Virus record (IMG/VR): IMGVR_UViG_3300032267_001204
Coordinates: 1 to 64,000 of that record
Direction: 5' to 3' (one strand)
DNA length: 64,000 bases
From: a virus
The translations under genes were made by a program, and so were the position numbers. The notes under the pieces were generated by a model. It had not been told where the DNA came from. It worked only from the letters and a program-made list of their open reading frames with translations, and did not search any database. Below, in pieces: positions 1 through 64,000 of this stretch. Position 1 is the first letter of the stretch. Every line of letters begins with the position of its first letter.

Positions 1-1426
1 ACGTCGCAAAATTATGGTTTCCAGAGCTGGTATTCAAACCGAATATCGGAGAAGGATTGGAGTTGGGCAGCGAAGTCAAACCGCTGCCTGAAATATCAAG
101 TTCGCGTACCGACATAAGTGCCGTTCCGGATGATATCGCGCTAATCTGGCTCAGCGCAGGGCAATTTCGAACGATAAGACGACGGGGGCCGCGTGTGTGA
201 CGATAAAAGAACGAATTGTTACCGTACGTACCGCTTAGCGGCGGGTCAGACCAATCGCCCGTTATGGCATCGGGCACATTCCATAGTAGGTTTACGCCAC
301 TGTCATTCCGATCATACGTGATGACTGCATTATTCGGCAGCGTCAGACTGGAAAGCGGGGCGTTGTCAGATACATCCAAATCCAATAATGTGTCTACGTA
401 ACGGAGATCGAGCGTCGTTAATTGGTTGTTGCTGACGTTCAAGGAAGCCAAAAGATACCCGCCGGGGGTCGATCCATTACCCCACAAGTTCGCCGGGGGC
501 GGCCCGTCGGGGAACACTAATTCGGTGAGAAGATTGTTAGAGCAGTCCAATTCGCGGACCGCGCCCCAGCCAGATCCGTCGCTGCTGACCCCAGCTATTC
601 CGAGGGGCAAACTTGTCAGACGATTGTTCTGCACGTACCAAAACGATGGCCGATTGACGCCATCAGAAAACGATAGCGAGGTCAGTCCTTGAGTTGGGCT
701 ATTCGGAAACTGATTGCTGACATCAAACCGCTCAGGAGGCGGCATCGCCACCGCAATGCTGGTGATTTGATTGTTCGCGACGTCATACTCGCCGGTGACT
801 ATGCAATTTGCTTCGCTGATAAAAGGAGCTGTCGTCAAATTGTTAGACCGAACGCGCAATGTTGCTATGTGCCGAGGACCGGCGCCATCAAACACAATGC
901 CCGAGTCGGCCATGTTGAATGTTGCGCTGGTCAAGCTGTTCAGACTGCAATCAAGGACCTGCAATAAATTGTTCCCGCTCACGTCGAGGAATTGCAGTCC
1001 GTTGTTGGGAACGCGGATCTCAGAAAAAGGCACGTTCGCCAAGTTTAGCTCGATCAGCCGCCACGGCTCGTCAAGTCCTGGGCCGGCGCCAGTGCCGCTA
1101 AGCCCGTCAGCCCAAAAATTAGGGAATCGGTAGACCATTTCGTCGTATTCATTGACGCTAAAGTATTCGGGTTTAAGCAACCTCAGTTTAATCGGCTTGC
1201 CCGTTGGAAATCTAGCGGTGGCTATCTCATTCCATCCGTTCTCTTCGGTCCCTGGAATAATGGTAACATCGTAGATCGGTTTGAATATCTCCGTAAAATA
1301 TCGAAAGACTTCGTTGGTATCGTAACCGCCAAACAAAGACAAAGACACAGTCCTCCACGGCCCCACAGCAGGGTCGAATACCATGTAGTTAGAGATCTGC
1401 TCTGATACTCCGCGAATCGCTAACAT
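1..1426 (-). CDS. Leucine-rich-repeat protein, 3' end outside window
   Basis: An uninterrupted minus-strand frame opens at ATG 1426-1424, two bases after the upstream stop (TAATATG), and runs off the left edge, giving about 475 residues without a stop. The translation contains repeated LRR-like units such as LQFLDVSGNNL, VRELDCSNNLLTEL, LASLNVSNNQLTTLDL and VRELDISGSGLTSLP. These are seen directly; LRRs generally form protein-binding solenoids. Residues 1-130 lack LRRs and may be a virion-anchoring or separate N-terminal domain. It follows portal, HNH and a small protein on the same strand, so a virion-surface or adhesin role is inferred. A cytoplasmic host-interaction protein is also possible. 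No signal peptide is visible. Confidence 0.75.
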   Translation of the reverse strand, partial: MLAIRGVSEQISNYMVFDPAVGPWRTVSLSLFGGYDTNEVFRYFTEIFKPIYDVTIIPGTEENGWNEIATARFPTGKPIKLRLLKPEYFSVNEYDEMVYRFPNFWADGLSGTGAGPGLDEPWRLIELNLANVPFSEIRVPNNGLQFLDVSGNNLLQVLDCSLNSLTSATFNMADSGIVFDGAGPRHIATLRVRSNNLTTAPFISEANCIVTGEYDVANNQITSIAVAMPPPERFDVSNQFPNSPTQGLTSLSFSDGVNRPSFWYVQNNRLTSLPLGIAGVSSDGSGWGAVRELDCSNNLLTELVFPDGPPPANLWGNGSTPGGYLLASLNVSNNQLTTLDLRYVDTLLDLDVSDNAPLSSLTLPNNAVITYDRNDSGVNLLWNVPDAITGDWSDPPLSGTYGNNSFFYRHTRGPRRLIVRNCPALSQISAISSGTALMSVRELDISGSGLTSLPNSNPSPIFGLNTSSGNHNFAT

Positions 1427-1427
1427 A

Positions 1428-1790
1428 TTACGCCAAAAGCCAATCGTTAAGTCCGATGCAGATAAGCACTTGCCCCGTCGAAAGACTCGTAGGGGTCAAC
1501 AACACGCCGGAGGCCGCTTGCACGTCGGGATCCTGCGCCCCGTCCCCGAGAGCAAAAATCAAAATCTGAGTGCCGACATCAAAAGGAACTGCCGAAAACG
1601 GAGGCACCGAAATGATCGCGTCATCATTGGTAATGATGACCGAACCGCTGTCTTCGAGTTGCAATGAGTAAGTCCCCGCGCCGGTAACTCGTTTCACCGG
1701 ACAGGCCAGCGAAGCGGCCCCCGCCTCGCGGGCAGTGGTTATGGGAAACAGCTCCCCGCTGAACGGGTTGAACTTGTACCCCGGGATCAT
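1428..1790 (-). CDS. Small probable virion-associated protein
   Basis: This 120-residue protein is not confidently recognised. It opens with MIPGYKFNPFSGEL and is rich in beta-prone stretches (SVIITNDDAIISVPPFSAVPF, then QILIFALGD near residue 80). A possible single-domain beta structure would suit a capsid decoration or fibre accessory protein. Its start overlaps the HNH gene stop as ATGA and its stop lies 2 bases before the LRR gene, so it sits in a coupled portal-HNH-LRR operon. The structural role is inferred from position only. Confidence 0.6.
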   Translation of the reverse strand: MIPGYKFNPFSGELFPITTAREAGAASLACPVKRVTGAGTYSLQLEDSGSVIITNDDAIISVPPFSAVPFDVGTQILIFALGDGAQDPDVQAASGVLLTPTSLSTGQVLICIGLNDWLLA

Positions 1791-1999
1791 TGAATGCTTC
1801 GGTTAAGCGATTTAGGGATCGCGCGCAAATTGCTACGGCGATTCGACATACCATTCATGTGATGGACGTCTTTGCCGTCGCCCTTACGAACGTGGCCGAG
1901 CTTCTCCATCTTACGGCGAGCCTTGTTCCGTTGGCTGCGACGTTTGATTTGCTCCGGCTTCGCGTGGTAGTCGGCGTATTCTTTGGCGTAGTTTCTCAT
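1787..1999 (-). CDS. Mini HNH-type endonuclease-like protein
   Basis: A 70-residue, very basic protein. Residues 23-70 contain RNKARRKMEKLGHVRKG then DVHHMNGMSNRRSNLRAIP and a final NRS. The D-V-H-H...N...N-L-R pattern matches the short HNH-type proteins that podophages often carry next to terminase or portal genes; HNH nucleases bind one metal ion and nick DNA. It lacks a separate DNA-binding domain. Both ends overlap neighbours by ATGA (portal upstream, the 120-residue protein downstream). A packaging-associated nicking role is inferred. An inactive remnant is possible because only the core betabetaalpha motif is present. Confidence 0.7.
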   Translation of the reverse strand: MRNYAKEYADYHAKPEQIKRRSQRNKARRKMEKLGHVRKGDGKDVHHMNGMSNRRSNLRAIPKSLNRSIQ

Positions 2000-4332
2000 T
2001 CGGTGGGTACGATTTCGGGAACCGCCATGCGGCTCGCCATTTTAACCTTGGCCGCTGTCTCGGCGTCTTTTAGCGCCAGCTTCTGGGACATCTCGGCCTG
2101 TTTCAAAGCCATGGTCGCCTGATGCCTTTCGATGTCCATCTGGAGCTTGGCTTGACGCTCCATCAATTCTTGACGGGCTTTTGGCGAAAGCTGTTCAGAC
2201 TCGGCGAGCTTCTGCTCCATCGCGGCGATGCGAGCTTGCTCCGACTCGATCATTCGCTGCTGTTCGGCTTGCTGCGCCATCGCTTGCTTCTCGGCGGCGG
2301 CTTTCAACTCGTCAGCCATGCGGTCGCGGGACGCGCCGAGCTGCTGGAGACGCTGGCGCATCAGGGCGACTTGATCTTTGCGGACAAGATCGCTGCCGAG
2401 CCTCTGAACATGCTCGGCCAAGTGCGGCAAGAACAAGTCCATGGCCTGAAGAGCCGCCATCGGGTCGGCCCCGTTGGAGATGCCCTCTTGCATTTGCTCA
2501 AGCGCCTGAAGGTGTCGGCCGGCATGAATAAAGTGGTTTTCTCCGTCGCTCACTGGCATCGGGCTGCCGCTCGACATCATGCCGTTCTCGATGACCGCAA
2601 GCTTGTCGTCCATGGGCGGACGCAAAGACGTTCCAGGAGCGGGCAAATACCGATCCACAACCTCTTGGCCGAAGCGGGCCGCGATCCTATCACGCAAGAG
2701 GTTGATCCGACCGGCCTCGTCGAGGCTTCCGAAAATTGCCATTGTCTCCTCGATTGCGATTTGACGCATCCCAGGAGAGCCAAACCCAATCGATCGGACA
2801 GGTTCAACGCTGCGCCAGCGGTAGATGGCTTCCTCCGGAACTCCGCGCTTGATGCAACGGCGGCGGAAATCGACCGCCTCCCTGCCGCCGGGTTCGATGG
2901 CGGTGTATTTGCGACGGCTGAGTCGGCGGTAGACTTCCGTGAGCAACCGCTTCCACGGGTGGTAAAACAGATTGATCGACGCCGAGCTTAGGACCGCTTC
3001 TTGCTGGAGCTGGGCTTTAACCTCGTAAGCAGTACGCGCCTGCCCGTCCGCATTCATGGCGCGAGACTGATACCCGACAGTGCGGTTGGTCATGTTCTGC
3101 GTCAGGTCTTGCAGGACCGGCAGCATGTTGCGGCTGTAGTCTGGGATGGCCTTCTCTACAACTTTGAGTCCTGGAGGAAACAACGCGTAAGGGCCGTAGT
3201 ACGACAGCGTCAAATCTTCGAGCGCGCGGCTGCCCTGATCGCCGGGCTGCACAATTAAAGCCGAGCTTAACAGCGCACCATCGACCATGCCGCAACGCAG
3301 ACGATTCAGAAGCTGGATGTGCGGGTAGATCTTAAATCCAAGCCCGCGAATGCCGTGATACGTTCCGTTGCCGACCCCATACGTAAAGGTAACGAAGCAG
3401 TTGACGGGCGACGAAAAGCGATTGGCGCGGGTAAAGAGAAACTCCTCATCCGGATCGTCTTCGTCAATCGAACCCACTGGATCGCGCAAGAACATCAAAT
3501 GCGAGACTTTCCCCGAGAATTCCCGAACCCACATGTGGACTACGTCCACTTTCTTGGCGCGGCTGTTCGTATAGAGGAGGTCATTATTCTTCAGCTCGAC
3601 CTCCAGCTTTTCCCACTCGCCGATTTCGTAGTTCGTCCGTTCGTTGCAGGCCCTTAAAAGCGCGTGCCGGACCATCTTGACGTTCCAACCCAACGAGGCG
3701 GCGACCTTGGTATCGCGGATGTAATGATAAAGTTGATGGGCCTGATACTCGCGCTCCACTGTCGCGCATTCGATATCGAACTCGTTGGCCTTTGTACCCC
3801 GAGGCATACGAAACTCGGAAAGCCCCGCCACTCTCCAACGCCAATCGACTTCGTCTTCAAAATACGTCACGCCAACCCCGTGCGAAACGAACTGGTCAGC
3901 CAGCATTTGGTGGGAAAATTCAAACTCCGGCCATTCTTTAAGCGTCCGGTGAAACTCTTCCGAGATGACGCGCTCCCACTCGACCCGCTGCTCGGCCGTT
4001 CCGTAATCCAAAGACACTCGGGCCAGTGAATCAACCGACGCCGTCAAATCGTAGTATCCGGCCAAGGCTTGCTCTTTGAGCGCCGCTGCCTCGCCAAAAT
4101 CCAAGTTTGTTCTCTCGCCTTGACCCATCTCCGTCAGGTCGTCCTGATTGAAAGGGGGCGAGCCGTTGAACATCGAGTCGATCAACGCCCGGTTCTGGGA
4201 GCTTCCGGCATCAGAATCCTTCAGGGCTTTGTAAATAGAACGGGCCGCGTCAACAGTCGTGACGCGCATTTTCGGCGGCTTGCCTGATTCGTTTAGCCCC
4301 GCCAGTTCAAGTGGTTGCAATCCGGATTCCAT
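1996..4332 (-). CDS. Portal (head-tail connector) protein
   Basis: A 778-residue protein in the expected place downstream of terL. The central part (roughly residues 100-500) has the layout of podovirus portal proteins: an N-terminal helical region, then a wing and stem region including LLNRLRCGMVDGALLSSAL and a long helix after NMTNRTVGYQSRAM. The last about 130 residues form a charged coiled coil (MEQKLAESEQ, ELMERQAKLQMDIERH, EMSQKLALKD), a tail often seen on such portals. Portals form the dodecameric ring through which DNA is packaged and ejected. The start ATG 4332 has no clear Shine-Dalgarno and follows an AATAACCTGACCACTC leader. The stop overlaps the HNH start by ATGA. Confidence 0.88.
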   Translation of the reverse strand: MESGLQPLELAGLNESGKPPKMRVTTVDAARSIYKALKDSDAGSSQNRALIDSMFNGSPPFNQDDLTEMGQGERTNLDFGEAAALKEQALAGYYDLTASVDSLARVSLDYGTAEQRVEWERVISEEFHRTLKEWPEFEFSHQMLADQFVSHGVGVTYFEDEVDWRWRVAGLSEFRMPRGTKANEFDIECATVEREYQAHQLYHYIRDTKVAASLGWNVKMVRHALLRACNERTNYEIGEWEKLEVELKNNDLLYTNSRAKKVDVVHMWVREFSGKVSHLMFLRDPVGSIDEDDPDEEFLFTRANRFSSPVNCFVTFTYGVGNGTYHGIRGLGFKIYPHIQLLNRLRCGMVDGALLSSALIVQPGDQGSRALEDLTLSYYGPYALFPPGLKVVEKAIPDYSRNMLPVLQDLTQNMTNRTVGYQSRAMNADGQARTAYEVKAQLQQEAVLSSASINLFYHPWKRLLTEVYRRLSRRKYTAIEPGGREAVDFRRRCIKRGVPEEAIYRWRSVEPVRSIGFGSPGMRQIAIEETMAIFGSLDEAGRINLLRDRIAARFGQEVVDRYLPAPGTSLRPPMDDKLAVIENGMMSSGSPMPVSDGENHFIHAGRHLQALEQMQEGISNGADPMAALQAMDLFLPHLAEHVQRLGSDLVRKDQVALMRQRLQQLGASRDRMADELKAAAEKQAMAQQAEQQRMIESEQARIAAMEQKLAESEQLSPKARQELMERQAKLQMDIERHQATMALKQAEMSQKLALKDAETAAKVKMASRMAVPEIVPTE

Positions 4333-4346
4333 GAGTGGTCAGGTTA

Positions 4347-4595
4347 TTATAGCTTAGGCCGAAGAAATGTCACCCGGCGGACTCCGACGGACCGCACAAC
4401 CCGGAACGATTGACGTTCAACCGAAGGGTTGCGGAGCATTCGCTGATACAGCCCCGAGCTTGCGAAGTCGCGATGGCTTTTCCATCCATCTTGGCGGAGC
4501 GCCTCTTCATTGACGCCTTCAGATTCAGCCTCTATCGCCGCCCACGCCGAGTCGTAAAGATCAGACGCGGACGGCTTTACTTTCTTCTGGATCAT
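4347..4595 (-). CDS. Small winged-helix-like protein between terL and portal
   Basis: An 82-residue protein whose second half, GWKSHRDFASSGLYQRMLRN then VERQSFRVVRSVGVRRVTFL, has the shape of a short winged helix: a GWKS helix start, a recognition-like helix, and a wing ending FRV...R. Similar small proteins often sit between terL and portal in podophages. The N-terminus overlaps the phosphoesterase gene by 35 bp. A DNA-binding role in packaging or late regulation is inferred from shape and position only. Confidence 0.55.
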   Translation of the reverse strand: MIQKKVKPSASDLYDSAWAAIEAESEGVNEEALRQDGWKSHRDFASSGLYQRMLRNPSVERQSFRVVRSVGVRRVTFLRPKL

Positions 4596-5382
4596 AGGTC
4601 AAAAGTTTTACCGCAGGGAGGCTGTTAGCCGGAAGATTACGCCAGTCGAGAATGCCGACCGATGGGCGGCACAAGCTATCGCCGACGACTTTGTGTCCGT
4701 AGCGGGTCAGCATTTGCCACGCGCCGGTCACGAGGAAGAGCGCGTGAGCGTCCGAGTAGTAACCGCCGCAATGGCGATGGCCTCTCAAAAAGACCCGAGG
4801 CAGACGATGACCGGAGCGGGCGTAATTCAAACGAGCGTTTCCCATCGTGATGCTCATGGCCCCCGCTTCGAGATACGCTCGTGCGCTGGTCGGCATGTGG
4901 TGCGCTACGTCGATCAGTGTTCCATTTAGTTCAAGCAACGCCTTGTCGCCGCAGAACTGACCGCCGCACTCTTGCGCGATATACTCTTCCCAATCGCCGG
5001 TATGACATTCAGTTCCGGCAATGAAGTAACGCTTTGCGGCTACTTTCGCCAGCGGAAGCAACGCTTGGATCGCCGCGCTGCTGTGGTCTTTCATCTTGGC
5101 GGCGACGACTTCCTGAGTCCCGTGGTGCTGGCCTTCGATGCAATCTCCGTTGACAATCAGCGCCCAGGGCGCCCCTTTGAAGTGTTCAAAGATCCGCGTC
5201 TGCATGTCGGCCCAACATGACCACAGCCACTGCTGATGAAGGTTATCGCCTAGATTGACAGTGTTGCCGTAACTGACTTTGGCGCCGTCAGGCCAAAGCC
5301 CGACAGAAGAACCGCAATGTAAATCAGATACTACAACTACTCCTGCTACTTCGGCTGACGCCGGTTTCGGTCTCTTACGCAT
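4561..5382 (-). CDS. Calcineurin-like metallophosphoesterase
   Basis: A 273-residue single-domain enzyme. Metal-ligand motifs of the calcineurin-like superfamily are visible in order: VVVSDLHCGS near residue 16 (D-x-H), NGDCIEG near 99 (G-D), GTECHTGDWEEY near 137 (the G-N-H-E-like position, here G-T-E-C-H), VAHH near 176, and LRGHRHCGG near 215 (G-H-x-H). Members hydrolyse phosphomono- or diesters using two metal ions; the substrate here cannot be told. It lies directly downstream of terL in the packaging operon, suggesting a role in DNA end processing or nucleotide turnover during packaging, which is inference. The leader before ATG 5382 is TAACCGACTAACCTC with no Shine-Dalgarno. Confidence 0.85.
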   Translation of the reverse strand: MRKRPKPASAEVAGVVVVSDLHCGSSVGLWPDGAKVSYGNTVNLGDNLHQQWLWSCWADMQTRIFEHFKGAPWALIVNGDCIEGQHHGTQEVVAAKMKDHSSAAIQALLPLAKVAAKRYFIAGTECHTGDWEEYIAQECGGQFCGDKALLELNGTLIDVAHHMPTSARAYLEAGAMSITMGNARLNYARSGHRLPRVFLRGHRHCGGYYSDAHALFLVTGAWQMLTRYGHKVVGDSLCRPSVGILDWRNLPANSLPAVKLLTYDPEESKAVRV

Positions 5383-5406
5383 GAGGTTAGTCGGTTATGA
5401 TAAACG

Positions 5407-7182
5407 CTAAAAGCGGGAAAGCAAACTGGGGTTACGCGACGGCGTAAACTTTGTCATCGCTCGCTTCCACCGGGTTTCATGCCCGCCGGTCCCAGAGTTA
5501 CCATCTTGGGGCGCCCGAATACCAAACCGCTCACGGACAACTTCAAGCAAAACGAATGACGCGTCCGCTATGTCAGGCGACCGCCCTGTCCTAGCCTTCA
5601 TGTCAACTTTGCTCTCAACCAACACTTTCATCGCCCCACTTTTGCGCGTGTCGTAGTGGCGACTCGTCATCTCTCGGGCCAGATCCGGCCCGATACCTCG
5701 GAGCTGCCCACGCTGGAGGAATTCTTTCGCGCCGAACCACAACTCGGTCACCCTATTGCAGTATTTCTCGCTGCCTTTGGTCGAATCATACGAGGACAAC
5801 GCTCGCTCCGAAGGCGCCCCGCCAAAGTGAACCCGCATGAACTCATTATTCCCCGCCACCGACGCGAGCGCGTCGCAGAACGGGACGCCACCGCCCGTCA
5901 CGTCCACGCCGACGTTGTACCAGGGGACGTTGTGCTGGACGATGATATCGCGAATCTTCTTGGCAATCTGCATGGTGCGGGGTTCGGGGCTGGTCACCTC
6001 GTCTTCTAGATAGTGGAATTCGTCGAACGATACTTGGTCGAACCCTTCTTTGTTCACGCCGTAGGAGCCGAGGTACAAGACGCAGCGGTCACCGCCGGAA
6101 ACGAACGAGGGGTCGATGCCGACCACGCGCTGTGGCGTTTTCAGCCAGACCGGCGGCTGGTCGCCCCTAAACCGAATGATTTCCGTCTCCGAATAGATAG
6201 CTTTCGAGGCTGCCTGGGGCGCCCAAAAGCCACGATAATCCCTCCAAAACAATGGCGAATCTTCGCCGAGTCGTAACTTGGCTTCGTCGATCTTCTCAAA
6301 CTTTTGAATCGGCCATCGGTTTTCTCCGGCCAAGTAATTCGGGTTTTTCAGCGCGTCAAAGTGCAGACAGACGCCACCGATCTTGGTCTCCCAGCGGCCG
6401 GTGTCCACATTGATGGACCCCCACCCGTCCTTTGGCTCCACAAACTTGCCGAAGGGGTCGTAGTAGCTTGTCGGGTTGGACGCGGCGCAAATGTGCAGCA
6501 CCGGGTTGTTCGCCATGTTGGACAGCGCGGTGTCGATCAACGCGTGGCTCAACTCAGACAGCTCGTCGGCCGCCAGATAGACCCGGAGAGCTTTCATGCC
6601 TCTCATTTTGCCAGTGATTTCATTGCTTTTGCGGGCTTCGGCGGGAATCAGGTAAACGCCGGATTGTTCCTGCCTTTGGCCGTTTTTCATCACGTAGATC
6701 GCCGGAGTCGGCGTATCCGCAAGCTTGGCAGGGGCGACATCTTTGATCGCAGGCCAATACCTCTGCACAGCGCCCCAAACTCTTTTCTTGGCGTCGCGGA
6801 TCGAGGTCGAGGTCAGCAATCCCAGCGTGTGATACGGAGCGGAGAGCCAATTCAACAAAACCCACACCGCCATGAAATCCGACTTGCCAGACGATCCGCA
6901 ACCGGCGAAACCGACATAACGATTATGGCAGCACTCGTGCAACATCGATTCGGCCCAAGGGTGCCAAATGAAGTTCTCGGTCTTGTGGTTCCAAAAGATT
7001 TTGGCCGCACGTTTGAAGTGCTCTTCGCGCCCCAACCAATCAGGCGAGCGACCGCCCTCGCGGTACATAAAAAGCTCGATGGCCCAATCGGCATACTCCG
7101 GCGGGAAAATGAATCCGTAGCGGCGGATCGCCGTCGAGGGGACGAGTTTTGCGTCGTTAATGAGACAGGGTTTGAAAATCAT
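5407..7182 (-). CDS. terL: Terminase large subunit
   Basis: A 591-residue ATP-driven packaging motor and headful or cos nuclease. The Walker A motif GCGSSGKS is at about residues 94-101, Walker B LRVYLAADELSEL about 100 residues later, and a coupling-type ICAASNPTS follows. The C-terminal RNase H-like nuclease shows acidic residues in VVGIDPSF, NVGVDVTGGG and SPDIADASFV. Length and order match the family. It is the first gene of the leftward late operon and starts next to the 7.2-7.4 kb divergent control region. The probable small subunit is encoded some 30 kb away, at 36.4 kb on the other strand, which is an unusual separation. Confidence 0.93.
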   Translation of the reverse strand: MIFKPCLINDAKLVPSTAIRRYGFIFPPEYADWAIELFMYREGGRSPDWLGREEHFKRAAKIFWNHKTENFIWHPWAESMLHECCHNRYVGFAGCGSSGKSDFMAVWVLLNWLSAPYHTLGLLTSTSIRDAKKRVWGAVQRYWPAIKDVAPAKLADTPTPAIYVMKNGQRQEQSGVYLIPAEARKSNEITGKMRGMKALRVYLAADELSELSHALIDTALSNMANNPVLHICAASNPTSYYDPFGKFVEPKDGWGSINVDTGRWETKIGGVCLHFDALKNPNYLAGENRWPIQKFEKIDEAKLRLGEDSPLFWRDYRGFWAPQAASKAIYSETEIIRFRGDQPPVWLKTPQRVVGIDPSFVSGGDRCVLYLGSYGVNKEGFDQVSFDEFHYLEDEVTSPEPRTMQIAKKIRDIIVQHNVPWYNVGVDVTGGGVPFCDALASVAGNNEFMRVHFGGAPSERALSSYDSTKGSEKYCNRVTELWFGAKEFLQRGQLRGIGPDLAREMTSRHYDTRKSGAMKVLVESKVDMKARTGRSPDIADASFVLLEVVRERFGIRAPQDGNSGTGGHETRWKRAMTKFTPSRNPSLLSRF

Positions 7183-7436
7183 AAGTGTTTTGTGCCAAAA
7201 GCCTTGCCAAACGCTGGCACAGACCGATTTGATAACAGCGCAAGGCGCTGGTACTCTGAAGGTTTACGCATTTGTGCAAACAACTTCGAATCCCGTACGC
7301 GCTGCCCCTTTTTCAAATTCGTAAGTCACTCGACTTACTCTGTTAAACGGAAAGTTACGCAACATTTGTTGTGAACCTTTGTGCAAGGTTATGAATAATT
7401 TTGAACGAATTGGCACAGACTTACGTCAAATTCACC
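7183..7436. promoter_or_regulatory. Divergent control region with operator-like palindromes and repeats
   Basis: Non-coding region between terL (leftward) and the integrase (rightward). It holds a perfect palindrome GTAAGTC-ACTC-GACTTAC at 7321-7338, a CAACA-TT-TGTTG palindrome at 7360-7371, a direct repeat TTTGTGCAA at 7271-7279 and 7378-7386, and a direct repeat TGGCACAGAC at 7215-7224 and 7411-7420. A rightward sigma70-like promoter TTGTTG (7366-7371), 18 bp, TATGAA (7390-7395) is plausible. The 7-4-7 palindrome has the same geometry as the ACTCAAC palindromes at 23.9-30.7 kb. Repressor operators or integrase arm-type sites are both reasonable readings. Confidence 0.5.
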
Positions 7437-8687
7437 ATGAGCAAATCCAGACTTATTGAGACAGCGACCGGCGTCCACGAACTCGAACTGAACGGCTCGC
7501 GGGTCAAAATCCGTGAGACCAAAAACGGCAACTACAAGTTTTTTCGGCTCGACTGGAAAGTCGGTAGCCGGGCCTTCCGCCGCGCTTTCTCCAGCTCCGA
7601 AAAAGCCATCGACGAAGCCGAGCGCATTGTACGGGATCTTGCCCGGGCCGAAGGGGAAAAAACAACCGTGCGTAGCGAGGATATCGTCTACTACCGCGAA
7701 TGCGCCCGAAAGCTTGGCGGCGTTCCCCTGCACGAAGCCGTCGAGTTCTACTGCAAGTTCCACCGCGTCGGCGCTCCCCGCAAGACAGTCGCCGAGATCT
7801 GCAAAGAAGTGGAGGCTGCCAGCCGAGCCCGCGAAGCCTCCAAGCGGCACATTGAAACAACAGTTCACCTCAACAAGATATGGACTTCTTGGGCGGGCGC
7901 AATGGCCCTGCCCGAAGTCACGTCTGCCTTCATCGAACGCAAGTTCATCGAGAGCGGGTACTCGGCCCACACGAAGCGAAACCTTCTGCGCGGCTATCGT
8001 GCGCTGGAACTATTCGCCATGCGGCAGAAATACCTGCCGCGTGAGTTTGAAAGCGTGGCCGAAAGCGTTGTTGTTCCGAAAACGCGCAACTCGACGCCAG
8101 CCGTGTTCTCACCGGAAGACCTGATGCGTCTCTTCATCGCAGCGGGTCCCCGTCATATCGCCTACATCGCCATGATGGCGTTCGCGGGCGCCCGCCGGGC
8201 CGAGTTTGAGCGCATGACCCGCGACCACGTTTCGTTGGAAGACAAAGTCGCCGTCATCGGGGCCGAGATCGCCAAAAAAGGGTCACGCCGCGTTTTGGAA
8301 CTGCCGGACAACCTCTGCGAGTGGCTCGCGATCGGGCTGCCTGAGAAAGGACCCCTGACCTCCCGCAAGAACATCGAGCGGCTGTCCTTGAACAAGTCGG
8401 CCCTCAAAGAGGTCGGGCTCGACGCCAAATGGGAGCAAAACGTGTTGCGCCACAGCTTTTGCTCCTACCATCTGGCCCTGCACCGCAACGCAGCCCTGAC
8501 CTCGGAGCAGGCCGGCAACTCGCCGCAGATGCTCCGTGAGCACTACAAATCTCTGGTGGCGCCAGCCGCCGCCAAGGAATGGTTCGAGATCACTCCCGAG
8601 AAGGTTAATCAATTCGCGGGTGCGAATAATCTTACCGGGTTAATAAAATGGTCTTGCCAAAAGAAAGGAGGGGTAACAATCTCGTAA
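7437..8687 (+). CDS. int: Tyrosine recombinase (integrase)
   Basis: A 416-residue site-specific recombinase. The N-terminal half holds an arm or core-binding SAM-like region. The catalytic half shows FAGARRAEFERMTRDHV (catalytic Arg), an AEIAKKGSRRVLELP beta-hairpin Lys, NVLRHSFCSYH (box II Arg) and AGNSPQMLREHYKSLV (Tyr nucleophile). Two normally His positions, before LRH and in the GH of box II, are Asn here, so only part of the usual R-H-R-H/W-Y set is conventional. I chose ATG 7437 because it follows the promoter-like motif at 7366-7395; an in-frame TTG at 7401 would add 12 residues. It implies lysogeny by integration, but no att site could be identified. Confidence 0.88.
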   Translation: MSKSRLIETATGVHELELNGSRVKIRETKNGNYKFFRLDWKVGSRAFRRAFSSSEKAIDEAERIVRDLARAEGEKTTVRSEDIVYYRECARKLGGVPLHEAVEFYCKFHRVGAPRKTVAEICKEVEAASRAREASKRHIETTVHLNKIWTSWAGAMALPEVTSAFIERKFIESGYSAHTKRNLLRGYRALELFAMRQKYLPREFESVAESVVVPKTRNSTPAVFSPEDLMRLFIAAGPRHIAYIAMMAFAGARRAEFERMTRDHVSLEDKVAVIGAEIAKKGSRRVLELPDNLCEWLAIGLPEKGPLTSRKNIERLSLNKSALKEVGLDAKWEQNVLRHSFCSYHLALHRNAALTSEQAGNSPQMLREHYKSLVAPAAAKEWFEITPEKVNQFAGANNLTGLIKWSCQKKGGVTIS

Positions 8688-8724
8688 CAACCTTGAAACC
8701 CCAATCAAAGGAAAACACAACATC

Positions 8725-9015
8725 ATGCCCAATCAACTAAAACCAGGAACACGCCGTCTCTCCTATGTCGAGACGCGCCAAGCAGCCAAAGCTTTGGATA
8801 TCTTAGCTGCGGCCAAAAGCACCAACGTATCGGCCCTAATTCGTGAGGCCACCGAGGATTACCTAAAAAAAGTAGATAAAGACAACTCCGTCCGAAAGCT
8901 CGCCCTGCAAATCGTGAACGAACTTCCCGACGACGCGGAAGAACGAGCGGAAGCGGATTTAGACCCGAAAACCATGGAGCAGCTCACCGCCGTGATGAAA
9001 CACATTCGGCGTTGA
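8725..9015 (+). CDS. Ribbon-helix-helix-type DNA-binding protein
   Basis: A 96-residue protein. TRRLSYVETRQAAKALDILA followed by NVSALIREATEDYLKK has the beta-strand, helix, turn, helix order of Arc/CopG-type proteins, with the typical SALIREA second helix. The acidic C-terminus (DDAEERAEADLD) may mediate oligomerisation. It lies 37 bp after the integrase with an AAAGGAAAA Shine-Dalgarno-like stretch. It is a candidate autoregulator of integration or a ligand for the palindromes in this genome, as RHH dimers bind short inverted repeats; no target can be assigned. Confidence 0.65.
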   Translation: MPNQLKPGTRRLSYVETRQAAKALDILAAAKSTNVSALIREATEDYLKKVDKDNSVRKLALQIVNELPDDAEERAEADLDPKTMEQLTAVMKHIRR

Positions 9016-9052
9016 CCGGCATTATCAGAATGTTAATATCGGCCCCTCTAAG

Positions 9053-9105
9053 TCCTAACCTAAACACCTAAACTAAACTAAACCTAAACCAAAACCTAAA
9101 TATAC
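9053..9105. repeat. G-free CCTAAA-type tract
   Basis: About 50 bases without a single G on the plus strand, made of imperfect CCTAAAC, CTAAA and CCTAAACC units between two small genes. It resembles a degenerate short tandem repeat and gives an unstructured leader to the following gene. An att site or protein-loading site is possible but unsupported. Confidence 0.6.
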
Positions 9106-9113
9106 CATAAGTC

Positions 9114-9335
9114 ATGGTCGTCATCAACCTCACCCATGCTCAAGAAGAAGCGCTCAAGCGCCTATCAAACCAAGTCAACCTTCCTCCGGGGAAAATCGCC
9201 GAGTTATTTGTGCAAGATGGGATTTCGTCGTATGCTTACACCAACGATGGACACTCCTCCTTGCGCGAGTCTCTTGCCGAGTCTTCAGAAGCTTCGCAAC
9301 CCGAAGCTGATCCGGAGCTTTGCCAGCGACGCTGA
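9114..9335 (+). CDS. Small RHH-like protein, overlapping the next frame
   Basis: A 73-residue protein, MVVINLTHAQEEALKRLSNQ then LPPGKIAELFVQDGI, whose first 40 residues look like strand, helix, turn, helix of an RHH fold. The C-terminus is acidic and ends ELCQRR. It overlaps the next frame by 104 bp, so either the two are overlapping genes or one ancestral gene has been frameshifted near 9290-9335. There is no Shine-Dalgarno; the leader is the G-free CCTAAA tract. Confidence 0.5.
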   Translation: MVVINLTHAQEEALKRLSNQVNLPPGKIAELFVQDGISSYAYTNDGHSSLRESLAESSEASQPEADPELCQRR

Positions 9336-9438
9336 ACTAGAAGACGCACTCATTAAAGCTGCGGAGAGAACCGGCTACTCGATGTCTGAGATTATCCGGC
9401 AAGCTCTCCGCAGCTCTTTGCTTCAGCAAGGTTCTTAA
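9232..9438 (+). CDS. CopG-like RHH protein
   Basis: 68 residues from ATG 9232. The C-terminal SFASDAELEDALIKAAERTG then SMSEIIRQALRSSLLQ is a good CopG/MetJ-type RHH signature (a polar strand, then helix, then SxSEIIRQAL). The first 25 residues are less protein-like and overlap the preceding gene in another frame, so the true start may differ. Possible partner or antagonist of the other RHH proteins in this cluster. Confidence 0.45.
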   Translation: MLTPTMDTPPCASLLPSLQKLRNPKLIRSFASDAELEDALIKAAERTGYSMSEIIRQALRSSLLQQGS

Positions 9439-9449
9439 CCTCACAACCC

Positions 9450-9533
9450 GTGACACTCATCAGCCTTACCTGGTGCTTGCTACTCCTCGCGGTCGTTGCC
9501 TGTATCGACGACGACGAACCGCCCTACTTATGA
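9450..9533 (+). CDS. Tiny lipoprotein-like or membrane peptide (27 aa)
   Basis: GTG 9450 opens a 27-codon frame: MTLISLTWCLLLLAVVAC then IDDDEPPYL. The hydrophobic core ends in VVAC, which fits a lipobox, followed by an acidic tail. Its stop overlaps the start of the next gene as ATGA, the arrangement used throughout this operon, which supports it being translated. An alternative is a non-functional leader peptide coupling translation to the HTH gene. Confidence 0.35.
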   Translation: MTLISLTWCLLLLAVVACIDDDEPPYL

Positions 9534-9817
9534 CAATGACAATCGAATGTTCGGCTTTCACCGCGACACCGATCGCCGAAGGCCGCATCAAGCTGGAGAT
9601 CCAATCGGCTGCCCCGCCACGCAAAGAAGTCTACACCGCAGGGGAAGCAATCGCTCGCCTAAGCGAGATCTTCGGCAAACCACTTCACCGCAATTCGCTG
9701 GCCTACTGGCGAAAGCAAGGGCTTCCGTGCGTCAAGCTCGGGGAGAAGAAGATCATGTACTCCGAGAACGATCTTGTTCGCTGGGCGCAAGGCCGCATCA
9801 CTTCTGCCATCCCGTGA
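9530..9817 (+). CDS. Excisionase-type / MerR-like HTH protein
   Basis: 95 residues from ATG 9530. The C-terminal half, VYTAGEAIARLSEIFGKPLH then SLAYWRKQGLPCVKLGEKKI and YSENDLVRWAQGR, is a winged HTH of the excisionase/MerR type: helix, turn, YWRKQGLP recognition helix, wing, then the closing LVRWAQ helix. Such proteins direct recombinase excision or act as small regulators. Its position close to the integrase and at the head of the replication operon suits a directionality factor or early regulator. An in-frame start at 9473 exists but lacks coding character. Confidence 0.65.
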   Translation: MTMTIECSAFTATPIAEGRIKLEIQSAAPPRKEVYTAGEAIARLSEIFGKPLHRNSLAYWRKQGLPCVKLGEKKIMYSENDLVRWAQGRITSAIP

Positions 9818-10236
9818 ATAGCCGCCAAAAAGGAAAAAGGGTCGAGCGGCTCTGGAGGGATCAACTCCGAGAGGCCGGTTTTCTCAAAGCCTACCGAGGA
9901 CAACAATACTGCGGAGCGGCCGGCGACGCCGACGTGGTTTGCCCCGAATTGCCGGGCTTTCACTTCGAGGTCAAAGGCGTCCAGAACTTGAACGTCTTGG
10001 CCGCGATGAAGCAGGCACTCAACGACTGCGGAAAAAAGATTCCGGTCCTAGCGCATAAGAAAAACGGCGAGCCGTGGCTTGTGACCATGCTCGCCGATGA
10101 CTGGCTGGAACTTGTCCGCCGATCCGACTACCCGGCTACGGAAGTGGAGTCAACAAAGACTCCAACCGCTCAAAGCGATGAAGCCCCGGCGGCTGAACAA
10201 CCGGCTCAACGTCAATGTATCGGTCCAAACGGGTGA
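9814..10236 (+). CDS. PD-(D/E)XK nuclease, Holliday-junction-resolvase-like
   Basis: 140 residues from GTG 9814, overlapping the previous stop as GTGA. The sequence NSRQKGKRVERLWRDQLREA, then RGQQYCGAAGDADVVCPEL and FHFEVKGV, contains the usual E, D and E-x-K residues of a small PD-(D/E)XK nuclease: Glu in helix 1, D of ADVV, and E-V-K. The continuation LNVLAAMKQALNDCGKKIPV and PWLVTMLADDW is typical of phage resolvase-like proteins. It probably cleaves branched DNA arising in replication or packaging. The last 35 residues are low-complexity and overlap an antisense frame. Confidence 0.75.
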   Translation: MNSRQKGKRVERLWRDQLREAGFLKAYRGQQYCGAAGDADVVCPELPGFHFEVKGVQNLNVLAAMKQALNDCGKKIPVLAHKKNGEPWLVTMLADDWLELVRRSDYPATEVESTKTPTAQSDEAPAAEQPAQRQCIGPNG

Positions 10237-10351
10237 CTTGGTACTCCCTTGCCCCGATGCGGGTCAGAAGCGTCGTTCCGTTCTCGTCGTAAAAAGTCAG
10301 CTCATTTGCCAAGGCTGACGACACAAACAGCATACAGATTAAGTATTTCAT
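10136..10351 (-). CDS. Antisense small secreted protein candidate
   Basis: A 71-residue frame starting MKYLICMLFVSSALANELT, which reads as a clean signal peptide (one Lys, hydrophobic core, ALA-N cleavage-like site). The mature part begins ELTFYDENGTTLLTRIG and contains YQVTRLDRYIDVEPVV. It runs against the plus-strand operon and overlaps the poorly conserved end of the resolvase-like gene by 101 bp. The 153-bp gap between plus-strand genes is just long enough for its 5' half. It could be a moron or lysis accessory protein; chance is not excluded. Confidence 0.4.
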   Translation of the reverse strand: MKYLICMLFVSSALANELTFYDENGTTLLTRIGAREYQVTRLDRYIDVEPVVQPPGLHRFERLESLLTPLP

Positions 10352-10389
10352 ACAAGATAGTAGACTTAAACGATACTGCCGCGTTCAAA

Positions 10390-11055
10390 ATGACTCCTTC
10401 CGAAATCCGTAATCTCTACGACCAACAATACGCGGATTCGTACGATCAGACCTTCAGAGAAGGACCCATCGCAGCGTCGATGACCAAAAGCGAAAAGAAG
10501 ATTCTCAAACTTTTACTCGGCAAAGGCGGCCCGTGGCTTGACGTCGGATGCGGCACCGGCTTCTCCCTCGCTCAATTTCCGCACATCGAGCGGACTGGGC
10601 TGGACTTGTCTCCGGCGATGTTAAAGAAGGCCCGCGCCGCGAACCAAACCGCCAACTTTATCGAAGGTAACTTTCTCGACCCCCGTCCAGAATGGAACGG
10701 ACGTTTCCGCTTGGTGACCTGCATGTGGTACGCCTACGCGTTGCTGGACTCCGTCCGTGAGATCGAGTGCGCCATCGACAACATGGCTGACTGGACAGCC
10801 GGCACAGGCTTTCTCTTTGTTCCCGTGTGCGACCCGTGTGCGTTCGGAACGTTTCCAGAGCGGCAATCGTGGTGGGGCGGGGGCGCCGAAGTTCAGATTA
10901 CTGCGGTTGTTTGGAACTACGCGGACTCTCACCAGCATCTTAATCTGGTAAGTCCGACTTTGGAGGTAATGCGCGAAATGCTTCGTAAGAGGTTCCACAC
11001 AGTCACAGACATTCCTTACGAGATAACCGCGCTTCTCGCCGCCGACAAAAAATGA
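10390..11055 (+). CDS. Class I SAM-dependent methyltransferase
   Basis: 221 residues from ATG 10390 (an upstream in-frame start adds an unconvincing extension). Motif I is WLDVGCGTGFSLAQF near residue 53, followed by GLDLSPAML (motif II acidic residue) and FIEGNFLD then RFRLVTCMWYAYALL (motif IV region). This is a Rossmann-fold SAM methyltransferase; the substrate is unknown, and it lacks the DPPY or PCQ motifs of DNA base methyltransferases. WWGGGAEVQITAVVWNYADS resembles small-molecule or protein methyltransferases. Its stop overlaps the helicase start by ATGA. Confidence 0.8.
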   Translation: MTPSEIRNLYDQQYADSYDQTFREGPIAASMTKSEKKILKLLLGKGGPWLDVGCGTGFSLAQFPHIERTGLDLSPAMLKKARAANQTANFIEGNFLDPRPEWNGRFRLVTCMWYAYALLDSVREIECAIDNMADWTAGTGFLFVPVCDPCAFGTFPERQSWWGGGAEVQITAVVWNYADSHQHLNLVSPTLEVMREMLRKRFHTVTDIPYEITALLAADKK

Positions 11056-13472
11056 AGCTCTTTCCTTACCAGCAAGACGCCGTCAGTAGACACCTCAAGA
11101 TCCTCGACTCGGTCGGGGCCAGCTTAGACGGAACCGGCTGCGGAGGCGGAAAAACTGTTATCGCCAGCGCGGTGGCCGCCAAGTATGCGCTAAAAACCTG
11201 CGTGGTCTGCCCGAAGAGCGTCATCGCCAAGTGGGAAGCCACGCTCGCGGCGTTCGGGGTCAACCCCCTCTTTGTTCTCAACCCCGAAAAGTTACGGAAC
11301 GGGAACACGCCCTGGGTGAAGAAACTACCCAAAGGAAGGAAGGGATCGACGTTCGAGTGGCAGCTTCCCGAGCGGTGTCTTTTGATTTTCGACGAGGCGC
11401 ACGTCTGCGGCTCGGCGACGTCCCAGAACGGAAAACTCCTTGAGTCCGCCGCTGACCATTGCGTTCTCATGCTCTCAGCGACCGCTGCCGAGTCCCCTCT
11501 CCGCATGAAAGCCATCGGAGTCCAACTCCGGCTCTTTTCCTCCGGCTACTACTGGAAATGGGTGCGCGAACAAGGTGCGGTCGAGTCTCGTTGGGGCGGA
11601 CTGGAGTGGGATCCTAAGCGCGCTGAAAACAAAGAAAAAATGGAACGCCTTCACCATTCGATATTCGCGAATAGAGGATACCGCGTCCCAGAGGCAGTCC
11701 TACGCGAGCAGCTCCCAGAGCTGATGATTACCGACGAACAACTATGGCTTTCCACAACCGACAAAAATGAAGTCAAAAAACTCTACGACGAAATGGCCGA
11801 CCCCGAAGATCCAGGAGCGGTCAAAAACCTCCGACAGCGTCAAGCAATCGAGAAGATCAAAGTCCCCTACCTCGTGGAGAGGGCAAAAGAAATCGTGGAA
11901 GCCGGAGGATCAGCCGTCATTTTCTTCAATTTCCACGAATCCATCGACGCCGCCCGCGTCCATTTCGACCAAGGCTGCGTCATCGACGGTCGCGAAAGTG
12001 CGGAACAGCGGCTCGAAACGCGCCGCCGGTTTCAAGAAAACGAACTGCGGACGATCCTCGTCCAGATCGCGGCCGGCGGACAAAGCATCGACCTGCACGA
12101 CACAAGTGGTTCGTTCCCTCGCGTGGCTTTGCTGTGCCCCCAATTCAGCGGAGTTGTGGAAGAGCAGGCTATCGGACGGATCGCCCGAGTGGGGACCCGG
12201 TCGAGGGCTCTCGTTATCCGACTGTTTGCCCCCGGAAGCGTAGAGGCCGCCGCCGCCAAACTCAGTGCCGAAAAACGCGAGAATTTGGAAATTTTGAATG
12301 AGGGCAAGAAAAGTTTGAACGAATCCACCAGCCCCGCAGTCTCTCTTTCCATGTCTGGGTTATCAACCTCACAACCGCCGGCCGAAGCGCCCGAAATTCT
12401 TCCCGCTCACAGCGAGCATTCACCCTCAAGCCTAAAACTCAAAGCTATATGCCCAGGATTCCGAAACGACCAAACCAGAGACAAATCAGCAGCCGACCGA
12501 GGGACCCTCGGCCACAAAGCAGTGGAGCTGGAAAACCTCGACGTGATTCCACCGGACGATTCGCGTCTGCGCGAAGCAGCGGAAATGTGCCTGAAGTATC
12601 TCTCCCTGCTGCGGAAAAAGGTCGGCCTAAGCGCAAAGGAAATTCGCGAAGAAAGGTACTCGATGCTGGATCAGTTTGGTCATATCGACCATCTGTTCCT
12701 GAACGGGCCGCAAGCCCACTTGATCGACTACAAGTTTGCGTTCAGCGCCTACGAAGCGGACTCACCTCAATTTTGGGCCTATTGTCTCGGCGTTTGGGAT
12801 AAACATCCCGAGGTCGAGGAAATTACCGCCCACGTAGTTTTACCATTTCAAGGGGTTATCGACGTCGAGTCTTGGTCGCGGAAGTCCGACTATGAGCGGC
12901 TCTCGGCGCAAACCGCCGCGATCATCGAAGCAGCTCGCCGCGATAACCCCGAGACTTACCAGACCGGCAGCCATTGCGCGTGGTGCGGGCAACGGGCCAA
13001 ATGCCCAAAGCTCAACAACCTCGCGCTGGCCGTCGCCGCTCAATACCAACCCGAAGCGCTGGAACTTCCGGCCAAGTTCGACCCCGCACTGATCGACGAT
13101 CCAGAGGTAATGGCGGTTGCCAAAAAACTCGGCCCGATCCTCAAAGCGTGGGCCGAAAAAGTCGATAGCCGCGCCTTGGAAATGCGATTGGTCGAGGGCA
13201 TCGAGATTCCTGGGTTTGCGCTCGCCGAGCGGTCTGCGCCTTTCAAAATCGTTGACGCCCAGGCCGCTTGGGAGGTCGTCAAAGACCACATGACGCCCGA
13301 GGCTTTCGCCGGATGCGCCGAGGTCAAAATCGGCGCGTTGGAGAAAGCATTCGTCCGCACCGCCAAACGCGGAACGATCAAATCCGCCAAGGAAACACTG
13401 CGCGCTGCGCTGCTAGACGCCAACGCCGCACAAGCGGACGGCACCTCACACTTTCTTCGGAGGATCGTATGA
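11052..13472 (+). CDS. SF2 helicase fused to a PD-(D/E)XK (DUF2800/RecB-like) nuclease
   Basis: 806 residues with two clear halves. Residues 1-410 form an SF2 helicase: FPYQQDAV Q-motif-like start, Walker A GTGCGGGKT (about 27-35), DEAH (about 113), SAT (about 141) and motif VI QAIGRIARVG (about 373). A Ser/Pro linker (about 430-470) leads to a nuclease half: CPGFRND, AAxRGTLGHKAVE (about 480), HLIDYKFA (about 556, catalytic D and K), and CAWCGQRAKC (about 642) as a probable Fe-S or zinc ligand set. In many phages these occur as two genes in the polA replication module. Here they are one chain, which would couple unwinding with DNA end processing. Overlaps the methyltransferase (ATGA) and the next small gene (ATGA). 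Confidence 0.85.
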   Translation: MKLFPYQQDAVSRHLKILDSVGASLDGTGCGGGKTVIASAVAAKYALKTCVVCPKSVIAKWEATLAAFGVNPLFVLNPEKLRNGNTPWVKKLPKGRKGSTFEWQLPERCLLIFDEAHVCGSATSQNGKLLESAADHCVLMLSATAAESPLRMKAIGVQLRLFSSGYYWKWVREQGAVESRWGGLEWDPKRAENKEKMERLHHSIFANRGYRVPEAVLREQLPELMITDEQLWLSTTDKNEVKKLYDEMADPEDPGAVKNLRQRQAIEKIKVPYLVERAKEIVEAGGSAVIFFNFHESIDAARVHFDQGCVIDGRESAEQRLETRRRFQENELRTILVQIAAGGQSIDLHDTSGSFPRVALLCPQFSGVVEEQAIGRIARVGTRSRALVIRLFAPGSVEAAAAKLSAEKRENLEILNEGKKSLNESTSPAVSLSMSGLSTSQPPAEAPEILPAHSEHSPSSLKLKAICPGFRNDQTRDKSAADRGTLGHKAVELENLDVIPPDDSRLREAAEMCLKYLSLLRKKVGLSAKEIREERYSMLDQFGHIDHLFLNGPQAHLIDYKFAFSAYEADSPQFWAYCLGVWDKHPEVEEITAHVVLPFQGVIDVESWSRKSDYERLSAQTAAIIEAARRDNPETYQTGSHCAWCGQRAKCPKLNNLALAVAAQYQPEALELPAKFDPALIDDPEVMAVAKKLGPILKAWAEKVDSRALEMRLVEGIEIPGFALAERSAPFKIVDAQAAWEVVKDHMTPEAFAGCAEVKIGALEKAFVRTAKRGTIKSAKETLRAALLDANAAQADGTSHFLRRIV

Positions 13473-13612
13473 CTCGAACTACCCGCCTCTGCATTGTTGC
13501 GTCGGCTGCCTACATCGCCTTCATCGTCACGTTGGTAATTGTCGTGCCGCGAATGGTCGCCAACAAAACGCCCGAGCCGGACTTGTCGCTCTGCCCCTTC
13601 TGCCACAAATGA
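13469..13612 (+). CDS. Single-pass membrane peptide with CPFC tail (47 aa)
   Basis: ATG 13469 overlaps the helicase stop as ATGA and is preceded by GGAGGATCGT. The peptide is one transmembrane helix (LCIVASAAYIAFIVTLVIVV) with positively charged N-terminus (TRTTR) and a C-terminal PDLSLCPFCHK, a possible redox or metal-binding CxxC. Function unknown; a small phage membrane regulator or pinholin-like peptide is possible. Confidence 0.6.
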   Translation: MTRTTRLCIVASAAYIAFIVTLVIVVPRMVANKTPEPDLSLCPFCHK

Positions 13613-13848
13613 TCTGCCATGAGTTCCGCATCCCGATCTCGGTTCACACGCCTATGGGCGAAGGCGACGCGCTTCTGTTCGTCGATTACGGGCTGGCGGT
13701 TAACTCGATGTGGGTCGTGCGGCTCCATCATTCCGGCGTCGTCAAACACTTCTTCTCCGAAGACGTCCGCGTTTACGGAAACCCGATGGATGGGCGGGGA
13801 TGGGACGCTGAAATTCCGAAGGATTGGAAAACTTTGAAGGGTTCTTAA
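13609..13848 (+). CDS. Hypothetical small soluble protein (79 aa)
   Basis: 79 residues, ATGA-coupled to the membrane peptide upstream. Mostly beta-like sequence (FRIPISVHTP, DALLFVDYGLAVNSMWVVRL, FFSEDVRVYGNP). No motif recognised. It lies between helicase-nuclease and the ssDNA-binding candidate, so a role around replication is possible. Confidence 0.6.
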   Translation: MICHEFRIPISVHTPMGEGDALLFVDYGLAVNSMWVVRLHHSGVVKHFFSEDVRVYGNPMDGRGWDAEIPKDWKTLKGS

Positions 13849-13902
13849 CCCAACAACCGAGGCAGCGGAACTGCCGAACAACCAAACAAAACTAAACATC
13901 GT

Positions 13903-14661
13903 ATGAGTAAAATATCGTTCGAAGACCTCGACAAGGCCCCGGCCGAGTCGAACACCGAAACCGCAGTCGTCGTGAAACCGGAGCTGGCCGTAGCCGTCCC
14001 GAGCATCGCCGAGCCAGCCAAGGGGTTGCTGGGTGAATGGACCGCGCAAGACACGCGCCTTCCCCGCCTCAACCTCGTCAACAAGAGCGGCGACCTCGCC
14101 AACACGTTCGTCCCGGGGACTTACGTGATAAATAAAGAGCATCAGCTCAGCCAACTCTCGGCAGACAGCCGCGAGCGGAGCAACCCGATCAACGTCATCG
14201 TCGCAACGATGGCGAAACAGTATCAGGAAAACATTCCGTTCGACGCGCGCGAGTCCACTCCGGCTCGCCGCTTCAACAAAGCCTCCGAAGTCATGGCGGC
14301 CGGCGGATCAGTCAGCCGCTTGAGCGGGGGCGGCAAGTTCTCCGAAATCGCGCACATCGAGCTGTTCGTCGAAGAACCGGAGGGGTTGACCGAAGACGCC
14401 CAGGCGCTCTTCTACTACACGTTCGGGGGCAAAAAATACACCCGCGTCATGTGGACTGTCAGCGGCACCGCTTTCGGCGCAGTCGCCGTCACGATCGCCA
14501 GTGCGCTGCGGGGACACTTGGCTTCGACTGGACTGACCGGAGGTCAATGGCTCCTCGGGTCGAACCTGATCAAAGGCCAAAATAGCTGGTGGCAGCCGAG
14601 CATCCGCACCAACGGCCTCGTGGCTCCAGAGGTCACCAAGGAAATCGAGGGCAACCTCTAA
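13903..14661 (+). CDS. Putative ssDNA-binding or recombination accessory protein
   Basis: 252 residues. No family motif is certain. The layout is an acidic or variable N-terminus, then TRLPRLNLVNKSGDLANTFV and YTFGGKKYTRVMWTVSGTAFG with aromatic residues suitable for a nucleic-acid-binding beta barrel, ending in an acidic tail. In phage polA modules the slot between the DUF2800/helicase genes and DNA polymerase is usually an SSB-like (for example DUF2815) protein, which is the main argument. It is preceded by an A/C-rich leader lacking a Shine-Dalgarno and followed by a strong 11-bp inverted repeat. Confidence 0.5.
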   Translation: MSKISFEDLDKAPAESNTETAVVVKPELAVAVPSIAEPAKGLLGEWTAQDTRLPRLNLVNKSGDLANTFVPGTYVINKEHQLSQLSADSRERSNPINVIVATMAKQYQENIPFDARESTPARRFNKASEVMAAGGSVSRLSGGGKFSEIAHIELFVEEPEGLTEDAQALFYYTFGGKKYTRVMWTVSGTAFGAVAVTIASALRGHLASTGLTGGQWLLGSNLIKGQNSWWQPSIRTNGLVAPEVTKEIEGNL

Positions 14662-14668
14662 TCAATCT

Positions 14669-14720
14669 GCTTCCGGCCGGGGAATTGTTTGTGGGGGCAT
14701 GGGCACCCTCGGCCGGAAGC
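14669..14720. promoter_or_regulatory. Long-armed RNA hairpin, possible terminator or translational control
   Basis: Perfect 11-bp inverted repeat GCTTCCGGCCG (14669-14679) and CGGCCGGAAGC (14710-14720) with a 30-base loop. The right arm contains GGAAG, the only Shine-Dalgarno-like sequence before ATG 14729, and the loop contains the alternative ATG 14699. Folding would hide that site, suggesting attenuation or translational control of the next gene. There is no U-tract typical of an intrinsic terminator. Confidence 0.55.
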
Positions 14721-14728
14721 TCCTCTTT

Positions 14729-15313
14729 ATGACCCACCTTTACATTGCGGGACCAATGCGCGGCTACCCGCGCTACAATTTTGACGCGTTTCTCGCCGCC
14801 GACATCGACCTCCGAGATCGCGGGTTTGAACCAATCAACCCGGCGAAACTAGATTTGGACGCGGGCTTCGATCCCGACAAAGATCCCGTCACCGCTGAGT
14901 TCATGGACAACGCCATGCGACGCGACATTGCCGGAGTGATGAAAGCCGAGGGTCTTGTCCTTCTTCCGGGATGGGAGCATTCGACCGGCGCCAGAGCTGA
15001 AAAAGCTCTAGCCGAATGGCGCGGCATCCCAATTCTTCTCTACCCTTCGCTCGCGGAACTCGACAAAGAGTCGATCCTCCTCGAAGCCGAGAGGCTTACG
15101 GACGGCGACCGGCAAAGCCAATACGGGCCGCCGGAGCAGGATTTCGCGAGAACAGCCGCCATGTGGAACGCCCTTTTCGGGTGGGCCGCCACGGCTCGCG
15201 ATGTAGCGATTGCAATGATCTGCCTCAAACTTTCGCGGCAGACCCACATGGCGAAGCGCGACAATTGGACGGACATCGCGGGTTACGCCAAGTGCGGATG
15301 GAGGTGTCCGTGA
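14729..15313 (+). CDS. DUF4406 (deoxyribosyltransferase-like) and DUF6378 two-domain protein
   Basis: 194 residues. The first half, HLYIAGPMRGYPRYNFDAF, INPAKLD and LVLLPGWEHSTGARAEKALA, has the nucleoside 2-deoxyribosyltransferase-like pattern of DUF4406 (IAGPM, N-F, and GW-S-GA-E). The second half, EAERLTDGDRQSQYGPPEQD then ARDVAIAMICLKLSRQTHMA and RDNWTDIAGYAKCG, matches what I know as DUF6378. Phages often carry these joined. A role in nucleotide salvage or base modification is inferred. ATG 14729 is preferred over ATG 14699, which lies in the hairpin loop. Confidence 0.75.
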   Translation: MTHLYIAGPMRGYPRYNFDAFLAADIDLRDRGFEPINPAKLDLDAGFDPDKDPVTAEFMDNAMRRDIAGVMKAEGLVLLPGWEHSTGARAEKALAEWRGIPILLYPSLAELDKESILLEAERLTDGDRQSQYGPPEQDFARTAAMWNALFGWAATARDVAIAMICLKLSRQTHMAKRDNWTDIAGYAKCGWRCP

Positions 15314-15642
15314 ACGAGCAGCTCGAACTCTTTAACGCGTTTAGACGGGGGCACGAGGCTGCCGAAGCGGCGGCCGACCGCGCTGACCGAGACTCCGACG
15401 GCTGGACAGAACAAGCTGAAGTCCTGTTTGCGCGGTTCGCCAAGGAAGCAGCGAAACCTTTTCTAACAGAAGAGGCCCGCAGATTCGCCGAGTCTTGCGG
15501 CCTTCCTAAACCTCCCGACGGCCGAGCGTGGGGGCACGTCGCCAAGAAATGCCAAAGAACTGGAGTAATCGTCCCTGCCGGTTTCCGCGCCGCCAAGTCA
15601 TCAAACGGTTCGCCCAAAATTCTCTGGGCCGCAAACAACTAA
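15310..15642 (+). CDS. Conserved phage hypothetical protein
   Basis: 110 residues from GTG 15310, overlapping the previous stop as GTGA with GGAGGT just upstream. GWTEQAEVLFARFAKEAAKP, then LPKPPDGRAWGHVAKKCQR and SSNGSPKILWAA form a pattern I recognise from phage replication regions, but for which I know no function. The RAWG...R...I...G segment is helical and could be winged-helix-like. ATG 15298 is an alternative start. Confidence 0.65.
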   Translation: MNEQLELFNAFRRGHEAAEAAADRADRDSDGWTEQAEVLFARFAKEAAKPFLTEEARRFAESCGLPKPPDGRAWGHVAKKCQRTGVIVPAGFRAAKSSNGSPKILWAANN

Positions 15643-15646
15643 CTCT

Positions 15647-15829
15647 ATGAAACACACCGAAGAATTCACCGCATGGAAAGCCCTCGCCGGCCCTTACCGC
15701 GACGACGAGCAATGGATGTTGGATAACGTACTCGCCGATCTCCGGCGCGGCGGCATCAAGTTCCAAGTGCGATACACCACGAGCGGGTTAGAGGTCTGGC
15801 GCGACAAAATCGGGTGGCTCGGCGAATGA
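15647..15829 (+). CDS. Hypothetical protein (60 aa)
   Basis: 60 residues: two probable helices (HTEEFTAWKALAG, DEQWMLDNVLADLRRGG) followed by a beta hairpin (FQVRYTTSGLEVWRDK). No family recognised. Its stop overlaps the next start by ATGA, so it is part of the coupled run leading to PolA. Confidence 0.55.
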   Translation: MKHTEEFTAWKALAGPYRDDEQWMLDNVLADLRRGGIKFQVRYTTSGLEVWRDKIGWLGE

Positions 15830-16095
15830 GGACTTACACCATCGTCATTGAGGAAAACGTTCCGCTGGCGCGCAAGACCAAGGCCGGAAACCTCTACGTG
15901 CATCCGCTGTCGTGGATCATCGAAAAACTACGGGTAAACGATTCGTTCCTTTACCCCGCGTCTACGGGTGAGCGGCCCAACAACCTTCGCTCCATAGCCA
16001 ACGGCTATGCCAAGCGCCTTGGTATCAAAATTGCCACGCGCACAGTGATCGACCGAGACGGGGTCGATCGCATCCGCTTTTACCGCACAGCATGA
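15826..16095 (+). CDS. Hypothetical basic protein (89 aa)
   Basis: 89 residues from ATG 15826. MRTYTIVIEENVPLARKTKA then YVHPLSWIIEKLRVNDSFLY and NGYAKRLGIKIATRTV then IRFYRTA give an alternating strand-helix layout with a basic face, perhaps a small nucleic-acid-binding domain. ATGA overlaps on both sides link it to neighbours. Confidence 0.6.
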   Translation: MRTYTIVIEENVPLARKTKAGNLYVHPLSWIIEKLRVNDSFLYPASTGERPNNLRSIANGYAKRLGIKIATRTVIDRDGVDRIRFYRTA

Positions 16096-16280
16096 GTAAC
16101 TACACGCTAGGCCGATTCAGCGATCCGGACATTGTTCGGCCGGAACAGACTCTCTCCGTCACGCTCGGAGTTCTGTGCGGCATCCAAATCGAGCAAGAAG
16201 ACTTGATCGACGAACTCTGCGACTTCGCGGGCTACCTCCTCACCCTTATCTGCGAACTCGATGGTAGCGATCGACTTTGA
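16092..16280 (+). CDS. Small acidic helical protein (62 aa)
   Basis: 62 residues, acidic, with two helices (TLSVTLGVLCGIQIEQ, DLIDELCDFAGYLLTLICEL). It is ATGA-coupled to the gene before and overlaps the first 20 bp of polA. No family recognised. It could be a polymerase-associated factor simply by position. Confidence 0.5.
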   Translation: MSNYTLGRFSDPDIVRPEQTLSVTLGVLCGIQIEQEDLIDELCDFAGYLLTLICELDGSDRL

Positions 16281-18063
16281 GTCTTACTACGACTCCGAGG
16301 TCAGTGTAACGACCCTCGGCGCGTACAACTACGCTCGGAATACGGACATTTACATGGTCGCCATGTACTCCGATTCCGGATGGGCGTACGTCGGTTTGCC
16401 GAAAGATGCGCCTTGGCACGCAGTCACCGGCCAAGAGTGGGTCATGCACAACGCGGCCTTCGACCTGACCCTACTTGGTGCGCTGATCGAGCAAGGCGTA
16501 GTCATCGACGCACAACCTTCAAACGTCTACGACACCGCTGATATGGCCGCGTACCTCGGCTACCCGAGATCCCTGAAAGAAGCGGCAAAGCATCTCCTCG
16601 GACTGGAATTGAGCAAAGGCACCCGGGACAACATGAAGGGCCGCCACTACCATCTACCTCCAGGAGTCATCGTCCCAAAGCGGAAGCGCATGGACAACGA
16701 TTTCAAAAAGGAGATCGCCCGATACGCCTTGAAAGACGCCAAGGCCACTCTCCTGCTCTGGAGATGCCACGGACACAAATGGCCGGCGCACGAACGCGAG
16801 ATCTCCAAAATGACCCGCGAGATGACCATGAAGGGCGTTCCGCTGAGTCTGCCTCGGCTGGAAGCCGCCCGCGTTACCCTTGAAGAGGAAGCCGCCAGAG
16901 CCGCTGCGCTGATCCCGTGGGCAGGCAAGAGCGACGTCGCGCTCCTATCACTCCAAGCGATCCGCGATCAATGCGACCTCGAAGGCATCCGCAAACCGAC
17001 CACGTTCGCCGAAAAGACTACCGAAGGGGCGGAGTGGGAAGCCGAGTTCGCCGACCAATTCCCTTGGGTACGCGCCGTCAGAGATTTCCGCAAAGCCAAT
17101 AAACACATGAAAACCGTGGAGGCGATGCGGAAACGCCTTAAACCAGACTCGGTCTGGATGCCGTACGACATGAAATACTTCGGCGCCCTCACCGGCCGCG
17201 ACAGCGGCTCCGGAGGATGGAACGCCCAAAACCTCCCCAAAGGTCACGTCGCCGGAGTCGATATCCGCAACCTCATCGAGGCGCCCTCTGGGCATACCTT
17301 AATCATCGCCGACTTGGCCCAAATCGAAGCGCGGTGCATCTGCTACCTCGCCGGGGACAAGAAGAGTTTGGAACTCATGGCCGGTGGCGCTGACGTTTAC
17401 GAAGCTCACGCCCGAGCCACGATGGGCTACACCGACCCTCGCTCGCTCAAAGAGGTGGATAACAAGATGAGGCAGCTCGCCAAAGCGCGTGTCCTCGGCC
17501 TCGGCTACGGATGCGGCGCGGAAAAATTCCGCTACGTCGCCAAGATCATGGCAGGACTCGACATATCTTTAGAGGAAGCGCAAGAAATTGTGCAGTCCTA
17601 CCGCAGCACCAACCCGCTCATCATCGGACTGTGGAAGAAACTAGACCGCGCCATGCGGAAAGCCGTGGACGAAAAGACCCAAACTTTCGAGCTGACGCTG
17701 CCTTCCGGACGGACGCTCGCCTACCGCGAAGTCACGTCTTCGGGCGAAGGGCGCGGCGACTATCGCTGCAAGATACCCCGGGGCGGAACGATGGCGCCGA
17801 CCAAGTTGTATGGTGGGCTCCTCGCAGAAAACGCAACCCAGGCGTTTGCACGGGACGTTTTCATGGATCGCTGCGCTGCCCTGCGCGACGCGGGAGCCGA
17901 CATCATCATGCGGGTTCACGACGAAGTTGTCATAATGTGCGAAGAAAGATTGAGCGAATCCTTCAAAGCCGATGTCGAAGCAATACTCTCCACCCCGCCG
18001 GATTGGTGTTCGACCCTTCCGCTTGGAGCCGAAGCCACAATCTCAAAGTTCTACATGAAATGA
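16261..18063 (+). CDS. polA: DNA polymerase I (family A) with 3'-5' exonuclease domain
   Basis: 600 residues. The proofreading exonuclease is shown by AIDFESYY (D-x-E, residues 3-10) and HNAAFDLTLL, with YALKDAKATLLLW as the late exo motif. The polymerase palm has motif A IADLAQIEARCICYLAGD (about 347), the K-R-V-L-G-L-G-Y-G motif B region (KARVLGLGYGCG, about 410) and motif C MRVHDEVV (about 550). There is no 5'-3' exonuclease domain, as usual for phage PolA. It is the replicative polymerase candidate, with helicase, SSB-like protein and primase in the same operon. Its stop overlaps the next gene by ATGA. Confidence 0.93.
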   Translation: MVAIDFESYYDSEVSVTTLGAYNYARNTDIYMVAMYSDSGWAYVGLPKDAPWHAVTGQEWVMHNAAFDLTLLGALIEQGVVIDAQPSNVYDTADMAAYLGYPRSLKEAAKHLLGLELSKGTRDNMKGRHYHLPPGVIVPKRKRMDNDFKKEIARYALKDAKATLLLWRCHGHKWPAHEREISKMTREMTMKGVPLSLPRLEAARVTLEEEAARAAALIPWAGKSDVALLSLQAIRDQCDLEGIRKPTTFAEKTTEGAEWEAEFADQFPWVRAVRDFRKANKHMKTVEAMRKRLKPDSVWMPYDMKYFGALTGRDSGSGGWNAQNLPKGHVAGVDIRNLIEAPSGHTLIIADLAQIEARCICYLAGDKKSLELMAGGADVYEAHARATMGYTDPRSLKEVDNKMRQLAKARVLGLGYGCGAEKFRYVAKIMAGLDISLEEAQEIVQSYRSTNPLIIGLWKKLDRAMRKAVDEKTQTFELTLPSGRTLAYREVTSSGEGRGDYRCKIPRGGTMAPTKLYGGLLAENATQAFARDVFMDRCAALRDAGADIIMRVHDEVVIMCEERLSESFKADVEAILSTPPDWCSTLPLGAEATISKFYMK

Positions 18064-18275
18064 CCTATACATTGTTAGAAACCTTTCAAAAAGTCACCGG
18101 ATGGAAAACTCCGGAGCTGTTCGGCCGCGAACACGACGGCTTTGTCACCATCGAGGAAGACCTCCGCACCCACACGCATGAGGCGTTCTTTTGGGACGCC
18201 GACATGGCCCATGAGCGTTTGCAAACAATGTGGATGGACGGCCATTACTTTGTGCGTAGGTTGTTAACCAGATAA
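18060..18275 (+). CDS. Hypothetical protein (71 aa) downstream of polA
   Basis: 71 residues from ATG 18060 overlapping the polA stop by ATGA. TLLETFQKVTGWKTPELFGR then FVTIEEDLRTHTHEAFFWDA and MAHERLQTMWMDGHYFVRRL; His- and Trp-rich, no known family. It ends in GTTAACCAGATAACC just before the methyltransferase gene. Confidence 0.55.
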   Translation: MTYTLLETFQKVTGWKTPELFGREHDGFVTIEEDLRTHTHEAFFWDADMAHERLQTMWMDGHYFVRRLLTR

Positions 18276-18279
18276 CCTT

Positions 18280-19821
18280 ATGCGATACCTCTCGGTTTGC
18301 AGCGGCATCGAAGCCGCAAGCGTGGCGTGGGAACCCCTTGGCTGGTCTCCCGCCGCATTCTCTGAAATTGAGCCATTTCCGGCCGCTGTCCTCGCCCACC
18401 ATTGGCCGGAAGTCCCTAACTTGGGCGACATGAACAACTATGAAGACTGGAACAACTTGGACGCAATCGACCTTTTGGTCGGAGGAACCCCCTGCCAAAG
18501 CTTCTCCGTCGCCGGTCTGCGAAAAGGACTCAAAGACCCCCGTGGAGGACTCATGCTTACCTACCTTGAAATCGCTCGGCGTTTCCGGCCTCGATGGGTT
18601 GTGTGGGAAAATGTCCCCGGCGTCCTGTCTAGCGACGGAGGACGGGATTTTGGTTCCTTCCTCGGGGCGTTGGGGGAGCTGGGGTATGGCTGGGCCTATC
18701 GCGTCTTGGACGCTCAATGGATCCGAACACAACGACACCCCCGCGCCGTCCCGCAGCGCAGGAGACGTGTCTTCGTTGTCGGATGTCTTGGAGACCGGAC
18801 CCGTGCCGCCAAGGTTCTTTTTGAGTCCCAAAGCGTGTGCAGGGATTCTGCGGAGAGCCGAAAAAAGAAAGAAGACGTTGCCGGAACATTTACGGCTCGC
18901 GCTCGAAGCGGGGGCTGGTGTCAAGACGTCGATCTCGCCAGCTCTGGATACATGCAAGTCGCCGGAGCTCTCGATACCGAGTGCGGCGGGAACAAACTGA
19001 CCCACCAGACCTTGCTCAACGGCCATGCGCTGGCCGTGGGCGCTCTCTCGGCAGACGATGGAGAACAAGGGATGACAACGATCCAAGCCGCTGCCTCGGG
19101 GATGCTGATCGCCTTCCAACAAAACACCCGCGACGAAGTCCGCCTCATAGGTGGCGACGGCAAGATCGCGGGGGCTTTGGCTGCCGAGGCAGGGATGAAG
19201 CAACAGAACTATCTGGCTCCGGCCCGAATGGTCGCTTTCGGCGAATACGTCGAAGACGGAACCGCCTCGGCCATGAAAGCGCGGGATTACAAAGACGCCA
19301 CAGATCTGGTTGCCGTGGACGCCTACAACCAGACCGTGAGCGATACCTCGCAAGCCCTCTCGTCTTCCGCGAGCGACATTAACCACACCGGAGGAGCGAT
19401 CGTGCCGGCCGCGACCGCGATTCAGGACGTAACCGACCGAGACAAAAAACAGAACGGGCGCGGATGGAACGCCGACGGAACAAGCTACACTCTGGACGCA
19501 GCAGCGACGCAAGGGGTCGCTCAAGTCCAGTGGGCCAGCGGCGGAGGACAACTAGAAAACCCGACCGCCCAAGCCCTGCGGTCTGGAGCGAAACACAACT
19601 ACCAATTCGCTCGCGTAGGCATGGCAGTCAGACGGCTTACCCCGACAGAATGTGAGCGGCTCCAAGGATTCCCCGATAGCCACACCTTGATCCCGTGGAA
19701 GAAGAAACCGGCGGATCAATGCCCCGACGGCCCACGCTACAAAGCCTTGGGCAACTCGATGGCCGTGAACTGCATGGGATGGCTCGGCCAACGCATCGAC
19801 TTCTACGACAAGCAATCATAA
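18280..19821 (+). CDS. dcm: DNA (cytosine-5) methyltransferase
   Basis: 513 residues. Motif I is SVCSGIEAASVAWEPLGW (5-22), motif IV GGTPCQSFSVAG (about 67, catalytic Cys), motif VI WENVPG, motif VIII QRRRRVFVV, motif IX region RRLTPTECERLQGFPD and motif X YKALGNSMAVN. It methylates C5 of cytosine in a short target and probably protects phage DNA from host restriction. No endonuclease partner is adjacent. The 220-residue variable region is long and carries repeated elements (GTFTARARSGG, GALSADDGEQG, GALAAEAGMKQQN, QALSSSASDINHTG), typical of phage enzymes with several target-recognition or decoy segments. The ATG follows GTTAACCAGATAACC with no Shine-Dalgarno. Confidence 0.92.
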   Translation: MRYLSVCSGIEAASVAWEPLGWSPAAFSEIEPFPAAVLAHHWPEVPNLGDMNNYEDWNNLDAIDLLVGGTPCQSFSVAGLRKGLKDPRGGLMLTYLEIARRFRPRWVVWENVPGVLSSDGGRDFGSFLGALGELGYGWAYRVLDAQWIRTQRHPRAVPQRRRRVFVVGCLGDRTRAAKVLFESQSVCRDSAESRKKKEDVAGTFTARARSGGWCQDVDLASSGYMQVAGALDTECGGNKLTHQTLLNGHALAVGALSADDGEQGMTTIQAAASGMLIAFQQNTRDEVRLIGGDGKIAGALAAEAGMKQQNYLAPARMVAFGEYVEDGTASAMKARDYKDATDLVAVDAYNQTVSDTSQALSSSASDINHTGGAIVPAATAIQDVTDRDKKQNGRGWNADGTSYTLDAAATQGVAQVQWASGGGQLENPTAQALRSGAKHNYQFARVGMAVRRLTPTECERLQGFPDSHTLIPWKKKPADQCPDGPRYKALGNSMAVNCMGWLGQRIDFYDKQS

Positions 19822-19846
19822 CCCAACAACCCACAAGGAGAATGAA

Positions 19847-20035
19847 ATGTACAACAGCGAGAAACGAGTCCGCGAAAAAGACGGCTACGACAGCCTCGGG
19901 GAAGCCCTCGCGGCCCGCTCTTCACTAGCGAGAAAACGAGGCAAGCGGTTCAAGACCCTGCGCCCCTACCAAGTTAACGGTCGATGGTTCCTGACCAAAA
20001 TGAGCAAGGGCCAAGCAAAGCAATACTCTTTTTGA
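19847..20035 (+). CDS. Small basic protein (62 aa)
   Basis: 62 residues with a good Shine-Dalgarno (AAGGAGAATGAA before ATG). Strongly basic: RKRGKRFKTLRPYQVNGRWF then LTKMSKGQAKQ. It could be a small DNA-binding or polymerase-modulating peptide. No family recognised. Confidence 0.6.
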   Translation: MYNSEKRVREKDGYDSLGEALAARSSLARKRGKRFKTLRPYQVNGRWFLTKMSKGQAKQYSF

Positions 20036-20039
20036 TAAA

Positions 20040-22337
20040 ATGAACCTCGACATTACCCCCGAAGAATTTGGTATCCACCCCTGCCCCGAGTCCGGAGAAG
20101 GATGCCACGGCTGGATCTACGGCGCAGCCCATCGGCTCGTTGCTGCCGGCTTTGAAGACGATGAGATCGAGGCGTGGATCGAGGCGTACCTCAAACGCCC
20201 GTCCCAGCCCCGCGAAATTGCCAACACCCTGTCCAAGGTTCGGGCCGAAGCCGACGGGAAGATCGCGCCGCGCAAGAGCGTCGGAGCCAAACGCCCCAAA
20301 GATGAGGCGGCCGTCGCCAAGCTCTTGGAGGGCGGCCCGATCTCGGTTGAGGACTTCATCGCGTCGAGTCCCAGTCCGGTATCAATTGATACTACCACCG
20401 TTCTCAAGGCGCTATTCCCGGGAGAGAAGACCATTCTCTTCACCGATCAGATGTCCCAGGGCCAGCGAGTCTGGGACGAAGCCATCCCCCCAGAGGACGT
20501 AGATCGTCTGGGACGGACAAATACGCAGGGCGCTTGGTTTCTTCTTAATCCAGTCACCGGAGACTACGCCGAACGCGAGGGAGCCAAACCCTCCCGCCGG
20601 TCCGAAGCGACCATTTCCGCTTACAAACACGTCCTCGTCGAGTCCGACAACGTCAACCTCGGAGAGTGGCTCGCCATCCTGCGCCAGCTCGACCTCCCCA
20701 TCGTCTGCGTAACCCTCTCCGGCAATGCCTCGGCCCACGCTATCGTCCGGGTTTCCGCAGATAACCGAGATGAGTGGGTCGCCGCTGCCAAGAAGATTGC
20801 TGATCTCGTCGTTCCGCTCGGAGCCGACCCCAACGCCATCACCGCAGTCCGGCTCACGCGCCTCCCGGGGGTGGTGCGAAAAGACAACGGAAATACCCAA
20901 TCGCTGATTTGGTTCAATCCAGAGGCCGTGCCGACTGAAAAATGCGTTCTTAGTAAGCCAGAAGGATCAGATCCAGACGCGACCAAAGAAGAAGAGGCCA
21001 ATATTTCTTCCGAAACCGGTGGACGAAATGACGACTTCTCCGACATTTATTACGACGGCAAAGCCTATTTCATGCGCTCCGCCGACGGGATCTGGCGGTA
21101 TGAGCTGGCAGGAATGCTTCACTCTGCACTCAAGGTGCGCGGCTACGCCGACAGCGCACCCAAGGGGCGAGCGACCCAAATGGACGTAGCCAAAGGCATC
21201 ATCCGCGAACAGCGCCGAGTCGATGGCGCAGGCCCTCGCCTCTACAGCCCCCACGAAACATGGGCAGAAGGCGGCAAAAGATTCCTCAACACCGCTTGCA
21301 CCAAGATCATGCCGGCCGCGCCGACCGCCGGAGCATGGGGTGAGTTCTTCCCGCGCTACGCCGGAGTCCTCGACAACACCTTTACCTGCCCCTCGTACAA
21401 GGACACCTTCTTGGCTTGGTTCAAACGCTTCTACGAGTCCGCCGAGGTGGGCGAATTGCAGCTAGGGCAGGCCCTCGCCCTGGTAGGCCCCGTCCAGTGC
21501 TTCAAATCCTTCATCATCGAGCAGATCCTCCGCCCCGCGATGGGCGGCTACGCCGACCTGTCCTCGATCGTCAGCGGCGAAAGCAACGGCTTTAACAGCG
21601 AACTCTACCACTCCCCCTTGGCCGTCATCGACGACTCCAAGGCGGCCGAGTCCGAGGCCCAGCTCAACCGGTATGCCAGCGCCATTAAGAAGTTGGCGGC
21701 CCATGGTCGTCACAAATACCACGAAAAGTTTGTGACACCGATCCTCGTCGAATGGAAAGGCCGCGTGATCATCGCGGCCAACGACGACGCGGTGTCGATC
21801 AAGTCAGTTCCGGCCCTCGACATTAGCAATGAGGACAAGCTCATCGTCCTAGCCATGCAGACATGGGAAGAAAACCCCGGCCCCGACGCCTTGCGCGACG
21901 TTGTCGAGGAACTCCCCCACCTCCTCGCATGGCTCAAGGAGTGGGACTATCCCAGGGGCCTCGTGGACCCCGGCTCGCGGTACGGGATTCGGAGCGTCGT
22001 GGCGCCCGAGATCCGAGACAAGATGGAGGCATCCGCGAGGACAGCAGAGCTGACCGACACCCTGCGCCTGTGGCGGAAACGAATGCCGGTCGAAGAACGT
22101 GACATTGTTTGGCTCGGGACCTCCGTGGAGCTTCACCAGTCCTTCAATGTGGTCTTCGACAACTCGTCCCTGACTAACCAGTGGCCGGTTCGGGTGCTGG
22201 GGGCTCGGATGCAACAGCTTTCCAACAAGCCCGACTCCGGCGTCAGCATCGCGCAGCGGCGGTACGGCAAGGAGAAGGTGACCCTGTGGAGGATCGAGCC
22301 ACCAGGGCCGGAGACGCCGGACGAGAATCCGTTCTGA
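20040..22337 (+). CDS. Primase-helicase (AEP-like primase with SF3/D5-like ATPase)
   Basis: 765 residues. Residues 1-75 form a helical N-terminus (CHGWIYGAAHRLVAAGFEDD). Residues about 200-300 resemble the compact AEP-type primase of phage primase-helicases: TLSGNASAHAIVRV (about 227; compare SGGKSLHAWVRV), LGADPNAITAVRLTRLPGVV. Residues about 440-640 are a D5/SF3-type helicase: LALVGPVQCFKSFIIEQI in the Walker A place (about 480), LAVIDDSKAAESE (about 527) as Walker B, and GRVIIAANDD as sensor 1. The Walker A is degenerate (C-F-K-S instead of G-G-K-S). It would synthesise primers and unwind DNA for PolA, and directly precedes the origin-like region. Confidence 0.8.
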   Translation: MNLDITPEEFGIHPCPESGEGCHGWIYGAAHRLVAAGFEDDEIEAWIEAYLKRPSQPREIANTLSKVRAEADGKIAPRKSVGAKRPKDEAAVAKLLEGGPISVEDFIASSPSPVSIDTTTVLKALFPGEKTILFTDQMSQGQRVWDEAIPPEDVDRLGRTNTQGAWFLLNPVTGDYAEREGAKPSRRSEATISAYKHVLVESDNVNLGEWLAILRQLDLPIVCVTLSGNASAHAIVRVSADNRDEWVAAAKKIADLVVPLGADPNAITAVRLTRLPGVVRKDNGNTQSLIWFNPEAVPTEKCVLSKPEGSDPDATKEEEANISSETGGRNDDFSDIYYDGKAYFMRSADGIWRYELAGMLHSALKVRGYADSAPKGRATQMDVAKGIIREQRRVDGAGPRLYSPHETWAEGGKRFLNTACTKIMPAAPTAGAWGEFFPRYAGVLDNTFTCPSYKDTFLAWFKRFYESAEVGELQLGQALALVGPVQCFKSFIIEQILRPAMGGYADLSSIVSGESNGFNSELYHSPLAVIDDSKAAESEAQLNRYASAIKKLAAHGRHKYHEKFVTPILVEWKGRVIIAANDDAVSIKSVPALDISNEDKLIVLAMQTWEENPGPDALRDVVEELPHLLAWLKEWDYPRGLVDPGSRYGIRSVVAPEIRDKMEASARTAELTDTLRLWRKRMPVEERDIVWLGTSVELHQSFNVVFDNSSLTNQWPVRVLGARMQQLSNKPDSGVSIAQRRYGKEKVTLWRIEPPGPETPDENPF

Positions 22338-22346
22338 GGCTGGCAG

Positions 22347-22382
22347 CCTGAAGCATGAAGCATGAAGCCTCCTTCGTGAGGC
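22347..22382. repeat. CCTGAAGCATGA...GCCTC-N6-GAGGC repeat, copy 1
   Basis: CCTGAAGCATGA followed by a hairpin GCCTC-CTTCGT-GAGGC at 22367-22382, immediately after the primase-helicase stop. A second, similar copy is at 22839-22874. It may act as terminator or as an RNA structure at the origin. Confidence 0.6.
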
Positions 22383-22838
22383 ACAATGTCAGGTTAAACG
22401 GCCGGATGACTGCGACTGAGCAATCATTACTGGGGGATTCCTAGGTGTTCCCCCAGCGAAAAAAGACTCCATCCCCCACGTTAAGTTGCTTCGCGCCAGC
22501 GATTTAGGTCGATCTGGGGGACGAGGGGGAGGGATTCGGGGAATGCGGGTGGCGGAACGACGGGAGGGGGGCTACAGCCGTATATATAATATTTTTTGTT
22601 ATAGAGAAACACTGTAGGAATCCCCCTTTCCCCCAGATTTGTAGTATGTCTCTGTCGGACAGCGATTTAAGCCCTGTTTTTGACTGGGGGAAAGCCTGGG
22701 GGAAAGGGGGAAAGCCCCCCTAAAAGTGGGGTTAAACGCGAGTTTAGGGGGAAAGGCCTGCCGAAAACGCGGTTTTCGGGGGTTTCTGAGTTTAGCCCAC
22801 ATTCTGAGGGTCAGTATGTCGGGAATCCCGACAATCAA

Positions 22839-22874
22839 CCTGAAGCATGAGGCGTAAAGCCTCTTTCGTGAGGC
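22839..22874. repeat. CCTGAAGCATGA...GCCTC-N6-GAGGC repeat, copy 2
   Basis: Second copy of the unit seen at 22347, with hairpin GCCTC-TTTCGT-GAGGC at 22859-22874. The arms are conserved and the spacer between unit start and hairpin differs, which suggests that the hairpin itself matters. Confidence 0.6.
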
Positions 22875-23005
22875 GCTATACCCGATAAGGTCGCCGTCAG
22901 GCGACATCCCAGAGAAGACGGCGAACGACGACACCGGGAAAGCTTAGTGCAAACCGTAGGACTTTGTTCGCAAGTGCATACACTTCGCAACAAGTGTATG
23001 CGTTC

Positions 23006-23224
23006 CTATCCAAGGTGGAGTCCTCGGTCATCGAGGATTTCAATAACTCGCGCCCGGACGCGCTCGAAAGTCCGATACTCCTCGGCGGTGTGTTCGCCGT
23101 GCTTGATCTGGGACCTGAGGTATTGCAAGAGGTCGTCCATCGCCCATCTCCAATCCGAACCCTGGCGGGCGTCGGTCAGCGCGGCGTCGTCCTCTGGGAG
23201 GTGGAACTCAAGGGTAGCTTTCAT
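23006..23224 (-). CDS. Conserved small phage protein (72 aa)
   Basis: 72 residues: MKATLEFHLPEDDAALTDAR, then RWAMDDLLQYLRSQIKHGEH and FERVRARVIEILDDRGL. The pattern (MKATL-F-LPEE, then D-DLDQYLR--IK-GE, then LR--L-EIL---GL) is one I recognise from many unrelated phages as a conserved hypothetical protein. It lies alone on the minus strand among plus-strand early genes, downstream of the tRNA-like gene, so both may share a transcript. Overlapping plus-strand frames here lack coding character. Confidence 0.7.
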   Translation of the reverse strand: MKATLEFHLPEDDAALTDARQGSDWRWAMDDLLQYLRSQIKHGEHTAEEYRTFERVRARVIEILDDRGLHLG

Positions 23225-23301
23225 AAAGTGGGGCGGGGTCCGGGATTTCCCCAGTAAACGAGCGTCACAGTTTAGAAAGCTGCCGCACGACCCCCACCAT
23301 T

Positions 23302-23370
23302 TTGCAGGACCGGGAATCGAACCCGGAGAGCCGGCTTATGAGACCAGCTTAGGATCCAACCTTTCCTGCG
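23302..23370 (-). tRNA. Met(CAU) tRNA-like gene with initiator-like C1-A72 and shortened D arm
   Basis: Read on the minus strand, the 69 bases fold with acceptor CGCAGGA/TCCTGCA (six pairs plus a C1-A72 mismatch, the hallmark of bacterial initiator tRNA), anticodon arm CTGGT-CTCATAA-GCCGG with anticodon CAT, and a perfect T arm CCGGG-TTCGATT-CCCGG. The variable loop is only four bases. The D arm (AGGTTGGATCCT) is shortened to three pairs, position 8 is A instead of U, and CCA is not encoded. The perfect T arm and acceptor argue that it is or recently was functional. A degenerate elongator Met tRNA or pseudo-tRNA is the alternative. Confidence 0.6.
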
Positions 23371-23913
23371 GGGTTAATATCCTTGCGTTTGCAAGTGTGT
23401 CAAACGGCTCCCCTGATTGTTGCGGTTATCAGCCGGTTAATAAATGCAAAATCCCGGGAAAAATTAATTTCCCATCAAATGATATGTAACTGCTGCGAAA
23501 TTGGTGGTCAGAGGGGACCGTGGTGGATCGGGTGGTGGGTCACAGATTCAGGATCCGTGCGCTTTCTACCGATCATCTCTGTATTGTGCCGCATTGTGAC
23601 GAGAACCATGAAGCATGGATATTGCTGCAAGCCTCTGTGCATCAATGACTTACGCAAAAAGGGGCAAATCAGCCTCTAACAGAGTAGCATCGGGCCAAAA
23701 AGCCCACCTCTACACAACATATAGGGGAAAATCCGGCCCTTTTGATTGATTCGCCCTGCTTTTCAGGGGGTTTCCCTCCTTTGGCCTCATAACCTGCCTA
23801 CCGATTAACAGAGTAAAACGCCGTGTCCCGTCCATTTATTCATGGATGAAAGCTCCATCGGAGCCGGAATCCACTCAAGTAGAAACAAAGAGCCATGCTC
23901 CAAGCATCGCTCA
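23371..23913. other. Non-coding stretch with no recognised feature
   Basis: About 540 bases between the tRNA-like gene and the first accessory gene. Short plus-strand frames here do not look like proteins. It includes a G-rich stretch near 23505-23540 and a copy of the linker motif CATAACCTGCCTACC near 23788. I see no second tRNA and no convincing promoter, though the promoter of the rightward accessory operon must lie here or further upstream. Confidence 0.4.
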
Positions 23914-23931
23914 ACTCAACATCCGTTGAGT
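23914..23931. repeat. ACTCAAC palindrome, copy 1
   Basis: ACTCAACATCCGTTGAGT: 7-bp arms ACTCAAC/GTTGAGT with a 4-base centre. It lies 19 bases before ATG 23951, at the head of the accessory operon, so it could be an operator. First of eight copies with variable centre and invariant arms. Confidence 0.85.
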
Positions 23932-23950
23932 CGTTAGCTCGTTAGACAAC

Positions 23951-24355
23951 ATGAAAACACACAAACTCGTTACCTCGTTCTGCAACGGAATCCTCCAAGG
24001 CGAAACGCTCCGCGAAACGCTCATCCAGCTTGCCGCTGAAATGGTCGAGACGATCGGCAAGCGTGACGCTGCGAAGCAAGTCCGCGCAGAGTTGAAAACC
24101 CCTCGCTTCATCAATGCCCTCGTCGGCGAAGGGAAGCGTTACAAGAACGAGCGGTCGTGGGAAGTCCGCGTCTCGTTCATCCTCTGCAACTACGGCCTGA
24201 AGGCCAAGTCGTCGGAGGGAAGCGGCAAGAAAGTTGCGCCGCGTCTCCGCTCCGAAGGTTCCAAGATCGCTGCCAAGCTGCTCGCTAACTTCGAGAAAGC
24301 TGAAGCGGTGAGCATCCTCCGCGTTGCCTTGGAAGAAGCCAAGGCCGCTGAATAA
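23951..24355 (+). CDS. Hypothetical helical protein (134 aa), first gene of accessory operon
   Basis: 134 residues, highly helical and basic: GETLRETLIQLAAEMVETIG, DAAKQVRAELKTPRFINALV, then YKNERSWEVRVSFILCNYGL and a C-terminal helix KAEAVSILRVALEEAKAAE. No catalytic motif. It sits between two ACTCAAC palindromes and is followed by a strong terminator, so it can be expressed as a single-gene unit. A structural or DNA-binding role is possible; unidentified. Confidence 0.65.
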   Translation: MKTHKLVTSFCNGILQGETLRETLIQLAAEMVETIGKRDAAKQVRAELKTPRFINALVGEGKRYKNERSWEVRVSFILCNYGLKAKSSEGSGKKVAPRLRSEGSKIAAKLLANFEKAEAVSILRVALEEAKAAE

Positions 24356-24372
24356 CTCAACATCTGTTGAGT
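24355..24372. repeat. ACTCAAC palindrome, copy 2
   Basis: ACTCAACATCTGTTGAGT starting within the stop codon (TAACTCAAC) of the gene at 23951. The extended arms ACTCAACA/TGTTGAGT pair over 8 bp. It lies just upstream of a terminator hairpin. Confidence 0.85.
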
Positions 24373-24383
24373 GAGAACAACAG

Positions 24384-24403
24384 CGCAGGGCTTCGGCCCT
24401 GCG
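24384..24403 (+). terminator. Intrinsic-terminator-like hairpin with TTCG loop
   Basis: Perfect 8-bp stem CGCAGGGC-TTCG-GCCCTGCG, extendable by ACAAC/GTTGT flanks, followed by TTGTATCTT. A stable UUCG tetraloop and moderately T-rich downstream sequence suit rho-independent termination after the first accessory gene. Confidence 0.7.
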
Positions 24404-24444
24404 TTGTATCTTGCTCAAAGCGGCAAGCGTGGCGCGATTCACGC

Positions 24445-24474
24445 ACCATGAACCATGAACCATGAACCATGACC
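24445..24474. repeat. Tandem ACCATGA units at a start codon
   Basis: Four consecutive ACCATGA(A) units ending in the ATG of the gene at 24469. Three extra ATGs precede the real start, one of which opens the tiny frame ATG-AAC-CAT-GAA-CCA-TGA. This could be slippage, or a way of loading ribosomes where no Shine-Dalgarno exists. Confidence 0.7.
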
Positions 24475-24675
24475 CTAAAACCACTACCCCGATTAACTGA
24501 TGCCGAGCTGAAGCGAGAAGCCGACGCGATTGTGCGTTACAACGAACACCGCAATCCCTTCTTTGGTAAAGTTTCGTTCGGCGAGTTTTGTCGTATCCCA
24601 TACATGACTCCCGCCGAGATTGCGGACGCCTCGCCGGAGTTGCAACACGCCGCCACGTTCTGGAGCGATCTATGA
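24469..24675 (+). CDS. Hypothetical protein (68 aa)
   Basis: 68 residues: LPRLTDAELKREADAIVRYN, then FFGKVSFGEFCRIPYMTPAE and IADASPELQHAATFW. No family recognised. It is ATGA-coupled to the following gene and preceded by tandem ACCATGAA repeats in place of a Shine-Dalgarno. Confidence 0.55.
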   Translation: MTLKPLPRLTDAELKREADAIVRYNEHRNPFFGKVSFGEFCRIPYMTPAEIADASPELQHAATFWSDL

Positions 24676-24899
24676 ACGCTAACACCCGAGCCAAGAAACT
24701 TGAGCGGCTATTTATCGCTGCCGCTTTCGAACCACGCACAAACAAGGAGTTCGATCACAAACCAGAGGCGTTGCGAACCGAGTTCTGGCAGCTTCATCGT
24801 CGTCTGCCGCACTCCGCCCCCGCGCTTTGGGAGCGGTTCAAGAAGCGCATGGAGCGCACGGGCCGTTTGTCCGAAGGCACATCGTGGAGATACGAGTAA
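24672..24899 (+). CDS. Hypothetical basic protein (75 aa)
   Basis: 75 residues from ATG 24672: ANTRAKKLERLFIAAAFEPR, PEALRTEFWQLHRRLPHSAP and ALWERFKKRMERTGRLSEG. Strongly basic and helical. It overlaps the previous stop by ATGA and is followed by the palindromes at 24936 and 24961. Unidentified. Confidence 0.55.
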   Translation: MNANTRAKKLERLFIAAAFEPRTNKEFDHKPEALRTEFWQLHRRLPHSAPALWERFKKRMERTGRLSEGTSWRYE

Positions 24900-24935
24900 T
24901 CACATCGGCGCATCCTTCGGGGTGCGTCGAGGTGT

Positions 24936-24957
24936 CGAATCAGAGTGTTCTGATTCG
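24936..24957. repeat. GAATCAGA palindrome, copy 1
   Basis: Nine-base arms CGAATCAGA and TCTGATTCG around GTGT. Directly followed by ACTCAAC palindrome copy 3. A second palindrome family, also found at 28763 and in shorter form at 30700. Confidence 0.8.
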
Positions 24958-24960
24958 CCG

Positions 24961-24978
24961 ACTCAACATTCGTTGAGT
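24961..24978. repeat. ACTCAAC palindrome, copy 3
   Basis: ACTCAACATTCGTTGAGT, three bases after the GAATCAGA palindrome and followed by the TGGCATGA inverted repeat at 24987-25031. Three different palindromes thus follow one another in about 100 bases. Confidence 0.85.
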
Positions 24979-24986
24979 GAACCCTC

Positions 24987-25031
24987 TGGCATGAGGGGCA
25001 ACAAACTCCCCGAAAGGCGAGCATCATGCCA
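24987..25031. repeat. TGGCATGA / TCATGCCA inverted repeat
   Basis: Perfect 8-bp arms at 24987-24994 and 25024-25031 with 29 bases between, ending 10 bases before ATG 25042. A related TGGTATGC/GCATACCA pair lies before the AAA+ gene at 30736, so the arm sequence changes while pairing is kept. Confidence 0.7.
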
Positions 25032-25041
25032 CACCACGAAC

Positions 25042-25233
25042 ATGGAAACAGGAATACTGCCCAAGAAAAAGCTGCCCCGCTTCCGCGAGGCGGCGAAAGA
25101 CGAGGGACGTCCCCTCGCCTTCGAGCCAACCCCCAAGGAACTCGAAGACGAAAGGTCGCGCTATCTGGCGGCCAACAACCGCAACTTCGGGACGAATCTG
25201 GCTTTCGTCATTGACTTCGTCCCGAAATCATAA
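25042..25233 (+). CDS. Hypothetical protein (63 aa)
   Basis: 63 residues from ATG 25042: METGILPKKKLPRFREAAKD, LAFEPTPKELEDERSRYLAA and NFGTNLAFVIDFVPKS. No family recognised. The longer in-frame extension upstream has no coding character and crosses three palindromes. It is followed by CATAACCTCATCACC and the next ATG without a Shine-Dalgarno. Confidence 0.5.
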   Translation: METGILPKKKLPRFREAAKDEGRPLAFEPTPKELEDERSRYLAANNRNFGTNLAFVIDFVPKS

Positions 25234-25243
25234 CCTCATCACC

Positions 25244-25456
25244 ATGAGCCATGAAACAAGGTTCCTTAACCCTGATCCACAGCCCCAGGCCGATCCGGCC
25301 GAGTGGCGTCCGAGTGCCGAACGCGAGTGGCGTCGCGAAGTCGGCGGCATCGAAGCCGAGTGCAAATGCCCTGATTGCGAACCCCGCAAGGCAAAGGGCG
25401 AATTCGGTTTCTACCATCCTGCAACAAATGAACGCGGAGGTCGATATGCGGAGTAA
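25244..25456 (+). CDS. Small CxxC protein (70 aa)
   Basis: 70 residues from ATG 25244: acidic and basic mix with WRPSAEREWRREVGGIEAEC then KCPDCEPRKAKGEFGFYHP. The C-K-C-P-D-C cluster may bind zinc. It overlaps the tiny membrane peptide gene by 11 bp. Confidence 0.55.
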   Translation: MSHETRFLNPDPQPQADPAEWRPSAEREWRREVGGIEAECKCPDCEPRKAKGEFGFYHPATNERGGRYAE

Positions 25457-25535
25457 CCACTACAAAACCAAGTGTCTGGAGAAGCTGGTCTTATTGTCCC
25501 TGCTCCTCCTCTGGATGCTGTTCGCTCTGCTGTAA
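25446..25535 (+). CDS. Tiny membrane peptide (29 aa)
   Basis: ATG 25446 preceded by GGAGGTCGAT. Basic head MRSNHYKTKCLEK then hydrophobic LVLLSLLLLWMLFALL to the C-terminus. It is a single transmembrane helix with Nin charge bias; the good Shine-Dalgarno inside the previous gene supports translation. Possible lysis or membrane-modulating peptide. Confidence 0.5.
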   Translation: MRSNHYKTKCLEKLVLLSLLLLWMLFALL

Positions 25536-25564
25536 TAACCACAACACCAAAAAAGTAGATAAGT

Positions 25565-25909
25565 ATGGCTAACTACAAAACCGAGTTCCCTGATTACGAC
25601 GACACCCTTCCAGAGTTGGGAGGATTCACCGACTCGTCGTGGCGCAACGATGCCTGTCCGAGCCTCTCGAAAGAGATCAGCGACGACCTGCATCCCAAGA
25701 CGATCACGATCTTTGTCGATTACAAAGACCGCGCATTGTCGGAATGCCCCGAGGTTTTCTTCAACGATCATGGCGACTACTACCGCTTTGTCATCGTCGA
25801 GTTCACCCCTTGGGCCGGAGAGAACGGGCAACGCGTGTTGCTGGCAACTAACGATTGGACAGAGGTCTCTGACTTCGCCGCCGATCTCAACTCAACGAAT
25901 GTTGAGTAA
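25565..25909 (+). CDS. Hypothetical acidic protein (114 aa)
   Basis: 114 residues, acidic: TEFPDYDDTLPELGGFTDSS, ITIFVDYKDRALSECPEVFF, DYYRFVIVEFTPWAGENGQR, LLATNDWTEVSDFAADL. Strand-rich centre. The last codons (NSTNVE) are themselves encoded by ACTCAAC palindrome copy 4, so the repeat is part of the reading frame here. No family recognised. Confidence 0.65.
   Translation: MANYKTEFPDYDDTLPELGGFTDSSWRNDACPSLSKEISDDLHPKTITIFVDYKDRALSECPEVFFNDHGDYYRFVIVEFTPWAGENGQRVLLATNDWTEVSDFAADLNSTNVE
25890..25907. repeat. ACTCAAC palindrome, copy 4 (inside coding sequence)
   Basis: ACTCAACGAATGTTGAGT at the very end of the gene at 25565, encoding its last residues and abutting its TAA. It shows that the palindrome is kept at a gene junction even when it has to be translated. 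Confidence 0.85.
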
Positions 25910-25928
25910 CCATAAATCCTATCACGCG

Positions 25929-26294
25929 ATGAAAACATATCCCAAACAACGACACATCTTCCCGAAACATCCTCACAAGAATCCGGAAGGTCCGATAACG
26001 GCATGGGTCTACAACGGCCTTCACGATCCGGAGGAGCCCTATGCCAACTACATCATCGAGGAGATCAGGTGGATCGAGCATCTTGACGAGCCAGCCTTCA
26101 TGCTCGTTCTGGAGAACTCCTCGTTCATCAAGCCTCGCCTCGAAGACCTTGAGCCGCTGCTGTTCAAGTGGCTCGAAGACGAAGGTGTGCGCCTCGTGCA
26201 TCTCAACGCCCAAGACGCGAGCGAAACCCCCCGACAAATGGCGTTCGCACCGCGCAAATGCCCAACCTGCTGCCAACCCATCCCTGAGGAGTGA
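25929..26294 (+). CDS. Hypothetical protein with C-terminal CPTC (121 aa)
   Basis: 121 residues from ATG 25929: KTYPKQRHIFPKHPHKNPEG, ANYIIEEIRWIEHLDEPAFM, RLEDLEPLLFKWLEDEGVRL and FAPRKCPTCCQPIP. The final C-P-T-C-C may be half of a zinc site. No family recognised. The stop lies inside the outer stem of the hairpin at 26289-26337. Confidence 0.6.
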   Translation: MKTYPKQRHIFPKHPHKNPEGPITAWVYNGLHDPEEPYANYIIEEIRWIEHLDEPAFMLVLENSSFIKPRLEDLEPLLFKWLEDEGVRLVHLNAQDASETPRQMAFAPRKCPTCCQPIPEE

Positions 26295-26337
26295 AACTCC
26301 GCACTCCCTGCCCCCACAGGGAGTGTCAGTCTCACTC
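26289..26337. repeat. Composite intergenic hairpin A
   Basis: Perfect inner stem CACTCCCTG (26302-26310) and CAGGGAGTG (26317-26325); outer arms GAGTGAAACT (26289-26298) and AGTCTCACTC (26328-26337) pair with one mismatch. The outer right arm overlaps ACTCAAC palindrome copy 5, so two alternative folds compete. The same design recurs at 26940-26990. Confidence 0.7.
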
Positions 26338-26351
26338 AACAGATGTTGAGT
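26334..26351. repeat. ACTCAAC palindrome, copy 5
   Basis: ACTCAACAGATGTTGAGT, followed by AGGGAAATAACC, a context identical to copy 6. It lies 34 bases before ATG 26386. Confidence 0.85.
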
Positions 26352-26385
26352 AGGGAAATAACCAAACAACCAACATGGAGGTAAC

Positions 26386-26925
26386 ATGAAAAGAAAAACC
26401 CTAACAATAGTCCCATCCGCCGTTGATCAGGCGATCAAGCCGAAGCCAAGCCGCGCCGAGATCATCGAGGCCGCCGTTCAGTTGCGGCTGGAGGAACTCC
26501 AGAAGGAAGCCGAGGTCGTCGCGAATCACAACCAACGTCTCAGTGACGCTGTCGTTGCGTTGATCCCCGCTGCTGTCGATGGCGTTTGCAAAAACGGAAC
26601 GCTTGCGAAATCACTAAAGGACAACGAGACGATCTACTACTACCGCAATTGGGCTGACGAAGATCATCTCTCCGTTACAATTAAGATCGAAAAAAGCGAC
26701 CTGACGTTGAAGTTGCAAGCCGCACTCGCCAACGAGCGCGACAACCGCAAAAACCCTCCGTATCTCAGCGTGGATCAAATCCGCCGAGAGGTGAAGCAAG
26801 GGCTGAAACCCTCGGCTGATCCGGCTGGCCGGGTCAAAGCGTTGCTTGCCGATAGCGACAGCCGCACCGCTTTGCAGAGCCTTCTCAAAGCGGTCTATCC
26901 GAAACCCGAAGCGGTTGAAGTATGA
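26386..26925 (+). CDS. Hypothetical helical protein (179 aa)
   Basis: 179 residues with strong Shine-Dalgarno ATGGAGGTAAC. The N-terminal helix RAEIIEAAVQLRLEELQKEA and VVANHNQRLSDAVVALIPAA suggest a coiled coil; then YYYRNWADEDHLSVTIKIEK, and a C-terminal basic region. No catalytic motif. It shares its leader type (hairpin, palindrome, AGGGAAATAACC, Shine-Dalgarno) with the next gene, so the two are probably co-regulated. Confidence 0.65.
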   Translation: MKRKTLTIVPSAVDQAIKPKPSRAEIIEAAVQLRLEELQKEAEVVANHNQRLSDAVVALIPAAVDGVCKNGTLAKSLKDNETIYYYRNWADEDHLSVTIKIEKSDLTLKLQAALANERDNRKNPPYLSVDQIRREVKQGLKPSADPAGRVKALLADSDSRTALQSLLKAVYPKPEAVEV

Positions 26926-26939
26926 GTGGTAAGCGAGAG

Positions 26940-26990
26940 GAGTGAGACTCCGCGCCCCTTCCAACTCTGGGAGGGGCGTCAGTCTCACTC
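26940..26990. repeat. Composite intergenic hairpin B
   Basis: Perfect outer stem GAGTGAGACT (26940-26949) and AGTCTCACTC (26981-26990); inner stem CGCCCCTTCC (26953-26962) and GGGAGGGGCG (26969-26978) with one G-U and loop AACTCT. The right arm overlaps ACTCAAC palindrome copy 6. Confidence 0.75.
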
Positions 26991-27004
26991 AACAGATGTT
27001 GAGT
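26987..27004. repeat. ACTCAAC palindrome, copy 6
   Basis: ACTCAACAGATGTTGAGT, identical to copy 5 and followed by the same AGGGAAATAACC. It lies 40 bases before ATG 27045. Confidence 0.85.
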
Positions 27005-27044
27005 AGGGAAATAACCGAAACACCTAACATGGAGATATAACACC

Positions 27045-27653
27045 ATGCCTATTGCAAAAGTAAATCTGTCGGCCCTCGGCACCAAGCCGAAGGGAAACAC
27101 GAAATCGTATCCTGTGCTTCCGCTCAGCGATGAGCTGAAGGGATTCGTCAGTGATTACCTGAAGAACACGCAGGATATCGAGACGCTGGAAGGTGCGAAC
27201 AAGCAGCTCCGCGCTTACCTCGAAGTCGAGGCGCGTCGCTACTACTACCAGCACCACAGCGGCAAGCTCGACGTCGAGTCTTCGCTCGAAGCTCCTTCGA
27301 GCAACGGCCAATCGTTGCTGCTCACCTGCCAGAACCGCTACAAGGCGTTGCCCGACGAGGCACCCATCGTAGCGGCCATCGGCGAGGAGCGCACCGAGCG
27401 GCTCTTCTACAACTCGGTCGATGTGAAGATCGACGGCGACAAGATTCCGGCGGACAAGATCAATGATCTGTTTGCGGAAGTGGCGGCGGTCTTTGCCAAG
27501 TTTGGCGCGACTGATGCCTTGTCGCACCGCTCTGTCATCAAGCCCACGCCGGAGTTCCACACCGCCCGGCACACGATCCTCTCGGTCGAGGAGAACCTCG
27601 CCGTCGATCAGGCCACGCCGTTCACGTTGGCATTCAAAACCAAGCGCCGCTGA
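27045..27653 (+). CDS. Hypothetical protein (202 aa) upstream of ligase-like gene
   Basis: 202 residues: KSYPVLPLSDELKGFVSDYL, IETLEGANKQLRAYLEVEAR, RLFYNSVDVKIDGDKIPADK, INDLFAEVAAVFAKFGATDA and C-terminal FHTARHTILSVEENLAVDQ. It has a helical N-terminal half and an alpha/beta C-terminal half. No family recognised. The stop overlaps the ligase-like start as TGATG, implying a functional link with that enzyme. Confidence 0.65.
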   Translation: MPIAKVNLSALGTKPKGNTKSYPVLPLSDELKGFVSDYLKNTQDIETLEGANKQLRAYLEVEARRYYYQHHSGKLDVESSLEAPSSNGQSLLLTCQNRYKALPDEAPIVAAIGEERTERLFYNSVDVKIDGDKIPADKINDLFAEVAAVFAKFGATDALSHRSVIKPTPEFHTARHTILSVEENLAVDQATPFTLAFKTKRR

Positions 27654-28270
27654 TGAACCCGCCAACCTTTCCTGCGCGGCCGATGAACGGCGGCCCGTTG
27701 GATCGGGCTAAGGAGAAGCCTGAACCCGAAGCATGGTTCTATGAACCCAAGATCAACGGCTGGCGTGTTCTCATCGACGTGAAGAACAAGAAGATGTGGA
27801 CGCGTTACAACCGACCATCATCGGTCGAGCATAAGTATGCGGCGGTTCTGGAACGAATCGCAGCGCAGTTCTCCGGCGACGAGGTAACGTGGCTCGACGG
27901 CGAGATCCTCGGGCAACGGGCCAGCTCTATCGGGCGCGGCTCGCTCGTCATCTTCGACGTGGCTTGGCCGCGTTGGAAGGATTGGTCTATACTCCACGAC
28001 CGGCGACGACTGCTCGACGTTATGTTCGATAACGTCAACGAAGTCTGGGACATCGACAGGCTGCCGAGTCAGGACACGATCTACCGGTTGCCCCGAATCT
28101 CCGGCGCCGACGCGCTGGAATACTACGAGCGGATGCAAATCGCCAACCAACGCTTCGGCCTTGAGTTATACGAAGGCGTTGTGGCGAAGAACATGCACAA
28201 AGAATACCCGACACAGCTTCGATCCGCTACGGAGGAGACTCCTTGGTGGGTCAAACATCGTTGGGACTAA
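27653..28270 (+). CDS. Minimal ATP-dependent DNA ligase / nucleotidyltransferase-like protein
   Basis: 205 residues with the adenylation-domain motifs of covalent nucleotidyltransferases: motif I YEPKINGWRVLI (about 29-40, Lys nucleophile, Asn replacing the usual Asp of KxDG), LDGEILG (about 81, motif III-like acidic), FDVAWPRW, motif IV LYEGVVAKN (about 172) and motif V-like WWVKHRW at the C-terminus. There is no OB-fold domain, so it is shorter than typical ATP ligases. It may seal nicks with help from another protein, or modify RNA or protein ends. TGATG-coupled to the 202-residue protein upstream. Confidence 0.75.
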   Translation: MNPPTFPARPMNGGPLDRAKEKPEPEAWFYEPKINGWRVLIDVKNKKMWTRYNRPSSVEHKYAAVLERIAAQFSGDEVTWLDGEILGQRASSIGRGSLVIFDVAWPRWKDWSILHDRRRLLDVMFDNVNEVWDIDRLPSQDTIYRLPRISGADALEYYERMQIANQRFGLELYEGVVAKNMHKEYPTQLRSATEETPWWVKHRWD

Positions 28271-28289
28271 CCACAAAGGAGGTGAACAA

Positions 28290-28751
28290 ATGAGAAAGAT
28301 GTCTATCGAATGTGCGATGGAAATCTGGAAGGCCGGCGGCGGCGTTGCCGCCAGCGAATGGCAGGAGAAGTCCGGCTATTCACGCGGCGGCCCGATCTAC
28401 AAGCGGCGAGCGACTCCCGTTTTCTGTCGGGAGTTGACTCGGGAGGGCCTCGAACTCGAAGCGATCAACCCGCACGAGGACATTGCTTCCTACTATCGGA
28501 GCATTCTTGCCTACGTCACTGGTCGTTATCCGAAAGCGCGCAAGGTCATCGTGGTCAACGACCCGGTCGGGCTGCGGACCGCGTGTATGGATGCGGAAAT
28601 CCCAGAGCCAAGGTTTGACGCCTTGATGGGCCAATGGGATCTCGGCAACACAGTAGCGAGCCAGCGCGTATGGCAGGCCCAGGCCAAGCCGCGCTATGCG
28701 TGGCAAGGCCTTGTGAAAAGGCTTGATCCGGCTCCGGCTCTGGGTTCATAA
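28290..28751 (+). CDS. Hypothetical protein (153 aa)
   Basis: 153 residues from ATG 28290 with perfect AAAGGAGGTG Shine-Dalgarno. IECAMEIWKAGGGVAASEWQ and SRGGPIYKRRATPVFCRELT, then ASYYRSILAYVTGRYPKARK, VIVVNDPVGLRTACMDAEIP. Alpha/beta protein with an Asp-Pro turn; no family recognised. It is followed by a GAATCAGA palindrome and a nested ACTCAAC hairpin before the vWA gene. Confidence 0.65.
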   Translation: MRKMSIECAMEIWKAGGGVAASEWQEKSGYSRGGPIYKRRATPVFCRELTREGLELEAINPHEDIASYYRSILAYVTGRYPKARKVIVVNDPVGLRTACMDAEIPEPRFDALMGQWDLGNTVASQRVWQAQAKPRYAWQGLVKRLDPAPALGS

Positions 28752-28762
28752 CCTGCCAACCG

Positions 28763-28782
28763 GAATCAGAACCTTCTGATTC
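28763..28782. repeat. GAATCAGA palindrome, copy 2
   Basis: GAATCAGA and TCTGATTC around ACCT. Same arms as the copy at 24936, again within 50 bases of an ACTCAAC palindrome. Confidence 0.8.
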
Positions 28783-28793
28783 TGGGAGGAACA

Positions 28794-28837
28794 CCATCCC
28801 TTCTCACTCAACAAATGTTGAGTCTGGGAGGGGATGG
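28794..28837. repeat. Nested hairpin enclosing ACTCAAC copy 7
   Basis: Arms CCATCCC (28794-28800) and GGGATGG (28831-28837) enclose the ACTCAAC palindrome, giving a two-level stem. Confidence 0.65.
28806..28823. repeat. ACTCAAC palindrome, copy 7
   Basis: ACTCAACAAATGTTGAGT inside a larger hairpin upstream of the vWA gene. Confidence 0.85.
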
Positions 28838-28898
28838 CATCCTCCCCGCAACATCAGTTGCGACGGAGATCATAACCTAACTACCAAAGGAGGTATAC

Positions 28899-30584
28899 AT
28901 GCCCATCAAATACTACACCCCCACGCTCGACAAAGCGGTGAAGGATCACCACATCGACTACCGAGTGCGGGGCCGACTGCCAGAAACTTACGACCTGCAA
29001 TGGGTCGATAAGCGTCATCCGTGCAAGACCGGCTGCTGGCGTTTCGACCACGCGTCGGGTCGCCACGAGATCCGTTTGTCCCAGATCTGCTACGACACCC
29101 TGACCAAGGGCGGAGCAGCACACGGCAAGCGGGTCGCCGTGCCTGACCTGTATCGCAACGTCTACGAACACGAGGCAGCGCACTCGCTCTACACGACCAA
29201 AGACCTCGAAGGTCTCGGCAAGATTCTTGCCGCCGAGAAAATCCCTTGGCGGCTGATGAACTTGTTCGAGGACTGCCGCATCGAGCGTAATTGGATCCTC
29301 CGCGAACGCGCTGGCAAGTCGTTTCGCTGGACTCGTTGGGAGGAGCATCCGCCCGCCTCCAAGATGAGCGCGAGCAGCTTGCTCTTCCACATGAAGACCG
29401 AAGGCTTGACCCGCAGCGGGTATCGCTTCCCTCGGTCGTTCATCATTGCCCATCGGGCACACCCCAACTGGCGGAAAGTCTACGACTATTACCGCAGCAT
29501 CGTCGGATGTGGAGGGACCGAAGACCTCGTGCCGATCCTCAAGGACTGGCTCAAGGACTTCCCCGCTACGGGTGACGACACCATCGAGGGTGAAGGCGGC
29601 GATGGAACCGGCGACATGGGCGAGGCGATCGGCGAGGCCACGGGGACGCGCCCCGAGGACGTCAAAGCGAAAGACCCCAAAGGCGAAGGCGCATCGCCGG
29701 AGACCAAGTCTGGAGACGGCGAGAGCGAGGGCAAGGGCAAAGGCGGCAAGGCCGGCACTCGTGCCGAGTCCACCACGTCACCGACCCACGGACGCGGCAG
29801 CGGCGGCTCCGCTTCCGAAGTCGTGCCGACCATCGACCACGAGGCTGAGCGTTCGCTCCGGCTGGCGCAACTGCTGGCCCAAGCGTTCCGCAAGAACGGC
29901 ATCATCGCCAAAGGGCCAACGGCCCGTCCGTCCAAGCGGCTCAACCTGCGCGGCTTGCTGCGCGGCGACTGGTCTCGTCCGTTCGTCGGCAAGACGATCG
30001 GCAACACGAACAAGCCGCACATCTCGTTCGTCATGGATTGCTCGGGCAGCATGAGTTGCCTGACTCACCTTGATCGTTCGCGCAAGGTTGAGCTTCGCAC
30101 CGATGACTGTGGTCGAATCCTTGCTCGTGCGTTGAACGAGCTGGCTCGCCTTGGTCACATCACCGGCATCGTCTACGGCTCATCGGATGGCGGCTGCCAT
30201 TCGCGCACCGAGCTGCCCGTCCCAAACCATGTGCTGACGATGGACGCTGGCCTCGAAGCCTTCTCCGGCTCCGAGGGTATCGGCCTCACGTTGGCGCCCG
30301 GCTGCAAGCCCGGCTGCTACCCGAAGAAAGGCTCCGGCTCGTTCTTCGAGGAGATCGCCGCCAAGTCCAAGATTGCCATCGTCTACACGGACGGCTGCAT
30401 CACGGACGCTCCGGTCAATCGTATGCCGCTCCGTGCGCGGGGCGTCTACACCATCGGCGCCTACGCCGGACCGGACAAGACCGCCGCACTACGCCACCAC
30501 TTCGATTACGTCATCAGCCGTGACTCGTTGTGGGGCGTAGCCGATGCGCTCGTCCGCACCCTGAAGTCCATCCCGCGCAAGTAA
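28899..30584 (+). CDS. CobT-like protein: putative zinc-peptidase-like region plus vWA domain
   Basis: 561 residues with Shine-Dalgarno AAAGGAGGTATAC. The N-terminal part has RNVYEHEAAHSLYTTKDLEG (HEAAH, about residue 90, the HExxH pattern) and NLFEDCRIERNWI, as in CobT/DUF2201-like proteins. A low-complexity acidic and Gly/Ser linker spans about 225-310. The C-terminal vWA domain has MIDAS SFVMDCSGSMS (about 379, DxSxS) and IVYTDGCITDAP. vWA proteins of this kind pair with MoxR/CobS-type AAA+ ATPases, and one follows directly at 30736. They probably form a metal-insertion-like or protein-remodelling complex. Cobalt chelation is unlikely, as no large CobN subunit is present. Confidence 0.82.
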   Translation: MPIKYYTPTLDKAVKDHHIDYRVRGRLPETYDLQWVDKRHPCKTGCWRFDHASGRHEIRLSQICYDTLTKGGAAHGKRVAVPDLYRNVYEHEAAHSLYTTKDLEGLGKILAAEKIPWRLMNLFEDCRIERNWILRERAGKSFRWTRWEEHPPASKMSASSLLFHMKTEGLTRSGYRFPRSFIIAHRAHPNWRKVYDYYRSIVGCGGTEDLVPILKDWLKDFPATGDDTIEGEGGDGTGDMGEAIGEATGTRPEDVKAKDPKGEGASPETKSGDGESEGKGKGGKAGTRAESTTSPTHGRGSGGSASEVVPTIDHEAERSLRLAQLLAQAFRKNGIIAKGPTARPSKRLNLRGLLRGDWSRPFVGKTIGNTNKPHISFVMDCSGSMSCLTHLDRSRKVELRTDDCGRILARALNELARLGHITGIVYGSSDGGCHSRTELPVPNHVLTMDAGLEAFSGSEGIGLTLAPGCKPGCYPKKGSGSFFEEIAAKSKIAIVYTDGCITDAPVNRMPLRARGVYTIGAYAGPDKTAALRHHFDYVISRDSLWGVADALVRTLKSIPRK

Positions 30585-30595
30585 CCCTGCCTCGG

Positions 30596-30639
30596 GAGAC
30601 ACACCTCCCCTTCCCGCTCTGGGAGGGGGAGTTAGTCTC
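30596..30639. repeat. Composite intergenic hairpin C
   Basis: Inner stem CTCCCCTTCCC (30605-30615) and GGGAGGGGGAG (30621-30631), loop GCTCT, one G-U; outer GAGAC/GTCTC (30596-30600, 30635-30639). Same design as hairpins A and B, directly before ACTCAAC copy 8. Confidence 0.7.
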
Positions 30640-30641
30640 TC

Positions 30642-30659
30642 ACTCAACCAATGTTGAGT
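30642..30659. repeat. ACTCAAC palindrome, copy 8
   Basis: ACTCAACCAATGTTGAGT between the vWA and AAA+ genes. Last copy found; none were seen in the structural or replication modules. Confidence 0.85.
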
Positions 30660-30683
30660 TCGGGAGTTAAACACAACCCCCTC

Positions 30684-30726
30684 TGGTATGCGGGGAACCG
30701 AATCATTCTGATTCCGTTGCATACCA
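30684..30726. repeat. TGGTATGC / GCATACCA repeat enclosing a GAATCA palindrome
   Basis: Perfect 8-bp arms at 30684-30691 and 30719-30726 enclose GAATCATTCTGATTC (30700-30714). It ends 10 bases before ATG 30736, the same distance as the related element before ATG 25042. Confidence 0.7.
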
Positions 30727-30735
30727 AACATTAGC

Positions 30736-32103
30736 ATGTCCGATAAACATACATCCAAATACACGCACGAGCTGATCGACTCTATGTCGTGGAAGATGCT
30801 GCGCGCTGCGGCGAAGGAGGAACTCGAAGCCCAAGGATTCAAAGGCTCGTGGTCGTCCGACTGCCAGACGCCTCGCCTCAAGGCGATGCTCAAGGGAGAG
30901 ATGACTGTCGCCGAAGCGGAGGCCGCTGTCCTCGCTGACAAGGCGAAGAAAGCTGGCATCTCGCTCGGCGGCGGCATCGACGCCACTGCGCTCAAGCCGC
31001 TCGAAGCCAAGCTCACCGAGCTGGCGGGTATCATCTCGTCGCTCGACGACGAGGTGACTACGGCCAAGTCCGAAGCGGCCAAGCTCGTCGGCGACTTGCA
31101 CACGGAAATGTCCGATCGACTCACCGAGTCGCACGAGGCCTTCACCAAGCTGCAAGATGCCGTCACCTCGGCCCTTGCCAGCGGCGGTTCGGCTGCGGCC
31201 AAGGTCATCGCTCCGATCCTCGGGGTGCCGACGCCTTCCTCGTCTGACCCCGCGGTCATGGCGCTGGAGCTGTTCTGCGCTCCAGGCCGTGCGATCAAGC
31301 CGCTGCTCGTCAAGGGCGGCCAAGGTGCGGGCAAGACCTACGCTGGGCGTCAGCACGGCATGACCGCCGGCTTTGACCGCTGCATCGAGTTCGGCGTCCA
31401 CTCCCAGACTGAGGCCGTGGACTTCCTTGGCATGATGATGCCGAGCGGCGAGTGGCTCGACGGCCCCCTGACCGAGGCGTTTCGCGCTGCGGCTCTGGGA
31501 CAGCTCGTCTTGCTCATCATCGACGAGATCTATCGCGGCCAGAACGGCGCTCGCACGCCGCTCCTCACGGCCACGTCTCCCGCCCGTCTGCCGAGCGGCG
31601 AGAAGGTCTACCGACTCCGCACGGGTCGCGCCATCATCGATCCGGTGACTGGCGTCCACACCTCCGAGATCATCGAGGCTCCTTGCCAGAACCTCGCCAT
31701 CGTTGCCACGACCAACGTCGGGGCCGAGTTCAACGTCGATCCGGGCTGCCCCGCCGAGCGCGAGCGGTTCATCCCTATTCACGTCGAGGTTGACGAGGTC
31801 AAGATCCGCGCTGTCTGCGGCGCCATCGCCACGGCCAAGGGCTTCAGCCCCTCCGTGGTTGACCGCACACTCGCCTTCTACCGCGAGTGCAACGTCCTCA
31901 AGACGGACGGGTTCATCGAACTCTGCCCGTCCACCCGCATCCTCTCCGAGGCGATCGAATACGCCGACAGCGAGGCCAACGTGAAGTCGATGCTGCGCTC
32001 GCTCGGCCTGCACATCTGGGTCGGCACCACCATCGAAGGCAAGCCCGAGGAAGAGCAAGTCAAGCGCGTCACCACCGCACTCGACAAGGCCTTCGGGAAA
32101 TAA
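30736..32103 (+). CDS. CobS/MoxR-like AAA+ ATPase
   Basis: 455 residues. Residues 1-150 are helical and charged (ELIDSMSWKMLRAAAKEELE, AVLADKAKKAG, a coiled-coil-like LAGIISSLDDEVTTAKSEAA). The AAA+ core has Walker A LVKGGQGAGKTYAGRQ (about 194), Walker B LVLLIIDEIYRGQNG (about 258), and ATTNVGAEFNVDPGCPAERE as sensor and arginine-finger region. CobS/MoxR ATPases work with a vWA partner, and that partner is the preceding gene. It presumably acts as a ring-shaped ATPase remodelling a target complex. The target and benefit to the phage are unknown. Confidence 0.85.
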   Translation: MSDKHTSKYTHELIDSMSWKMLRAAAKEELEAQGFKGSWSSDCQTPRLKAMLKGEMTVAEAEAAVLADKAKKAGISLGGGIDATALKPLEAKLTELAGIISSLDDEVTTAKSEAAKLVGDLHTEMSDRLTESHEAFTKLQDAVTSALASGGSAAAKVIAPILGVPTPSSSDPAVMALELFCAPGRAIKPLLVKGGQGAGKTYAGRQHGMTAGFDRCIEFGVHSQTEAVDFLGMMMPSGEWLDGPLTEAFRAAALGQLVLLIIDEIYRGQNGARTPLLTATSPARLPSGEKVYRLRTGRAIIDPVTGVHTSEIIEAPCQNLAIVATTNVGAEFNVDPGCPAERERFIPIHVEVDEVKIRAVCGAIATAKGFSPSVVDRTLAFYRECNVLKTDGFIELCPSTRILSEAIEYADSEANVKSMLRSLGLHIWVGTTIEGKPEEEQVKRVTTALDKAFGK

Positions 32104-32123
32104 CCTAGACACCTAACGCGTAA

Positions 32124-32151
32124 CCGCCCTCTCCAATCTGGGAGGGGGCGG
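32124..32151. repeat. Intergenic hairpin D
   Basis: CCGCCCTCTCC (32124-32134), loop AATCT, GGGAGGGGGCGG (32140-32151). Same TCTGGGAGGG right arm as hairpins B and C but without an ACTCAAC palindrome. It lies between the AAA+ gene and the DUF6878-like gene. Confidence 0.65.
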
Positions 32152-32166
32152 CCGCACCAAAACACC

Positions 32167-32607
32167 ATGGTTAATTCAAGTGGATTCATCGAGGGCATTA
32201 AATCCCTCTACAATCAGGGCGTTCGTAAGATCGTCACCGATTTCAGCGGCGGAGGCGACTCCGGCGATATCAACTACATTGCGTTCTTTAGCGCGGGCGG
32301 TTCGGAAAAGCTGACCGTCGAAGAGCCACTCGACTGGCGGGATGAGATGCACAAGATCATCACCAACGAGGTTCATTGCGACTGGTATAACAATGAGGGA
32401 GGCGGCGGTTCGATCGTCATCAACCTCGAAGCCAATCCGCCGACCATCGAGGTCAACTCGTATTGGAACGAGACTGTCTGCCGCGACGAGCCGACTGTGA
32501 CTGACACGCTGGATCCGATGCTCGTGCTGCCGAAGCCGGACGTCCCAGAGCATCCTCACGCGGCTGTCCGCGCTGCCAAGAAGCTGCCGAAACGGGGGGC
32601 CAAGTAA
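32167..32607 (+). CDS. DUF6878-like protein (146 aa)
   Basis: 146 residues. FSGGGDSGDINYIAFF then VHCDWYNNEGGGGSIVINLE and IEVNSYWNETVCRDE match the G-x-S/G-D-S-G and H-x-x-W-x-N-x-x-G-G-x-G layout I know as DUF6878. Function unknown. Its stop overlaps the next gene as TAATG. The association with the vWA/AAA+ pair and a DUF6915-like gene suggests one conserved cassette. Confidence 0.6.
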   Translation: MVNSSGFIEGIKSLYNQGVRKIVTDFSGGGDSGDINYIAFFSAGGSEKLTVEEPLDWRDEMHKIITNEVHCDWYNNEGGGGSIVINLEANPPTIEVNSYWNETVCRDEPTVTDTLDPMLVLPKPDVPEHPHAAVRAAKKLPKRGAK

Positions 32608-33014
32608 TGCACCCGTATCACCACGCGCTCTCCAGCGCCAAGAAGTTCGGAGGCCAGCCCGAAGACTACCTCGCGATCCATCACTGGTTCGACGAGTCGA
32701 AGGAACAGTTCGCCAACTTCCGCCATCGTGCGCTGCGTCATCACGCGCAGGGCATCTACGAGTGTGAGCGCAAGTTCGGCATCACCATGACCAACTCGGA
32801 CGGGCGCACGTTGCCTGTCCGTTACATCGGCGAGCAGCACGTCAACGAGGACATCGGGTTCATCCCGTCCCTCCAAGACTGGCTCTCCGCCATCGTCCCA
32901 GAGCCGTGGATGCGAAGTCGCCCCCATGGCGTGGACAAGAACACCGAGGACGAGGCCGTCAATCGACGGACTGTCCGCAAAACCAACACAACCAAGAAGG
33001 AGATCAAACTATGA
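32607..33014 (+). CDS. DUF6915-like protein (135 aa)
   Basis: 135 residues. MHPYHHALSSAKKFGGQPED, IHHWFDESKEQFANFRHRAL, RHHAQGIYECERKFGI and RYIGEQHVNEDIGFIPSLQD are the conserved blocks of what I recall as DUF6915, a His-rich family found in phages and plasmids. The many His residues (HPYHH, HH, RHRALRHH) suggest metal binding. The last 30 residues are basic and probably flexible. TAATG- and ATGA-coupled on either side. Confidence 0.7.
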   Translation: MHPYHHALSSAKKFGGQPEDYLAIHHWFDESKEQFANFRHRALRHHAQGIYECERKFGITMTNSDGRTLPVRYIGEQHVNEDIGFIPSLQDWLSAIVPEPWMRSRPHGVDKNTEDEAVNRRTVRKTNTTKKEIKL

Positions 33015-33268
33015 GATTAGTGAAATTCACCCGAGTTGACTCAAACACCGGCGCCGAGGGCTTGATCTGGATCAACCCAGAGCAGGTCGCTCGCGTCATT
33101 CCAAAGGCTTCCGTCTCCGAGACGCCGAAAGTCGCTTACGCAAACACCCGCATCTCTGTCGCCGGCACGTCGCCGGCAATTGCGTTCTGGGTCAAGGAGA
33201 CGCCCGACGAAGTCGTCGCTGCGTTGACTGGCTCACCCGTTGCCGTCCGGTTGGCGGCGAAACTCTAA
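33011..33268 (+). CDS. Small beta-rich protein (85 aa)
   Basis: 85 residues from ATG 33011 (ATGA overlap with the previous stop). MRLVKFTRVDSNTGAEGLIW then INPEQVARVIPKA and RISVAGTSPAIAFWVKETPD. The pattern x-V-K-F-T...I-W-I-N-P-x-x-V-x-x-V resembles FlbD-like small beta proteins found in many phages. Function unknown. Confidence 0.65.
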   Translation: MRLVKFTRVDSNTGAEGLIWINPEQVARVIPKASVSETPKVAYANTRISVAGTSPAIAFWVKETPDEVVAALTGSPVAVRLAAKL

Positions 33269-33287
33269 CCAGAAAGGAAAACATATC

Positions 33288-33521
33288 ATGTTACAGATCA
33301 TACAACGCCCCCTCCTCACCGGAGGGCTTGAAACCGAATACCTCGAAGTCCCCTCGCCCGAGAAGGTCGCCGCCGAGGTCGAACGCATCGAGTTCGAGCG
33401 CAACTCGTGGGCGCGCAAACGCTACGCAGCGTTCGCCAACTACGATGTGGACACGCTTACGTTCGACGATGAACCCGGCCACATTGTCCCAGACCATGAA
33501 CCCGTGGAGGAATATCTATGA
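33288..33521 (+). CDS. Hypothetical acidic protein (77 aa)
   Basis: 77 residues from ATG 33288, Shine-Dalgarno AGAAAGGAAAA. MLQIIQRPLLTGGLETEYLE then KVAAEVERIEFERNSWARKR and TFDDEPGHIVPDHEP. Acidic tail; no family recognised. ATGA-coupled to the zinc-ribbon protein downstream. Confidence 0.55.
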   Translation: MLQIIQRPLLTGGLETEYLEVPSPEKVAAEVERIEFERNSWARKRYAAFANYDVDTLTFDDEPGHIVPDHEPVEEYL

Positions 33522-33832
33522 GCATCATGGACATCATGGAAGACATCAAACAGAACGTCGATTCGCTGCTCATAGACCGGCAGACGCGAAGGGTTCTGGT
33601 GATGCACGACCTATCACGCAAAGAGCCGAGCTACGAGCGCGGCTGTTCTGGCAAGGCGAATCTCGGACGTAGCTACGTCCGGCAAGCAGATCGAATCAGT
33701 CGCAAACGCCGTAAACACTACGGCGTCTACCGCTGTCCGCATTGCGGCGGCACTCACCTGACAACCAAACTGGAGAATCGGGGGCAATACGCGCCGCTTC
33801 TCTACATCACAACAACGAAAGGAACCAAATGA
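33518..33832 (+). CDS. Zinc-ribbon-type protein (104 aa)
   Basis: 104 residues. The basic central region GKANLGRSYVRQADRISRKR RKHYGVYRCPHCGGTHLTTK contains a C-P-H-C-G-G-T-H half-ribbon, a typical start of a small zinc finger that may use His as further ligand. This resembles HNH/zinc-ribbon-like phage proteins of about 100 residues. A DNA- or RNA-binding role is inferred. Confidence 0.6.
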   Translation: MSIMDIMEDIKQNVDSLLIDRQTRRVLVMHDLSRKEPSYERGCSGKANLGRSYVRQADRISRKRRKHYGVYRCPHCGGTHLTTKLENRGQYAPLLYITTTKGTK

Positions 33833-34050
33833 AAAAACACCTCATTCACCTAAAAGATCACGGCAACACCAAGTTTGCCGTCGCAGAAATCGAAGCTGAC
33901 ATACGTCCGGGCAACGACCTTGAACTATTCGAGGCGGTGCAAGACGCCGGAGGCGCGTATGTCACCGAGTTCCAAGGCTACACCTACACCTTGGACGCGC
34001 CCGCTTGGGTTCCCGCCGAGGAATTCGAGCACAATTGGCTCGGCGACTAA
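33829..34050 (+). CDS. Hypothetical acidic protein (73 aa)
   Basis: 73 residues from ATG 33829 (ATGA overlap): MKKHLIHLKDHGNTKFAVAE, LELFEAVQDAGGAYVTEFQG and DAPAWVPAEEFEHNWLGD. Alpha/beta, acidic C-terminus. Followed by CTAACAACCAACCAGAAAGG leading to the next gene. Confidence 0.55.
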   Translation: MKKHLIHLKDHGNTKFAVAEIEADIRPGNDLELFEAVQDAGGAYVTEFQGYTYTLDAPAWVPAEEFEHNWLGD

Positions 34051-34077
34051 CAACCAACCAGAAAGGAAACCAAAACC

Positions 34078-34380
34078 ATGATTGAAATTAACCGAACTAC
34101 AACTCACACAACAATGAATACAAACATACCAGATGGAGACTACGTCCTCGAAGAAGGCGGCGCATGGCTTGAAGTCAAAGGCTTCGCCATCCGCATACAT
34201 GCTACCGACGAAGGAGTAGCCGTAGACATCTACCCCAACAAGGCCGAGCACCACGACGCAATCGCATCGTGCTATGCCTTCGACAACGATGACGCACTTG
34301 AGGACGCATACCGCGAAGCACTAAGCGCCCTTGGCTGGCTGCTTTGCGAGGCGGATCAAGAGGACAACGCCGGGTATTGA
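34078..34380 (+). CDS. Hypothetical acidic protein (100 aa)
   Basis: 100 residues, Shine-Dalgarno AGAAAGGAAACC. IPDGDYVLEEGGAWLEVKGF, AIRIHATDEGVAVDIYPNKA and DDALEDAYREALSALGWLLC. A beta-sheet front and helical back; resembles small phage anti-host or inhibitor proteins in size and acidity only. Start could also be ATG 34114. Confidence 0.6.
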   Translation: MIEINRTTTHTTMNTNIPDGDYVLEEGGAWLEVKGFAIRIHATDEGVAVDIYPNKAEHHDAIASCYAFDNDDALEDAYREALSALGWLLCEADQEDNAGY

Positions 34381-34432
34381 TTGAACGCGTAATAACCTTG
34401 CATAGTCTTAACCTTTAATGGAGAAACAACCC

Positions 34433-34729
34433 ATGAAATATCGAGAACACACCACGCCCATGCTGGCCCCCGAGAGCTATATCCACCTCTGGAAAGCAGC
34501 ATCCAAACCCAAAGCGGAACCCAAAGTCTACGTCTGCCGTGACCTGTGGCGCCGCCTCACTACTGCCCTGCTGACCGGAGCCAAGCTCCTGATGCTTGCA
34601 GCATGTAGCCCGAAGCCTGAACCCCTCGCCCTCGATCCTCTGGATCTGGTTTGGGTTCAGCCCGAATCGGCCCGCGAGGAGCGGGCCAAGACCCTTCCCA
34701 GAGTGGAAGGGAATCCGTTTAACCTCTAA
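34433..34729 (+). CDS. Hypothetical protein with internal lipobox-like segment (98 aa)
   Basis: 98 residues. Residues 30-62 contain VCRDLWRRLTTALLTGAKLL MLAACSPKPEPLALDP: a basic stretch, a short hydrophobic run and an LAAC lipobox-like site, but about 45 residues from the start. If an internal non-ATG start is used it would be a small lipoprotein; otherwise it is a protein with one weak membrane segment. ATG 34433 is preferred to 34418 because GGAG precedes it. Confidence 0.5.
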   Translation: MKYREHTTPMLAPESYIHLWKAASKPKAEPKVYVCRDLWRRLTTALLTGAKLLMLAACSPKPEPLALDPLDLVWVQPESAREERAKTLPRVEGNPFNL

Positions 34730-34744
34730 CCCACTAATACTGAT

Positions 34745-34990
34745 ATGTTTCCAATCGAACAAACCAAACCCCCTCGGGAGACTGTGATCCGAGTCAGAAC
34801 CGAGAACTTCATCAACAAAGCTGCCTGCAAGAAGTTCCTCATGGACTACGCGAAGGGCAACCGATACCACCCGTTTACCCGTTTTGACGCAGGTATTTAC
34901 GACGAACTCAACGGCCTCTTGCGCCGGTATATGCAGGGCATCGTGAAGCGCCAGCCGAGTAGCGGCCGAACCCTGAGATCGAACCGCTGA
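34745..34990 (+). CDS. Small basic protein with histone-fold-like pattern (81 aa)
   Basis: 81 residues: VIRVRTENFINKAACKKFLM, then HPFTRFDAGIYDELNGLLRR and QGIVKRQPSSGRTLRSN. The spacing short helix, R-F-D-A/S...Y-D-x-L-N long helix, then R-Q-P-S-x-G-R-T-L resembles phage and archaeal-type small histone-fold proteins (helix, R-x-S-x-x-A long helix, R-K-T). This is a shape match only; a DNA-binding role is inferred from charge. Confidence 0.5.
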   Translation: MFPIEQTKPPRETVIRVRTENFINKAACKKFLMDYAKGNRYHPFTRFDAGIYDELNGLLRRYMQGIVKRQPSSGRTLRSNR

Positions 34991-35040
34991 TCAGATTAGG
35001 GATTGCGGCGGAGTGTTCTTCTCTGGTCATTATCATCCCC

Positions 35041-35068
35041 TGTCCAGTAACCGCATAAAAGCTGGACA
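35041..35068. repeat. TGTCCAG / CTGGACA inverted repeat before 35.1-kb gene
   Basis: Perfect 7-bp arms at 35041-35047 and 35062-35068 with 14 bases between, 30 bases before ATG 35099. It fits an operator for the next gene cluster. No clear -35/-10 pair was found. Confidence 0.5.
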
Positions 35069-35098
35069 CTTTTCATAACCGTGCTACCTTCCCACCTC

Positions 35099-35470
35099 AT
35101 GCAAGTGACGGCAACCGAGCGCACCTTCGGCCTGAAGGTCAGGGTCAAAGTAGGGGGCGACGAATCCTCGGCATGGCGGTCGGCGACTAAGTTCACCGAC
35201 ACCTTAGCTACCGAGGAGGAAAGTGGCGACGCAGCGGGCTGGGCCCTCCACAGCGCTGACCGAGCCTTCATTTGGCTTGAGTCATGGCCCGAGTCGCGGC
35301 GCAAAGGGAACAGCAAGAGCCTGACCCACGAGTGCGTCCATGTCGCCATGAGCTTCCTGCGGGACCATGTCCGCGAAGACATCCGCAAAGCCGAAGAGAC
35401 ATGCTGCTACCTCGTGCAGCACTTGGTCGATGAAATCGAACACAAACTCAACCAGCGAAAAAAACAATGA
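35099..35470 (+). CDS. Small HExxH metalloprotease-like protein (123 aa)
   Basis: 123 residues from ATG 35099. SLTHECVHVAMSFLRDHVRE has an H-E-x-x-H zinc motif, and EETCCYLVQHLVDEIEH about 25 residues later provides a Glu as possible third ligand, the order seen in small phage and mobile-element HExxH proteins (HE--H, then EA-AY). The N-terminal beta part (VRVKVGGDESSAWRS, FIWLESWPES) would form the substrate-facing sheet. Not linked to a known phage process. ATGA-coupled to the next gene. Confidence 0.6.
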   Translation: MQVTATERTFGLKVRVKVGGDESSAWRSATKFTDTLATEEESGDAAGWALHSADRAFIWLESWPESRRKGNSKSLTHECVHVAMSFLRDHVREDIRKAEETCCYLVQHLVDEIEHKLNQRKKQ

Positions 35471-35736
35471 ACAAAGAAACATTATGGGGGCTTCTGATCC
35501 AGAACAACCCCCGCCTTACCGCCGATCCTCATCTGACACCCGAGAGCGCACGGCGCTTTTTCGACATGGTTTGGAACACGGCCTACGGAGCCGGATGCAA
35601 GGACATGATCGATCGCCAGCATGAGATTGCGGAGAACAGCGACGAACCCGCGCAACAGGATTTTATTAAGTTCCTTGCGGACGCCCTTGAACGACTTACC
35701 GATGAAAGCCCGACTCCGAAAAAAAAGAAACACTGA
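35467..35736 (+). CDS. Hypothetical helical protein (89 aa)
   Basis: 89 residues, ATGA-coupled: KETLWGLLIQNNPRLTADPH, ESARRFFDMVWNTAYGAGCK, QDFIKFLADALERLTDESPT then PKKKKH. Helical with a lysine tail. No family recognised. Confidence 0.55.
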   Translation: MNKETLWGLLIQNNPRLTADPHLTPESARRFFDMVWNTAYGAGCKDMIDRQHEIAENSDEPAQQDFIKFLADALERLTDESPTPKKKKH

Positions 35737-35929
35737 CCCTGCTCAGAGCGACGGCGAAGTCGCGTGGCGGCGGCGTTACATCGAGCTGTATGACCAGCAG
35801 TGCAACGCCTACGACGCGCACCGCTTGTGCCTTGAGGCTATCGACGCGAATGATCCTGAACGCGCTACCGAGCTACTCGAAGGGCTAGTCGCCGCTCACC
35901 AAGAAGAGGTTCGTCAATTGGTCAAATGA
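35702..35929 (+). CDS. Hypothetical protein (75 aa)
   Basis: 75 residues from ATG 35702, overlapping the previous gene by 35 bp: MKARLRKKRNTDPAQSDGEV, RRRYIELYDQQCNAYDAHRL and DPERATELLEGLVAAHQEEV. Basic head and a helical hairpin. No family recognised. Confidence 0.5.
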   Translation: MKARLRKKRNTDPAQSDGEVAWRRRYIELYDQQCNAYDAHRLCLEAIDANDPERATELLEGLVAAHQEEVRQLVK

Positions 35930-35951
35930 AACGCACTAGATAAGTTGTTAC

Positions 35952-36218
35952 ATGGCTACTTATAAAGGCAAACAGGTCTCGCTGTATAAGCCCCGTAAAA
36001 TGGAGGGGATTACTCCGGCTGGTAAAAAGAAATCCGTCTTCGTCCCTGGAAAAAAAGCGGGAACGGCAAAAGTCGTTCACTTCGGGGACTCCTCGATGTC
36101 GGACTACACGCAGCACCGAGACAAGAAGCGCCGCGCCAATTTTCATTCGCGGCACAATTGCGCCGACAAAAAGGACAAGACCAAGGCGGGGTATTGGGCC
36201 TGTAAGAATCTATGGTGA
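35952..36218 (+). CDS. DUF5754-like basic protein (88 aa)
   Basis: 88 residues, very basic: KPRKMEGITPAGKKKSVFVP, VVHFGDSSMSDYTQHRDKKR, ANFHSRHN and KTKAGYWACKNLW. The VHFGD--M-DYTQHKD--RR--Y--RH ... AGYWS---LW pattern is shared with viral DUF5754-type proteins in my memory. Function unknown; possible virion or nucleic-acid-associated protein. Confidence 0.6.
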   Translation: MATYKGKQVSLYKPRKMEGITPAGKKKSVFVPGKKAGTAKVVHFGDSSMSDYTQHRDKKRRANFHSRHNCADKKDKTKAGYWACKNLW

Positions 36219-36394
36219 ATTACCCCGATTGGATTTGCTCGGACTGCGGACGCAAGCACGGCAAGAGGCCCGAGGGGAATCCCTACGGAGCAACGTATCA
36301 CCAAGACACCTGCGGCGTTTGCGGCGAAACCAAAGAAGTCACCGAACCCCGGGACTATGGACATTTGAAGCATGACTGGCAAACAGCCAACTAG
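36212..36394 (+). CDS. Four-Cys zinc-finger protein (60 aa)
   Basis: 60 residues. WICSDCGRKHGKRPEGNPYG followed by QDTCGVCGETKEVTEPRDYG gives a C-x2-C ... C-x2-C zinc ribbon, with a Gly-rich link. It overlaps both neighbours by a few bases. Similar small treble-clef or ribbon proteins occur beside terminase small subunit genes in phages. Confidence 0.65.
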   Translation: MVNYPDWICSDCGRKHGKRPEGNPYGATYHQDTCGVCGETKEVTEPRDYGHLKHDWQTAN

Positions 36395-36899
36395 ACACTA
36401 CCGGATCAAGGCCGATTGGTCCGCCATGCGCCTCGCTTATCTTCAAGGCGAGACGTTCCGCGCTATCTCCGCCACCTACGGAGTCAAAGAGAACACTGTC
36501 CGAAGCCGCGCTTCCCGCGAGAAATGGCACGTTCCTCCGGCGCGGGTGATGACGACACCCGAGGACAACGCCCTGTCCCTCCAACGCGCCCACGAACTGT
36601 GGCAACAGCGCAAAGAGCGGGTCAAGGAAAGCGAATACAAGATCGCCGAGCGCATCTTGGCCCACGCCGAGACGATGCCAGAGGATCAACTCATCAACAA
36701 GGCGGACAAGATCAAGATCGGGGTCGATATTGGCCGGCGATCCGTCGGCATGGACGTCGAACAGAAGGACGTCAACGCGGTGAACATCGCCATTCTGGGA
36801 GACGTAGACGCCGAGTCTCTCAAGGCCATGAGCTACGACGCTCCGGCGGGACCGATGGCTCTCCCAGATGTTCCCGAGAACCCAGACCAAGAACCATGA
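36372..36899 (+). CDS. terS: Probable terminase small subunit
   Basis: 175 residues. RLAYLQGETFRAISATYGVK ENTVRSRASREKW (residues 19-51) is the N-terminal HTH typical of small terminase proteins (Terminase_5/HTH_60-like: A-x-G-x-S-x-R-x-I-A-x-x-x-G-x-x-x-x-T-V-x-x-x-x-x-K-E-x-W). The central helices (LQRAHELWQQRKERVKESEY) suit oligomerisation and the C-terminus is acidic and flexible. It would recognise the packaging site and recruit TerL. It is far from terL and on the opposite strand. A generic HTH regulator is the alternative. Confidence 0.65.
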   Translation: MTGKQPTRHYRIKADWSAMRLAYLQGETFRAISATYGVKENTVRSRASREKWHVPPARVMTTPEDNALSLQRAHELWQQRKERVKESEYKIAERILAHAETMPEDQLINKADKIKIGVDIGRRSVGMDVEQKDVNAVNIAILGDVDAESLKAMSYDAPAGPMALPDVPENPDQEP

Positions 36900-37048
36900 A
36901 GCTCGTTCCGCTGCTGATTACGACCGTCTGCTATTTGCTCACGGCCTGGGGATTTTACAAGGACGCCCAGATGGGCCTCTGTTGGGCCTTCCTCGGATAT
37001 TCAATCGCAAATCTGGGATTTATCTACATCTGCATCTGCAGCCCTTAA
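36896..37048 (+). CDS. Two-helix membrane protein (50 aa)
   Basis: 50 residues from ATG 36896 (ATGA overlap): MKLVPLLITTVCYLLTAWGF then YKDAQMGLCWAFLGYSIANL GFIYICICSP. Two transmembrane helices joined by a short loop, the topology of class II holins. No other lysis gene was recognised, so it is the best holin candidate, on shape only. Confidence 0.55.
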   Translation: MKLVPLLITTVCYLLTAWGFYKDAQMGLCWAFLGYSIANLGFIYICICSP

Positions 37049-37053
37049 ACTTT

Positions 37054-37377
37054 ATGTCTGAAAACAACACCGAAACCACTGAAATCGCCAGCATCCAGAA
37101 GACGCAATACATTACGTCGCATCTGATGACGCTGGTGGGAAACTACCTCGCCAATAAAGACCGCTCCGAGTTCACCGAGTCTGAGCATCTGTTGGCTTCC
37201 CTGTTCTCGCAGCAAGCGATCCTGCTTATGGCCGTCAACGCGGTCCCGCACGATGTCCGCCAGACTCTGGGAGACGCCATCGACGCAGAAGTCGTGAAGC
37301 TCGGCGGAGTTCCCGAGGAGCCCCAGCCGAAGGAAGCGCCGTCGAATCTAATCGTCCCAGACCGATTCGAGTCGTGA
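37054..37377 (+). CDS. Hypothetical helical protein (107 aa)
   Basis: 107 residues from ATG 37054: QKTQYITSHLMTLVGNYLAN, SEHLLASLFSQQAILLMAVN, PHDVRQTLGDAIDAEVVKLG and an acidic Pro-rich tail. Helical; no family recognised. Its stop overlaps the next tiny frame as GTGA. Confidence 0.55.
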   Translation: MSENNTETTEIASIQKTQYITSHLMTLVGNYLANKDRSEFTESEHLLASLFSQQAILLMAVNAVPHDVRQTLGDAIDAEVVKLGGVPEEPQPKEAPSNLIVPDRFES

Positions 37378-37457
37378 GCGAGGGCTTCTCTGCGCTGCTT
37401 ATCCTTCTTGGGACGCTGGCGTTTCTGGCTGCTGTTGCGAGCTATCAGAAGTATTGA
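37374..37457 (+). CDS. Tiny membrane peptide (27 aa)
   Basis: GTG 37374 overlaps the previous stop as GTGA. MSEGFSALLILLGTLAFLAA VASYQKY is one transmembrane helix with short tails. It ends 58 bases inside the convergent minus-strand gene. The coupling pattern argues for translation. It could be a lysis accessory peptide with the two-helix protein at 36896. Confidence 0.45.
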   Translation: MSEGFSALLILLGTLAFLAAVASYQKY

Positions 37458-38064
37458 GCCAGCACCAAGAAGGAAAGCGGTAACCCTCGCTGGCCTTCTC
37501 GGCCACGTCTTGGGGCAGCCACACCTTTGCCTTGAGGTTGCAACCGCAGACGCCGCAGTTGGCAAGGCTGGCGTTTCGGACTGTCTCTCGCGCTCCGATG
37601 ATCGAGTAGACAACTGAGGCCAGATTGGAGCACGCGTAGCATCCGGTCATTCCTACGTTCAAGGGGCACGCGGCGCAAGTGGCTGCCCGCCGGTCAGCCG
37701 TCTCCTGATCGACGAGACCCTTTCCTCCCAGAGCGGAAGCCGTCGCTTTCAGGAAGCGCATGACATCATCAAAGTTGAAATCCTTCTTCAGGCCAGTGTC
37801 GGAGTTTCGAATTTCGGCTGCTTCAAGTACTTCGGCGTCGGTCATTATCGGCGCACAAAGCCCTGGACCGGTCGCCGCGCAGGTGAAGTTGACGACGTCT
37901 TGCCGGGGTCGGCCCTCTGGGAGGCCGTTCGATTCCCGGTGCTCCCTCACTTGTCGGGCGACGTCATCGAGGATCGGCCCTCTGAACTTGCAGTCGGTTT
38001 CCGGCTGGAGGTAGCGCCAGTCGGCGGCAAGCGATTTGTCGAGCCATTCGTAGTCTCTGGTCAT
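37399..38064 (-). CDS. Cys-rich zinc-binding phage protein (221 aa)
   Basis: 221 residues. The central DRRAATCAACPLNVGMTGCY ACSNLASVVYSI and later NASLANCGVCGCNLKAKVWL carry CAAC, GCxxC and CGVCGC clusters, indicating one or two zinc sites. N-terminal part DYEWLDKSLAADWRYLQPET. Such CxxC proteins are common in phages downstream of the internal virion proteins; function unknown. ATGA overlap with the giant gene upstream makes it the last gene of the leftward late operon. Confidence 0.7.
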   Translation of the reverse strand: MTRDYEWLDKSLAADWRYLQPETDCKFRGPILDDVARQVREHRESNGLPEGRPRQDVVNFTCAATGPGLCAPIMTDAEVLEAAEIRNSDTGLKKDFNFDDVMRFLKATASALGGKGLVDQETADRRAATCAACPLNVGMTGCYACSNLASVVYSIIGARETVRNASLANCGVCGCNLKAKVWLPQDVAEKASEGYRFPSWCWLNTSDSSQQQPETPASQEG

Positions 38065-41000
38065 AAATCTCGCTCCTGTGCTTGCCCGGCGGCCTGTTGT
38101 GCCTCTCGCGCCCGCTCTGGAGCGGCGTTCTTGAGTGACTCTTTGCTTGGCTGGAAGGGCCGGTAAATGCCGGAGGCGATGTCTTCGAGGTCGTCTTTGC
38201 CAATGCCGGTGGCTCGAAGGCGACTAATCGCCGCCGGTTCGGGGAGCCCCAGGCGCCGGGCCGCCATGTATTGACGACGCGCTTCTTGCGTAAGACGGTA
38301 TTGGGCTTGGTCCGTCAGGTCGAAGGAGCCGGCCACGGCGCCAGGAGGCTGAGTACCCCGGGAGAGAAGAACGCGGTTAAAAAGAGAGGTGGCGTCGCGC
38401 TTGTTCCGGAGAAACTCTGAAGCACCGAAGCCTAAAGCTTGATCCAGATCCACTTGGCGGATGCGCGTTCCGGTTACGATGGCACCGATTTCTTGCGCCG
38501 CGCTAAACTGCTGCCCCGAATCGGAGACAATTCCGGCAACACCGAGGCTGCCTCGGTAAATTGTTTTTGCGGTGCCCGGCACGAACGCGCCAGCCAAGTG
38601 GGCGCCAACGGCTTGGGCAATATTCGTTCCAGAATCTTGCGGATTGTAGATCCGTCGGCCGCCAGCATCGACGTTGCGGAGGACGCTGGTCACCGCGCCG
38701 AAGACAATCTGTTCGCCGACGAACGGCTTCATCAATTCGCCGACCATCGCCACTCCGCCATCAGCAATGGCTTCCGGCATACTCTCAGCGCGACCAAAAG
38801 CGCGCATCATCGCGACGAAAGGTTTTTTGAAATATTCATGCCCGTCGAAAAACGAGATGTCGGCGTAGCTGATGGTATTCCCCGTGCGCCCAAACAAGAG
38901 TAGCTGGTTATTTTTCTGCCAGTCTGGAAGGAACTCACGGAGGTCTTCTTCGTCTTCGGGGGTCATTCCGGCCATCGCGGCAATTCCGCCAGCCGCGACA
39001 GCAGGCACGGTCATTGCCAAACCGAATCCTCCGATCCGCCGATAACCGAGGCTCCGCAGCTCTGGGTTGCCTGACTTAATTTCGCTGGCCGCCAACCTGA
39101 GCGTATTGATCGCTGTGCGAACAACTTCGGTGGTGAAAGTAATAAAGGGGGCGACGACTAAGCCAGGTCCCCGCTTGAGTTCCTGCACCCACTGCGGGGC
39201 TTCGGAGTAGGTCCAATAGATGTCCCGGGAGATCTCGGCAGCTTTCTCATCGAGTTCCGCTTCGGACATTTTCGGATATGCCCGGCGATAGTTTTCCCGC
39301 TCGGTGTAGAAAACAATGGCCCGCATAATATTGTCCGACATCGCGTAAGTCCCCTGGGCGAAGTCCCAGAGCTTACGGAACGGCTGCGTAATCTTGCGGG
39401 TTACTGCGTCTCCGGCTTGCACACGGGCGCCGCCCAGTTCGCGGTAGTCCTGCACGAGGTCGTCGATCATGTTGGCGGTCACCGATTCGCCGAACACGCG
39501 GAGGCGGATGAGCTTTTCGATTTCTTGCCGGGCTTTCTCGTACGCTTTGGGCCCAGAGCCGTAATTCTTGAACGCTTCTTGGATCGCTGTCTGGTGCGCC
39601 AGCCCGATGGCTTTGCCCGAAAACGATCCGGGCATCAACGCGCCGGTTGAAAGAAGTTTGAGGTATCCGGACAAGTAGTTGCGTGTTTGTGCGGCTGCCG
39701 AGCCGACAGTCGCCATCGCCATCGAGAGGCCCGTAGCTTTGGCAAAAAGCCGCGCCGCGTTTTCCGCGTCGCTCTGCGGATACATTTTGTAAAGGGCCTC
39801 GACGATGTCGCGGTTGCCCCAGACTCCGGCCAGCGGAGAGAGGCGGGCATTGGTCTCGTCCGAGATTTTGACGAATCCAGTCGGGGCTTCCCAATCGGCG
39901 AAAGCGTCCCGGAAAGCAGTCTCTGCGGCGTCTCGGTCGGTAGTGCGGAGTATCTCCTCAAAGTTTGCGCCGCGCACAACAAACTCGCCGGTATCTTCGT
40001 CCCGGCGCATTTCTGGCTGCGCCGAGAACCATCCTTCCGACAGGCCGAGTTCGCGCAGCTCGCGCAGGAATCGGTGGTTATAGATAAGCGTGGACATCTT
40101 GAGGATCGTCTTTCCGTAGGCCGTTTCCGGATTGTCGTAGACGCCCCAGAGCGCTTGAATTTCGGGAGCGATCGTCCCCCGGCTCATAAAGATCGACAGA
40201 TTTTTCTGCCCCATGACTCGTCCGGAAAGCGCTTCGAGCGTCGGGTCTTTCACGGACAACGCTGCTTCAAGGGCGGTTTCTACGTCGGCGGCGGCCACAG
40301 ATCGGGTGGCCTGGCGCTGGGCTTCGGCCTCAGAGATGGTTGTCCCAGATTTGGTAGCGGTGTTCAGGATACGTTCCTTAGCCTTCTCGATAAGCTGCTT
40401 CTTTAGAAAGCCACGGGCGCCGGCCATGACCTTCAGATTCTTCCTCACGCGGTCAGCCCATTTGGGGTTGTCAAAGATGGCGTAGCTTCGGTTGAGGTAG
40501 ATACCCAGCGTCTCGTCGATGGCGATTTCCAAGTCTCCGGAAACGAGCCCTTCGGATTTAAGCCGGCGCTGAAGCACGTTGATATGATCTCGCATCTGTG
40601 TCACGAGAACGCGCACATCCCGGGGAAGCGACTTCAAAGCCGCTGTCTGGCGCTCGCGGAACTTCATCCGATTCTCCCGCCGATAGCGGTCTTTCAGCTC
40701 GGCGGCTGCTTCGGGATCAGTAAGGCGAACTCGCGTCATCTCCGCCATCTGTGCTTCGGTGAAGGGGTTGTCTAGATTACCCAGAGCCGTGGTGATCTTG
40801 CGCGGGTCGATGTTGCGGTCACGAACAGCGCGGACGAGGAGCCGGATGTTGGCGTCGGCCCGGCTGGCTTCGGCTTTGATGCCAGCTCGCGAGCTTTGGA
40901 ACTTGTCGGTGCCGCGAGCGTCCATGAGGCGATCAACGGCAGAGATAAACTTGCCTTTGACGTAAGTGCCGCCGGTCGGGGTCTTGCTGACCTCGTCCCG

Positions 41001-44000
41001 GAATATCCGCTCGAACTTCCCACCGAGGGAGTCGCTATACCGAATACTCGGGATCTCGTTTAGCTCTTGTTCCGTCATCGAGTCCGGGTCTCGCTTGACT
41101 GTTACTTCTGGTGCGGGCGCACGCTTTCGCATCCGCTTTTCAACGGCGGCTTGGTTTTTCTCGTTGAACAAATCCCAGTAAACCCCCGAGTCCATTTGCC
41201 CACCGCTCGGCGGCCGGAAGTTGTCACCCTTCGTCTCCCCGTCGATAACGACGGGTTCCGCACGACTGGTCTTTTGGGCCCAAGCAACGAATTCACTACG
41301 GCTCATGGCCTGAACCGCTTTATCGATCTCTGGGTCTGTTTTGCGCGTAGGTTTTGGCGCCGGTGTTCCCTTGGGCTCTGGGACGACTTTAAGTCGAGGC
41401 GACTCTCCCGTTGTGTCTGCGTCTGTTGTGTCTGCATCGCTAACCTCGGGGGCAGCTTCTGGATCGGGGTCGGGGGCAGGTGCTTTTTTCTTTTTCTTCG
41501 GCGGCTCTTTTGGCGGCTCTGGGTCCGGCTCGGGTTTTGGCTCAACCGGCGGCGGCTCGGGTTTGGGCTCGACAGGCTTGGCCGGTTCAGCCGGTTGCCG
41601 CGCTTTGGCGGCGGCCAACTCCGAATAAAGCAGATTCAGTTCAGCTTCGATGTCGGCCATCGGAGTGAATGTGTTTCTTCCCAGCTTCTGGGCCGCTTCT
41701 CTGACACGAGGGTCTTCGGGCTTATTCGTATTCCGCCGCCGCTGTGTTTTGAAGGCGTGTAGGTCAGCAAGAGGTCCTTCTAGGATTCCTTTCAGTGCGC
41801 GGAGATCCGACTCTTTCTTTGAGATATCCTGCTGGATTTCATCGACCGACCTACCCGCTTCGGCGGCTTCGGCTTCGGACGCTTGCTCCAGAAGAATTAC
41901 TTCTGTGCCCCGGGGCAAAACGTTGACTCCGGCCACCCCGCTGGTTGGGGCGAAGCCCTGGCGATAGCGGAGCACTCGGCCGCTGGGGAGCCTGATTTCT
42001 CTTCGAGCTTCGGCTTGAGCCTGTTGAGCTTGTTGGCGTCGGGCTTCACGGACAGCCGGCCATTCGGCGGCCAAGCGATTGCGGTCTTCGGAAGTGCCCG
42101 CCAAGTCCTGCGCTTCGAGCTGCTCCTCGATGTATTGCGCCTGGGCCACCGCTGCTTCCATTTCGTCGATCATCCGACTGCGGATCAACTCTGGGGCTGC
42201 GTCGCCTTCCACGCTGGAGAAGTTCAGGCGCCATGAATCACTGAAGCCTTCAGCAAGAGGCGAGGAGCTATCGACTTGAACCCCGGTGATGAGGGCCACG
42301 ATGGAGTTCCAGACATCTTTGAGCGCCGCGACGAAGTCTCCTTTGAACGTCCCCTTCCCGAATCCCAAAGTGGCAAGCTGCTTGGCGACCTCTGGATTGT
42401 GGGTCACCTCTACCACGAATTCTTCGAGACTGGTCAGCGAGATGAGTGCCTGGTTGGATTCGGAGGCGGCGATTTCCTGAAGCTGATCGGAGATGATTTT
42501 GACTTCTGCATCGGTCGGTTTTGCCGGGACGTCGAGGCCCCGGGAGCGGCCAGCCGCGATGATCGACTGCCGCCGGAATCCTTCCAGTCGCTGAATGGCG
42601 GCGCGCTCGGCGGAGTTCAGTTCAACTAGGCCGTTGAGTTTGGAATTTACGACAACGTGGGAAAGCTCGTGGAGAAGCGTGTCGATTGCGCCGCCTTCGC
42701 GGTTGTCGTGGACCGCGTTGGTGTTGAGATAAATCGAGTAGGCGCCGTCGCTTTCAGCGGCGCGGCCAGACCAAGTGACGGCATTCGACTTGATGATGTC
42801 GTCTTCGACTTCGCTTTGAGCTGCGGCGATCTGGGCATCCGCTTTGTCCGGGTCGGCGTCAAGCGTGATCTCCTTTTTCTTGCTTCCCAGAGTGAGGGTG
42901 ATCTTGCCGTCTTTGACTTTGACCCGGCGGTCAATCTCTTCCTCGGTGAGCGGCTGGCTGTTGAAGTTGCGGCCAAAGCCTGCGATCTGGAGGGAGACGT
43001 TATCGTTCCACCCCAAACGCGGCCCCAGTTTAACAAATGCGGCGGCGATACTGCGGGCCTTGAGGCTCTGGCTCTGGTCGTTGGCGACAGTCTTGAGGAA
43101 AGTCTCAATGTCTTTGAACGCGCCCGATTGGATGAGCTTCCGGATGTTTTCGCGTTTGATCTTGAGCTTGGCGGCGTTGGATCCTCGGCGGCGAGCCGCT
43201 TGTGTCGCAGCCATGCCGGCGAGAAGCTCCGTGGCGCTTTTGGTCAGCAGCAGGTCCGCGAACGGCTGCGACGTCTGACCTATCACATTGCCGCCCGCCG
43301 CCAGCGTCGATTCCGTGGCGCGGCCTTCGGTCTCGATCGCCGTGACGATGCGGTTGATTTGCTCGTCGGTATAACCTTCGAGGTCTTTGCTGGTTAAGCC
43401 AGACCAGGAGGCGACGTAGGCTCGGGCTGCTCTGGGAGCGACTGTTCGGACGGTGCGGTTGAGAAGACGAGTTCGTGGGCGAGATCCTCGAACCGATTGA
43501 GCGGCGCCACTTGAAACGCTTCCGGATCGGTCAGCATCAGGTCCGCCAGGGCTCCGTAATCCCCTTTCGCCAGTCGGATCAGGATCGGGCCCCCCAAGCG
43601 ATTGGCTAACTCGCGGTGCTCCTCCTGCGACAGCACCATCGCCAGCAGCCGACAAGCCACGTCCGGAAATGCGGCCTGCATTTCCGCCACGCTTGGCCCA
43701 TTCGAGGATTTCTCGGTTTTCTTTTTGTTGGAGGAGTCGCTCGGCTGTTGCACTGGGCTTCCAGTCAGCGGCTTTCTTTCCGATGAGGTTGTTTTCTGGT
43801 ATTCCATAGAGTGTATTGTAGCTGACGTCGCCTTGGATGTAGCGGATAATTTCTTGCAGTCGTGGGTCTAAGTTAGAGAAGTCAACGCGCCCCGTCGCGG
43901 TTACGAGTTCTTCGAGGCGAGCAATTTTGCCCGGGTCTTTGTACCAATAGCGATCCTGGGACGGGTCCCATTCCAGCCCGAAAGTTCCAAGAAAAAGCTT

Positions 44001-47000
44001 TTGATCTTCAGTGCTGAGTTTGCTCACCAGCTTTTTGTCTTCGCCGACGAGCCTTAATAGTTCAGGACCCACGCTTCCGCCCGGTGTATTTTCTTCTTCA
44101 GGCGCGTCGTCAGTGAGTTCGGTCGCGTTCGCGACGTTTCCGACTTCCAGCTCTTCTTTTTGCGGCGCGATTAGGGTTTCCGGCACAAAGCGTTCGTCGA
44201 GGGAAACAGTCGAAGGGGCTTCCTTCCGCATCCTCCGGATCGACTTGGTGGCCGCGTTAACGGCGGCTTGGGCTACTTTGAACGGGGGAGCCTTGCTGCT
44301 CGTGATCCGGGAGACCTTGATAAGGTCGTCCACAAAACGATCAACTTCGGGAGAGCTGTCCGTGCTAACCACAGTCTTTTTGATCGCGTCATAATCTTTT
44401 TTCCCGAGACGTTCCTCCGTCCCGGCTTTGGCAACTTGGCGCCGCTTTCCTTTTGGAGAAATTACTTTTTCAAGGTCGTCGAGCGTTTCGTTGAAAACCT
44501 TTACGGCGTAGGTCTTGTCGGGGTTGTCTCGAAAACGGGCGGCAATCTTATCACGCAGGACAGCAAGATCGTTAAAGTCAGGTTCATTTAGTCTTACTCC
44601 CAGATCGAGAGCGGCTTTTCGGACTTTGAGTTCAAGGTCTTCTGTAGGTTTGGGTTTTTTGACTGCGCGAGCAGCCGCCAAGGCCGCCGCAAAGCGACGA
44701 GCAATTTTGACCTGCGTCGCCACTGGAAGGGTGGACGTCCGACCGGATGCCGCCGCAACGAATTGCTCCATGGTAGACGTTGCGGCCTTTTTCAAAGCCA
44801 AGGTGCGGAGGTCATCGGATTCGACATTGGTGAGCGGGCTGCCACCTCCGACTGTAATGCCCGTCGTGCGTCCCAGAAATGGCTCGAGACCTTCGAGGAG
44901 CTGACGATAAAGGATGCTGAACGCTTCGGGCAGCGCGGCCATTCGTCGATTAAGCTGCTGCGCTTCGCGAAGATCTACCGCGCTGCTCGACAAACGAGTT
45001 TTCTCGGCCTCAAATCCACGCGCTGGGTCTTGCTGATAAATCTTGGTGAAGCTTCCAACGCCACTAAGCTTTTTGAAGCTCAGGGGCCTGTACGCAGACG
45101 ACTTCCGGTTCGCTTCAAGCCGCTTCTTGTCGTAAGCGTTGGGGAGCATCTCAAGGCGAGCGGACAGATCGACCACGGCTTTCTCGGCGGCCCGCAAGGC
45201 GTTCTGTTCGTTCGGTGCTTCGACGAGTCCGAGACGCTGCTCCCGGAGCGTGTTGAGCCGCCCTTCGATGGCCGCCCGTTCTTCTGCGAGTTTTCCGGCA
45301 GACTGATTGACGCGCTTTGTCCGCCCAGCGATCGCTCTTTTGATACGCTCAGCGTCGCTCCTAATCTGGGTTAGCTCGTCAGTTCTTGATTTTCGCTCTG
45401 CTTTGAGTGATGCGAGCCGTGTTTCTGCTTCGCGCAATTGAGCTTCGTAGTTAAGGCCTCCGAGCCCTTCGCGAACGAGTTGAGACGCGGCGAAGCGGCC
45501 TGTCGGCTGTTTTTTGACGGCTTCGCGCAGCTCGCGAATTTCCTTTTCGGCGTTGGTAATCGCGTTAGCTGAAAGTTCACCGAAGAGTTTTCCGCCTTTG
45601 CCTTCGGGCGCGTTCAGTTCTTGCCGCCGCGCTGCAAGGGCCGTCAGACGTTCGTTAAGTGTTTCTAGGGTGCTTTCTCCGTCGATGCGCGTCTCAAGCG
45701 CGGATAATTGCAGGGCTCTCGACTGGACATTCTTACGGGCTTCAGCCGCCCGACTGCTAACGGCGGCCTGCGCCTGCCGTAGTTCGGCTTCACGATTCGG
45801 TGTCGCGTTTTGCGACGCGGTTTGCAACGCGGCTTCTATTTGTTCGAGCTGCGCTTTTGCATCAGCAAGGGTTTGACGATCTTTGTCTTGGGCCTTCCGA
45901 AGCGCGTTGAGCTGGCGGGTTAAGCCTCGCGTATTTCCAGCTTTTTCGGGCGCGCGTGCCGCCGATCCGATTTCAGCCAACGCTATTTCGGCATCTCTAA
46001 TCTCGGCGTCCAGACGATCACGCTCCGCGAGGGCGGCGTTGTTACCCCGCAGTAAGGCGTCAAAAGTTTTACGCGCTTGATCGCGGTTTTGGATCGCCCC
46101 CGTGAGCGCAGTTTGAGTTTGTTGAATTTCTGCGTCTTCTTCGGCGTCGAGGCGGGCAAGCGCTTCTCGGTCTTGCTCTCCGATCGTCCGTTGCTGGTCT
46201 CGGCCCGCTTTGTTTTTCGGCGGAGATACGTTGGTGAGGGTGAAGCTCAGAGGATTCTGCGCGAGAACAGGCGTCCCTTCTGGGACGAAGCGGCCAGTTT
46301 CGTCACGAACACCAGCTCCAGTTTTGACCGGTGCGTCATACGAGCCTTGGCTGACTTCGACGGGTGAGGATTTCCCATCAACGCCGCGCCAAGTGACGGA
46401 CACCACTGTAGGAGCAATTCTTCCGCGAAACAGCCGGCGCTCAATTTTGACGTCCGGATCGCCTTGCAGCAGAGATACCAATTCTGGGGTTGCGGGCACC
46501 ACGTCACCAGCGTTCAGATGCCGTGCGATGTCAGTTATGGCGCGGCGCTTCGCCACGTTTCGGTTGTTAGTTGCGAGATTAAACTGGGAGAGAGCCTCGT
46601 TGTAAGCGTCGAGCTGCGCTGAATTAGCTTCGTTTTCTCTGACGCGGACAGCTTCGTCGGTGCGTTGCCGGGCAATGATTGCGGCGTCGCGGAGCTTTTG
46701 GTCTCTGCGTTGAGGGGTCTCAGGCACCGCTTCCAATTCACCGGCTTCGTTGGTGAAGAAGCCTCCGGCAAACACTTTGGCTTGCTCCTCTTCAAAAAGT
46801 CTTTCGTAAATCGCGGTGCGTTCTTCGTTCGTCAGGGATTGCCGCTGCGGTTTTGTGGGGCGAACCGGCGCTTTACCTTTCGGCACTCGGATAACCGGCG
46901 TGAGACGGGCAACGATAGGGCGGCCATTATTCCATGCGGGGCCGGCCGGCTCGGAAGACAAATCGCTCGCTGGCGCGGGTTGAGGCCCGAATGGAGTTCG

Positions 47001-49784
47001 CATCTCGTCCAGAAGCGACGTCAGTTCGCGAGCCCGGGCGGACAAGGCTTCTCGCTGAGCTTGAGACAAGACGCGGCTGACCTCGATCCCGAGATCTTTA
47101 GCTTGCGCGGCGATAGACGCGGCAACGCCGCCAGATCGACCTTCCGCGTTGAACGCTCCGCGATCACTCCCCGCGAGCTTCTGGCGGACTTCGTTTAGCT
47201 CTTTTGTGTATTGCTCGCGCAGAGCTTTTCCCTCCGGAGTCTCATCTACTGCGGCCTGCTGCGGGTCCCGGGCGGCCCCTACGCCCGAAGCCTTGCTCGG
47301 CGCAGCGTCGCCCGGAACGTAATCTATTTTGTAGTTTCGAGGCTCGTCTCTTGTGCCGTCGGAAATGGAAACTGTGGTGGGGAGTCGAACGATTGCGTTC
47401 TTCAGCGCGGCGAGCCTTTGTTTTGCTTCGACGAGTGCGGTGGAAGCGGGATCGAGTGTTTGCGAAAGTTCAGCAACCTCTTGCTCCGCTGCCGCGATTT
47501 CTGCGGCGTTGCCACTGGCTCCAGACGGCACGAAAGCATCTCCGTCTTGAGTTCCGGCGATCCCGAGCACCTCATTCAATTCTTCGGGAGTCTTCGCCGC
47601 GTTGATCGCCGCATTAAATTCGTCTTCTTGGGTGCGAAGATCTTCGAGAGTCCGGTTCGCTATGAGGCCGAACTGACTCGGCTTAAGCTCAAACCGATTG
47701 TTAGTGTCGTCGTCTTGAAAAATGGCATTGCCGCTTTTGCGAAGGCCCACAAATCGAGCATTCCGAGTTCCTCCTCGGCCATCAGCGATGCTTACTTCGG
47801 CGCCCGAGTTCAGAGTTCCTACTCGATCGGTGAGGACGCTACCTTCTAACGCTTTGCGATTCTCGGCTTCTTGAGCTTCGCGTGCGGCCCGGGAGTTCGC
47901 CAGCTCACTGACGAATGTGGCGGCCCCCATGGCTTGGCGAGCGGCGGTCGTCGGCGCACGATTCAAACGCTCACGAAGCGCGGCAACTGCCGTCGCTTTT
48001 TGTTCGGCTTCTTTGGCGCTTAAGGTTTGATCGGCAAGCTCCTTTTCAAGGCGGGCGATCTCGGCTTCTGCCTCCTGCTTCTTGAGCGTCGCGTCGGCCT
48101 CGGAAAAATCAAACTGCCCTGAACCTAGAAGCACGAAGCCCGAATCCCCTGGCATATATGCGGGATCGGCCTCATGCGTTTCCTTGATGGGTTTTTGCCG
48201 AGGGGCGAGTTCCGGCTCGGCTTCCCCTTCGACCCCCGCTTCGCGCTGCGATTTGAAATACTCCAGCTCCTTGGCTAGGGCGGCACCTTCTATGGTTGTC
48301 ATGTCTAGAGGCGCTACGCGGACGCCGCCGAGATCAACCGCTGCGCCGACACGCCCGTCGTATTCGTTCTCTGGGTCGATGGCCGCCCATCCGACGTTCT
48401 CGTTGAAGCGGAACTTGAGGCCGTCCCTTTCGATCGGCTCCGACCACGCTCCCAGAATGTCCTGCGGGGTTTCGGGGGCAAGAGTTTCTTGGTCTTGGTC
48501 GTCCCCGTCGATTCCGTCTATCGCTTGCTTGGTGCGCGGCGCCAAGGACTCCAAAGTTCCTGCGCCGCCGCCAAGCATACCGCCGATTGTGGCGCCGGCC
48601 GCTCCCGCGACCATACGCTGCCTCCCTGCTCCAGGAGCGTTGAGCCGCTCTTCGATAGTCTGGTTCGGGTCGGCCATGCCGACGGCGGCCTGTTCGAGGC
48701 CGGTCTGGAGGTACTCGGTCGTTCCTTCCAAGGCCGAACCGATGGCCGCCCCTTTGGTCGCTCCAGCAGCAACGCGCCCGGGGAACTTCAAATTTAGCGG
48801 CTTGCTTTCGACGCCGAACATTTTGTTGACGCCCGGAATCTTCGAGGCCACGAATCCCTCAAACAAAGTATCCAGCGCGGCTCCGGGGACCGATGTGGCG
48901 AGAGCCGCCGTGACGGCTTCGCTACCGCCCTCACCCGTCTCATCGCGAACTTGGCCGTAGGTTCCGCCGGAAATCTGTCCCAGATTGGCGAGGTACGCGC
49001 CAGTCATGGCGCCGTACTTGGTGGCCTGCTTGACGCCTTCTTGGGCGGCCTTAGACCCGGCCATTGTCCCCGCTGTTTGCAGGCTCGTCCCCGCTGCGGT
49101 GGCCCGAGTAAGAAGCCCCTTGGTAAGTTGCTCCGCGACTTCACGCTCGGCCATCTCGCGGGTAATCTCACCGCCGGCTACGCGCTCGGCGGCTTCTCGT
49201 CCAATGGCTCTGCCAGCCATCCGCTTGGCGACCTGATTGGCGACCATCCGCTTGGCGAGCGATTTACCGACCGCGCCGCCGACGCCGCCTCCCAGAATCG
49301 AGGTCAAGAGCTGGGGGATCTGTTCGCCGAGGAGGCCGACGGCATAGCGGCCGGCATCGCCCAAGTCTTCGATATCTTCGAAAGGATCCTGGACCGAAGC
49401 GGCCTGCGTCGCCGCCTCTTCCATGGCCCGACGATAATTGTCGTAGCCCCAATCGGAGGCCCGCTCGATTCCCAGTCCGTCGGCGGCCAGCCCCAAGAAG
49501 CCGTAAGCCAGCCCTTCGAGCTGGTCCCCGCCCCGGCTCAACCCGACAGAGAACTCTTCTCCCAGAGTACGGGGGACGGCTTCGAATCTGGTTCCGACGT
49601 TTAACCCTCGGGAGCTGTCGGCCAACGAAGGCAAAAGGCTCTTAGCCGACTCCTGTTCTTGCTCGGGCGCAGATTCTTGGGGTATCGCCAGCTCGGCAGG
49701 TTCATCTAAAGACACCCGCCGCTGGTTTAACCCTTGAACTTTTTCTTCGTCTTCTTGCTCCAGAAGATAGTCGTACCAAGCCAT
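38061..49784 (-). CDS. Giant polyvalent internal virion protein (3907 aa)
   Basis: 3907 residues, about a fifth of the window. N-terminal Gly/Ala-rich, membrane-prone region (about 60-400: ILGGGVGGAVGKSLAKRMVA, GAAGATIGGMLGGGAG). Long coiled coils near 540-630 and 1230-1460. HELSH (TLLHELSHVVV, about 2373) looks like a metallopeptidase motif. A Pro/Glu/Lys-rich linker lies at about 2731-2815. The C-terminal 1000 residues resemble the ends of phage 'large polyvalent proteins' (GPGLVVAPFITFTTEVVRTA; hydrophobic MTVPAVAAGGIAAMAGM at about 3580). Such proteins are packaged in the head or tail and ejected into the cell, as T7 internal proteins are. Roles in trans-envelope channel, peptidase or anti-defence are inferred. 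Residues about 2032-2130 look out of frame (see 43394). Confidence 0.8.
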   Translation of the reverse strand: MAWYDYLLEQEDEEKVQGLNQRRVSLDEPAELAIPQESAPEQEQESAKSLLPSLADSSRGLNVGTRFEAVPRTLGEEFSVGLSRGGDQLEGLAYGFLGLAADGLGIERASDWGYDNYRRAMEEAATQAASVQDPFEDIEDLGDAGRYAVGLLGEQIPQLLTSILGGGVGGAVGKSLAKRMVANQVAKRMAGRAIGREAAERVAGGEITREMAEREVAEQLTKGLLTRATAAGTSLQTAGTMAGSKAAQEGVKQATKYGAMTGAYLANLGQISGGTYGQVRDETGEGGSEAVTAALATSVPGAALDTLFEGFVASKIPGVNKMFGVESKPLNLKFPGRVAAGATKGAAIGSALEGTTEYLQTGLEQAAVGMADPNQTIEERLNAPGAGRQRMVAGAAGATIGGMLGGGAGTLESLAPRTKQAIDGIDGDDQDQETLAPETPQDILGAWSEPIERDGLKFRFNENVGWAAIDPENEYDGRVGAAVDLGGVRVAPLDMTTIEGAALAKELEYFKSQREAGVEGEAEPELAPRQKPIKETHEADPAYMPGDSGFVLLGSGQFDFSEADATLKKQEAEAEIARLEKELADQTLSAKEAEQKATAVAALRERLNRAPTTAARQAMGAATFVSELANSRAAREAQEAENRKALEGSVLTDRVGTLNSGAEVSIADGRGGTRNARFVGLRKSGNAIFQDDDTNNRFELKPSQFGLIANRTLEDLRTQEDEFNAAINAAKTPEELNEVLGIAGTQDGDAFVPSGASGNAAEIAAAEQEVAELSQTLDPASTALVEAKQRLAALKNAIVRLPTTVSISDGTRDEPRNYKIDYVPGDAAPSKASGVGAARDPQQAAVDETPEGKALREQYTKELNEVRQKLAGSDRGAFNAEGRSGGVAASIAAQAKDLGIEVSRVLSQAQREALSARARELTSLLDEMRTPFGPQPAPASDLSSEPAGPAWNNGRPIVARLTPVIRVPKGKAPVRPTKPQRQSLTNEERTAIYERLFEEEQAKVFAGGFFTNEAGELEAVPETPQRRDQKLRDAAIIARQRTDEAVRVRENEANSAQLDAYNEALSQFNLATNNRNVAKRRAITDIARHLNAGDVVPATPELVSLLQGDPDVKIERRLFRGRIAPTVVSVTWRGVDGKSSPVEVSQGSYDAPVKTGAGVRDETGRFVPEGTPVLAQNPLSFTLTNVSPPKNKAGRDQQRTIGEQDREALARLDAEEDAEIQQTQTALTGAIQNRDQARKTFDALLRGNNAALAERDRLDAEIRDAEIALAEIGSAARAPEKAGNTRGLTRQLNALRKAQDKDRQTLADAKAQLEQIEAALQTASQNATPNREAELRQAQAAVSSRAAEARKNVQSRALQLSALETRIDGESTLETLNERLTALAARRQELNAPEGKGGKLFGELSANAITNAEKEIRELREAVKKQPTGRFAASQLVREGLGGLNYEAQLREAETRLASLKAERKSRTDELTQIRSDAERIKRAIAGRTKRVNQSAGKLAEERAAIEGRLNTLREQRLGLVEAPNEQNALRAAEKAVVDLSARLEMLPNAYDKKRLEANRKSSAYRPLSFKKLSGVGSFTKIYQQDPARGFEAEKTRLSSSAVDLREAQQLNRRMAALPEAFSILYRQLLEGLEPFLGRTTGITVGGGSPLTNVESDDLRTLALKKAATSTMEQFVAAASGRTSTLPVATQVKIARRFAAALAAARAVKKPKPTEDLELKVRKAALDLGVRLNEPDFNDLAVLRDKIAARFRDNPDKTYAVKVFNETLDDLEKVISPKGKRRQVAKAGTEERLGKKDYDAIKKTVVSTDSSPEVDRFVDDLIKVSRITSSKAPPFKVAQAAVNAATKSIRRMRKEAPSTVSLDERFVPETLIAPQKEELEVGNVANATELTDDAPEEENTPGGSVGPELLRLVGEDKKLVSKLSTEDQKLFLGTFGLEWDPSQDRYWYKDPGKIARLEELVTATGRVDFSNLDPRLQEIIRYIQGDVSYNTLYGIPENNLIGKKAADWKPSATAERLLQQKENREILEWAKRGGNAGRISGRGLSAAGDGAVAGGAPRVSQSLGGPDPDPTGERGLRSPGGPDADRSGSVSSGAAQSVRGSRPRTRLLNRTVRTVAPRAARAYVASWSGLTSKDLEGYTDEQINRIVTAIETEGRATESTLAAGGNVIGQTSQPFADLLLTKSATELLAGMAATQAARRRGSNAAKLKIKRENIRKLIQSGAFKDIETFLKTVANDQSQSLKARSIAAAFVKLGPRLGWNDNVSLQIAGFGRNFNSQPLTEEEIDRRVKVKDGKITLTLGSKKKEITLDADPDKADAQIAAAQSEVEDDIIKSNAVTWSGRAAESDGAYSIYLNTNAVHDNREGGAIDTLLHELSHVVVNSKLNGLVELNSAERAAIQRLEGFRRQSIIAAGRSRGLDVPAKPTDAEVKIISDQLQEIAASESNQALISLTSLEEFVVEVTHNPEVAKQLATLGFGKGTFKGDFVAALKDVWNSIVALITGVQVDSSSPLAEGFSDSWRLNFSSVEGDAAPELIRSRMIDEMEAAVAQAQYIEEQLEAQDLAGTSEDRNRLAAEWPAVREARRQQAQQAQAEARREIRLPSGRVLRYRQGFAPTSGVAGVNVLPRGTEVILLEQASEAEAAEAGRSVDEIQQDISKKESDLRALKGILEGPLADLHAFKTQRRRNTNKPEDPRVREAAQKLGRNTFTPMADIEAELNLLYSELAAAKARQPAEPAKPVEPKPEPPPVEPKPEPDPEPPKEPPKKKKKAPAPDPDPEAAPEVSDADTTDADTTGESPRLKVVPEPKGTPAPKPTRKTDPEIDKAVQAMSRSEFVAWAQKTSRAEPVVIDGETKGDNFRPPSGGQMDSGVYWDLFNEKNQAAVEKRMRKRAPAPEVTVKRDPDSMTEQELNEIPSIRYSDSLGGKFERIFRDEVSKTPTGGTYVKGKFISAVDRLMDARGTDKFQSSRAGIKAEASRADANIRLLVRAVRDRNIDPRKITTALGNLDNPFTEAQMAEMTRVRLTDPEAAAELKDRYRRENRMKFRERQTAALKSLPRDVRVLVTQMRDHINVLQRRLKSEGLVSGDLEIAIDETLGIYLNRSYAIFDNPKWADRVRKNLKVMAGARGFLKKQLIEKAKERILNTATKSGTTISEAEAQRQATRSVAAADVETALEAALSVKDPTLEALSGRVMGQKNLSIFMSRGTIAPEIQALWGVYDNPETAYGKTILKMSTLIYNHRFLRELRELGLSEGWFSAQPEMRRDEDTGEFVVRGANFEEILRTTDRDAAETAFRDAFADWEAPTGFVKISDETNARLSPLAGVWGNRDIVEALYKMYPQSDAENAARLFAKATGLSMAMATVGSAAAQTRNYLSGYLKLLSTGALMPGSFSGKAIGLAHQTAIQEAFKNYGSGPKAYEKARQEIEKLIRLRVFGESVTANMIDDLVQDYRELGGARVQAGDAVTRKITQPFRKLWDFAQGTYAMSDNIMRAIVFYTERENYRRAYPKMSEAELDEKAAEISRDIYWTYSEAPQWVQELKRGPGLVVAPFITFTTEVVRTAINTLRLAASEIKSGNPELRSLGYRRIGGFGLAMTVPAVAAGGIAAMAGMTPEDEEDLREFLPDWQKNNQLLLFGRTGNTISYADISFFDGHEYFKKPFVAMMRAFGRAESMPEAIADGGVAMVGELMKPFVGEQIVFGAVTSVLRNVDAGGRRIYNPQDSGTNIAQAVGAHLAGAFVPGTAKTIYRGSLGVAGIVSDSGQQFSAAQEIGAIVTGTRIRQVDLDQALGFGASEFLRNKRDATSLFNRVLLSRGTQPPGAVAGSFDLTDQAQYRLTQEARRQYMAARRLGLPEPAAISRLRATGIGKDDLEDIASGIYRPFQPSKESLKNAAPERAREAQQAAGQAQERDL
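43394..43690 (-). CDS. Second, protein-like reading frame nested in the giant gene (98 aa)
   Basis: In another frame of the giant gene, GTG 43690 (or ATG 43681) opens VAEMQAAFPDVACRLLAMVL then SQEEHRELANRLGGPILIRL and GDYGALADLMLTDPEAFQVA, LNRFEDLAHELVF, ending at TAA 43396-43394. This looks like a genuine helical domain, while the giant frame over the same bases is Arg/Gly/Ser/Pro-rich (RISGRGLSAAGDGAVAGG, RSPGGPDADRSGSVSSG), the usual look of out-of-frame GC-rich code. Either it is an overprinted gene over a disordered linker, or a pair of compensating frameshifts (natural or sequencing error) in the giant protein. Confidence 0.5.
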   Translation of the reverse strand: MAEMQAAFPDVACRLLAMVLSQEEHRELANRLGGPILIRLAKGDYGALADLMLTDPEAFQVAPLNRFEDLAHELVFSTAPSEQSLPEQPEPTSPPGLA

Positions 49785-49825
49785 TGCTAAAAGTAGCGGT
49801 TGTTAGGTTATGATGCAACCGGACG

Positions 49826-52351
49826 CTATTCCCGTTTTTTGTAAACCCGCGAACCCTGCCACGCAGGACCGGGTTCTCTGCCGTCATATTTCCATCCCCA
49901 GATAGCGTTTACGGCGTCGCCTAACATGTTATCGGCTCCAGCGCCTTGGCGGCGCGAGCTTGGCTCTTCGGAGGGTTGATAATATCCTTCTTTTTCCAAA
50001 ATTGTTCGCTCTAAAGTATTCAGATTAGGCGCTTCGTTTGGATCTTCGGCTCGCTTAACCAGACGATTTACAATTTCTTTTTTTTGCAGGGGTGACTCTT
50101 TTTCTTCTGCGTACCAAGTTCCGTTGATTTGACGCAGCTCAAATTTCGCAGTCGGCGCTAACCCTTCAGCTTCGGCGGGCCAAGTTTCGGCCAAATAGTC
50201 TTTATCGCCCCAGCGGTTAGGCTCACTGTCGCGACCAAGTTTTATGATTTTCGGCGGCTTTCCATCGTATCTCCAACTGAAGTTTTTGGCGAACTCGTCT
50301 CGGAGTTCGGGATCGGACGACTCTTCTGGAGTCAGCAATTTTGAAATGGCTTCACCTAATCCAAAATCTAAGCCTCCTTGAATTCTTGAGGGCTGCTCAG
50401 ATTTGGGCGCTTCTTCGCGGCGCGGGACTTCGTCCGTAAGTTGAGCGCGAAGTTTCTTGAGCTCGGAATCGATGAGGCTCCATTGTTTTTTCGCCGACTC
50501 ATAGTCTAGTCGTCCGTCGGCTCCCGGCAAAGGAACGATCGCCGCTTGATCTTTTGTAAGCTGGGCGATTTGGAACTCGACGCTTGCTCGTTTGTTGAAC
50601 TTTGCCTGCTGAGCCTTCGCGCTGCTCGCTCGTGCGCTCAAAGCTTTGTACCTCTGGTCAGCAGTTTCTCGGTTCGAGGCGTCAACCGCATCCATATTTT
50701 CTGCCGTAAACGGATTCGGTTTGGCGACGTTGGCGGGTTTGGCTGCGGGCGCTGCGGGATTCGCGCTGCCCGTCATCGCTCCGATAGATTCATCGGTGAG
50801 ATCTTCGGGCGCGAAGATTGAAATCCCTTGCCGCCCCCTCGAAATCACGGGCCTACCAGAATCACGGGCCGCTTTCATGGCGGCTGCTCGGAGAGCTGGC
50901 AACGTCGCCTCGTCAACTTTCCGCGTGCGTGCGTCGTTATCGAAACGGTCGATATCCAAGACCGTGTCGTCGTTCGGCAGATTAAACGATTTATCGAGCT
51001 GGCTTCGCGTGCCATCGTCAGGTGCGGTGGCTCGCTTTTCGGACCAGATGCCGACATAATCGCGCGCCGTCATCGTCGGAGCCCCCGATACTTCGCGGTT
51101 TAGCCGTGAGATCTCCCGGTTAAGAAACTCTTTTTCTACTGGGTCAGTCGTTGCGGCCGCAGCGGTCGTCAGCGCATCTACCCGCTTCTTACCCAAGTCC
51201 AATAGTTTTTCCGGATCAGGGCCGCTTTGAGGTTTGCCAAGCAGAGCAGCAAAGGCTTCCTCTGTCTTTTCGGCGTTTCTTTTTTGCACCGCGCCTACAA
51301 GCTGAGCTGGGGTGTACGCGCCTTGGGAAGTCCGCGACAATTCGTCGTAAAGCCTCAACGAGTCGTCGTCAAACTTTCGCAGGGCGTCGTATTCTTGCGG
51401 CCCCAAGCCGAAACGCGTAGCGGCTTCGTCTAGAATTCGTTTTTGCGTTGTGCGGTATTTTCCTTGAATTCTCGGCGCCTCTTTGCGGCTGGAGTTGTAG
51501 ACTGCTGCGTTGATGTTTCGCTCTAGGTCCTTGTCCGCTTGGAGGAACCTCCGCAGATCAGACGGCCCTTGCGGCGTCTCGGTTTCGGCGTCCGGCTGGC
51601 TGGCAAATGACTTTGCGTCCCCGCCAGTATACGGCGTTTGGAAGTTTGTCAGGGGATTCTGGGACAATGTGCGGCTCGTTGAAGACATCACTTCGTCTTT
51701 CTCAAAGTCGCTAATCGGCTGAGAAACATCCTGCACGGGCGCGCCAGAGCCAACGGGCGCAAGTTCGGTCAAATCAAGGTCGGCCCCGAAGTTGTCCAGA
51801 ACGTTAGACCTAGGCGCCTCTGCAAAAGTTCGCAGTAACGGATTGTCGGCCGCCGCGCTTGTCGGTTCGGACAAAGACACCGGACCTGACCGATCCATCA
51901 TGTCTTGCGGCGCCATGCGACGCGCATCGTCCGAAATCGGAGCTGCTTGTTTCGTCGCTTGTCCTGGAGTCGCTTTGGGGGCGATTGCGCCAGGACCAAA
52001 AAGATCGCGGTATTGATCTGGGTAGAGTCCAGAAAAATCATCGTCACCTTCGAGGCTGCCTTGAGCTAAAGACCGCCGATATTCAGCAGTCGCCAAGGAT
52101 TCGCTGGCTGCCGCTTGGCTTGCCGTTATTTGGGCTCGCAGCCGCTCAAGCTCAAGCTGTGCCGCCGTAGCCGCGTAAGGCAGCGTCTCCCGCTTGATGG
52201 CGTTCTCGATGCCCTGAGCTTCTTGCAACCGAGATTCGGCTTGCTGCGCCAAAGCCGTGCGACGGCTTGCGTTAAAAGCTTCGACGCCGACGCCGATAGG
52301 ATTCCAATCCCAGGGCGGTGCAGTGCTAATTGGTTCGAATAGTGCGCGCAT
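49826..52351 (-). CDS. Internal virion protein, coiled-coil (841 aa)
   Basis: 841 residues, largely helical and disordered. A heptad-like region at about 30-75 (ALAQQAESRLQEAQGIENAI, TAAQLELERLRAQI), a hydrophilic middle, then helices around 300-460 and 580-660. The C-terminus has two related motifs, WRYDGKPPKIIKLG and WKYDGREPGPAW, perhaps a duplicated docking site. It sits between a Gly/Ala-rich internal protein and the giant protein, the place of ejected core proteins in podoviruses. No enzyme motif seen; role as internal core or channel protein is inferred. Confidence 0.6.
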   Translation of the reverse strand: MRALFEPISTAPPWDWNPIGVGVEAFNASRRTALAQQAESRLQEAQGIENAIKRETLPYAATAAQLELERLRAQITASQAAASESLATAEYRRSLAQGSLEGDDDFSGLYPDQYRDLFGPGAIAPKATPGQATKQAAPISDDARRMAPQDMMDRSGPVSLSEPTSAAADNPLLRTFAEAPRSNVLDNFGADLDLTELAPVGSGAPVQDVSQPISDFEKDEVMSSTSRTLSQNPLTNFQTPYTGGDAKSFASQPDAETETPQGPSDLRRFLQADKDLERNINAAVYNSSRKEAPRIQGKYRTTQKRILDEAATRFGLGPQEYDALRKFDDDSLRLYDELSRTSQGAYTPAQLVGAVQKRNAEKTEEAFAALLGKPQSGPDPEKLLDLGKKRVDALTTAAAATTDPVEKEFLNREISRLNREVSGAPTMTARDYVGIWSEKRATAPDDGTRSQLDKSFNLPNDDTVLDIDRFDNDARTRKVDEATLPALRAAAMKAARDSGRPVISRGRQGISIFAPEDLTDESIGAMTGSANPAAPAAKPANVAKPNPFTAENMDAVDASNRETADQRYKALSARASSAKAQQAKFNKRASVEFQIAQLTKDQAAIVPLPGADGRLDYESAKKQWSLIDSELKKLRAQLTDEVPRREEAPKSEQPSRIQGGLDFGLGEAISKLLTPEESSDPELRDEFAKNFSWRYDGKPPKIIKLGRDSEPNRWGDKDYLAETWPAEAEGLAPTAKFELRQINGTWYAEEKESPLQKKEIVNRLVKRAEDPNEAPNLNTLERTILEKEGYYQPSEEPSSRRQGAGADNMLGDAVNAIWGWKYDGREPGPAWQGSRVYKKRE

Positions 52352-52354
52352 AAA

Positions 52355-53857
52355 TCAAGTTCCTGTGGTTCTGAATCCGGATCCAGTCCATTGACGCCCC
52401 GTTGTAAGTGGCTGCGGAACCCAGCCGCCCATGCTGGGCATCCAGTTAGACGATTGATACCCGCCGGCCGTGGTCGCTGCGTTTAGCGAGTTGCGGTTGC
52501 TAAACGTATTAACCCCATTCATGGGCTGGCCGGTGTTGAACATTCCCGAGACAGTGTTCCAAAGCGAATTCGCGTTGTTCGTTGACGCGTTACTTTGGAC
52601 CGGCGCGTACGAAGCACTCCCGCTGGAACCGAAGCCCATGCCTCCTGCGGCCGCGCCTCCAAGAGCGCCGCCGATGGACGCGCCTGCCATCGTGCCCACT
52701 CCAGGAGCTATAAAGGTTCCGGCAATCGCTCCAGCGGCAGTCGTCAGTCCGGTGATTAAGCTGCCCCACCCCGCGTTACTGTCCCGCACTTCTTGAAGCT
52801 GATTCTGCCACGCGGTCGAGTTGATCGCTTGGCGCTGGTTGCCGTAATCCTGAAGCGCCGCGCCCATGACTGCCGCGGAAGTCCGATACGCCGCACCTAG
52901 CAAGTTAGCCGAGTTATCGGACGTTGCCGTGCCGCCGGCATACGTCCGGGCATTCATGTCCATCCCGCTGTTGAAGATGTCTCGGTACGCACCAGTTCTC
53001 GTGCCCAGCGCCGTGTTAAGCCCCGCCAGTTTGCTGTTTGCTAAAGCAGATTGTGCGCCAAGCAAACCAACGTTGTTGGCTTGGTTGATGTTCATCACGT
53101 CGCTGGCTTTCACGCCGAGCGTGTCCGCCACTTGGCCGGAGGTCACCTGCAACCCGTTGATCTGAGTGTCAAAAATAGACTTCGCCCAGTTCTGCGCGCT
53201 TTGATCGGCCTTCGCCATAAGGTCGAGCGACGTCAAGCCGAGGTTACGCGCCTGACTCGCTTGGCCCATCGACGAGGTCGCTCCGTAGCCGCCTTGGAGC
53301 GCGGCGTATGCTGAGTTCCTCTGGGTCGCGGCCATCACGTCGGCGGGCATCCGCCCCGAAAGCATATCGAGGTTGTTTCGTCCGGCCTGTTGTTGCTGGG
53401 CAATTTGGAAAGGATTGACGTCCGCGATGAGCTGCTGCCGCGTGTTAAACGCCGACTGAGTCAGCGCATCGGCGAATCGAATGAAGTTATCCTCGTTCGC
53501 CAGCATGTAATCGGTCGCCTCTTGCGCCGACCGCGTGGCAAGACCTTCCGACCGCTCGCCGTAATCTTTGATGTCTTGGCCGAGCTGGCTGTAAATTGGA
53601 TTGGCCGCGCTGTTGTACTGGGACAGCGCAGCCTCCGTACGATCCAAAAATGTGTCGCTTAGCGTCCCGAAACTACTGTTGTAGCCTGCCGCGTAGGTTC
53701 TCTCGCGATCGATAGCCGCCTGAGCCGCCTGTTGGGCTAATCGGCGATTCGCCGCATCGTTTTCACGCTGATATTGAAGAGTCTTTTCAGCGATTTCGTT
53801 TGCCTTTCTCTCGCGCTTCGAGTTGATGCCGCTGGTGGATTTTCCGCCCATGCTCAT
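52355..53857 (-). CDS. Internal virion protein with membrane-prone C-terminus (500 aa)
   Basis: 500 residues from ATG 53857, which overlaps the previous stop by ATGA and has AGGAGG upstream. The N-terminal half is a Gln/Ala/Asn-rich helical rod (ANRRLAQQAAQAAIDRERTY, QSAFNTRQQLIADVNPF). Near residue 380-430, SLITGLTTAAGAIAGTFIAP GVGTMAGASIGGALGGAAAG is a Gly/Ala hydrophobic stretch able to insert into membranes, as in ejected T7 gp14-like proteins. The C-terminus is Ser/Asn/Gly-rich. Role in forming the ejection channel is inferred. Confidence 0.65.
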   Translation of the reverse strand: MSMGGKSTSGINSKRERKANEIAEKTLQYQRENDAANRRLAQQAAQAAIDRERTYAAGYNSSFGTLSDTFLDRTEAALSQYNSAANPIYSQLGQDIKDYGERSEGLATRSAQEATDYMLANEDNFIRFADALTQSAFNTRQQLIADVNPFQIAQQQQAGRNNLDMLSGRMPADVMAATQRNSAYAALQGGYGATSSMGQASQARNLGLTSLDLMAKADQSAQNWAKSIFDTQINGLQVTSGQVADTLGVKASDVMNINQANNVGLLGAQSALANSKLAGLNTALGTRTGAYRDIFNSGMDMNARTYAGGTATSDNSANLLGAAYRTSAAVMGAALQDYGNQRQAINSTAWQNQLQEVRDSNAGWGSLITGLTTAAGAIAGTFIAPGVGTMAGASIGGALGGAAAGGMGFGSSGSASYAPVQSNASTNNANSLWNTVSGMFNTGQPMNGVNTFSNRNSLNAATTAGGYQSSNWMPSMGGWVPQPLTTGRQWTGSGFRTTGT

Positions 53858-54327
53858 GCGGCCTCCTTTCCGATCCACTCAATTGGATCGTCATTCGCGG
53901 TGAAGAATTTCCACATTTCAAGGCTCGACTCCCGGGCGGCTTCGGGGCCTCGAAGGATCAATACGATCATCGGAGCCATCAGGAGATGGACGTCCCGGAG
54001 CGTCAACGCATAGGCGCGACCCCTCGGTCCTTCGCGCTCCAGCTCCACCGAATCCCGCCAAGCGATAACGGCTTGGAAAATAAGCGGCATCAGCTTCGCT
54101 TTATGCGCGTTGAAAAACTCGTTGGTCGGCAGCTCGACCAAAGCACCCCAGAAGGTCATGTCGATTTCTTCACGGGGCGGCAGTTCGTCTCCATCGACAA
54201 GGGCGTCCCAGAGTTCGGAGATGGCGCCAAGCGTTGTGATGAAAGCGAGCGCGCTTCGGTCTCCGCCAAACCATTCAAGCAGTTTGGCGTCCCGGTCGTC
54301 TCTCCATTCAAGTGAATCGTAGATCAT
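53854..54327 (-). CDS. Conserved hypothetical late protein (157 aa)
   Basis: 157 residues: DRDAKLLEWFGGDRSALAFI, LGAISELWDALVDGDELPPR, LVELPTNEFFNAHKAKLMPL, FQAVIAWRDSVELER and DVHLLMAPMIVLILRGPEAA. The pattern (ELWDDLVDGDK...N-FF--N---L-P) resembles a small conserved protein I associate with podophage tail regions. It may be a chaperone or packaging accessory. No Shine-Dalgarno; the leader is ATAATAACCTGTTAACCC. Confidence 0.6.
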   Translation of the reverse strand: MIYDSLEWRDDRDAKLLEWFGGDRSALAFITTLGAISELWDALVDGDELPPREEIDMTFWGALVELPTNEFFNAHKAKLMPLIFQAVIAWRDSVELEREGPRGRAYALTLRDVHLLMAPMIVLILRGPEAARESSLEMWKFFTANDDPIEWIGKEAA

Positions 54328-54346
54328 GGGTTAACAGGTTATTATA

Positions 54347-57300
54347 TCACCGCATGAAGCGGACTGCACGTCGGATGGGCGGCTGCCCCGTGAAGTTCTG
54401 CTGTGCGATCTGAGTGGCGAGCATTTGGGTGGCCTTTTCCATGTGGGCGGCGATCTGGTCTCCTCCCAGAAGAAACCCTTTGGCAGCCTCGAAGACGGCG
54501 GCAAAGTTCCGCAGATACATCTTCTCGGTATCTGAAGCATGAGGCAAGAAGCGCCGTTTCCCGAGGATACGGACCACAGGGACAGTGTCGGGCAGAGTGA
54601 TGAAGTATTTCCGCTTAAGTTTGCCGTCAGCGGGGTCGAGGACCTCGCCGCGATCGACTGCGCCTTGCATCCAAGTGTAGTCGGCCCCGCGATATCCAGG
54701 GCCGCCGCGCAGCCATTCGGAGTACCTATCATGCACGGCGCGGGGGTTGTTATCGAAGGACATGAAAAGGATCGTCTCGATTTCTTGGGGCAGGAAAAAC
54801 TCGCCCGTCGCGGTGACGCTGAGCGTGTAAGACTCCACTGTGCCGACCCACTTGCCGGTCAGCATGAGTTGTTCTTCGGCGGTGTTGATCAGCCGCTTGA
54901 TGGCCGCGTCGGAGATCCGGTAAGCCTCGGGAAGTTCAAGTCCGGCCCGGCCCCAATGGTAGCCGAAGGTATCGGGCGAAGATGCGGCAAGCTGCTGACG
55001 TTTGGCCCGACGATCGTCCTCGATCATGGCGACAATGTCGCGCTCGACCAAAGCGAGGGCCGATGCCTTTATGGCTCCAGCGGCGTCGGCATACTTGGAA
55101 TCTTCATCGCGGCCATTAACGACTACTACCGATCCGGTCGGGGAGTTGTTCTTGCGCGTCATGGCGGCCGGGACCAAGTAGCTTTCGATCATCAGCTTTT
55201 TCTGCTCGTACGTCACGGCTGGGCGCGAGCCGCTGTAATCTTCGCGGCGTTGGAGGAACGCCTGATGGGAACGAATTTCTGTGACGGCTTGATCGGCCAG
55301 CGTCTGCATCCTCACGGTGGGGATCTGCAATCCTCCGGCGATTTCGTTGTGGAGGCGCCCGATTTCTCCGGTTGTATCGCGCCGGGCTTCTTCGACGCCG
55401 CGAACGAGATTCCTCTCCACGAGGGCAAAGGCTTCTTGCTTAAAGGCCGCAGCGGCGTCGGCTTGCCCCCGGGAGGTAGCGACATAGGATTCGACGAGCT
55501 TCTTGCGGATCTCATCGTCGAACGTCAGGGGCGCGGTCGCTTTGTAATCTTCGCGGCGGGCCAAGAAGTTCCAGTGCGCGGTGGCCTCGGTGTTGGCGGT
55601 TGTCAGGTAAGCGTCGATCCGCGCCGTCGGGATTTTCACGCCGTCAGGCAACTCGTTGTGCAGCCGTCCTGCAAAGGTAGCCACAGCGCGACGCGACGCT
55701 TCTACCTGAGTCATCAGGTCACGTTCGATCAGCTCGAAGGCTTCCTGTTTGAGTTTGGTGGCTACGTCGGGGGCGGCTTGAGCGGTAGCGAGGTAGGACT
55801 CGACCAGTTTTTTACGGATTTCGAACGTAAAGGTAGCCGGAGCTGTCGCGTTGTAGTCTTCCCGTTTCGCCAGAAAATTGTAGTGAGCGAGGGCTTCTGT
55901 CGCGGCCGTAGTCAAGTAAGTCGTAAGTCTAGCCGTCGGGACTTTCACGCCATCGGGTAACTCGTTGTGTAAACGAGTTTCTTCAGGACTTCCGGCAACG
56001 TTACGGCGAGTAGCCTCTACTTGAGTCATCAGGTCACGCTCGATCAGTTCGAAGGCTTCCTGTTTGAGTTTGGTGGCTACGTCGGGAGCGGCTTGAGCGG
56101 TAGCGAGGTAGGACTCGACGAGTTTCTTGCGAATCTCAAACGTGAACGTCCCCGGAGCTGTCGCGTTGTAGTCTTCCCGTTTCGCCAGAAAATTGTAGTG
56201 AGCGAGGGCTTCCGTCGCGGCCGTAGACAGGTAAGTCGTAAGTCTAGCCGTCGGGACTTTCACGCCATCGGGTAACTCGTTGTGTAAACGGGTTTCCTCT
56301 GGGCTTCCGGCAACGTTACGGCGAGTCGCTTCTACTTGAGTCATCAAGTTGCGTTCGATCAGCTCAAACGCCGTCTGCTTCAACTGACTGGCAATATCGG
56401 GCGCCCCTTGGGCAACAGCGATACATGCTTCAACAAGCTTTTTGCGGATCTCAAACGGGAAAGTCGGCGCGGTCGCGTTGTAGTCTTCTCGACGGGCCAA
56501 GAAATTGAAGTGATCTGTAGCTTCGGTTACCGCCTGGGACAAATACGCGGCAAGGCGGGTAGTCGGGTATTTGAGCCCCTCGGGAAGTTCGTTGTGCAGC
56601 TTGGCGACGTCTGCATCAGCAGTGTACTCGCGCCGGGCTTTTTCGACCTGCGCCATCAAGTTGCGTTCGATTAGAGAAAACGCCTCGGATTTAAGACTCG
56701 CGCTCAAATCAACGACTTTGTCGTTTCCTGCCGTTGCGGTGCCTCGCGCCGTGGCGAGATACGATTCAACGAGCTTCTTGCGGATTTCAAAAGGGAACGG
56801 GTTGGGAAGGGTGCCGGTGGAGTAGTCCTCGCGGCGGATCAAAAAGTTCCAATGGGCCGTCGCGTCCAAGACAGCTTGGTTCAGATACTCGGTCATGCGG
56901 GCGGTCGGCACTTTGACGCCATCAGGCAGTTCATCGTGCAGTTGCCCAACCTCGCCAAGTTCGTCGCGCCGCTCCGCCTCTACCGCCGCCATCAGATCGC
57001 GCTCAATTAACAAAGTGGCTTCTTGCTTCAGGGCGGTTGCAACGTCAGCTTGTCCGCCAGCGGTTGCGGTATACGCTTCGACGAGTTTCTTCCTGATCTC
57101 AAAAGAAAACACCGTCGGAGCTGTGCGTTTGTAGTCTTCGCGCCGCGAAAAGAATGCCCACTGAGCGCCAGCGTCAGTCGCCGCTTGATCCAGATATGTT
57201 TGAAGGCGACTGGATTTAATCCGAGTTCCGCCGGGCAATTCATTGTGCAAACGTCCGACTTCGCCGGTAAACCCTTTACGGGCCGCCTCGACCAAAGTTA

Positions 57301-58018
57301 TCACGTTGCGTTGGATCAGCTCGAAGGCTTGCGTTTTGATCGCGGCTCCGTCAGCCCCGTTGTCGGCCATCAACAAAGACAGCGTCAAAAGACGGATGAC
57401 TTCTCCTGGAAGCGCGGCCGGAAACGAGTCACTGTTAGTGGAAAGCGCGACAAACGTCAGCGGGTCGCGATCAAATTCTTCCGACCGAGCAATAAAGTTA
57501 TGGTGATCGATCGCCTGTTGATATGCTTGGTTAATGTAGGACCGAATACGCGCTTCAGGCATCCGATATTTGACGACAGTCTCAAGCCCGACGCGCCCGA
57601 CCATGCCTCCAAAAGTGTTTTGGCCGGTAAGAGCCAAAGTCTGAAACGCCGTCTTACGCTCGCGATCCACGTCGGCCGTGATTTTGCGCTCGATGTAAGA
57701 ATACGCTTTTTGCTCCAGTGTGGCCGAACGCTCCAAGTCGTTGTTCTCTTCGCGCCACAGCGCAAGGATCATCGACTTAGTGGCGTCGAGGTCGGGCAAA
57801 ATCAGGCTACCCGTGGCGGGGTTTCCCGTCGTGCCGCCAGCCTGCCAAGTCAACGCGGCACGATCCGCGTCCTCTTGACGGGAGAAGAAATTGAAATGCT
57901 CGATGAGCCGACGCTGCGCTTCGTCTATTCTTTGATCAATGCGCGTGGTATTGGTCGCCGCTACGCCGTTATCGACGTAAGGCGCAAGCATCGTCCGAGC
58001 GTTGAGGTAAGTTGACAT
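54347..58018 (-). CDS. Tail protein built of ~103-residue tandem repeats (1223 aa)
   Basis: 1223 residues. After two diverged units (1-240), seven clear copies follow from about 250 to 990. Each begins GRLHNELPDGVK(V/I)P-ARL, continues YL-TAATEALAHYNFLAKRED, then FEIRKKLVESYLATA, LKQEAFELIERDLMTQVEA. The last 200 residues differ: FFLPQEIETILFMSFDNNP, RYSEWLRGGPGYRG and DTVPVVRILGKRRFLPH. That end resembles gatekeeper/adaptor proteins joining portal and tail (gp11-like), which is inference. The repeats could be an amplified adaptor domain forming a long spacer or ring stack. It lies between the fibre-like and internal virion genes. Confidence 0.65.
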   Translation of the reverse strand: MSTYLNARTMLAPYVDNGVAATNTTRIDQRIDEAQRRLIEHFNFFSRQEDADRAALTWQAGGTTGNPATGSLILPDLDATKSMILALWREENNDLERSATLEQKAYSYIERKITADVDRERKTAFQTLALTGQNTFGGMVGRVGLETVVKYRMPEARIRSYINQAYQQAIDHHNFIARSEEFDRDPLTFVALSTNSDSFPAALPGEVIRLLTLSLLMADNGADGAAIKTQAFELIQRNVITLVEAARKGFTGEVGRLHNELPGGTRIKSSRLQTYLDQAATDAGAQWAFFSRREDYKRTAPTVFSFEIRKKLVEAYTATAGGQADVATALKQEATLLIERDLMAAVEAERRDELGEVGQLHDELPDGVKVPTARMTEYLNQAVLDATAHWNFLIRREDYSTGTLPNPFPFEIRKKLVESYLATARGTATAGNDKVVDLSASLKSEAFSLIERNLMAQVEKARREYTADADVAKLHNELPEGLKYPTTRLAAYLSQAVTEATDHFNFLARREDYNATAPTFPFEIRKKLVEACIAVAQGAPDIASQLKQTAFELIERNLMTQVEATRRNVAGSPEETRLHNELPDGVKVPTARLTTYLSTAATEALAHYNFLAKREDYNATAPGTFTFEIRKKLVESYLATAQAAPDVATKLKQEAFELIERDLMTQVEATRRNVAGSPEETRLHNELPDGVKVPTARLTTYLTTAATEALAHYNFLAKREDYNATAPATFTFEIRKKLVESYLATAQAAPDVATKLKQEAFELIERDLMTQVEASRRAVATFAGRLHNELPDGVKIPTARIDAYLTTANTEATAHWNFLARREDYKATAPLTFDDEIRKKLVESYVATSRGQADAAAAFKQEAFALVERNLVRGVEEARRDTTGEIGRLHNEIAGGLQIPTVRMQTLADQAVTEIRSHQAFLQRREDYSGSRPAVTYEQKKLMIESYLVPAAMTRKNNSPTGSVVVVNGRDEDSKYADAAGAIKASALALVERDIVAMIEDDRRAKRQQLAASSPDTFGYHWGRAGLELPEAYRISDAAIKRLINTAEEQLMLTGKWVGTVESYTLSVTATGEFFLPQEIETILFMSFDNNPRAVHDRYSEWLRGGPGYRGADYTWMQGAVDRGEVLDPADGKLKRKYFITLPDTVPVVRILGKRRFLPHASDTEKMYLRNFAAVFEAAKGFLLGGDQIAAHMEKATQMLATQIAQQNFTGQPPIRRAVRFMR
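55030..57560. repeat. Tandem 310-bp coding repeats
   Basis: The reverse complement of the LHNELP codons recurs near 55338, 55648, 55957, 56272, 56580, 56925 and 57235, spacing 308-315 bp with one 345-bp unit. The units around 55670-55985 and 55985-56300 are nearly identical at DNA level, indicating recent duplication, while outer units have diverged. Confidence 0.85.
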
Positions 58019-58710
58019 TAAGGTTCGCTAAGCTCCTGCGCGGTGATCGCAAGAAAGCCATAAATCGTCGTGTTTCCCGCTCCGGCGGTGCGGAGAACGC
58101 CGAGCGTTGCGGCGCTTGTCGTACTGCCAAGACGGACTCCGTAGGTGATGTTGCCGGTCGTTCCCGGGGTGTCCAAATAATGGATCTGCAAGCTGACCAA
58201 CGCGTCGGCTAGGGGCACACGTTGGTAGCTCGCCGCGATCGCCGACGTCACTCCAGACTTTGACAGCATGGCTACTAAGTTGTCGTTGGCTAGGCTGCTG
58301 GTCGCGACTGGAATAGAGGCCGTCACCAACACTTTGCTCGCCGTACTGCGGACATTCAACGTCACCGCGACAAGATTTGAAGCTGCTCCGGTCGGAAACG
58401 CCATCTGGCTCCCGATGTTGGAAACCTGCACGTTCGTCAGCGTGGTAGGCGTCGTAGACATCGCAGTCTTTGTGTTGCCTTCTAGCGAAGTCCGCCATGC
58501 GCCGTTGTCGTAGACGTCCAGCGTTTTGTTAGTCGTATCGAACCAAAGAGTTGTTCCGTCTTGCGACCCTGTCATTGAAGCTCCGGAATACAGAGTCCGT
58601 GTTGCGGTCGGCGCATACAAAGCGTTGGCGAAGCGCACCAACAGATCTTGCGCGCTGGCGGGATACTTGATGTCGGTCAAAGTGCCGGGAGTAAGAGTGA
58701 GTGCAGACAT
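58018..58710 (-). CDS. Putative fibre / tail-tip protein (230 aa)
   Basis: 230 residues, Thr/Ser/Ala-rich and beta-rich: FDTTNKTLDVYDNGAWRTSL near residue 56 is a common phage fibre-type motif (a trimeric fibre head start), followed by LTNVQVSNIGSQMAFPTGAA, VTLNVRSTASKVLVTASIPV and ITYGVRLGSTTSAATLGV. Probably a receptor-binding or structural tail protein. Its stop overlaps the repeat protein start as TAATG. Confidence 0.65.
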   Translation of the reverse strand: MSALTLTPGTLTDIKYPASAQDLLVRFANALYAPTATRTLYSGASMTGSQDGTTLWFDTTNKTLDVYDNGAWRTSLEGNTKTAMSTTPTTLTNVQVSNIGSQMAFPTGAASNLVAVTLNVRSTASKVLVTASIPVATSSLANDNLVAMLSKSGVTSAIAASYQRVPLADALVSLQIHYLDTPGTTGNITYGVRLGSTTSAATLGVLRTAGAGNTTIYGFLAITAQELSEP

Positions 58711-58713
58711 AAA

Positions 58714-60612
58714 TTATCGTTTGTTCAAATAGGGTCCAAGGGCCAGTTCTTCGGGCAGCGGCGTGGCTGGTCGCCGCGTGGAGATAATATACGCCTTTGT
58801 GCTCGTGCAGGGAACTAGGAAGACCCTACCGTCGGGCAATAAAACCCCGCCGGAGAACAATCCGTTTCCGGGGGCGAAGGTGTTAGCAAAGTCACCGGTC
58901 GCTGAAATATTAGCCTGTAGCCCCGGAATAGGGATGGCTATCGCGTCTTGCGGGCTACTTGATTGAGTATCTTGAGAGTCAAAGAGCAACACCGACGGAG
59001 TATGCGACGCGCCCCAATAACCCGGAACCGCTACGACGTAGCCGTCCGCCATGCGTACAAGCCCCGAAACCCGATACCCTTGAACCGTGCCTCCGGTCGG
59101 CATTGGCGTCTTAGCGACCGCCGCGCTCGTGTTGCCATTAACAAGGAAGTGACCGTTGGTCTGGTTAACTGTTATAAGCCGCGTTGCCGAGCCTGCGCTA
59201 TTTACCGCAAGCGTAGGATAATCCGTGTTCCCCGATGCCCACGCGCTGGCGGTCGTGTCTTCCGATGAAGCAACGAAAGTCAATGTGCCAAATGCGACAT
59301 CCGTGCTTGCGTTGAACCCCGCACCGTAACCAGAAGAGCGGTCAGCCGAGCTTGAAACTGTCATGTTTCCGGTCGAATCGATAAGATACGGCTTTCCCGA
59401 GGCGTGGGGAACTGCAACCGCTACTCGATTGCCGCTTTTTATCTTGTCTGAACCCAGAGCGACGATACCGCCAAATGCTCGGTTAGGCAGCCCACTCACA
59501 GTATTTCCGTAGGTGCATACGCCGGTCTGAACATTGTAAACCAATGCTTTTTTAGCAAAGAAAGGCGCGCAAACGACGACGGGGCCGTCGCTAAACGCGG
59601 GGCTGCCGGCTCCACTGCGGCCTCCGTTGACGCCTCCAACGCTCGGCGGCGCGCTCAAAAGAACGCCTCCAGAATACCCCGCATAATAGGGCGCCGTAAA
59701 CGGCAGCACTCCTCCGGGCCACGCTACATTGGTCAGCGTGTCTTTAACTGGATCGTAGATTGCCGGTTGCGCGTTGTAAGGCACGAGAAACACTTTGCCG
59801 TCCGGCAAAAGAACCCCGCCGGAATACGCGCCACCCTTCATGTTATCGCTTGTCGTCCCCGGTCTTGTCCATGCAGGGAAAACAGGCGCACACTCTTGTA
59901 CGCTTAAAAACCAATCGCAGTACCTGTTGTAAATTTCGTGGTTCCGCAAAGTCGCCGCGAGAACGTAATTGGTATCTGACGTCTCTGTCGCTTTGTTGGC
60001 TTGCGCGGGCCACGTTTTAGGCCCAGTTGGAAGGCCAAGGAAAGTAGACCAAGGATTGATGGGCCGCGTCTCTCCGCGCACGCCGCTCGCAGTATAAATC
60101 GAACCAACGTCTTTAGAGATCGCAAGTTGGCTTACTGCGCCTACCTGCAACGCTCCAGCATCCACCGAGAGGTCCTGAAGCTGAGCCGCGCCGACTGAAT
60201 TGTCGGTCAAATGTTCTTGAAGAATTGTACTCGTCGCGATCTTTGCGCCGGTCACCGCTCGGCTTTTGATGTGGTTGGTGGACACCGCTCGGTCATTGTC
60301 GGTGCTCGCGCTGTTCTGCAACTCGCTCCCAGTAACCGCGTTGTCCGCGATTTGCGTCGGCCCGACCGAGGACGCAGGAAGAAGACTGGACAGTTCCACG
60401 TCGTACATGGTCGTCCCCCGGCGCACCAGCAATCGATCGGTATTGGCCGTCGCTCCGGACAATACGCTCTTAGCCGACAGAACTTTATTTTCGATGACCA
60501 AAACAGCGGCTTTTTTTGTTACCCCGCCTTGGTTGACGACCACGAGGTCGCTATCACTCACCGCCGTAGCAGCTTGCAGATTCGGCACAGTTGTGTTGGC
60601 GGTGTAAGACAT
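58714..60612 (-). CDS. Tail fibre protein with kelch-like beta-propeller repeats (632 aa)
   Basis: 632 residues. The N-terminal 170 residues are a repetitive stalk (ITDNAVTGSELQNSAS-type units: DNAVTGSELQ, RAVTGAKIA, DNSVGAAQLQDLS). The C-terminal two-thirds contain YSGGVLLPDGKVFLVP near 268 and FSGGVLLPDGRVFLVP near 592, with related GYSGGVLL and NRAFGGIVALGS strands, i.e. kelch-type blades. The first and last blades nearly repeat, as expected where a propeller closes. It would be the receptor-binding fibre. TAATG overlap with the small gene upstream. Confidence 0.75.
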   Translation of the reverse strand: MSYTANTTVPNLQAATAVSDSDLVVVNQGGVTKKAAVLVIENKVLSAKSVLSGATANTDRLLVRRGTTMYDVELSSLLPASSVGPTQIADNAVTGSELQNSASTDNDRAVSTNHIKSRAVTGAKIATSTILQEHLTDNSVGAAQLQDLSVDAGALQVGAVSQLAISKDVGSIYTASGVRGETRPINPWSTFLGLPTGPKTWPAQANKATETSDTNYVLAATLRNHEIYNRYCDWFLSVQECAPVFPAWTRPGTTSDNMKGGAYSGGVLLPDGKVFLVPYNAQPAIYDPVKDTLTNVAWPGGVLPFTAPYYAGYSGGVLLSAPPSVGGVNGGRSGAGSPAFSDGPVVVCAPFFAKKALVYNVQTGVCTYGNTVSGLPNRAFGGIVALGSDKIKSGNRVAVAVPHASGKPYLIDSTGNMTVSSSADRSSGYGAGFNASTDVAFGTLTFVASSEDTTASAWASGNTDYPTLAVNSAGSATRLITVNQTNGHFLVNGNTSAAVAKTPMPTGGTVQGYRVSGLVRMADGYVVAVPGYWGASHTPSVLLFDSQDTQSSSPQDAIAIPIPGLQANISATGDFANTFAPGNGLFSGGVLLPDGRVFLVPCTSTKAYIISTRRPATPLPEELALGPYLNKR

Positions 60613-60887
60613 TAGAACAAGAATAACTTATAGTCATCTGCCGTTCCGGCAACTCCGTCGGTGTTGGAAACCAACAAGAAGTGACCGCCCTCGATGAGCA
60701 AAAAATAAAGTAGCGCCCCAGGGGCTTCCTGCGGGGCTTCGTAGAAAGTCTGGTCGAGCAACAAGTCGCCGGTAACTGACAACGCGGTGCAGCCGGTCGG
60801 CGGCGTCGAGTCGGTGTATCCCGCGCCCGCGTAGTAGTTATCCGGCCCTTGAGTCGGCCCACTGGCGATCAGAGTCGTGCAGCTCAT
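60612..60887 (-). CDS. Hypothetical small late protein (91 aa)
   Basis: 91 residues from ATG 60887 (ATGA overlap with the preceding gene): MSCTTLIASGPTQGPDNYYA, LSVTGDLLLDQTFYEAPQEA, GALLYFLLIEGGHFLLVSNT. Beta-rich; possibly a fibre assembly or tail knob protein. No family recognised. Confidence 0.55.
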   Translation of the reverse strand: MSCTTLIASGPTQGPDNYYAGAGYTDSTPPTGCTALSVTGDLLLDQTFYEAPQEAPGALLYFLLIEGGHFLLVSNTDGVAGTADDYKLFLF

Positions 60888-62965
60888 TGCGCTCCTCCCA
60901 CCGCTTCGGTTTGTTTCAAGCTGTGCATGAGAACCCGCGTCAACCGAGCGCGGCCTTTCCACTCGATCTTCAGGAGAAACTCATAGCCGAGGTACGCCGG
61001 AACCGCCGTGGCGGGGTTCGCGTCCAACGGAGGAATGGGCGACCGCTGCTGCGGCACGTAGCCCCGAGCCAGATACGGAACCGCCGTTCCGTTCGGTAAT
61101 TCGGCAGTTAGCGCGGTCTCTGTGTGAAAGCACTTGGTAAAGGTGAACCACGAAATCCACTCCGGAGCGTTGTCCGGCCGATACCACACTTGAGCCTCAA
61201 AGTCGTGATCTGGTCCGCCGCCGAGGTCATCAAACCAGACGTCGCAGCGAAGCAGCTTTTTCAGCGACATCAGCTCCTCGAACTGAAAAGCCTTCGGCAC
61301 GATAGAAGCGACGATGCGCTGCTCGCTGACCCCAATGTCGTTCTCTTCGTCGCGGGTTAGCTCCCAGAGCTGGAGCTGGCCGCCGGAAGCACTATTAGCG
61401 TTGACGAAGCAAATAGCGAACGCCCGTTGCACGGCGTCAAAGTTGCCGCTCAGAAGTTGCAGGGTCGGCAACCCCGTCCAGACTCCGTCGTAGGTTGCCG
61501 CCGATTTCCCTGCGTTGACTGCCGTGCTGCGAAAGTCCAAGGCAACAATCCCATTGTAGACGACGGGCGTCGGTATCGAGGTCACTAACGCAGCAGCATT
61601 GTTGAGCGTCCCCTCCCCCGCGACCGCTTTCTTGCGGCCTTCCGGCCAGCACGTCATCAAAAGCCGATCGTCAAAATAGGCAAAGGAAACTCCGTCGAGC
61701 ATCCATAGCGTGTCCCGGGTCAGGATTGGATCAATCTCTGCCGACATGGGCGTCTGGCCGAAGCTGTCGAATTCAGCCCGTGCGCTGCGGTAGGTGCGAA
61801 TGCCGTTGCCCTCTGCGCTGCGGAAAAAGATGTCGCCGTTCACAACTTGGACAGATCGACTAGCGGCTCCGATATCCAAAAACAACACGCGCTGGAAACC
61901 TCTAGTGATCTTCCAGTCAATGCGGGGCGCCGACACCGCAAACGAAGCAGCACCGCGCTCGCAAAACGCTACGAGATCTCCCTGCCCTGTCGCGTCATCT
62001 TGAATCGGCACGAAGGCCAAGCTCTTCACCCGCCCCATCTGGCTGGGCAGCGCAAACGAGCCGCCTTCCGCCAGGAACCCATGCTCGGAAAAGCGCAACA
62101 GGTCGGCCGCTTCGCCTTGGGCGAAACGAACCGCAACCCCGCCGACGCCCTCGGACGCCACCGCCCCCGGCACAACAAACTTGGTAGTCGAAAGGACGTC
62201 GCTGACTACGTAGCTCCCGTTGATCATGGGGACGCTGCTGTGGCCGCTAATCGTGATGGCGTCGCCAATAACAAAGTTGTGTTCTGCCTTTGTGGTAAAG
62301 ACAGTGGGAAATCCCTCCGCGCTGGAGTCGATGTCCACGTATTGTGTGCTGCCGCCGTAGATCAAATCGCCGGCCATGATTTCCCTGCCGCCATTGACCG
62401 CTACAAAAAGCCGCCCTTGCCCGAAAGCCATCTGCTTGCCGGTCGGAATGGTCGGATTTCCATACGCTGAAGCCCGACGCACTTGCACGCCGTCGTAGAC
62501 GAGAGGCTCCCCAACGCCATCCTGGATAATGACGAAGCGATCCGCTTGACAGAGATACACGTCGGTAGTCTGGACGAAGCGATCAGTGAGGCCCCAAATT
62601 GGACGACACGAGCGATTTCTCAGGGTAATGGCAAACAAGCGGCCATCGACCGCGATTAGGATTTGGCTTGGCGCGTCATCCCGGGGGTCTTCATAGATAA
62701 ACGCCCCTTGGAAAACCAACCCCGCTTGGACATAGACTGTGAAGTAATCCGACGACCGCTCTCCCGCGACTCCGTCGTCAGTGCGCCAAAACGAGCTTGG
62801 GATCTGCCGAAACCCGGGACGAGTGCGGGGGCCGCCGCCGCCCCGGAACGTGCAGTTAACGGCATAGGCCGCTGCTCGCGGGTCAATCTGAGACGGATCG
62901 CGGCTTCCGTCCATGCCAAGCATACCTCGGAAGCCATCAACCAGTCTTTCCTGGTCGATAATCAT
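60884..62965 (-). CDS. Tail nozzle / hub-like structural protein (693 aa)
   Basis: 693 residues. LVDGFRGMLGMDGSRDPSQI, FRGGGGPRTRPGFRQIPSSF, LIAVDGRLFAITLRN, FVIIQDGVGEPLVYDGVQVR and QMAFGQGRLFVAVNGGREIM read as successive beta blades, in keeping with large podovirus tail nozzle proteins (gp12-like). A middle part (SSAEGFPTVFTTKAEHNFVI, GDAITISGH) looks like an inserted small beta domain. Position between the capsid-like and fibre genes agrees with a tail role. Confidence 0.7.
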   Translation of the reverse strand: MIIDQERLVDGFRGMLGMDGSRDPSQIDPRAAAYAVNCTFRGGGGPRTRPGFRQIPSSFWRTDDGVAGERSSDYFTVYVQAGLVFQGAFIYEDPRDDAPSQILIAVDGRLFAITLRNRSCRPIWGLTDRFVQTTDVYLCQADRFVIIQDGVGEPLVYDGVQVRRASAYGNPTIPTGKQMAFGQGRLFVAVNGGREIMAGDLIYGGSTQYVDIDSSAEGFPTVFTTKAEHNFVIGDAITISGHSSVPMINGSYVVSDVLSTTKFVVPGAVASEGVGGVAVRFAQGEAADLLRFSEHGFLAEGGSFALPSQMGRVKSLAFVPIQDDATGQGDLVAFCERGAASFAVSAPRIDWKITRGFQRVLFLDIGAASRSVQVVNGDIFFRSAEGNGIRTYRSARAEFDSFGQTPMSAEIDPILTRDTLWMLDGVSFAYFDDRLLMTCWPEGRKKAVAGEGTLNNAAALVTSIPTPVVYNGIVALDFRSTAVNAGKSAATYDGVWTGLPTLQLLSGNFDAVQRAFAICFVNANSASGGQLQLWELTRDEENDIGVSEQRIVASIVPKAFQFEELMSLKKLLRCDVWFDDLGGGPDHDFEAQVWYRPDNAPEWISWFTFTKCFHTETALTAELPNGTAVPYLARGYVPQQRSPIPPLDANPATAVPAYLGYEFLLKIEWKGRARLTRVLMHSLKQTEAVGGAQ

Positions 62966-62971
62966 CCGGCG

Positions 62972-63199
62972 TTACTCCTTGGCGAGGGCGGTCATCATCG
63001 CCTCGTCGAAACCGGCGTCTTCGGTCGGTTCGGCTTCCGCTTCGGCAGGAGCGTCGCCGACGGGAAGGCCGTCGATGGCGGTGAGAGTGAGATTGCCGGC
63101 GCCGAGCTGAAGAGTTGCCAAAGCTTCGAATGTCGAACCTTCGGTAACTCCATCAGGCGGAACCATGCCGTCAGGAACAGGGAATGTGATGGATTTCAT
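62972..63199 (-). CDS. Small acidic late protein (75 aa)
   Basis: 75 residues: MKSITFPVPDGMVPPDGVTE, FEALATLQLGAGNLTLTAID, then an acidic Ala/Glu-rich tail (APAEAEAEPTEDAGFDEAMM). It follows the capsid-like gene and precedes the nozzle gene by 6 bases. May be a capsid accessory or a small scaffold-like protein; unidentified. Confidence 0.55.
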   Translation of the reverse strand: MKSITFPVPDGMVPPDGVTEGSTFEALATLQLGAGNLTLTAIDGLPVGDAPAEAEAEPTEDAGFDEAMMTALAKE

Positions 63200-63263
63200 G
63201 TGGTTTGCGAGGTTGCCCCCATTCTACCCCGGAGGTTCACTCCGGGGCAGTGTTGGGAACAAC

Positions 63264-64000
63264 TTAGGCCGTCAGAGCCGTAGCTGAAGTGGTCGGGATC
63301 GAACCACCGCAACCGAAGGCTTCAACCACACGCGGGCAGCGGCGGTGACGAATCACGAAGCCGAGTTCAGGACGGAGGATCTTCGCTCCGTAGGCATACA
63401 GCGCCCGGAAGAACCCGATCGAGCCGTCAGGATTCAGGGTGCGATCCTGGATGTTCCTCCAGGTGAACTCACCCGACCACGAGTAGGCTGGATTGTACTT
63501 CAGTTGACCGACACCCGTAGGCTTCGGAATGAGGACCTTCATCACGTCCGCGTGGTAAACCACGGTGTCCGTGTACGGAGCGTCCTTGTAAGCCTGCGCC
63601 ACTTCGTAAGCGCGACCAATGCTGGGGTCAACCAGGGTCGAGCCAGTGAAGGGATGAACGCGGGTCCAAGTGCCCGTGCCGCGAACCGCTGTTGCGGCTG
63701 CGCTAGCCCCACCGCCGCCGCTGAACGACACCGCCGGGACGGAGGTGTAGCCGCTGCCGGGATTGGTGATGGTGATCGCGGTAACCGCGCCGCTGGCGAT
63801 TGTGGCTGTTGCCGTCGCAGTTACGCCGCCAGTAGGAGCAGCCGCAATCGTGACCGTCGGGGCCGAGGTGTAGCTGGATCCCCCCGCAGTAACTGTGACG
63901 GAGTTGATCGAGTCCGCTGCCATCAGCGTGTATCTCGGCGGGAATTCAACCGTGAAAAACTTAAATCCACGATAAACTCCAGACAGCCCCGGGGCCATCA
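63264..64000 (-). CDS. Probable major capsid protein, C-terminal part (5' end outside window)
   Basis: At least 245 residues, open to the right edge. FKFFTVEFPPRYTLMAADSI leads into a Gly/Thr/Ala-rich insertion (SVTVTAGGSSYTSAPTVTIA, TITNPGSGYTSVPAVSFSG), a repeated immunoglobulin-like pattern frequent in phage capsid proteins. Then come YEVAQAYKDAPYTDTVVYHA, VLIPKPTGVGQLKYNPA, WRNIQDRTLNPDGSIGFFRA and the C-terminal FVIRHRRCPRVVEAFGCGGS. The position before small accessory and nozzle genes and the C-terminal style suggest the capsid protein, but the diagnostic N-terminus is absent. Other virion proteins remain possible. Confidence 0.6.
   Translation of the reverse strand, partial: MAPGLSGVYRGFKFFTVEFPPRYTLMAADSINSVTVTAGGSSYTSAPTVTIAAAPTGGVTATATATIASGAVTAITITNPGSGYTSVPAVSFSGGGGASAAATAVRGTGTWTRVHPFTGSTLVDPSIGRAYEVAQAYKDAPYTDTVVYHADVMKVLIPKPTGVGQLKYNPAYSWSGEFTWRNIQDRTLNPDGSIGFFRALYAYGAKILRPELGFVIRHRRCPRVVEAFGCGGSIPTTSATALTA

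Follow-up and report, generated by a model that had tools for sequence, protein, structure and literature searches.

A repeated palindrome and a candidate small regulator gene that change together in an operon of uncultured phages

Good descriptions of multi-operator silencing that evolves by concerted switching come mainly from actinobacterial phages. In Streptomyces phages, the phiC31 repressor binds conserved inverted repeats (CIRs) at many intergenic places and controls itself. The N protein of lambda is a small basic early protein, and its boxB site, which is read as RNA, has an invariant loop and is present only a few times. Cluster A mycobacteriophages (L5, Bxb1 and TipsytheTRex) carry many operator copies, the stoperators, in short intergenic spaces, one of them close to the repressor gene, where it serves autoregulation; the stoperators are 13-bp asymmetric sequences bound by a monomer, number >20 genome-wide and lie mostly in one orientation, the operator motif and the repressor diverge together among relatives, and specificity also depends on the C-terminal portion of the repressor (PMC6550527, PMC9283540). 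The PeSL cassettes of T4-type phages, as outlined in PMC4503421 (from Arbiol 2010 and Comeau 2014), have stem-loops at the junctions of exchanged small genes, and the PeSLs include an early promoter.

The operon described here lies in a 64,000-nucleotide stretch of viral DNA (the window) and carries the palindrome ACTCAAC-N4-GTTGAGT (family X). Like the cluster A phages, it combines many near-identical intergenic sites in one genome, a site beside the candidate regulator gene and a motif that diverges together with that gene. Unlike stoperators, the X sites are 18-bp palindromes of which three of eight are inverted, there are 6-9 sites in the first 5-7 kb of the operon, and the protein family is not recognisably related to the L5-type repressor, as judged by the lack of Pfam, PHROG and PDB matches. 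The proposed palindromic operators repeated between genes, with a repressor that would control itself, recall the phiC31 CIRs, although the phiC31 repressor isoforms are much larger and their sites more widely spread. A gene for a small basic early protein that changes together with short hairpin sequences is likewise reminiscent of lambda N and boxB, but here the loop sequence is not constant, some copies are inverted and many have broken pairing. The conserved stem-loop elements at junctions of swapped small genes resemble PeSLs, except that the unit has no recognised promoter and that the palindrome sequence is itself exchanged along with one protein.

The palindromes and their exchange in relatives

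An earlier note on this DNA had described eight X copies with fixed arms and varied centres, and all were present with the positions and centres that it gave, the 7-bp arms being invariant. The copies and the gene that two of them flank are as follows.

23914..23931, no strand: X palindrome 1, centre ATCC, exact match, ~20 bases before the small regulator gene
23951..24355, + strand: candidate cognate regulator gene (P0003, 134 aa), first gene of the operon, X on both flanks
24355..24372, no strand: X palindrome 2, centre ATCT, starting on the final base of the regulator stop codon
24961..24978, no strand: X palindrome 3, centre ATTC, exact match
25890..25907, no strand: X palindrome 4, centre GAAT, overlapping the 3' end of ORF 25565-25909
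26334..26351, no strand: X palindrome 5, centre AGAT, exact match
26987..27004, no strand: X palindrome 6, centre AGAT, exact match
28806..28823, no strand: X palindrome 7, centre AAAT, exact match, kept in L077 and missing from L011
30642..30659, no strand: X palindrome 8, centre CAAT, exact match, kept in L011 and L077

The fourth copy is the one correctly noted before as translated at the end of a gene. The confinement of X to a 7-kb region also held, as a ninth exact copy was absent from the whole virus record (72,313 bases searched). With up to three mismatches allowed, the window contained 10 X matches where 1.94 (sd 1.34) were expected, a number reached by no shuffle; the shuffles and the absence of further copies in the record rule out a chance origin of the array. 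The centres are directional, reading ATNN in copies 1-3 and NNAT in copies 4-8, and three of the eight copies are therefore inverted. The terminator scan called no intrinsic terminator at the X copies and no T tract lies behind them, nor did the Rfam covariance models give a credible match near the sites.

Two further palindromes at 7.3 kb, which the earlier note had linked to X, do not belong with it: the one at 7321 has another sequence, which both Y-type relatives (below) conserve, and the one at 7357 departs from X at 3 positions, no closer than chance would give. The only Rfam match, below threshold, linked an inverted repeat at 22.6 kb to the 3'UTR stem-loop family MAT2A_A. A phage terminus was considered at two contig breaks near 22.3-22.7 kb, a reading that the other genomes did not support.

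Among 2.9 million viral contigs searched, X occurred at orthologous junctions only in close relatives (two in L077, one in L011). Most of the remaining matches look like chance single hits. The close relatives G001 and G002 instead carry a different palindrome, Y (AATCAGA-N4-TCTGATT), in eight copies, mostly at the junctions that hold X in G000. Loss of arm complementarity in close relatives had been named as a refuting outcome; what was found at most junctions was exchange of the whole palindrome for another. Y lies at the places orthologous to X palindromes 1 (L121:1483, L122:1641), 2 (L121:1902, L122:2060) and 5 (L121:3586, L122:3757), and replaces X palindrome 6 (L121:4303, L122:4450). The window also holds Y palindromes and other hairpins beside its X copies.

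24384..24403, + strand: strong hairpin CGCAGGGC-TTCG-GCCCTGCG, 3' of X palindrome 2
24936..24957, no strand: Y palindrome CGAATCAGA-GTGT-TCTGATTCG, adjoining X copy 3, orthologous to Y at L121:2347 and L122:2533
26302..26325, + strand: GC-rich hairpin (Z-type), 5' of X copy 5
26952..26978, + strand: GC-rich hairpin (Z-type), 5' of X copy 6, the same hairpin in L077 and L011
28763..28782, no strand: Y palindrome GAATCAGA-ACCT-TCTGATTC, adjoining X copy 7, Y also at L121:6086 and L122:6211
28794..28837, + strand: GC-rich hairpin CCATCCC/GGGATGG, its loop containing X copy 7
30604..30630, + strand: GC-rich hairpin (Z-type), 5' of X copy 8
30700..30714, no strand: shortened Y palindrome GAATCA-TTC-TGATTC, full Y at L121:8010 and L122:8150

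The hairpin at 24384..24403 is a possible terminator of a regulator-only transcript, and in most relatives other strong hairpins likewise follow the second palindrome. Each more distant relative has its own palindrome family, with 3-9 copies that all lie within the first 5-7 kb of the operon; most genomes have 6-9 near-identical sites, nearly all in short intergenic spaces at gene junctions. When sites were compared across relatives, the arms were retained while the centres drifted. The most repeated hairpin family (6-base arms) in G000, G001, G002, G005 and G013 is the one in this operon (X in G000, Y in G001 and G002), and it differs from lineage to lineage.

The candidate regulator gene and its co-change with the palindrome

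The gene at 23951-24355 changes with the palindrome, and in Y-type genomes a very different relative stands in its place. In 13 of 13 examined loci, representing 11 distinct palindrome types, the first operon gene, directly after the leader, encodes a basic protein of 126-150 aa, all of one family, which is new and fast-evolving. A palindrome starts no more than 26 nt from the regulator stop codon in all 13 loci and another precedes the gene in 11 of them; in L173 and L175 no such upstream copy could be recognised, and two types of site occur in L175. Searched alone, P0003 hit no relatives among the viral contigs; a profile of the diverse family was required, which recovered members left out of its building (L185, E 5e-36; L175, E 3e-22; L180, E 2e-5).

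The candidate regulator could not be matched to a known DNA-binding family with Pfam, PHROGs, PDB sequences or Foldseek, the last giving nothing significant with structure models of either the L179 member or the window protein. The L179 model consists of helices only and has a helix-turn-helix-like pair at residues 61-84 (local pLDDT 83-91), and the P0003 model is weak (mean pLDDT 70).

A natural swap is seen between L136 and L138, where the flanks are ~75-98% identical and the regulator gene and its flanking palindromes are replaced. Protein and palindrome similarity were correlated across loci, modestly and with shared descent uncorrected (Mantel r 0.34; p 0.03 for the whole protein, 0.01 for the C-terminal part). 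The two members of each pair that shares a palindrome (L130-L203 and L179-L191) are reciprocal best C-terminal matches, and L130 and L185 share a common N-terminal part (0.81) and have different palindromes. It counts against the operator reading (below) that G000 and G001/G002 have exchanged further genes in this region. The ribbon-helix-helix (RHH) proteins that the earlier note had put forward as X binders cannot explain the switch, because G001/G002, which use Y, have the 8725 and 9114 proteins at 93-98% identity.

DNA operators or other elements

The reading that best accounts for these observations is that X is probably the operator of the protein encoded at 23951-24355, in an autoregulatory, multi-operator, stoperator-like phage silencer. 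A P0003 dimer would bind the 18-bp palindrome with each subunit on one ACTCAAC half-site. The site directly before the regulator gene would provide autoregulation, and the site at the stop codon together with the six downstream junction sites would hold back transcription, by repression or stalling, over the operon's first 7 kb. Specificity would diversify, related phages carrying a different protein allele along with a different palindrome at corresponding junctions; such joint change would be predicted of a system that determines specificity in superinfection immunity or regulation. The sites, their restriction to one operon, the family of the flanked gene and the co-change of gene and palindrome are read from the sequence itself; from them we infer DNA binding, dimerisation, repression, an elongation block, an immunity role and lysogeny. 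The mixing of palindrome families within genomes (X and Y in the window, GTTTAAG and CTGTTA in G013) counts against the operator reading in that recombination is needed to explain it.

The earlier note had allowed either a dimeric-regulator operator at every unit or an RNA stem. RNA hairpins at the junctions, bound by the small basic protein for antitermination, mRNA processing or translational control, with specificities changing together, would suit sites that all lie in one co-directional operon downstream of its likely promoter, close to stop codons or ribosome-binding sites. Some copies are, moreover, nested in longer RNA-like hairpins (28794-28837, L136:16335 and L138:6630), those of L136 and L138 lying 3' of the regulator gene with CCGCC/GGCGG in one and CTGCC/GGCAG in the other. 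However, X is inverted in three of eight copies and its loop letters vary. Within-genome arm deviations, counted over 80 sites in 12 genomes, comprised 32 one-sided pairing breaks, 2 G-T wobbles and 2 double changes, and the inner five pairs had 12 breaks and no wobbles. Changes that break pairing favour recognition of DNA half-sites by a dimer over an RNA stem, and the hybrid copies L179:11559 and L185:8427 keep their half-sites although complementarity is lost. The operator is thus the better supported of the two, and RNA hairpins are unlikely. It is distinctly unlikely that the proteins form a new class of small regulator, a single early protein that reads the palindrome at each junction as a hairpin, in RNA or extruded DNA, and so decides what becomes of each part of the early transcript, co-infecting phages trading protein and hairpin alleles together.

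That the palindromes are short mobile elements of the REP or MITE kind, which the flanked gene may mobilise and which spread with no regulatory role, is very unlikely. Several copies do lie in noncoding junctions and flank a small gene, as REPs flank RAYT genes, and the hairpin whose loop holds X copy 7 occurs X-free in L011 (CTGCTCCC/GGGAGCAG). Yet the same junctions show replacement instead of presence or absence, arms stay while centres drift, the sites are confined to one 5-7-kb segment, and no HUH motif was visible on reading the sequences of the small proteins. The palindromes could alternatively be boundaries of recombination cassettes, providing homology for the swapping of small early genes in the manner of PeSLs; genes between palindromes are indeed exchanged among relatives and the region is mosaic. 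For shared homology, donor and recipient would need one common palindrome, whereas it is the palindrome that differs at the same junctions here, a promoter was not recognised as part of the unit, and the co-change of one protein family with the palindrome would be left unexplained, making this account highly improbable. Hardly any credence can be given to an array for partition, replication or DNA packing to which the small protein binds: 6-9 palindromes clustered around a putative small DNA-binding gene resemble centromere-like arrays, but 11 records yielded no ParA-type ATPase, the sites follow gene junctions and not phase or spacing, and a tyrosine recombinase found in some members suggests integration in these. 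N4-like hairpin promoters for a virion polymerase, considered on account of the 72-kb size and a 3907-aa ORF, were dropped because the replication genes are PolA, a DUF5906 primase, DUF2800 and a cytosine methylase. Host genomes queried with the primase gave one Verrucomicrobia MAG scaffold, from which the small regulator gene is absent.

If the operator reading is right, these uncultured 66-74-kb phages would hold an unrecognised repressor family with a full operator set readable from sequence. The 11 natural protein/operator pairs, near-isogenic swaps among them, would allow specificity change to be studied and would offer a means to predict mutual exclusion among these phages. An unrelated system of this kind outside actinobacterial phages would mean that the strategy arose more than once.

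Palindrome families at corresponding junctions

Eight palindromes of family X (ACTCAAC-N4-GTTGAGT; starts at 23914, 24355, 24961, 25890, 26334, 26987, 28806 and 30642) match the description in the earlier note exactly. As that note held, they are confined to this region, with no further copy in the remainder of the 72,313-base virus record. Their centres are directional (ATNN in copies 1-3, NNAT in copies 4-8). The pattern was present in 112 stretches of the viral collection, only two of which come from relatives that have it at orthologous junctions (two copies in L077, one in L011); the remaining matches look like chance.

Relatives were gathered by searching with the primase-like protein and P0001, and were found at 85-95%, about 57% and 43-50% identity. 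One primase relative (L197) is carried by a 53-kb scaffold from a Verrucomicrobia MAG bin, which hints weakly at a Verrucomicrobia host. Two related virus records, G001 and G002, share about 85-96% DNA identity with the window across long stretches, and most of their corresponding junctions hold family Y, (G)AATCAGA-N4-TCTGATT(C), at eight copies per genome; the copy preceding the regulator gene has a G-T pair. At the 26987 junction the exchange can be read base by base: between an identical hairpin upstream and an identical ribosome-binding stretch downstream, the window has X where both relatives have Y. Y or shortened Y remains beside X at three window junctions and X lies beside Y at two junctions in Y-type relatives, a coexistence expected under mosaic exchange. 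More distant relatives carry other families, with sites listed under a two-mismatch rule; in records examined whole, the local family is restricted to this operon.

Palindrome families in more distant relatives (G, virus records; L, loci)
G005/G007 and L203: TTGTCCG-N5-CGGACAA
G013: GTTTAAG-AAAAC-CTTAAAC
G011: CTGTTA-N5-TAACAG
G019: TTGTTCG-N4-CGAACAA
L179/L191: AGTCGC-AAAC-GCGACT
L173/L176: TGTCCG-GAATTC-CGGACA
L185: AGTCCG-N4-CGGACT
L175: two site types, TTGTCG-GAATTC-CGACAA and TTCACG-type
L180: TAGTCGGTYTACGGACTA

Further features of the window
7321-7338: palindrome GTAAGTC-ACTC-GACTTAC, upstream of the tyrosine recombinase gene in the divergent region; likely a separate operator, since it is conserved in G001 and G002
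22622-22710: inverted repeat, arms about 15 bases (CCCCCTTTCCCCCAG..CTGGGGGAAAGGGG), close to chance contig ends of two relatives
28899-32103: two neighbouring genes; one product (561 aa) contains an HExxH-like stretch, EHEAAHS, the other (455 aa) weakly matches a PHROG whose annotation is porphyrin biosynthesis, and together they recall a VWA/MoxR-ATPase pair
38061-49784, minus strand: one unusually large ORF, 3907 aa

A small gene flanked by the palindromes

At 13 of 13 loci, several of them fragments, a conserved leader is followed by a first gene encoding a basic protein of 126-150 aa.

23951-24355, plus strand: window member of this family, between X copies 1 and 2
23480-23560: G-rich leader element (also L130 14160-14240; L181 10300-10380; L138 5840-5900)

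The G-rich element (GTGGTGGgttGGGTGGTGGG) stands at the operon head, 3' of an AT-rich promoter-like stretch; it is kept in several lineages and had no Rfam match. A copy of the local palindrome follows the small gene at all 13 loci, its start falling anywhere from 2 nt ahead of the stop-codon end to 26 nt past it, and another lies upstream at 11 (none was found for L173 and L175). Similarity between the window and G001 proteins was not detectable by tblastn. An alignment of all members centres on (K/R)xx(V/I)SxLLxxYG, and the family profile retrieves members left out of its building. Pfam, PHROGs and PDB sequences gave no match, and fold searches with the structure models no significant one; the model of the L179 member consists of helices, two of which (residues 61-84) form a helix-turn-helix-like pair, and that of the window protein is weaker.

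Gene and palindromes change together. Compared in 60-base steps, loci L136 and L138 match at about 75-98% on either side; inside these flanks the gene is unrelated in DNA and both flanking palindromes differ, and the next downstream junction retains the old palindrome in both. The leaders of L191 and L173 are nearly identical until about 100 bases upstream of the gene, where gene and palindromes diverge. Across the 13 loci there is a modest correlation between how similar the proteins are and how similar the palindromes are (Mantel r 0.34, p 0.03; p 0.01 for the C-terminal part; uncorrected for shared descent). The two palindrome-sharing pairs are reciprocal best C-terminal matches, and L130 and L185 are alike in the N-terminal part and differ in palindrome, which makes the C-terminal part a candidate determinant of specificity, probably one of several.

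DNA site or RNA stem

The earlier note had offered a dimeric-regulator operator or a conserved RNA stem. Under the latter, arm deviations should be enriched in G-U pairs and double changes; across 80 sites in 12 genomes there were instead 32 one-sided breaks, two wobbles and two double changes (inner five pairs: 12 breaks, no wobbles). Deviating copies preserve half-sites, not complementarity, and both orientations occur, which favours recognition by a dimer on duplex DNA. Both ideas may be partly right, the operator for the palindromes and the stem for different elements, a second, GC-rich class of junction hairpins (CCCTTCC..GGGAGGG type; window 26302-26325, 26952-26978, 28794-28837 and 30604-30630; L011 6100-6165). 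It counts against the DNA reading that some palindromes lie in the loop of a GC-rich hairpin whose own stem has changed in a compensatory way (28794-28837 against L011; L136 against L138), so an additional RNA-level layer is likely. At 28.8 kb the stem reads CCATCCC/GGGATGG or CTGCTCCC/GGGAGCAG among relatives, and this preserved complementarity suggests a real RNA structure.

A candidate regulatory circuit

The sequences themselves show where the sites lie, their replacement at orthologous junctions, the gene family that accompanies them and the pairing counts; binding by a dimer, repression, an elongation block and immunity are what we infer from these patterns. A single promoter and leader would precede the operon, and the first-gene product would build up and then bind X. 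Copy 1 would keep production of the regulator in check; copy 2, at the stop codon and just ahead of a strong hairpin, would halt transcription past the regulator gene; and copies 3-8 would silence the next 6 kb. The tyrosine recombinase gene (7401-8687) makes lysogeny conceivable in the window subgroup. Since none of the other records searched gave a recombinase match that reached threshold, early-gene shut-off in lytic growth is equally possible. Selection to evade the regulators of related phages would account for gene and palindromes switching fast and in concert, as in cluster A mycobacteriophages (PMC6550527, PMC9283540).
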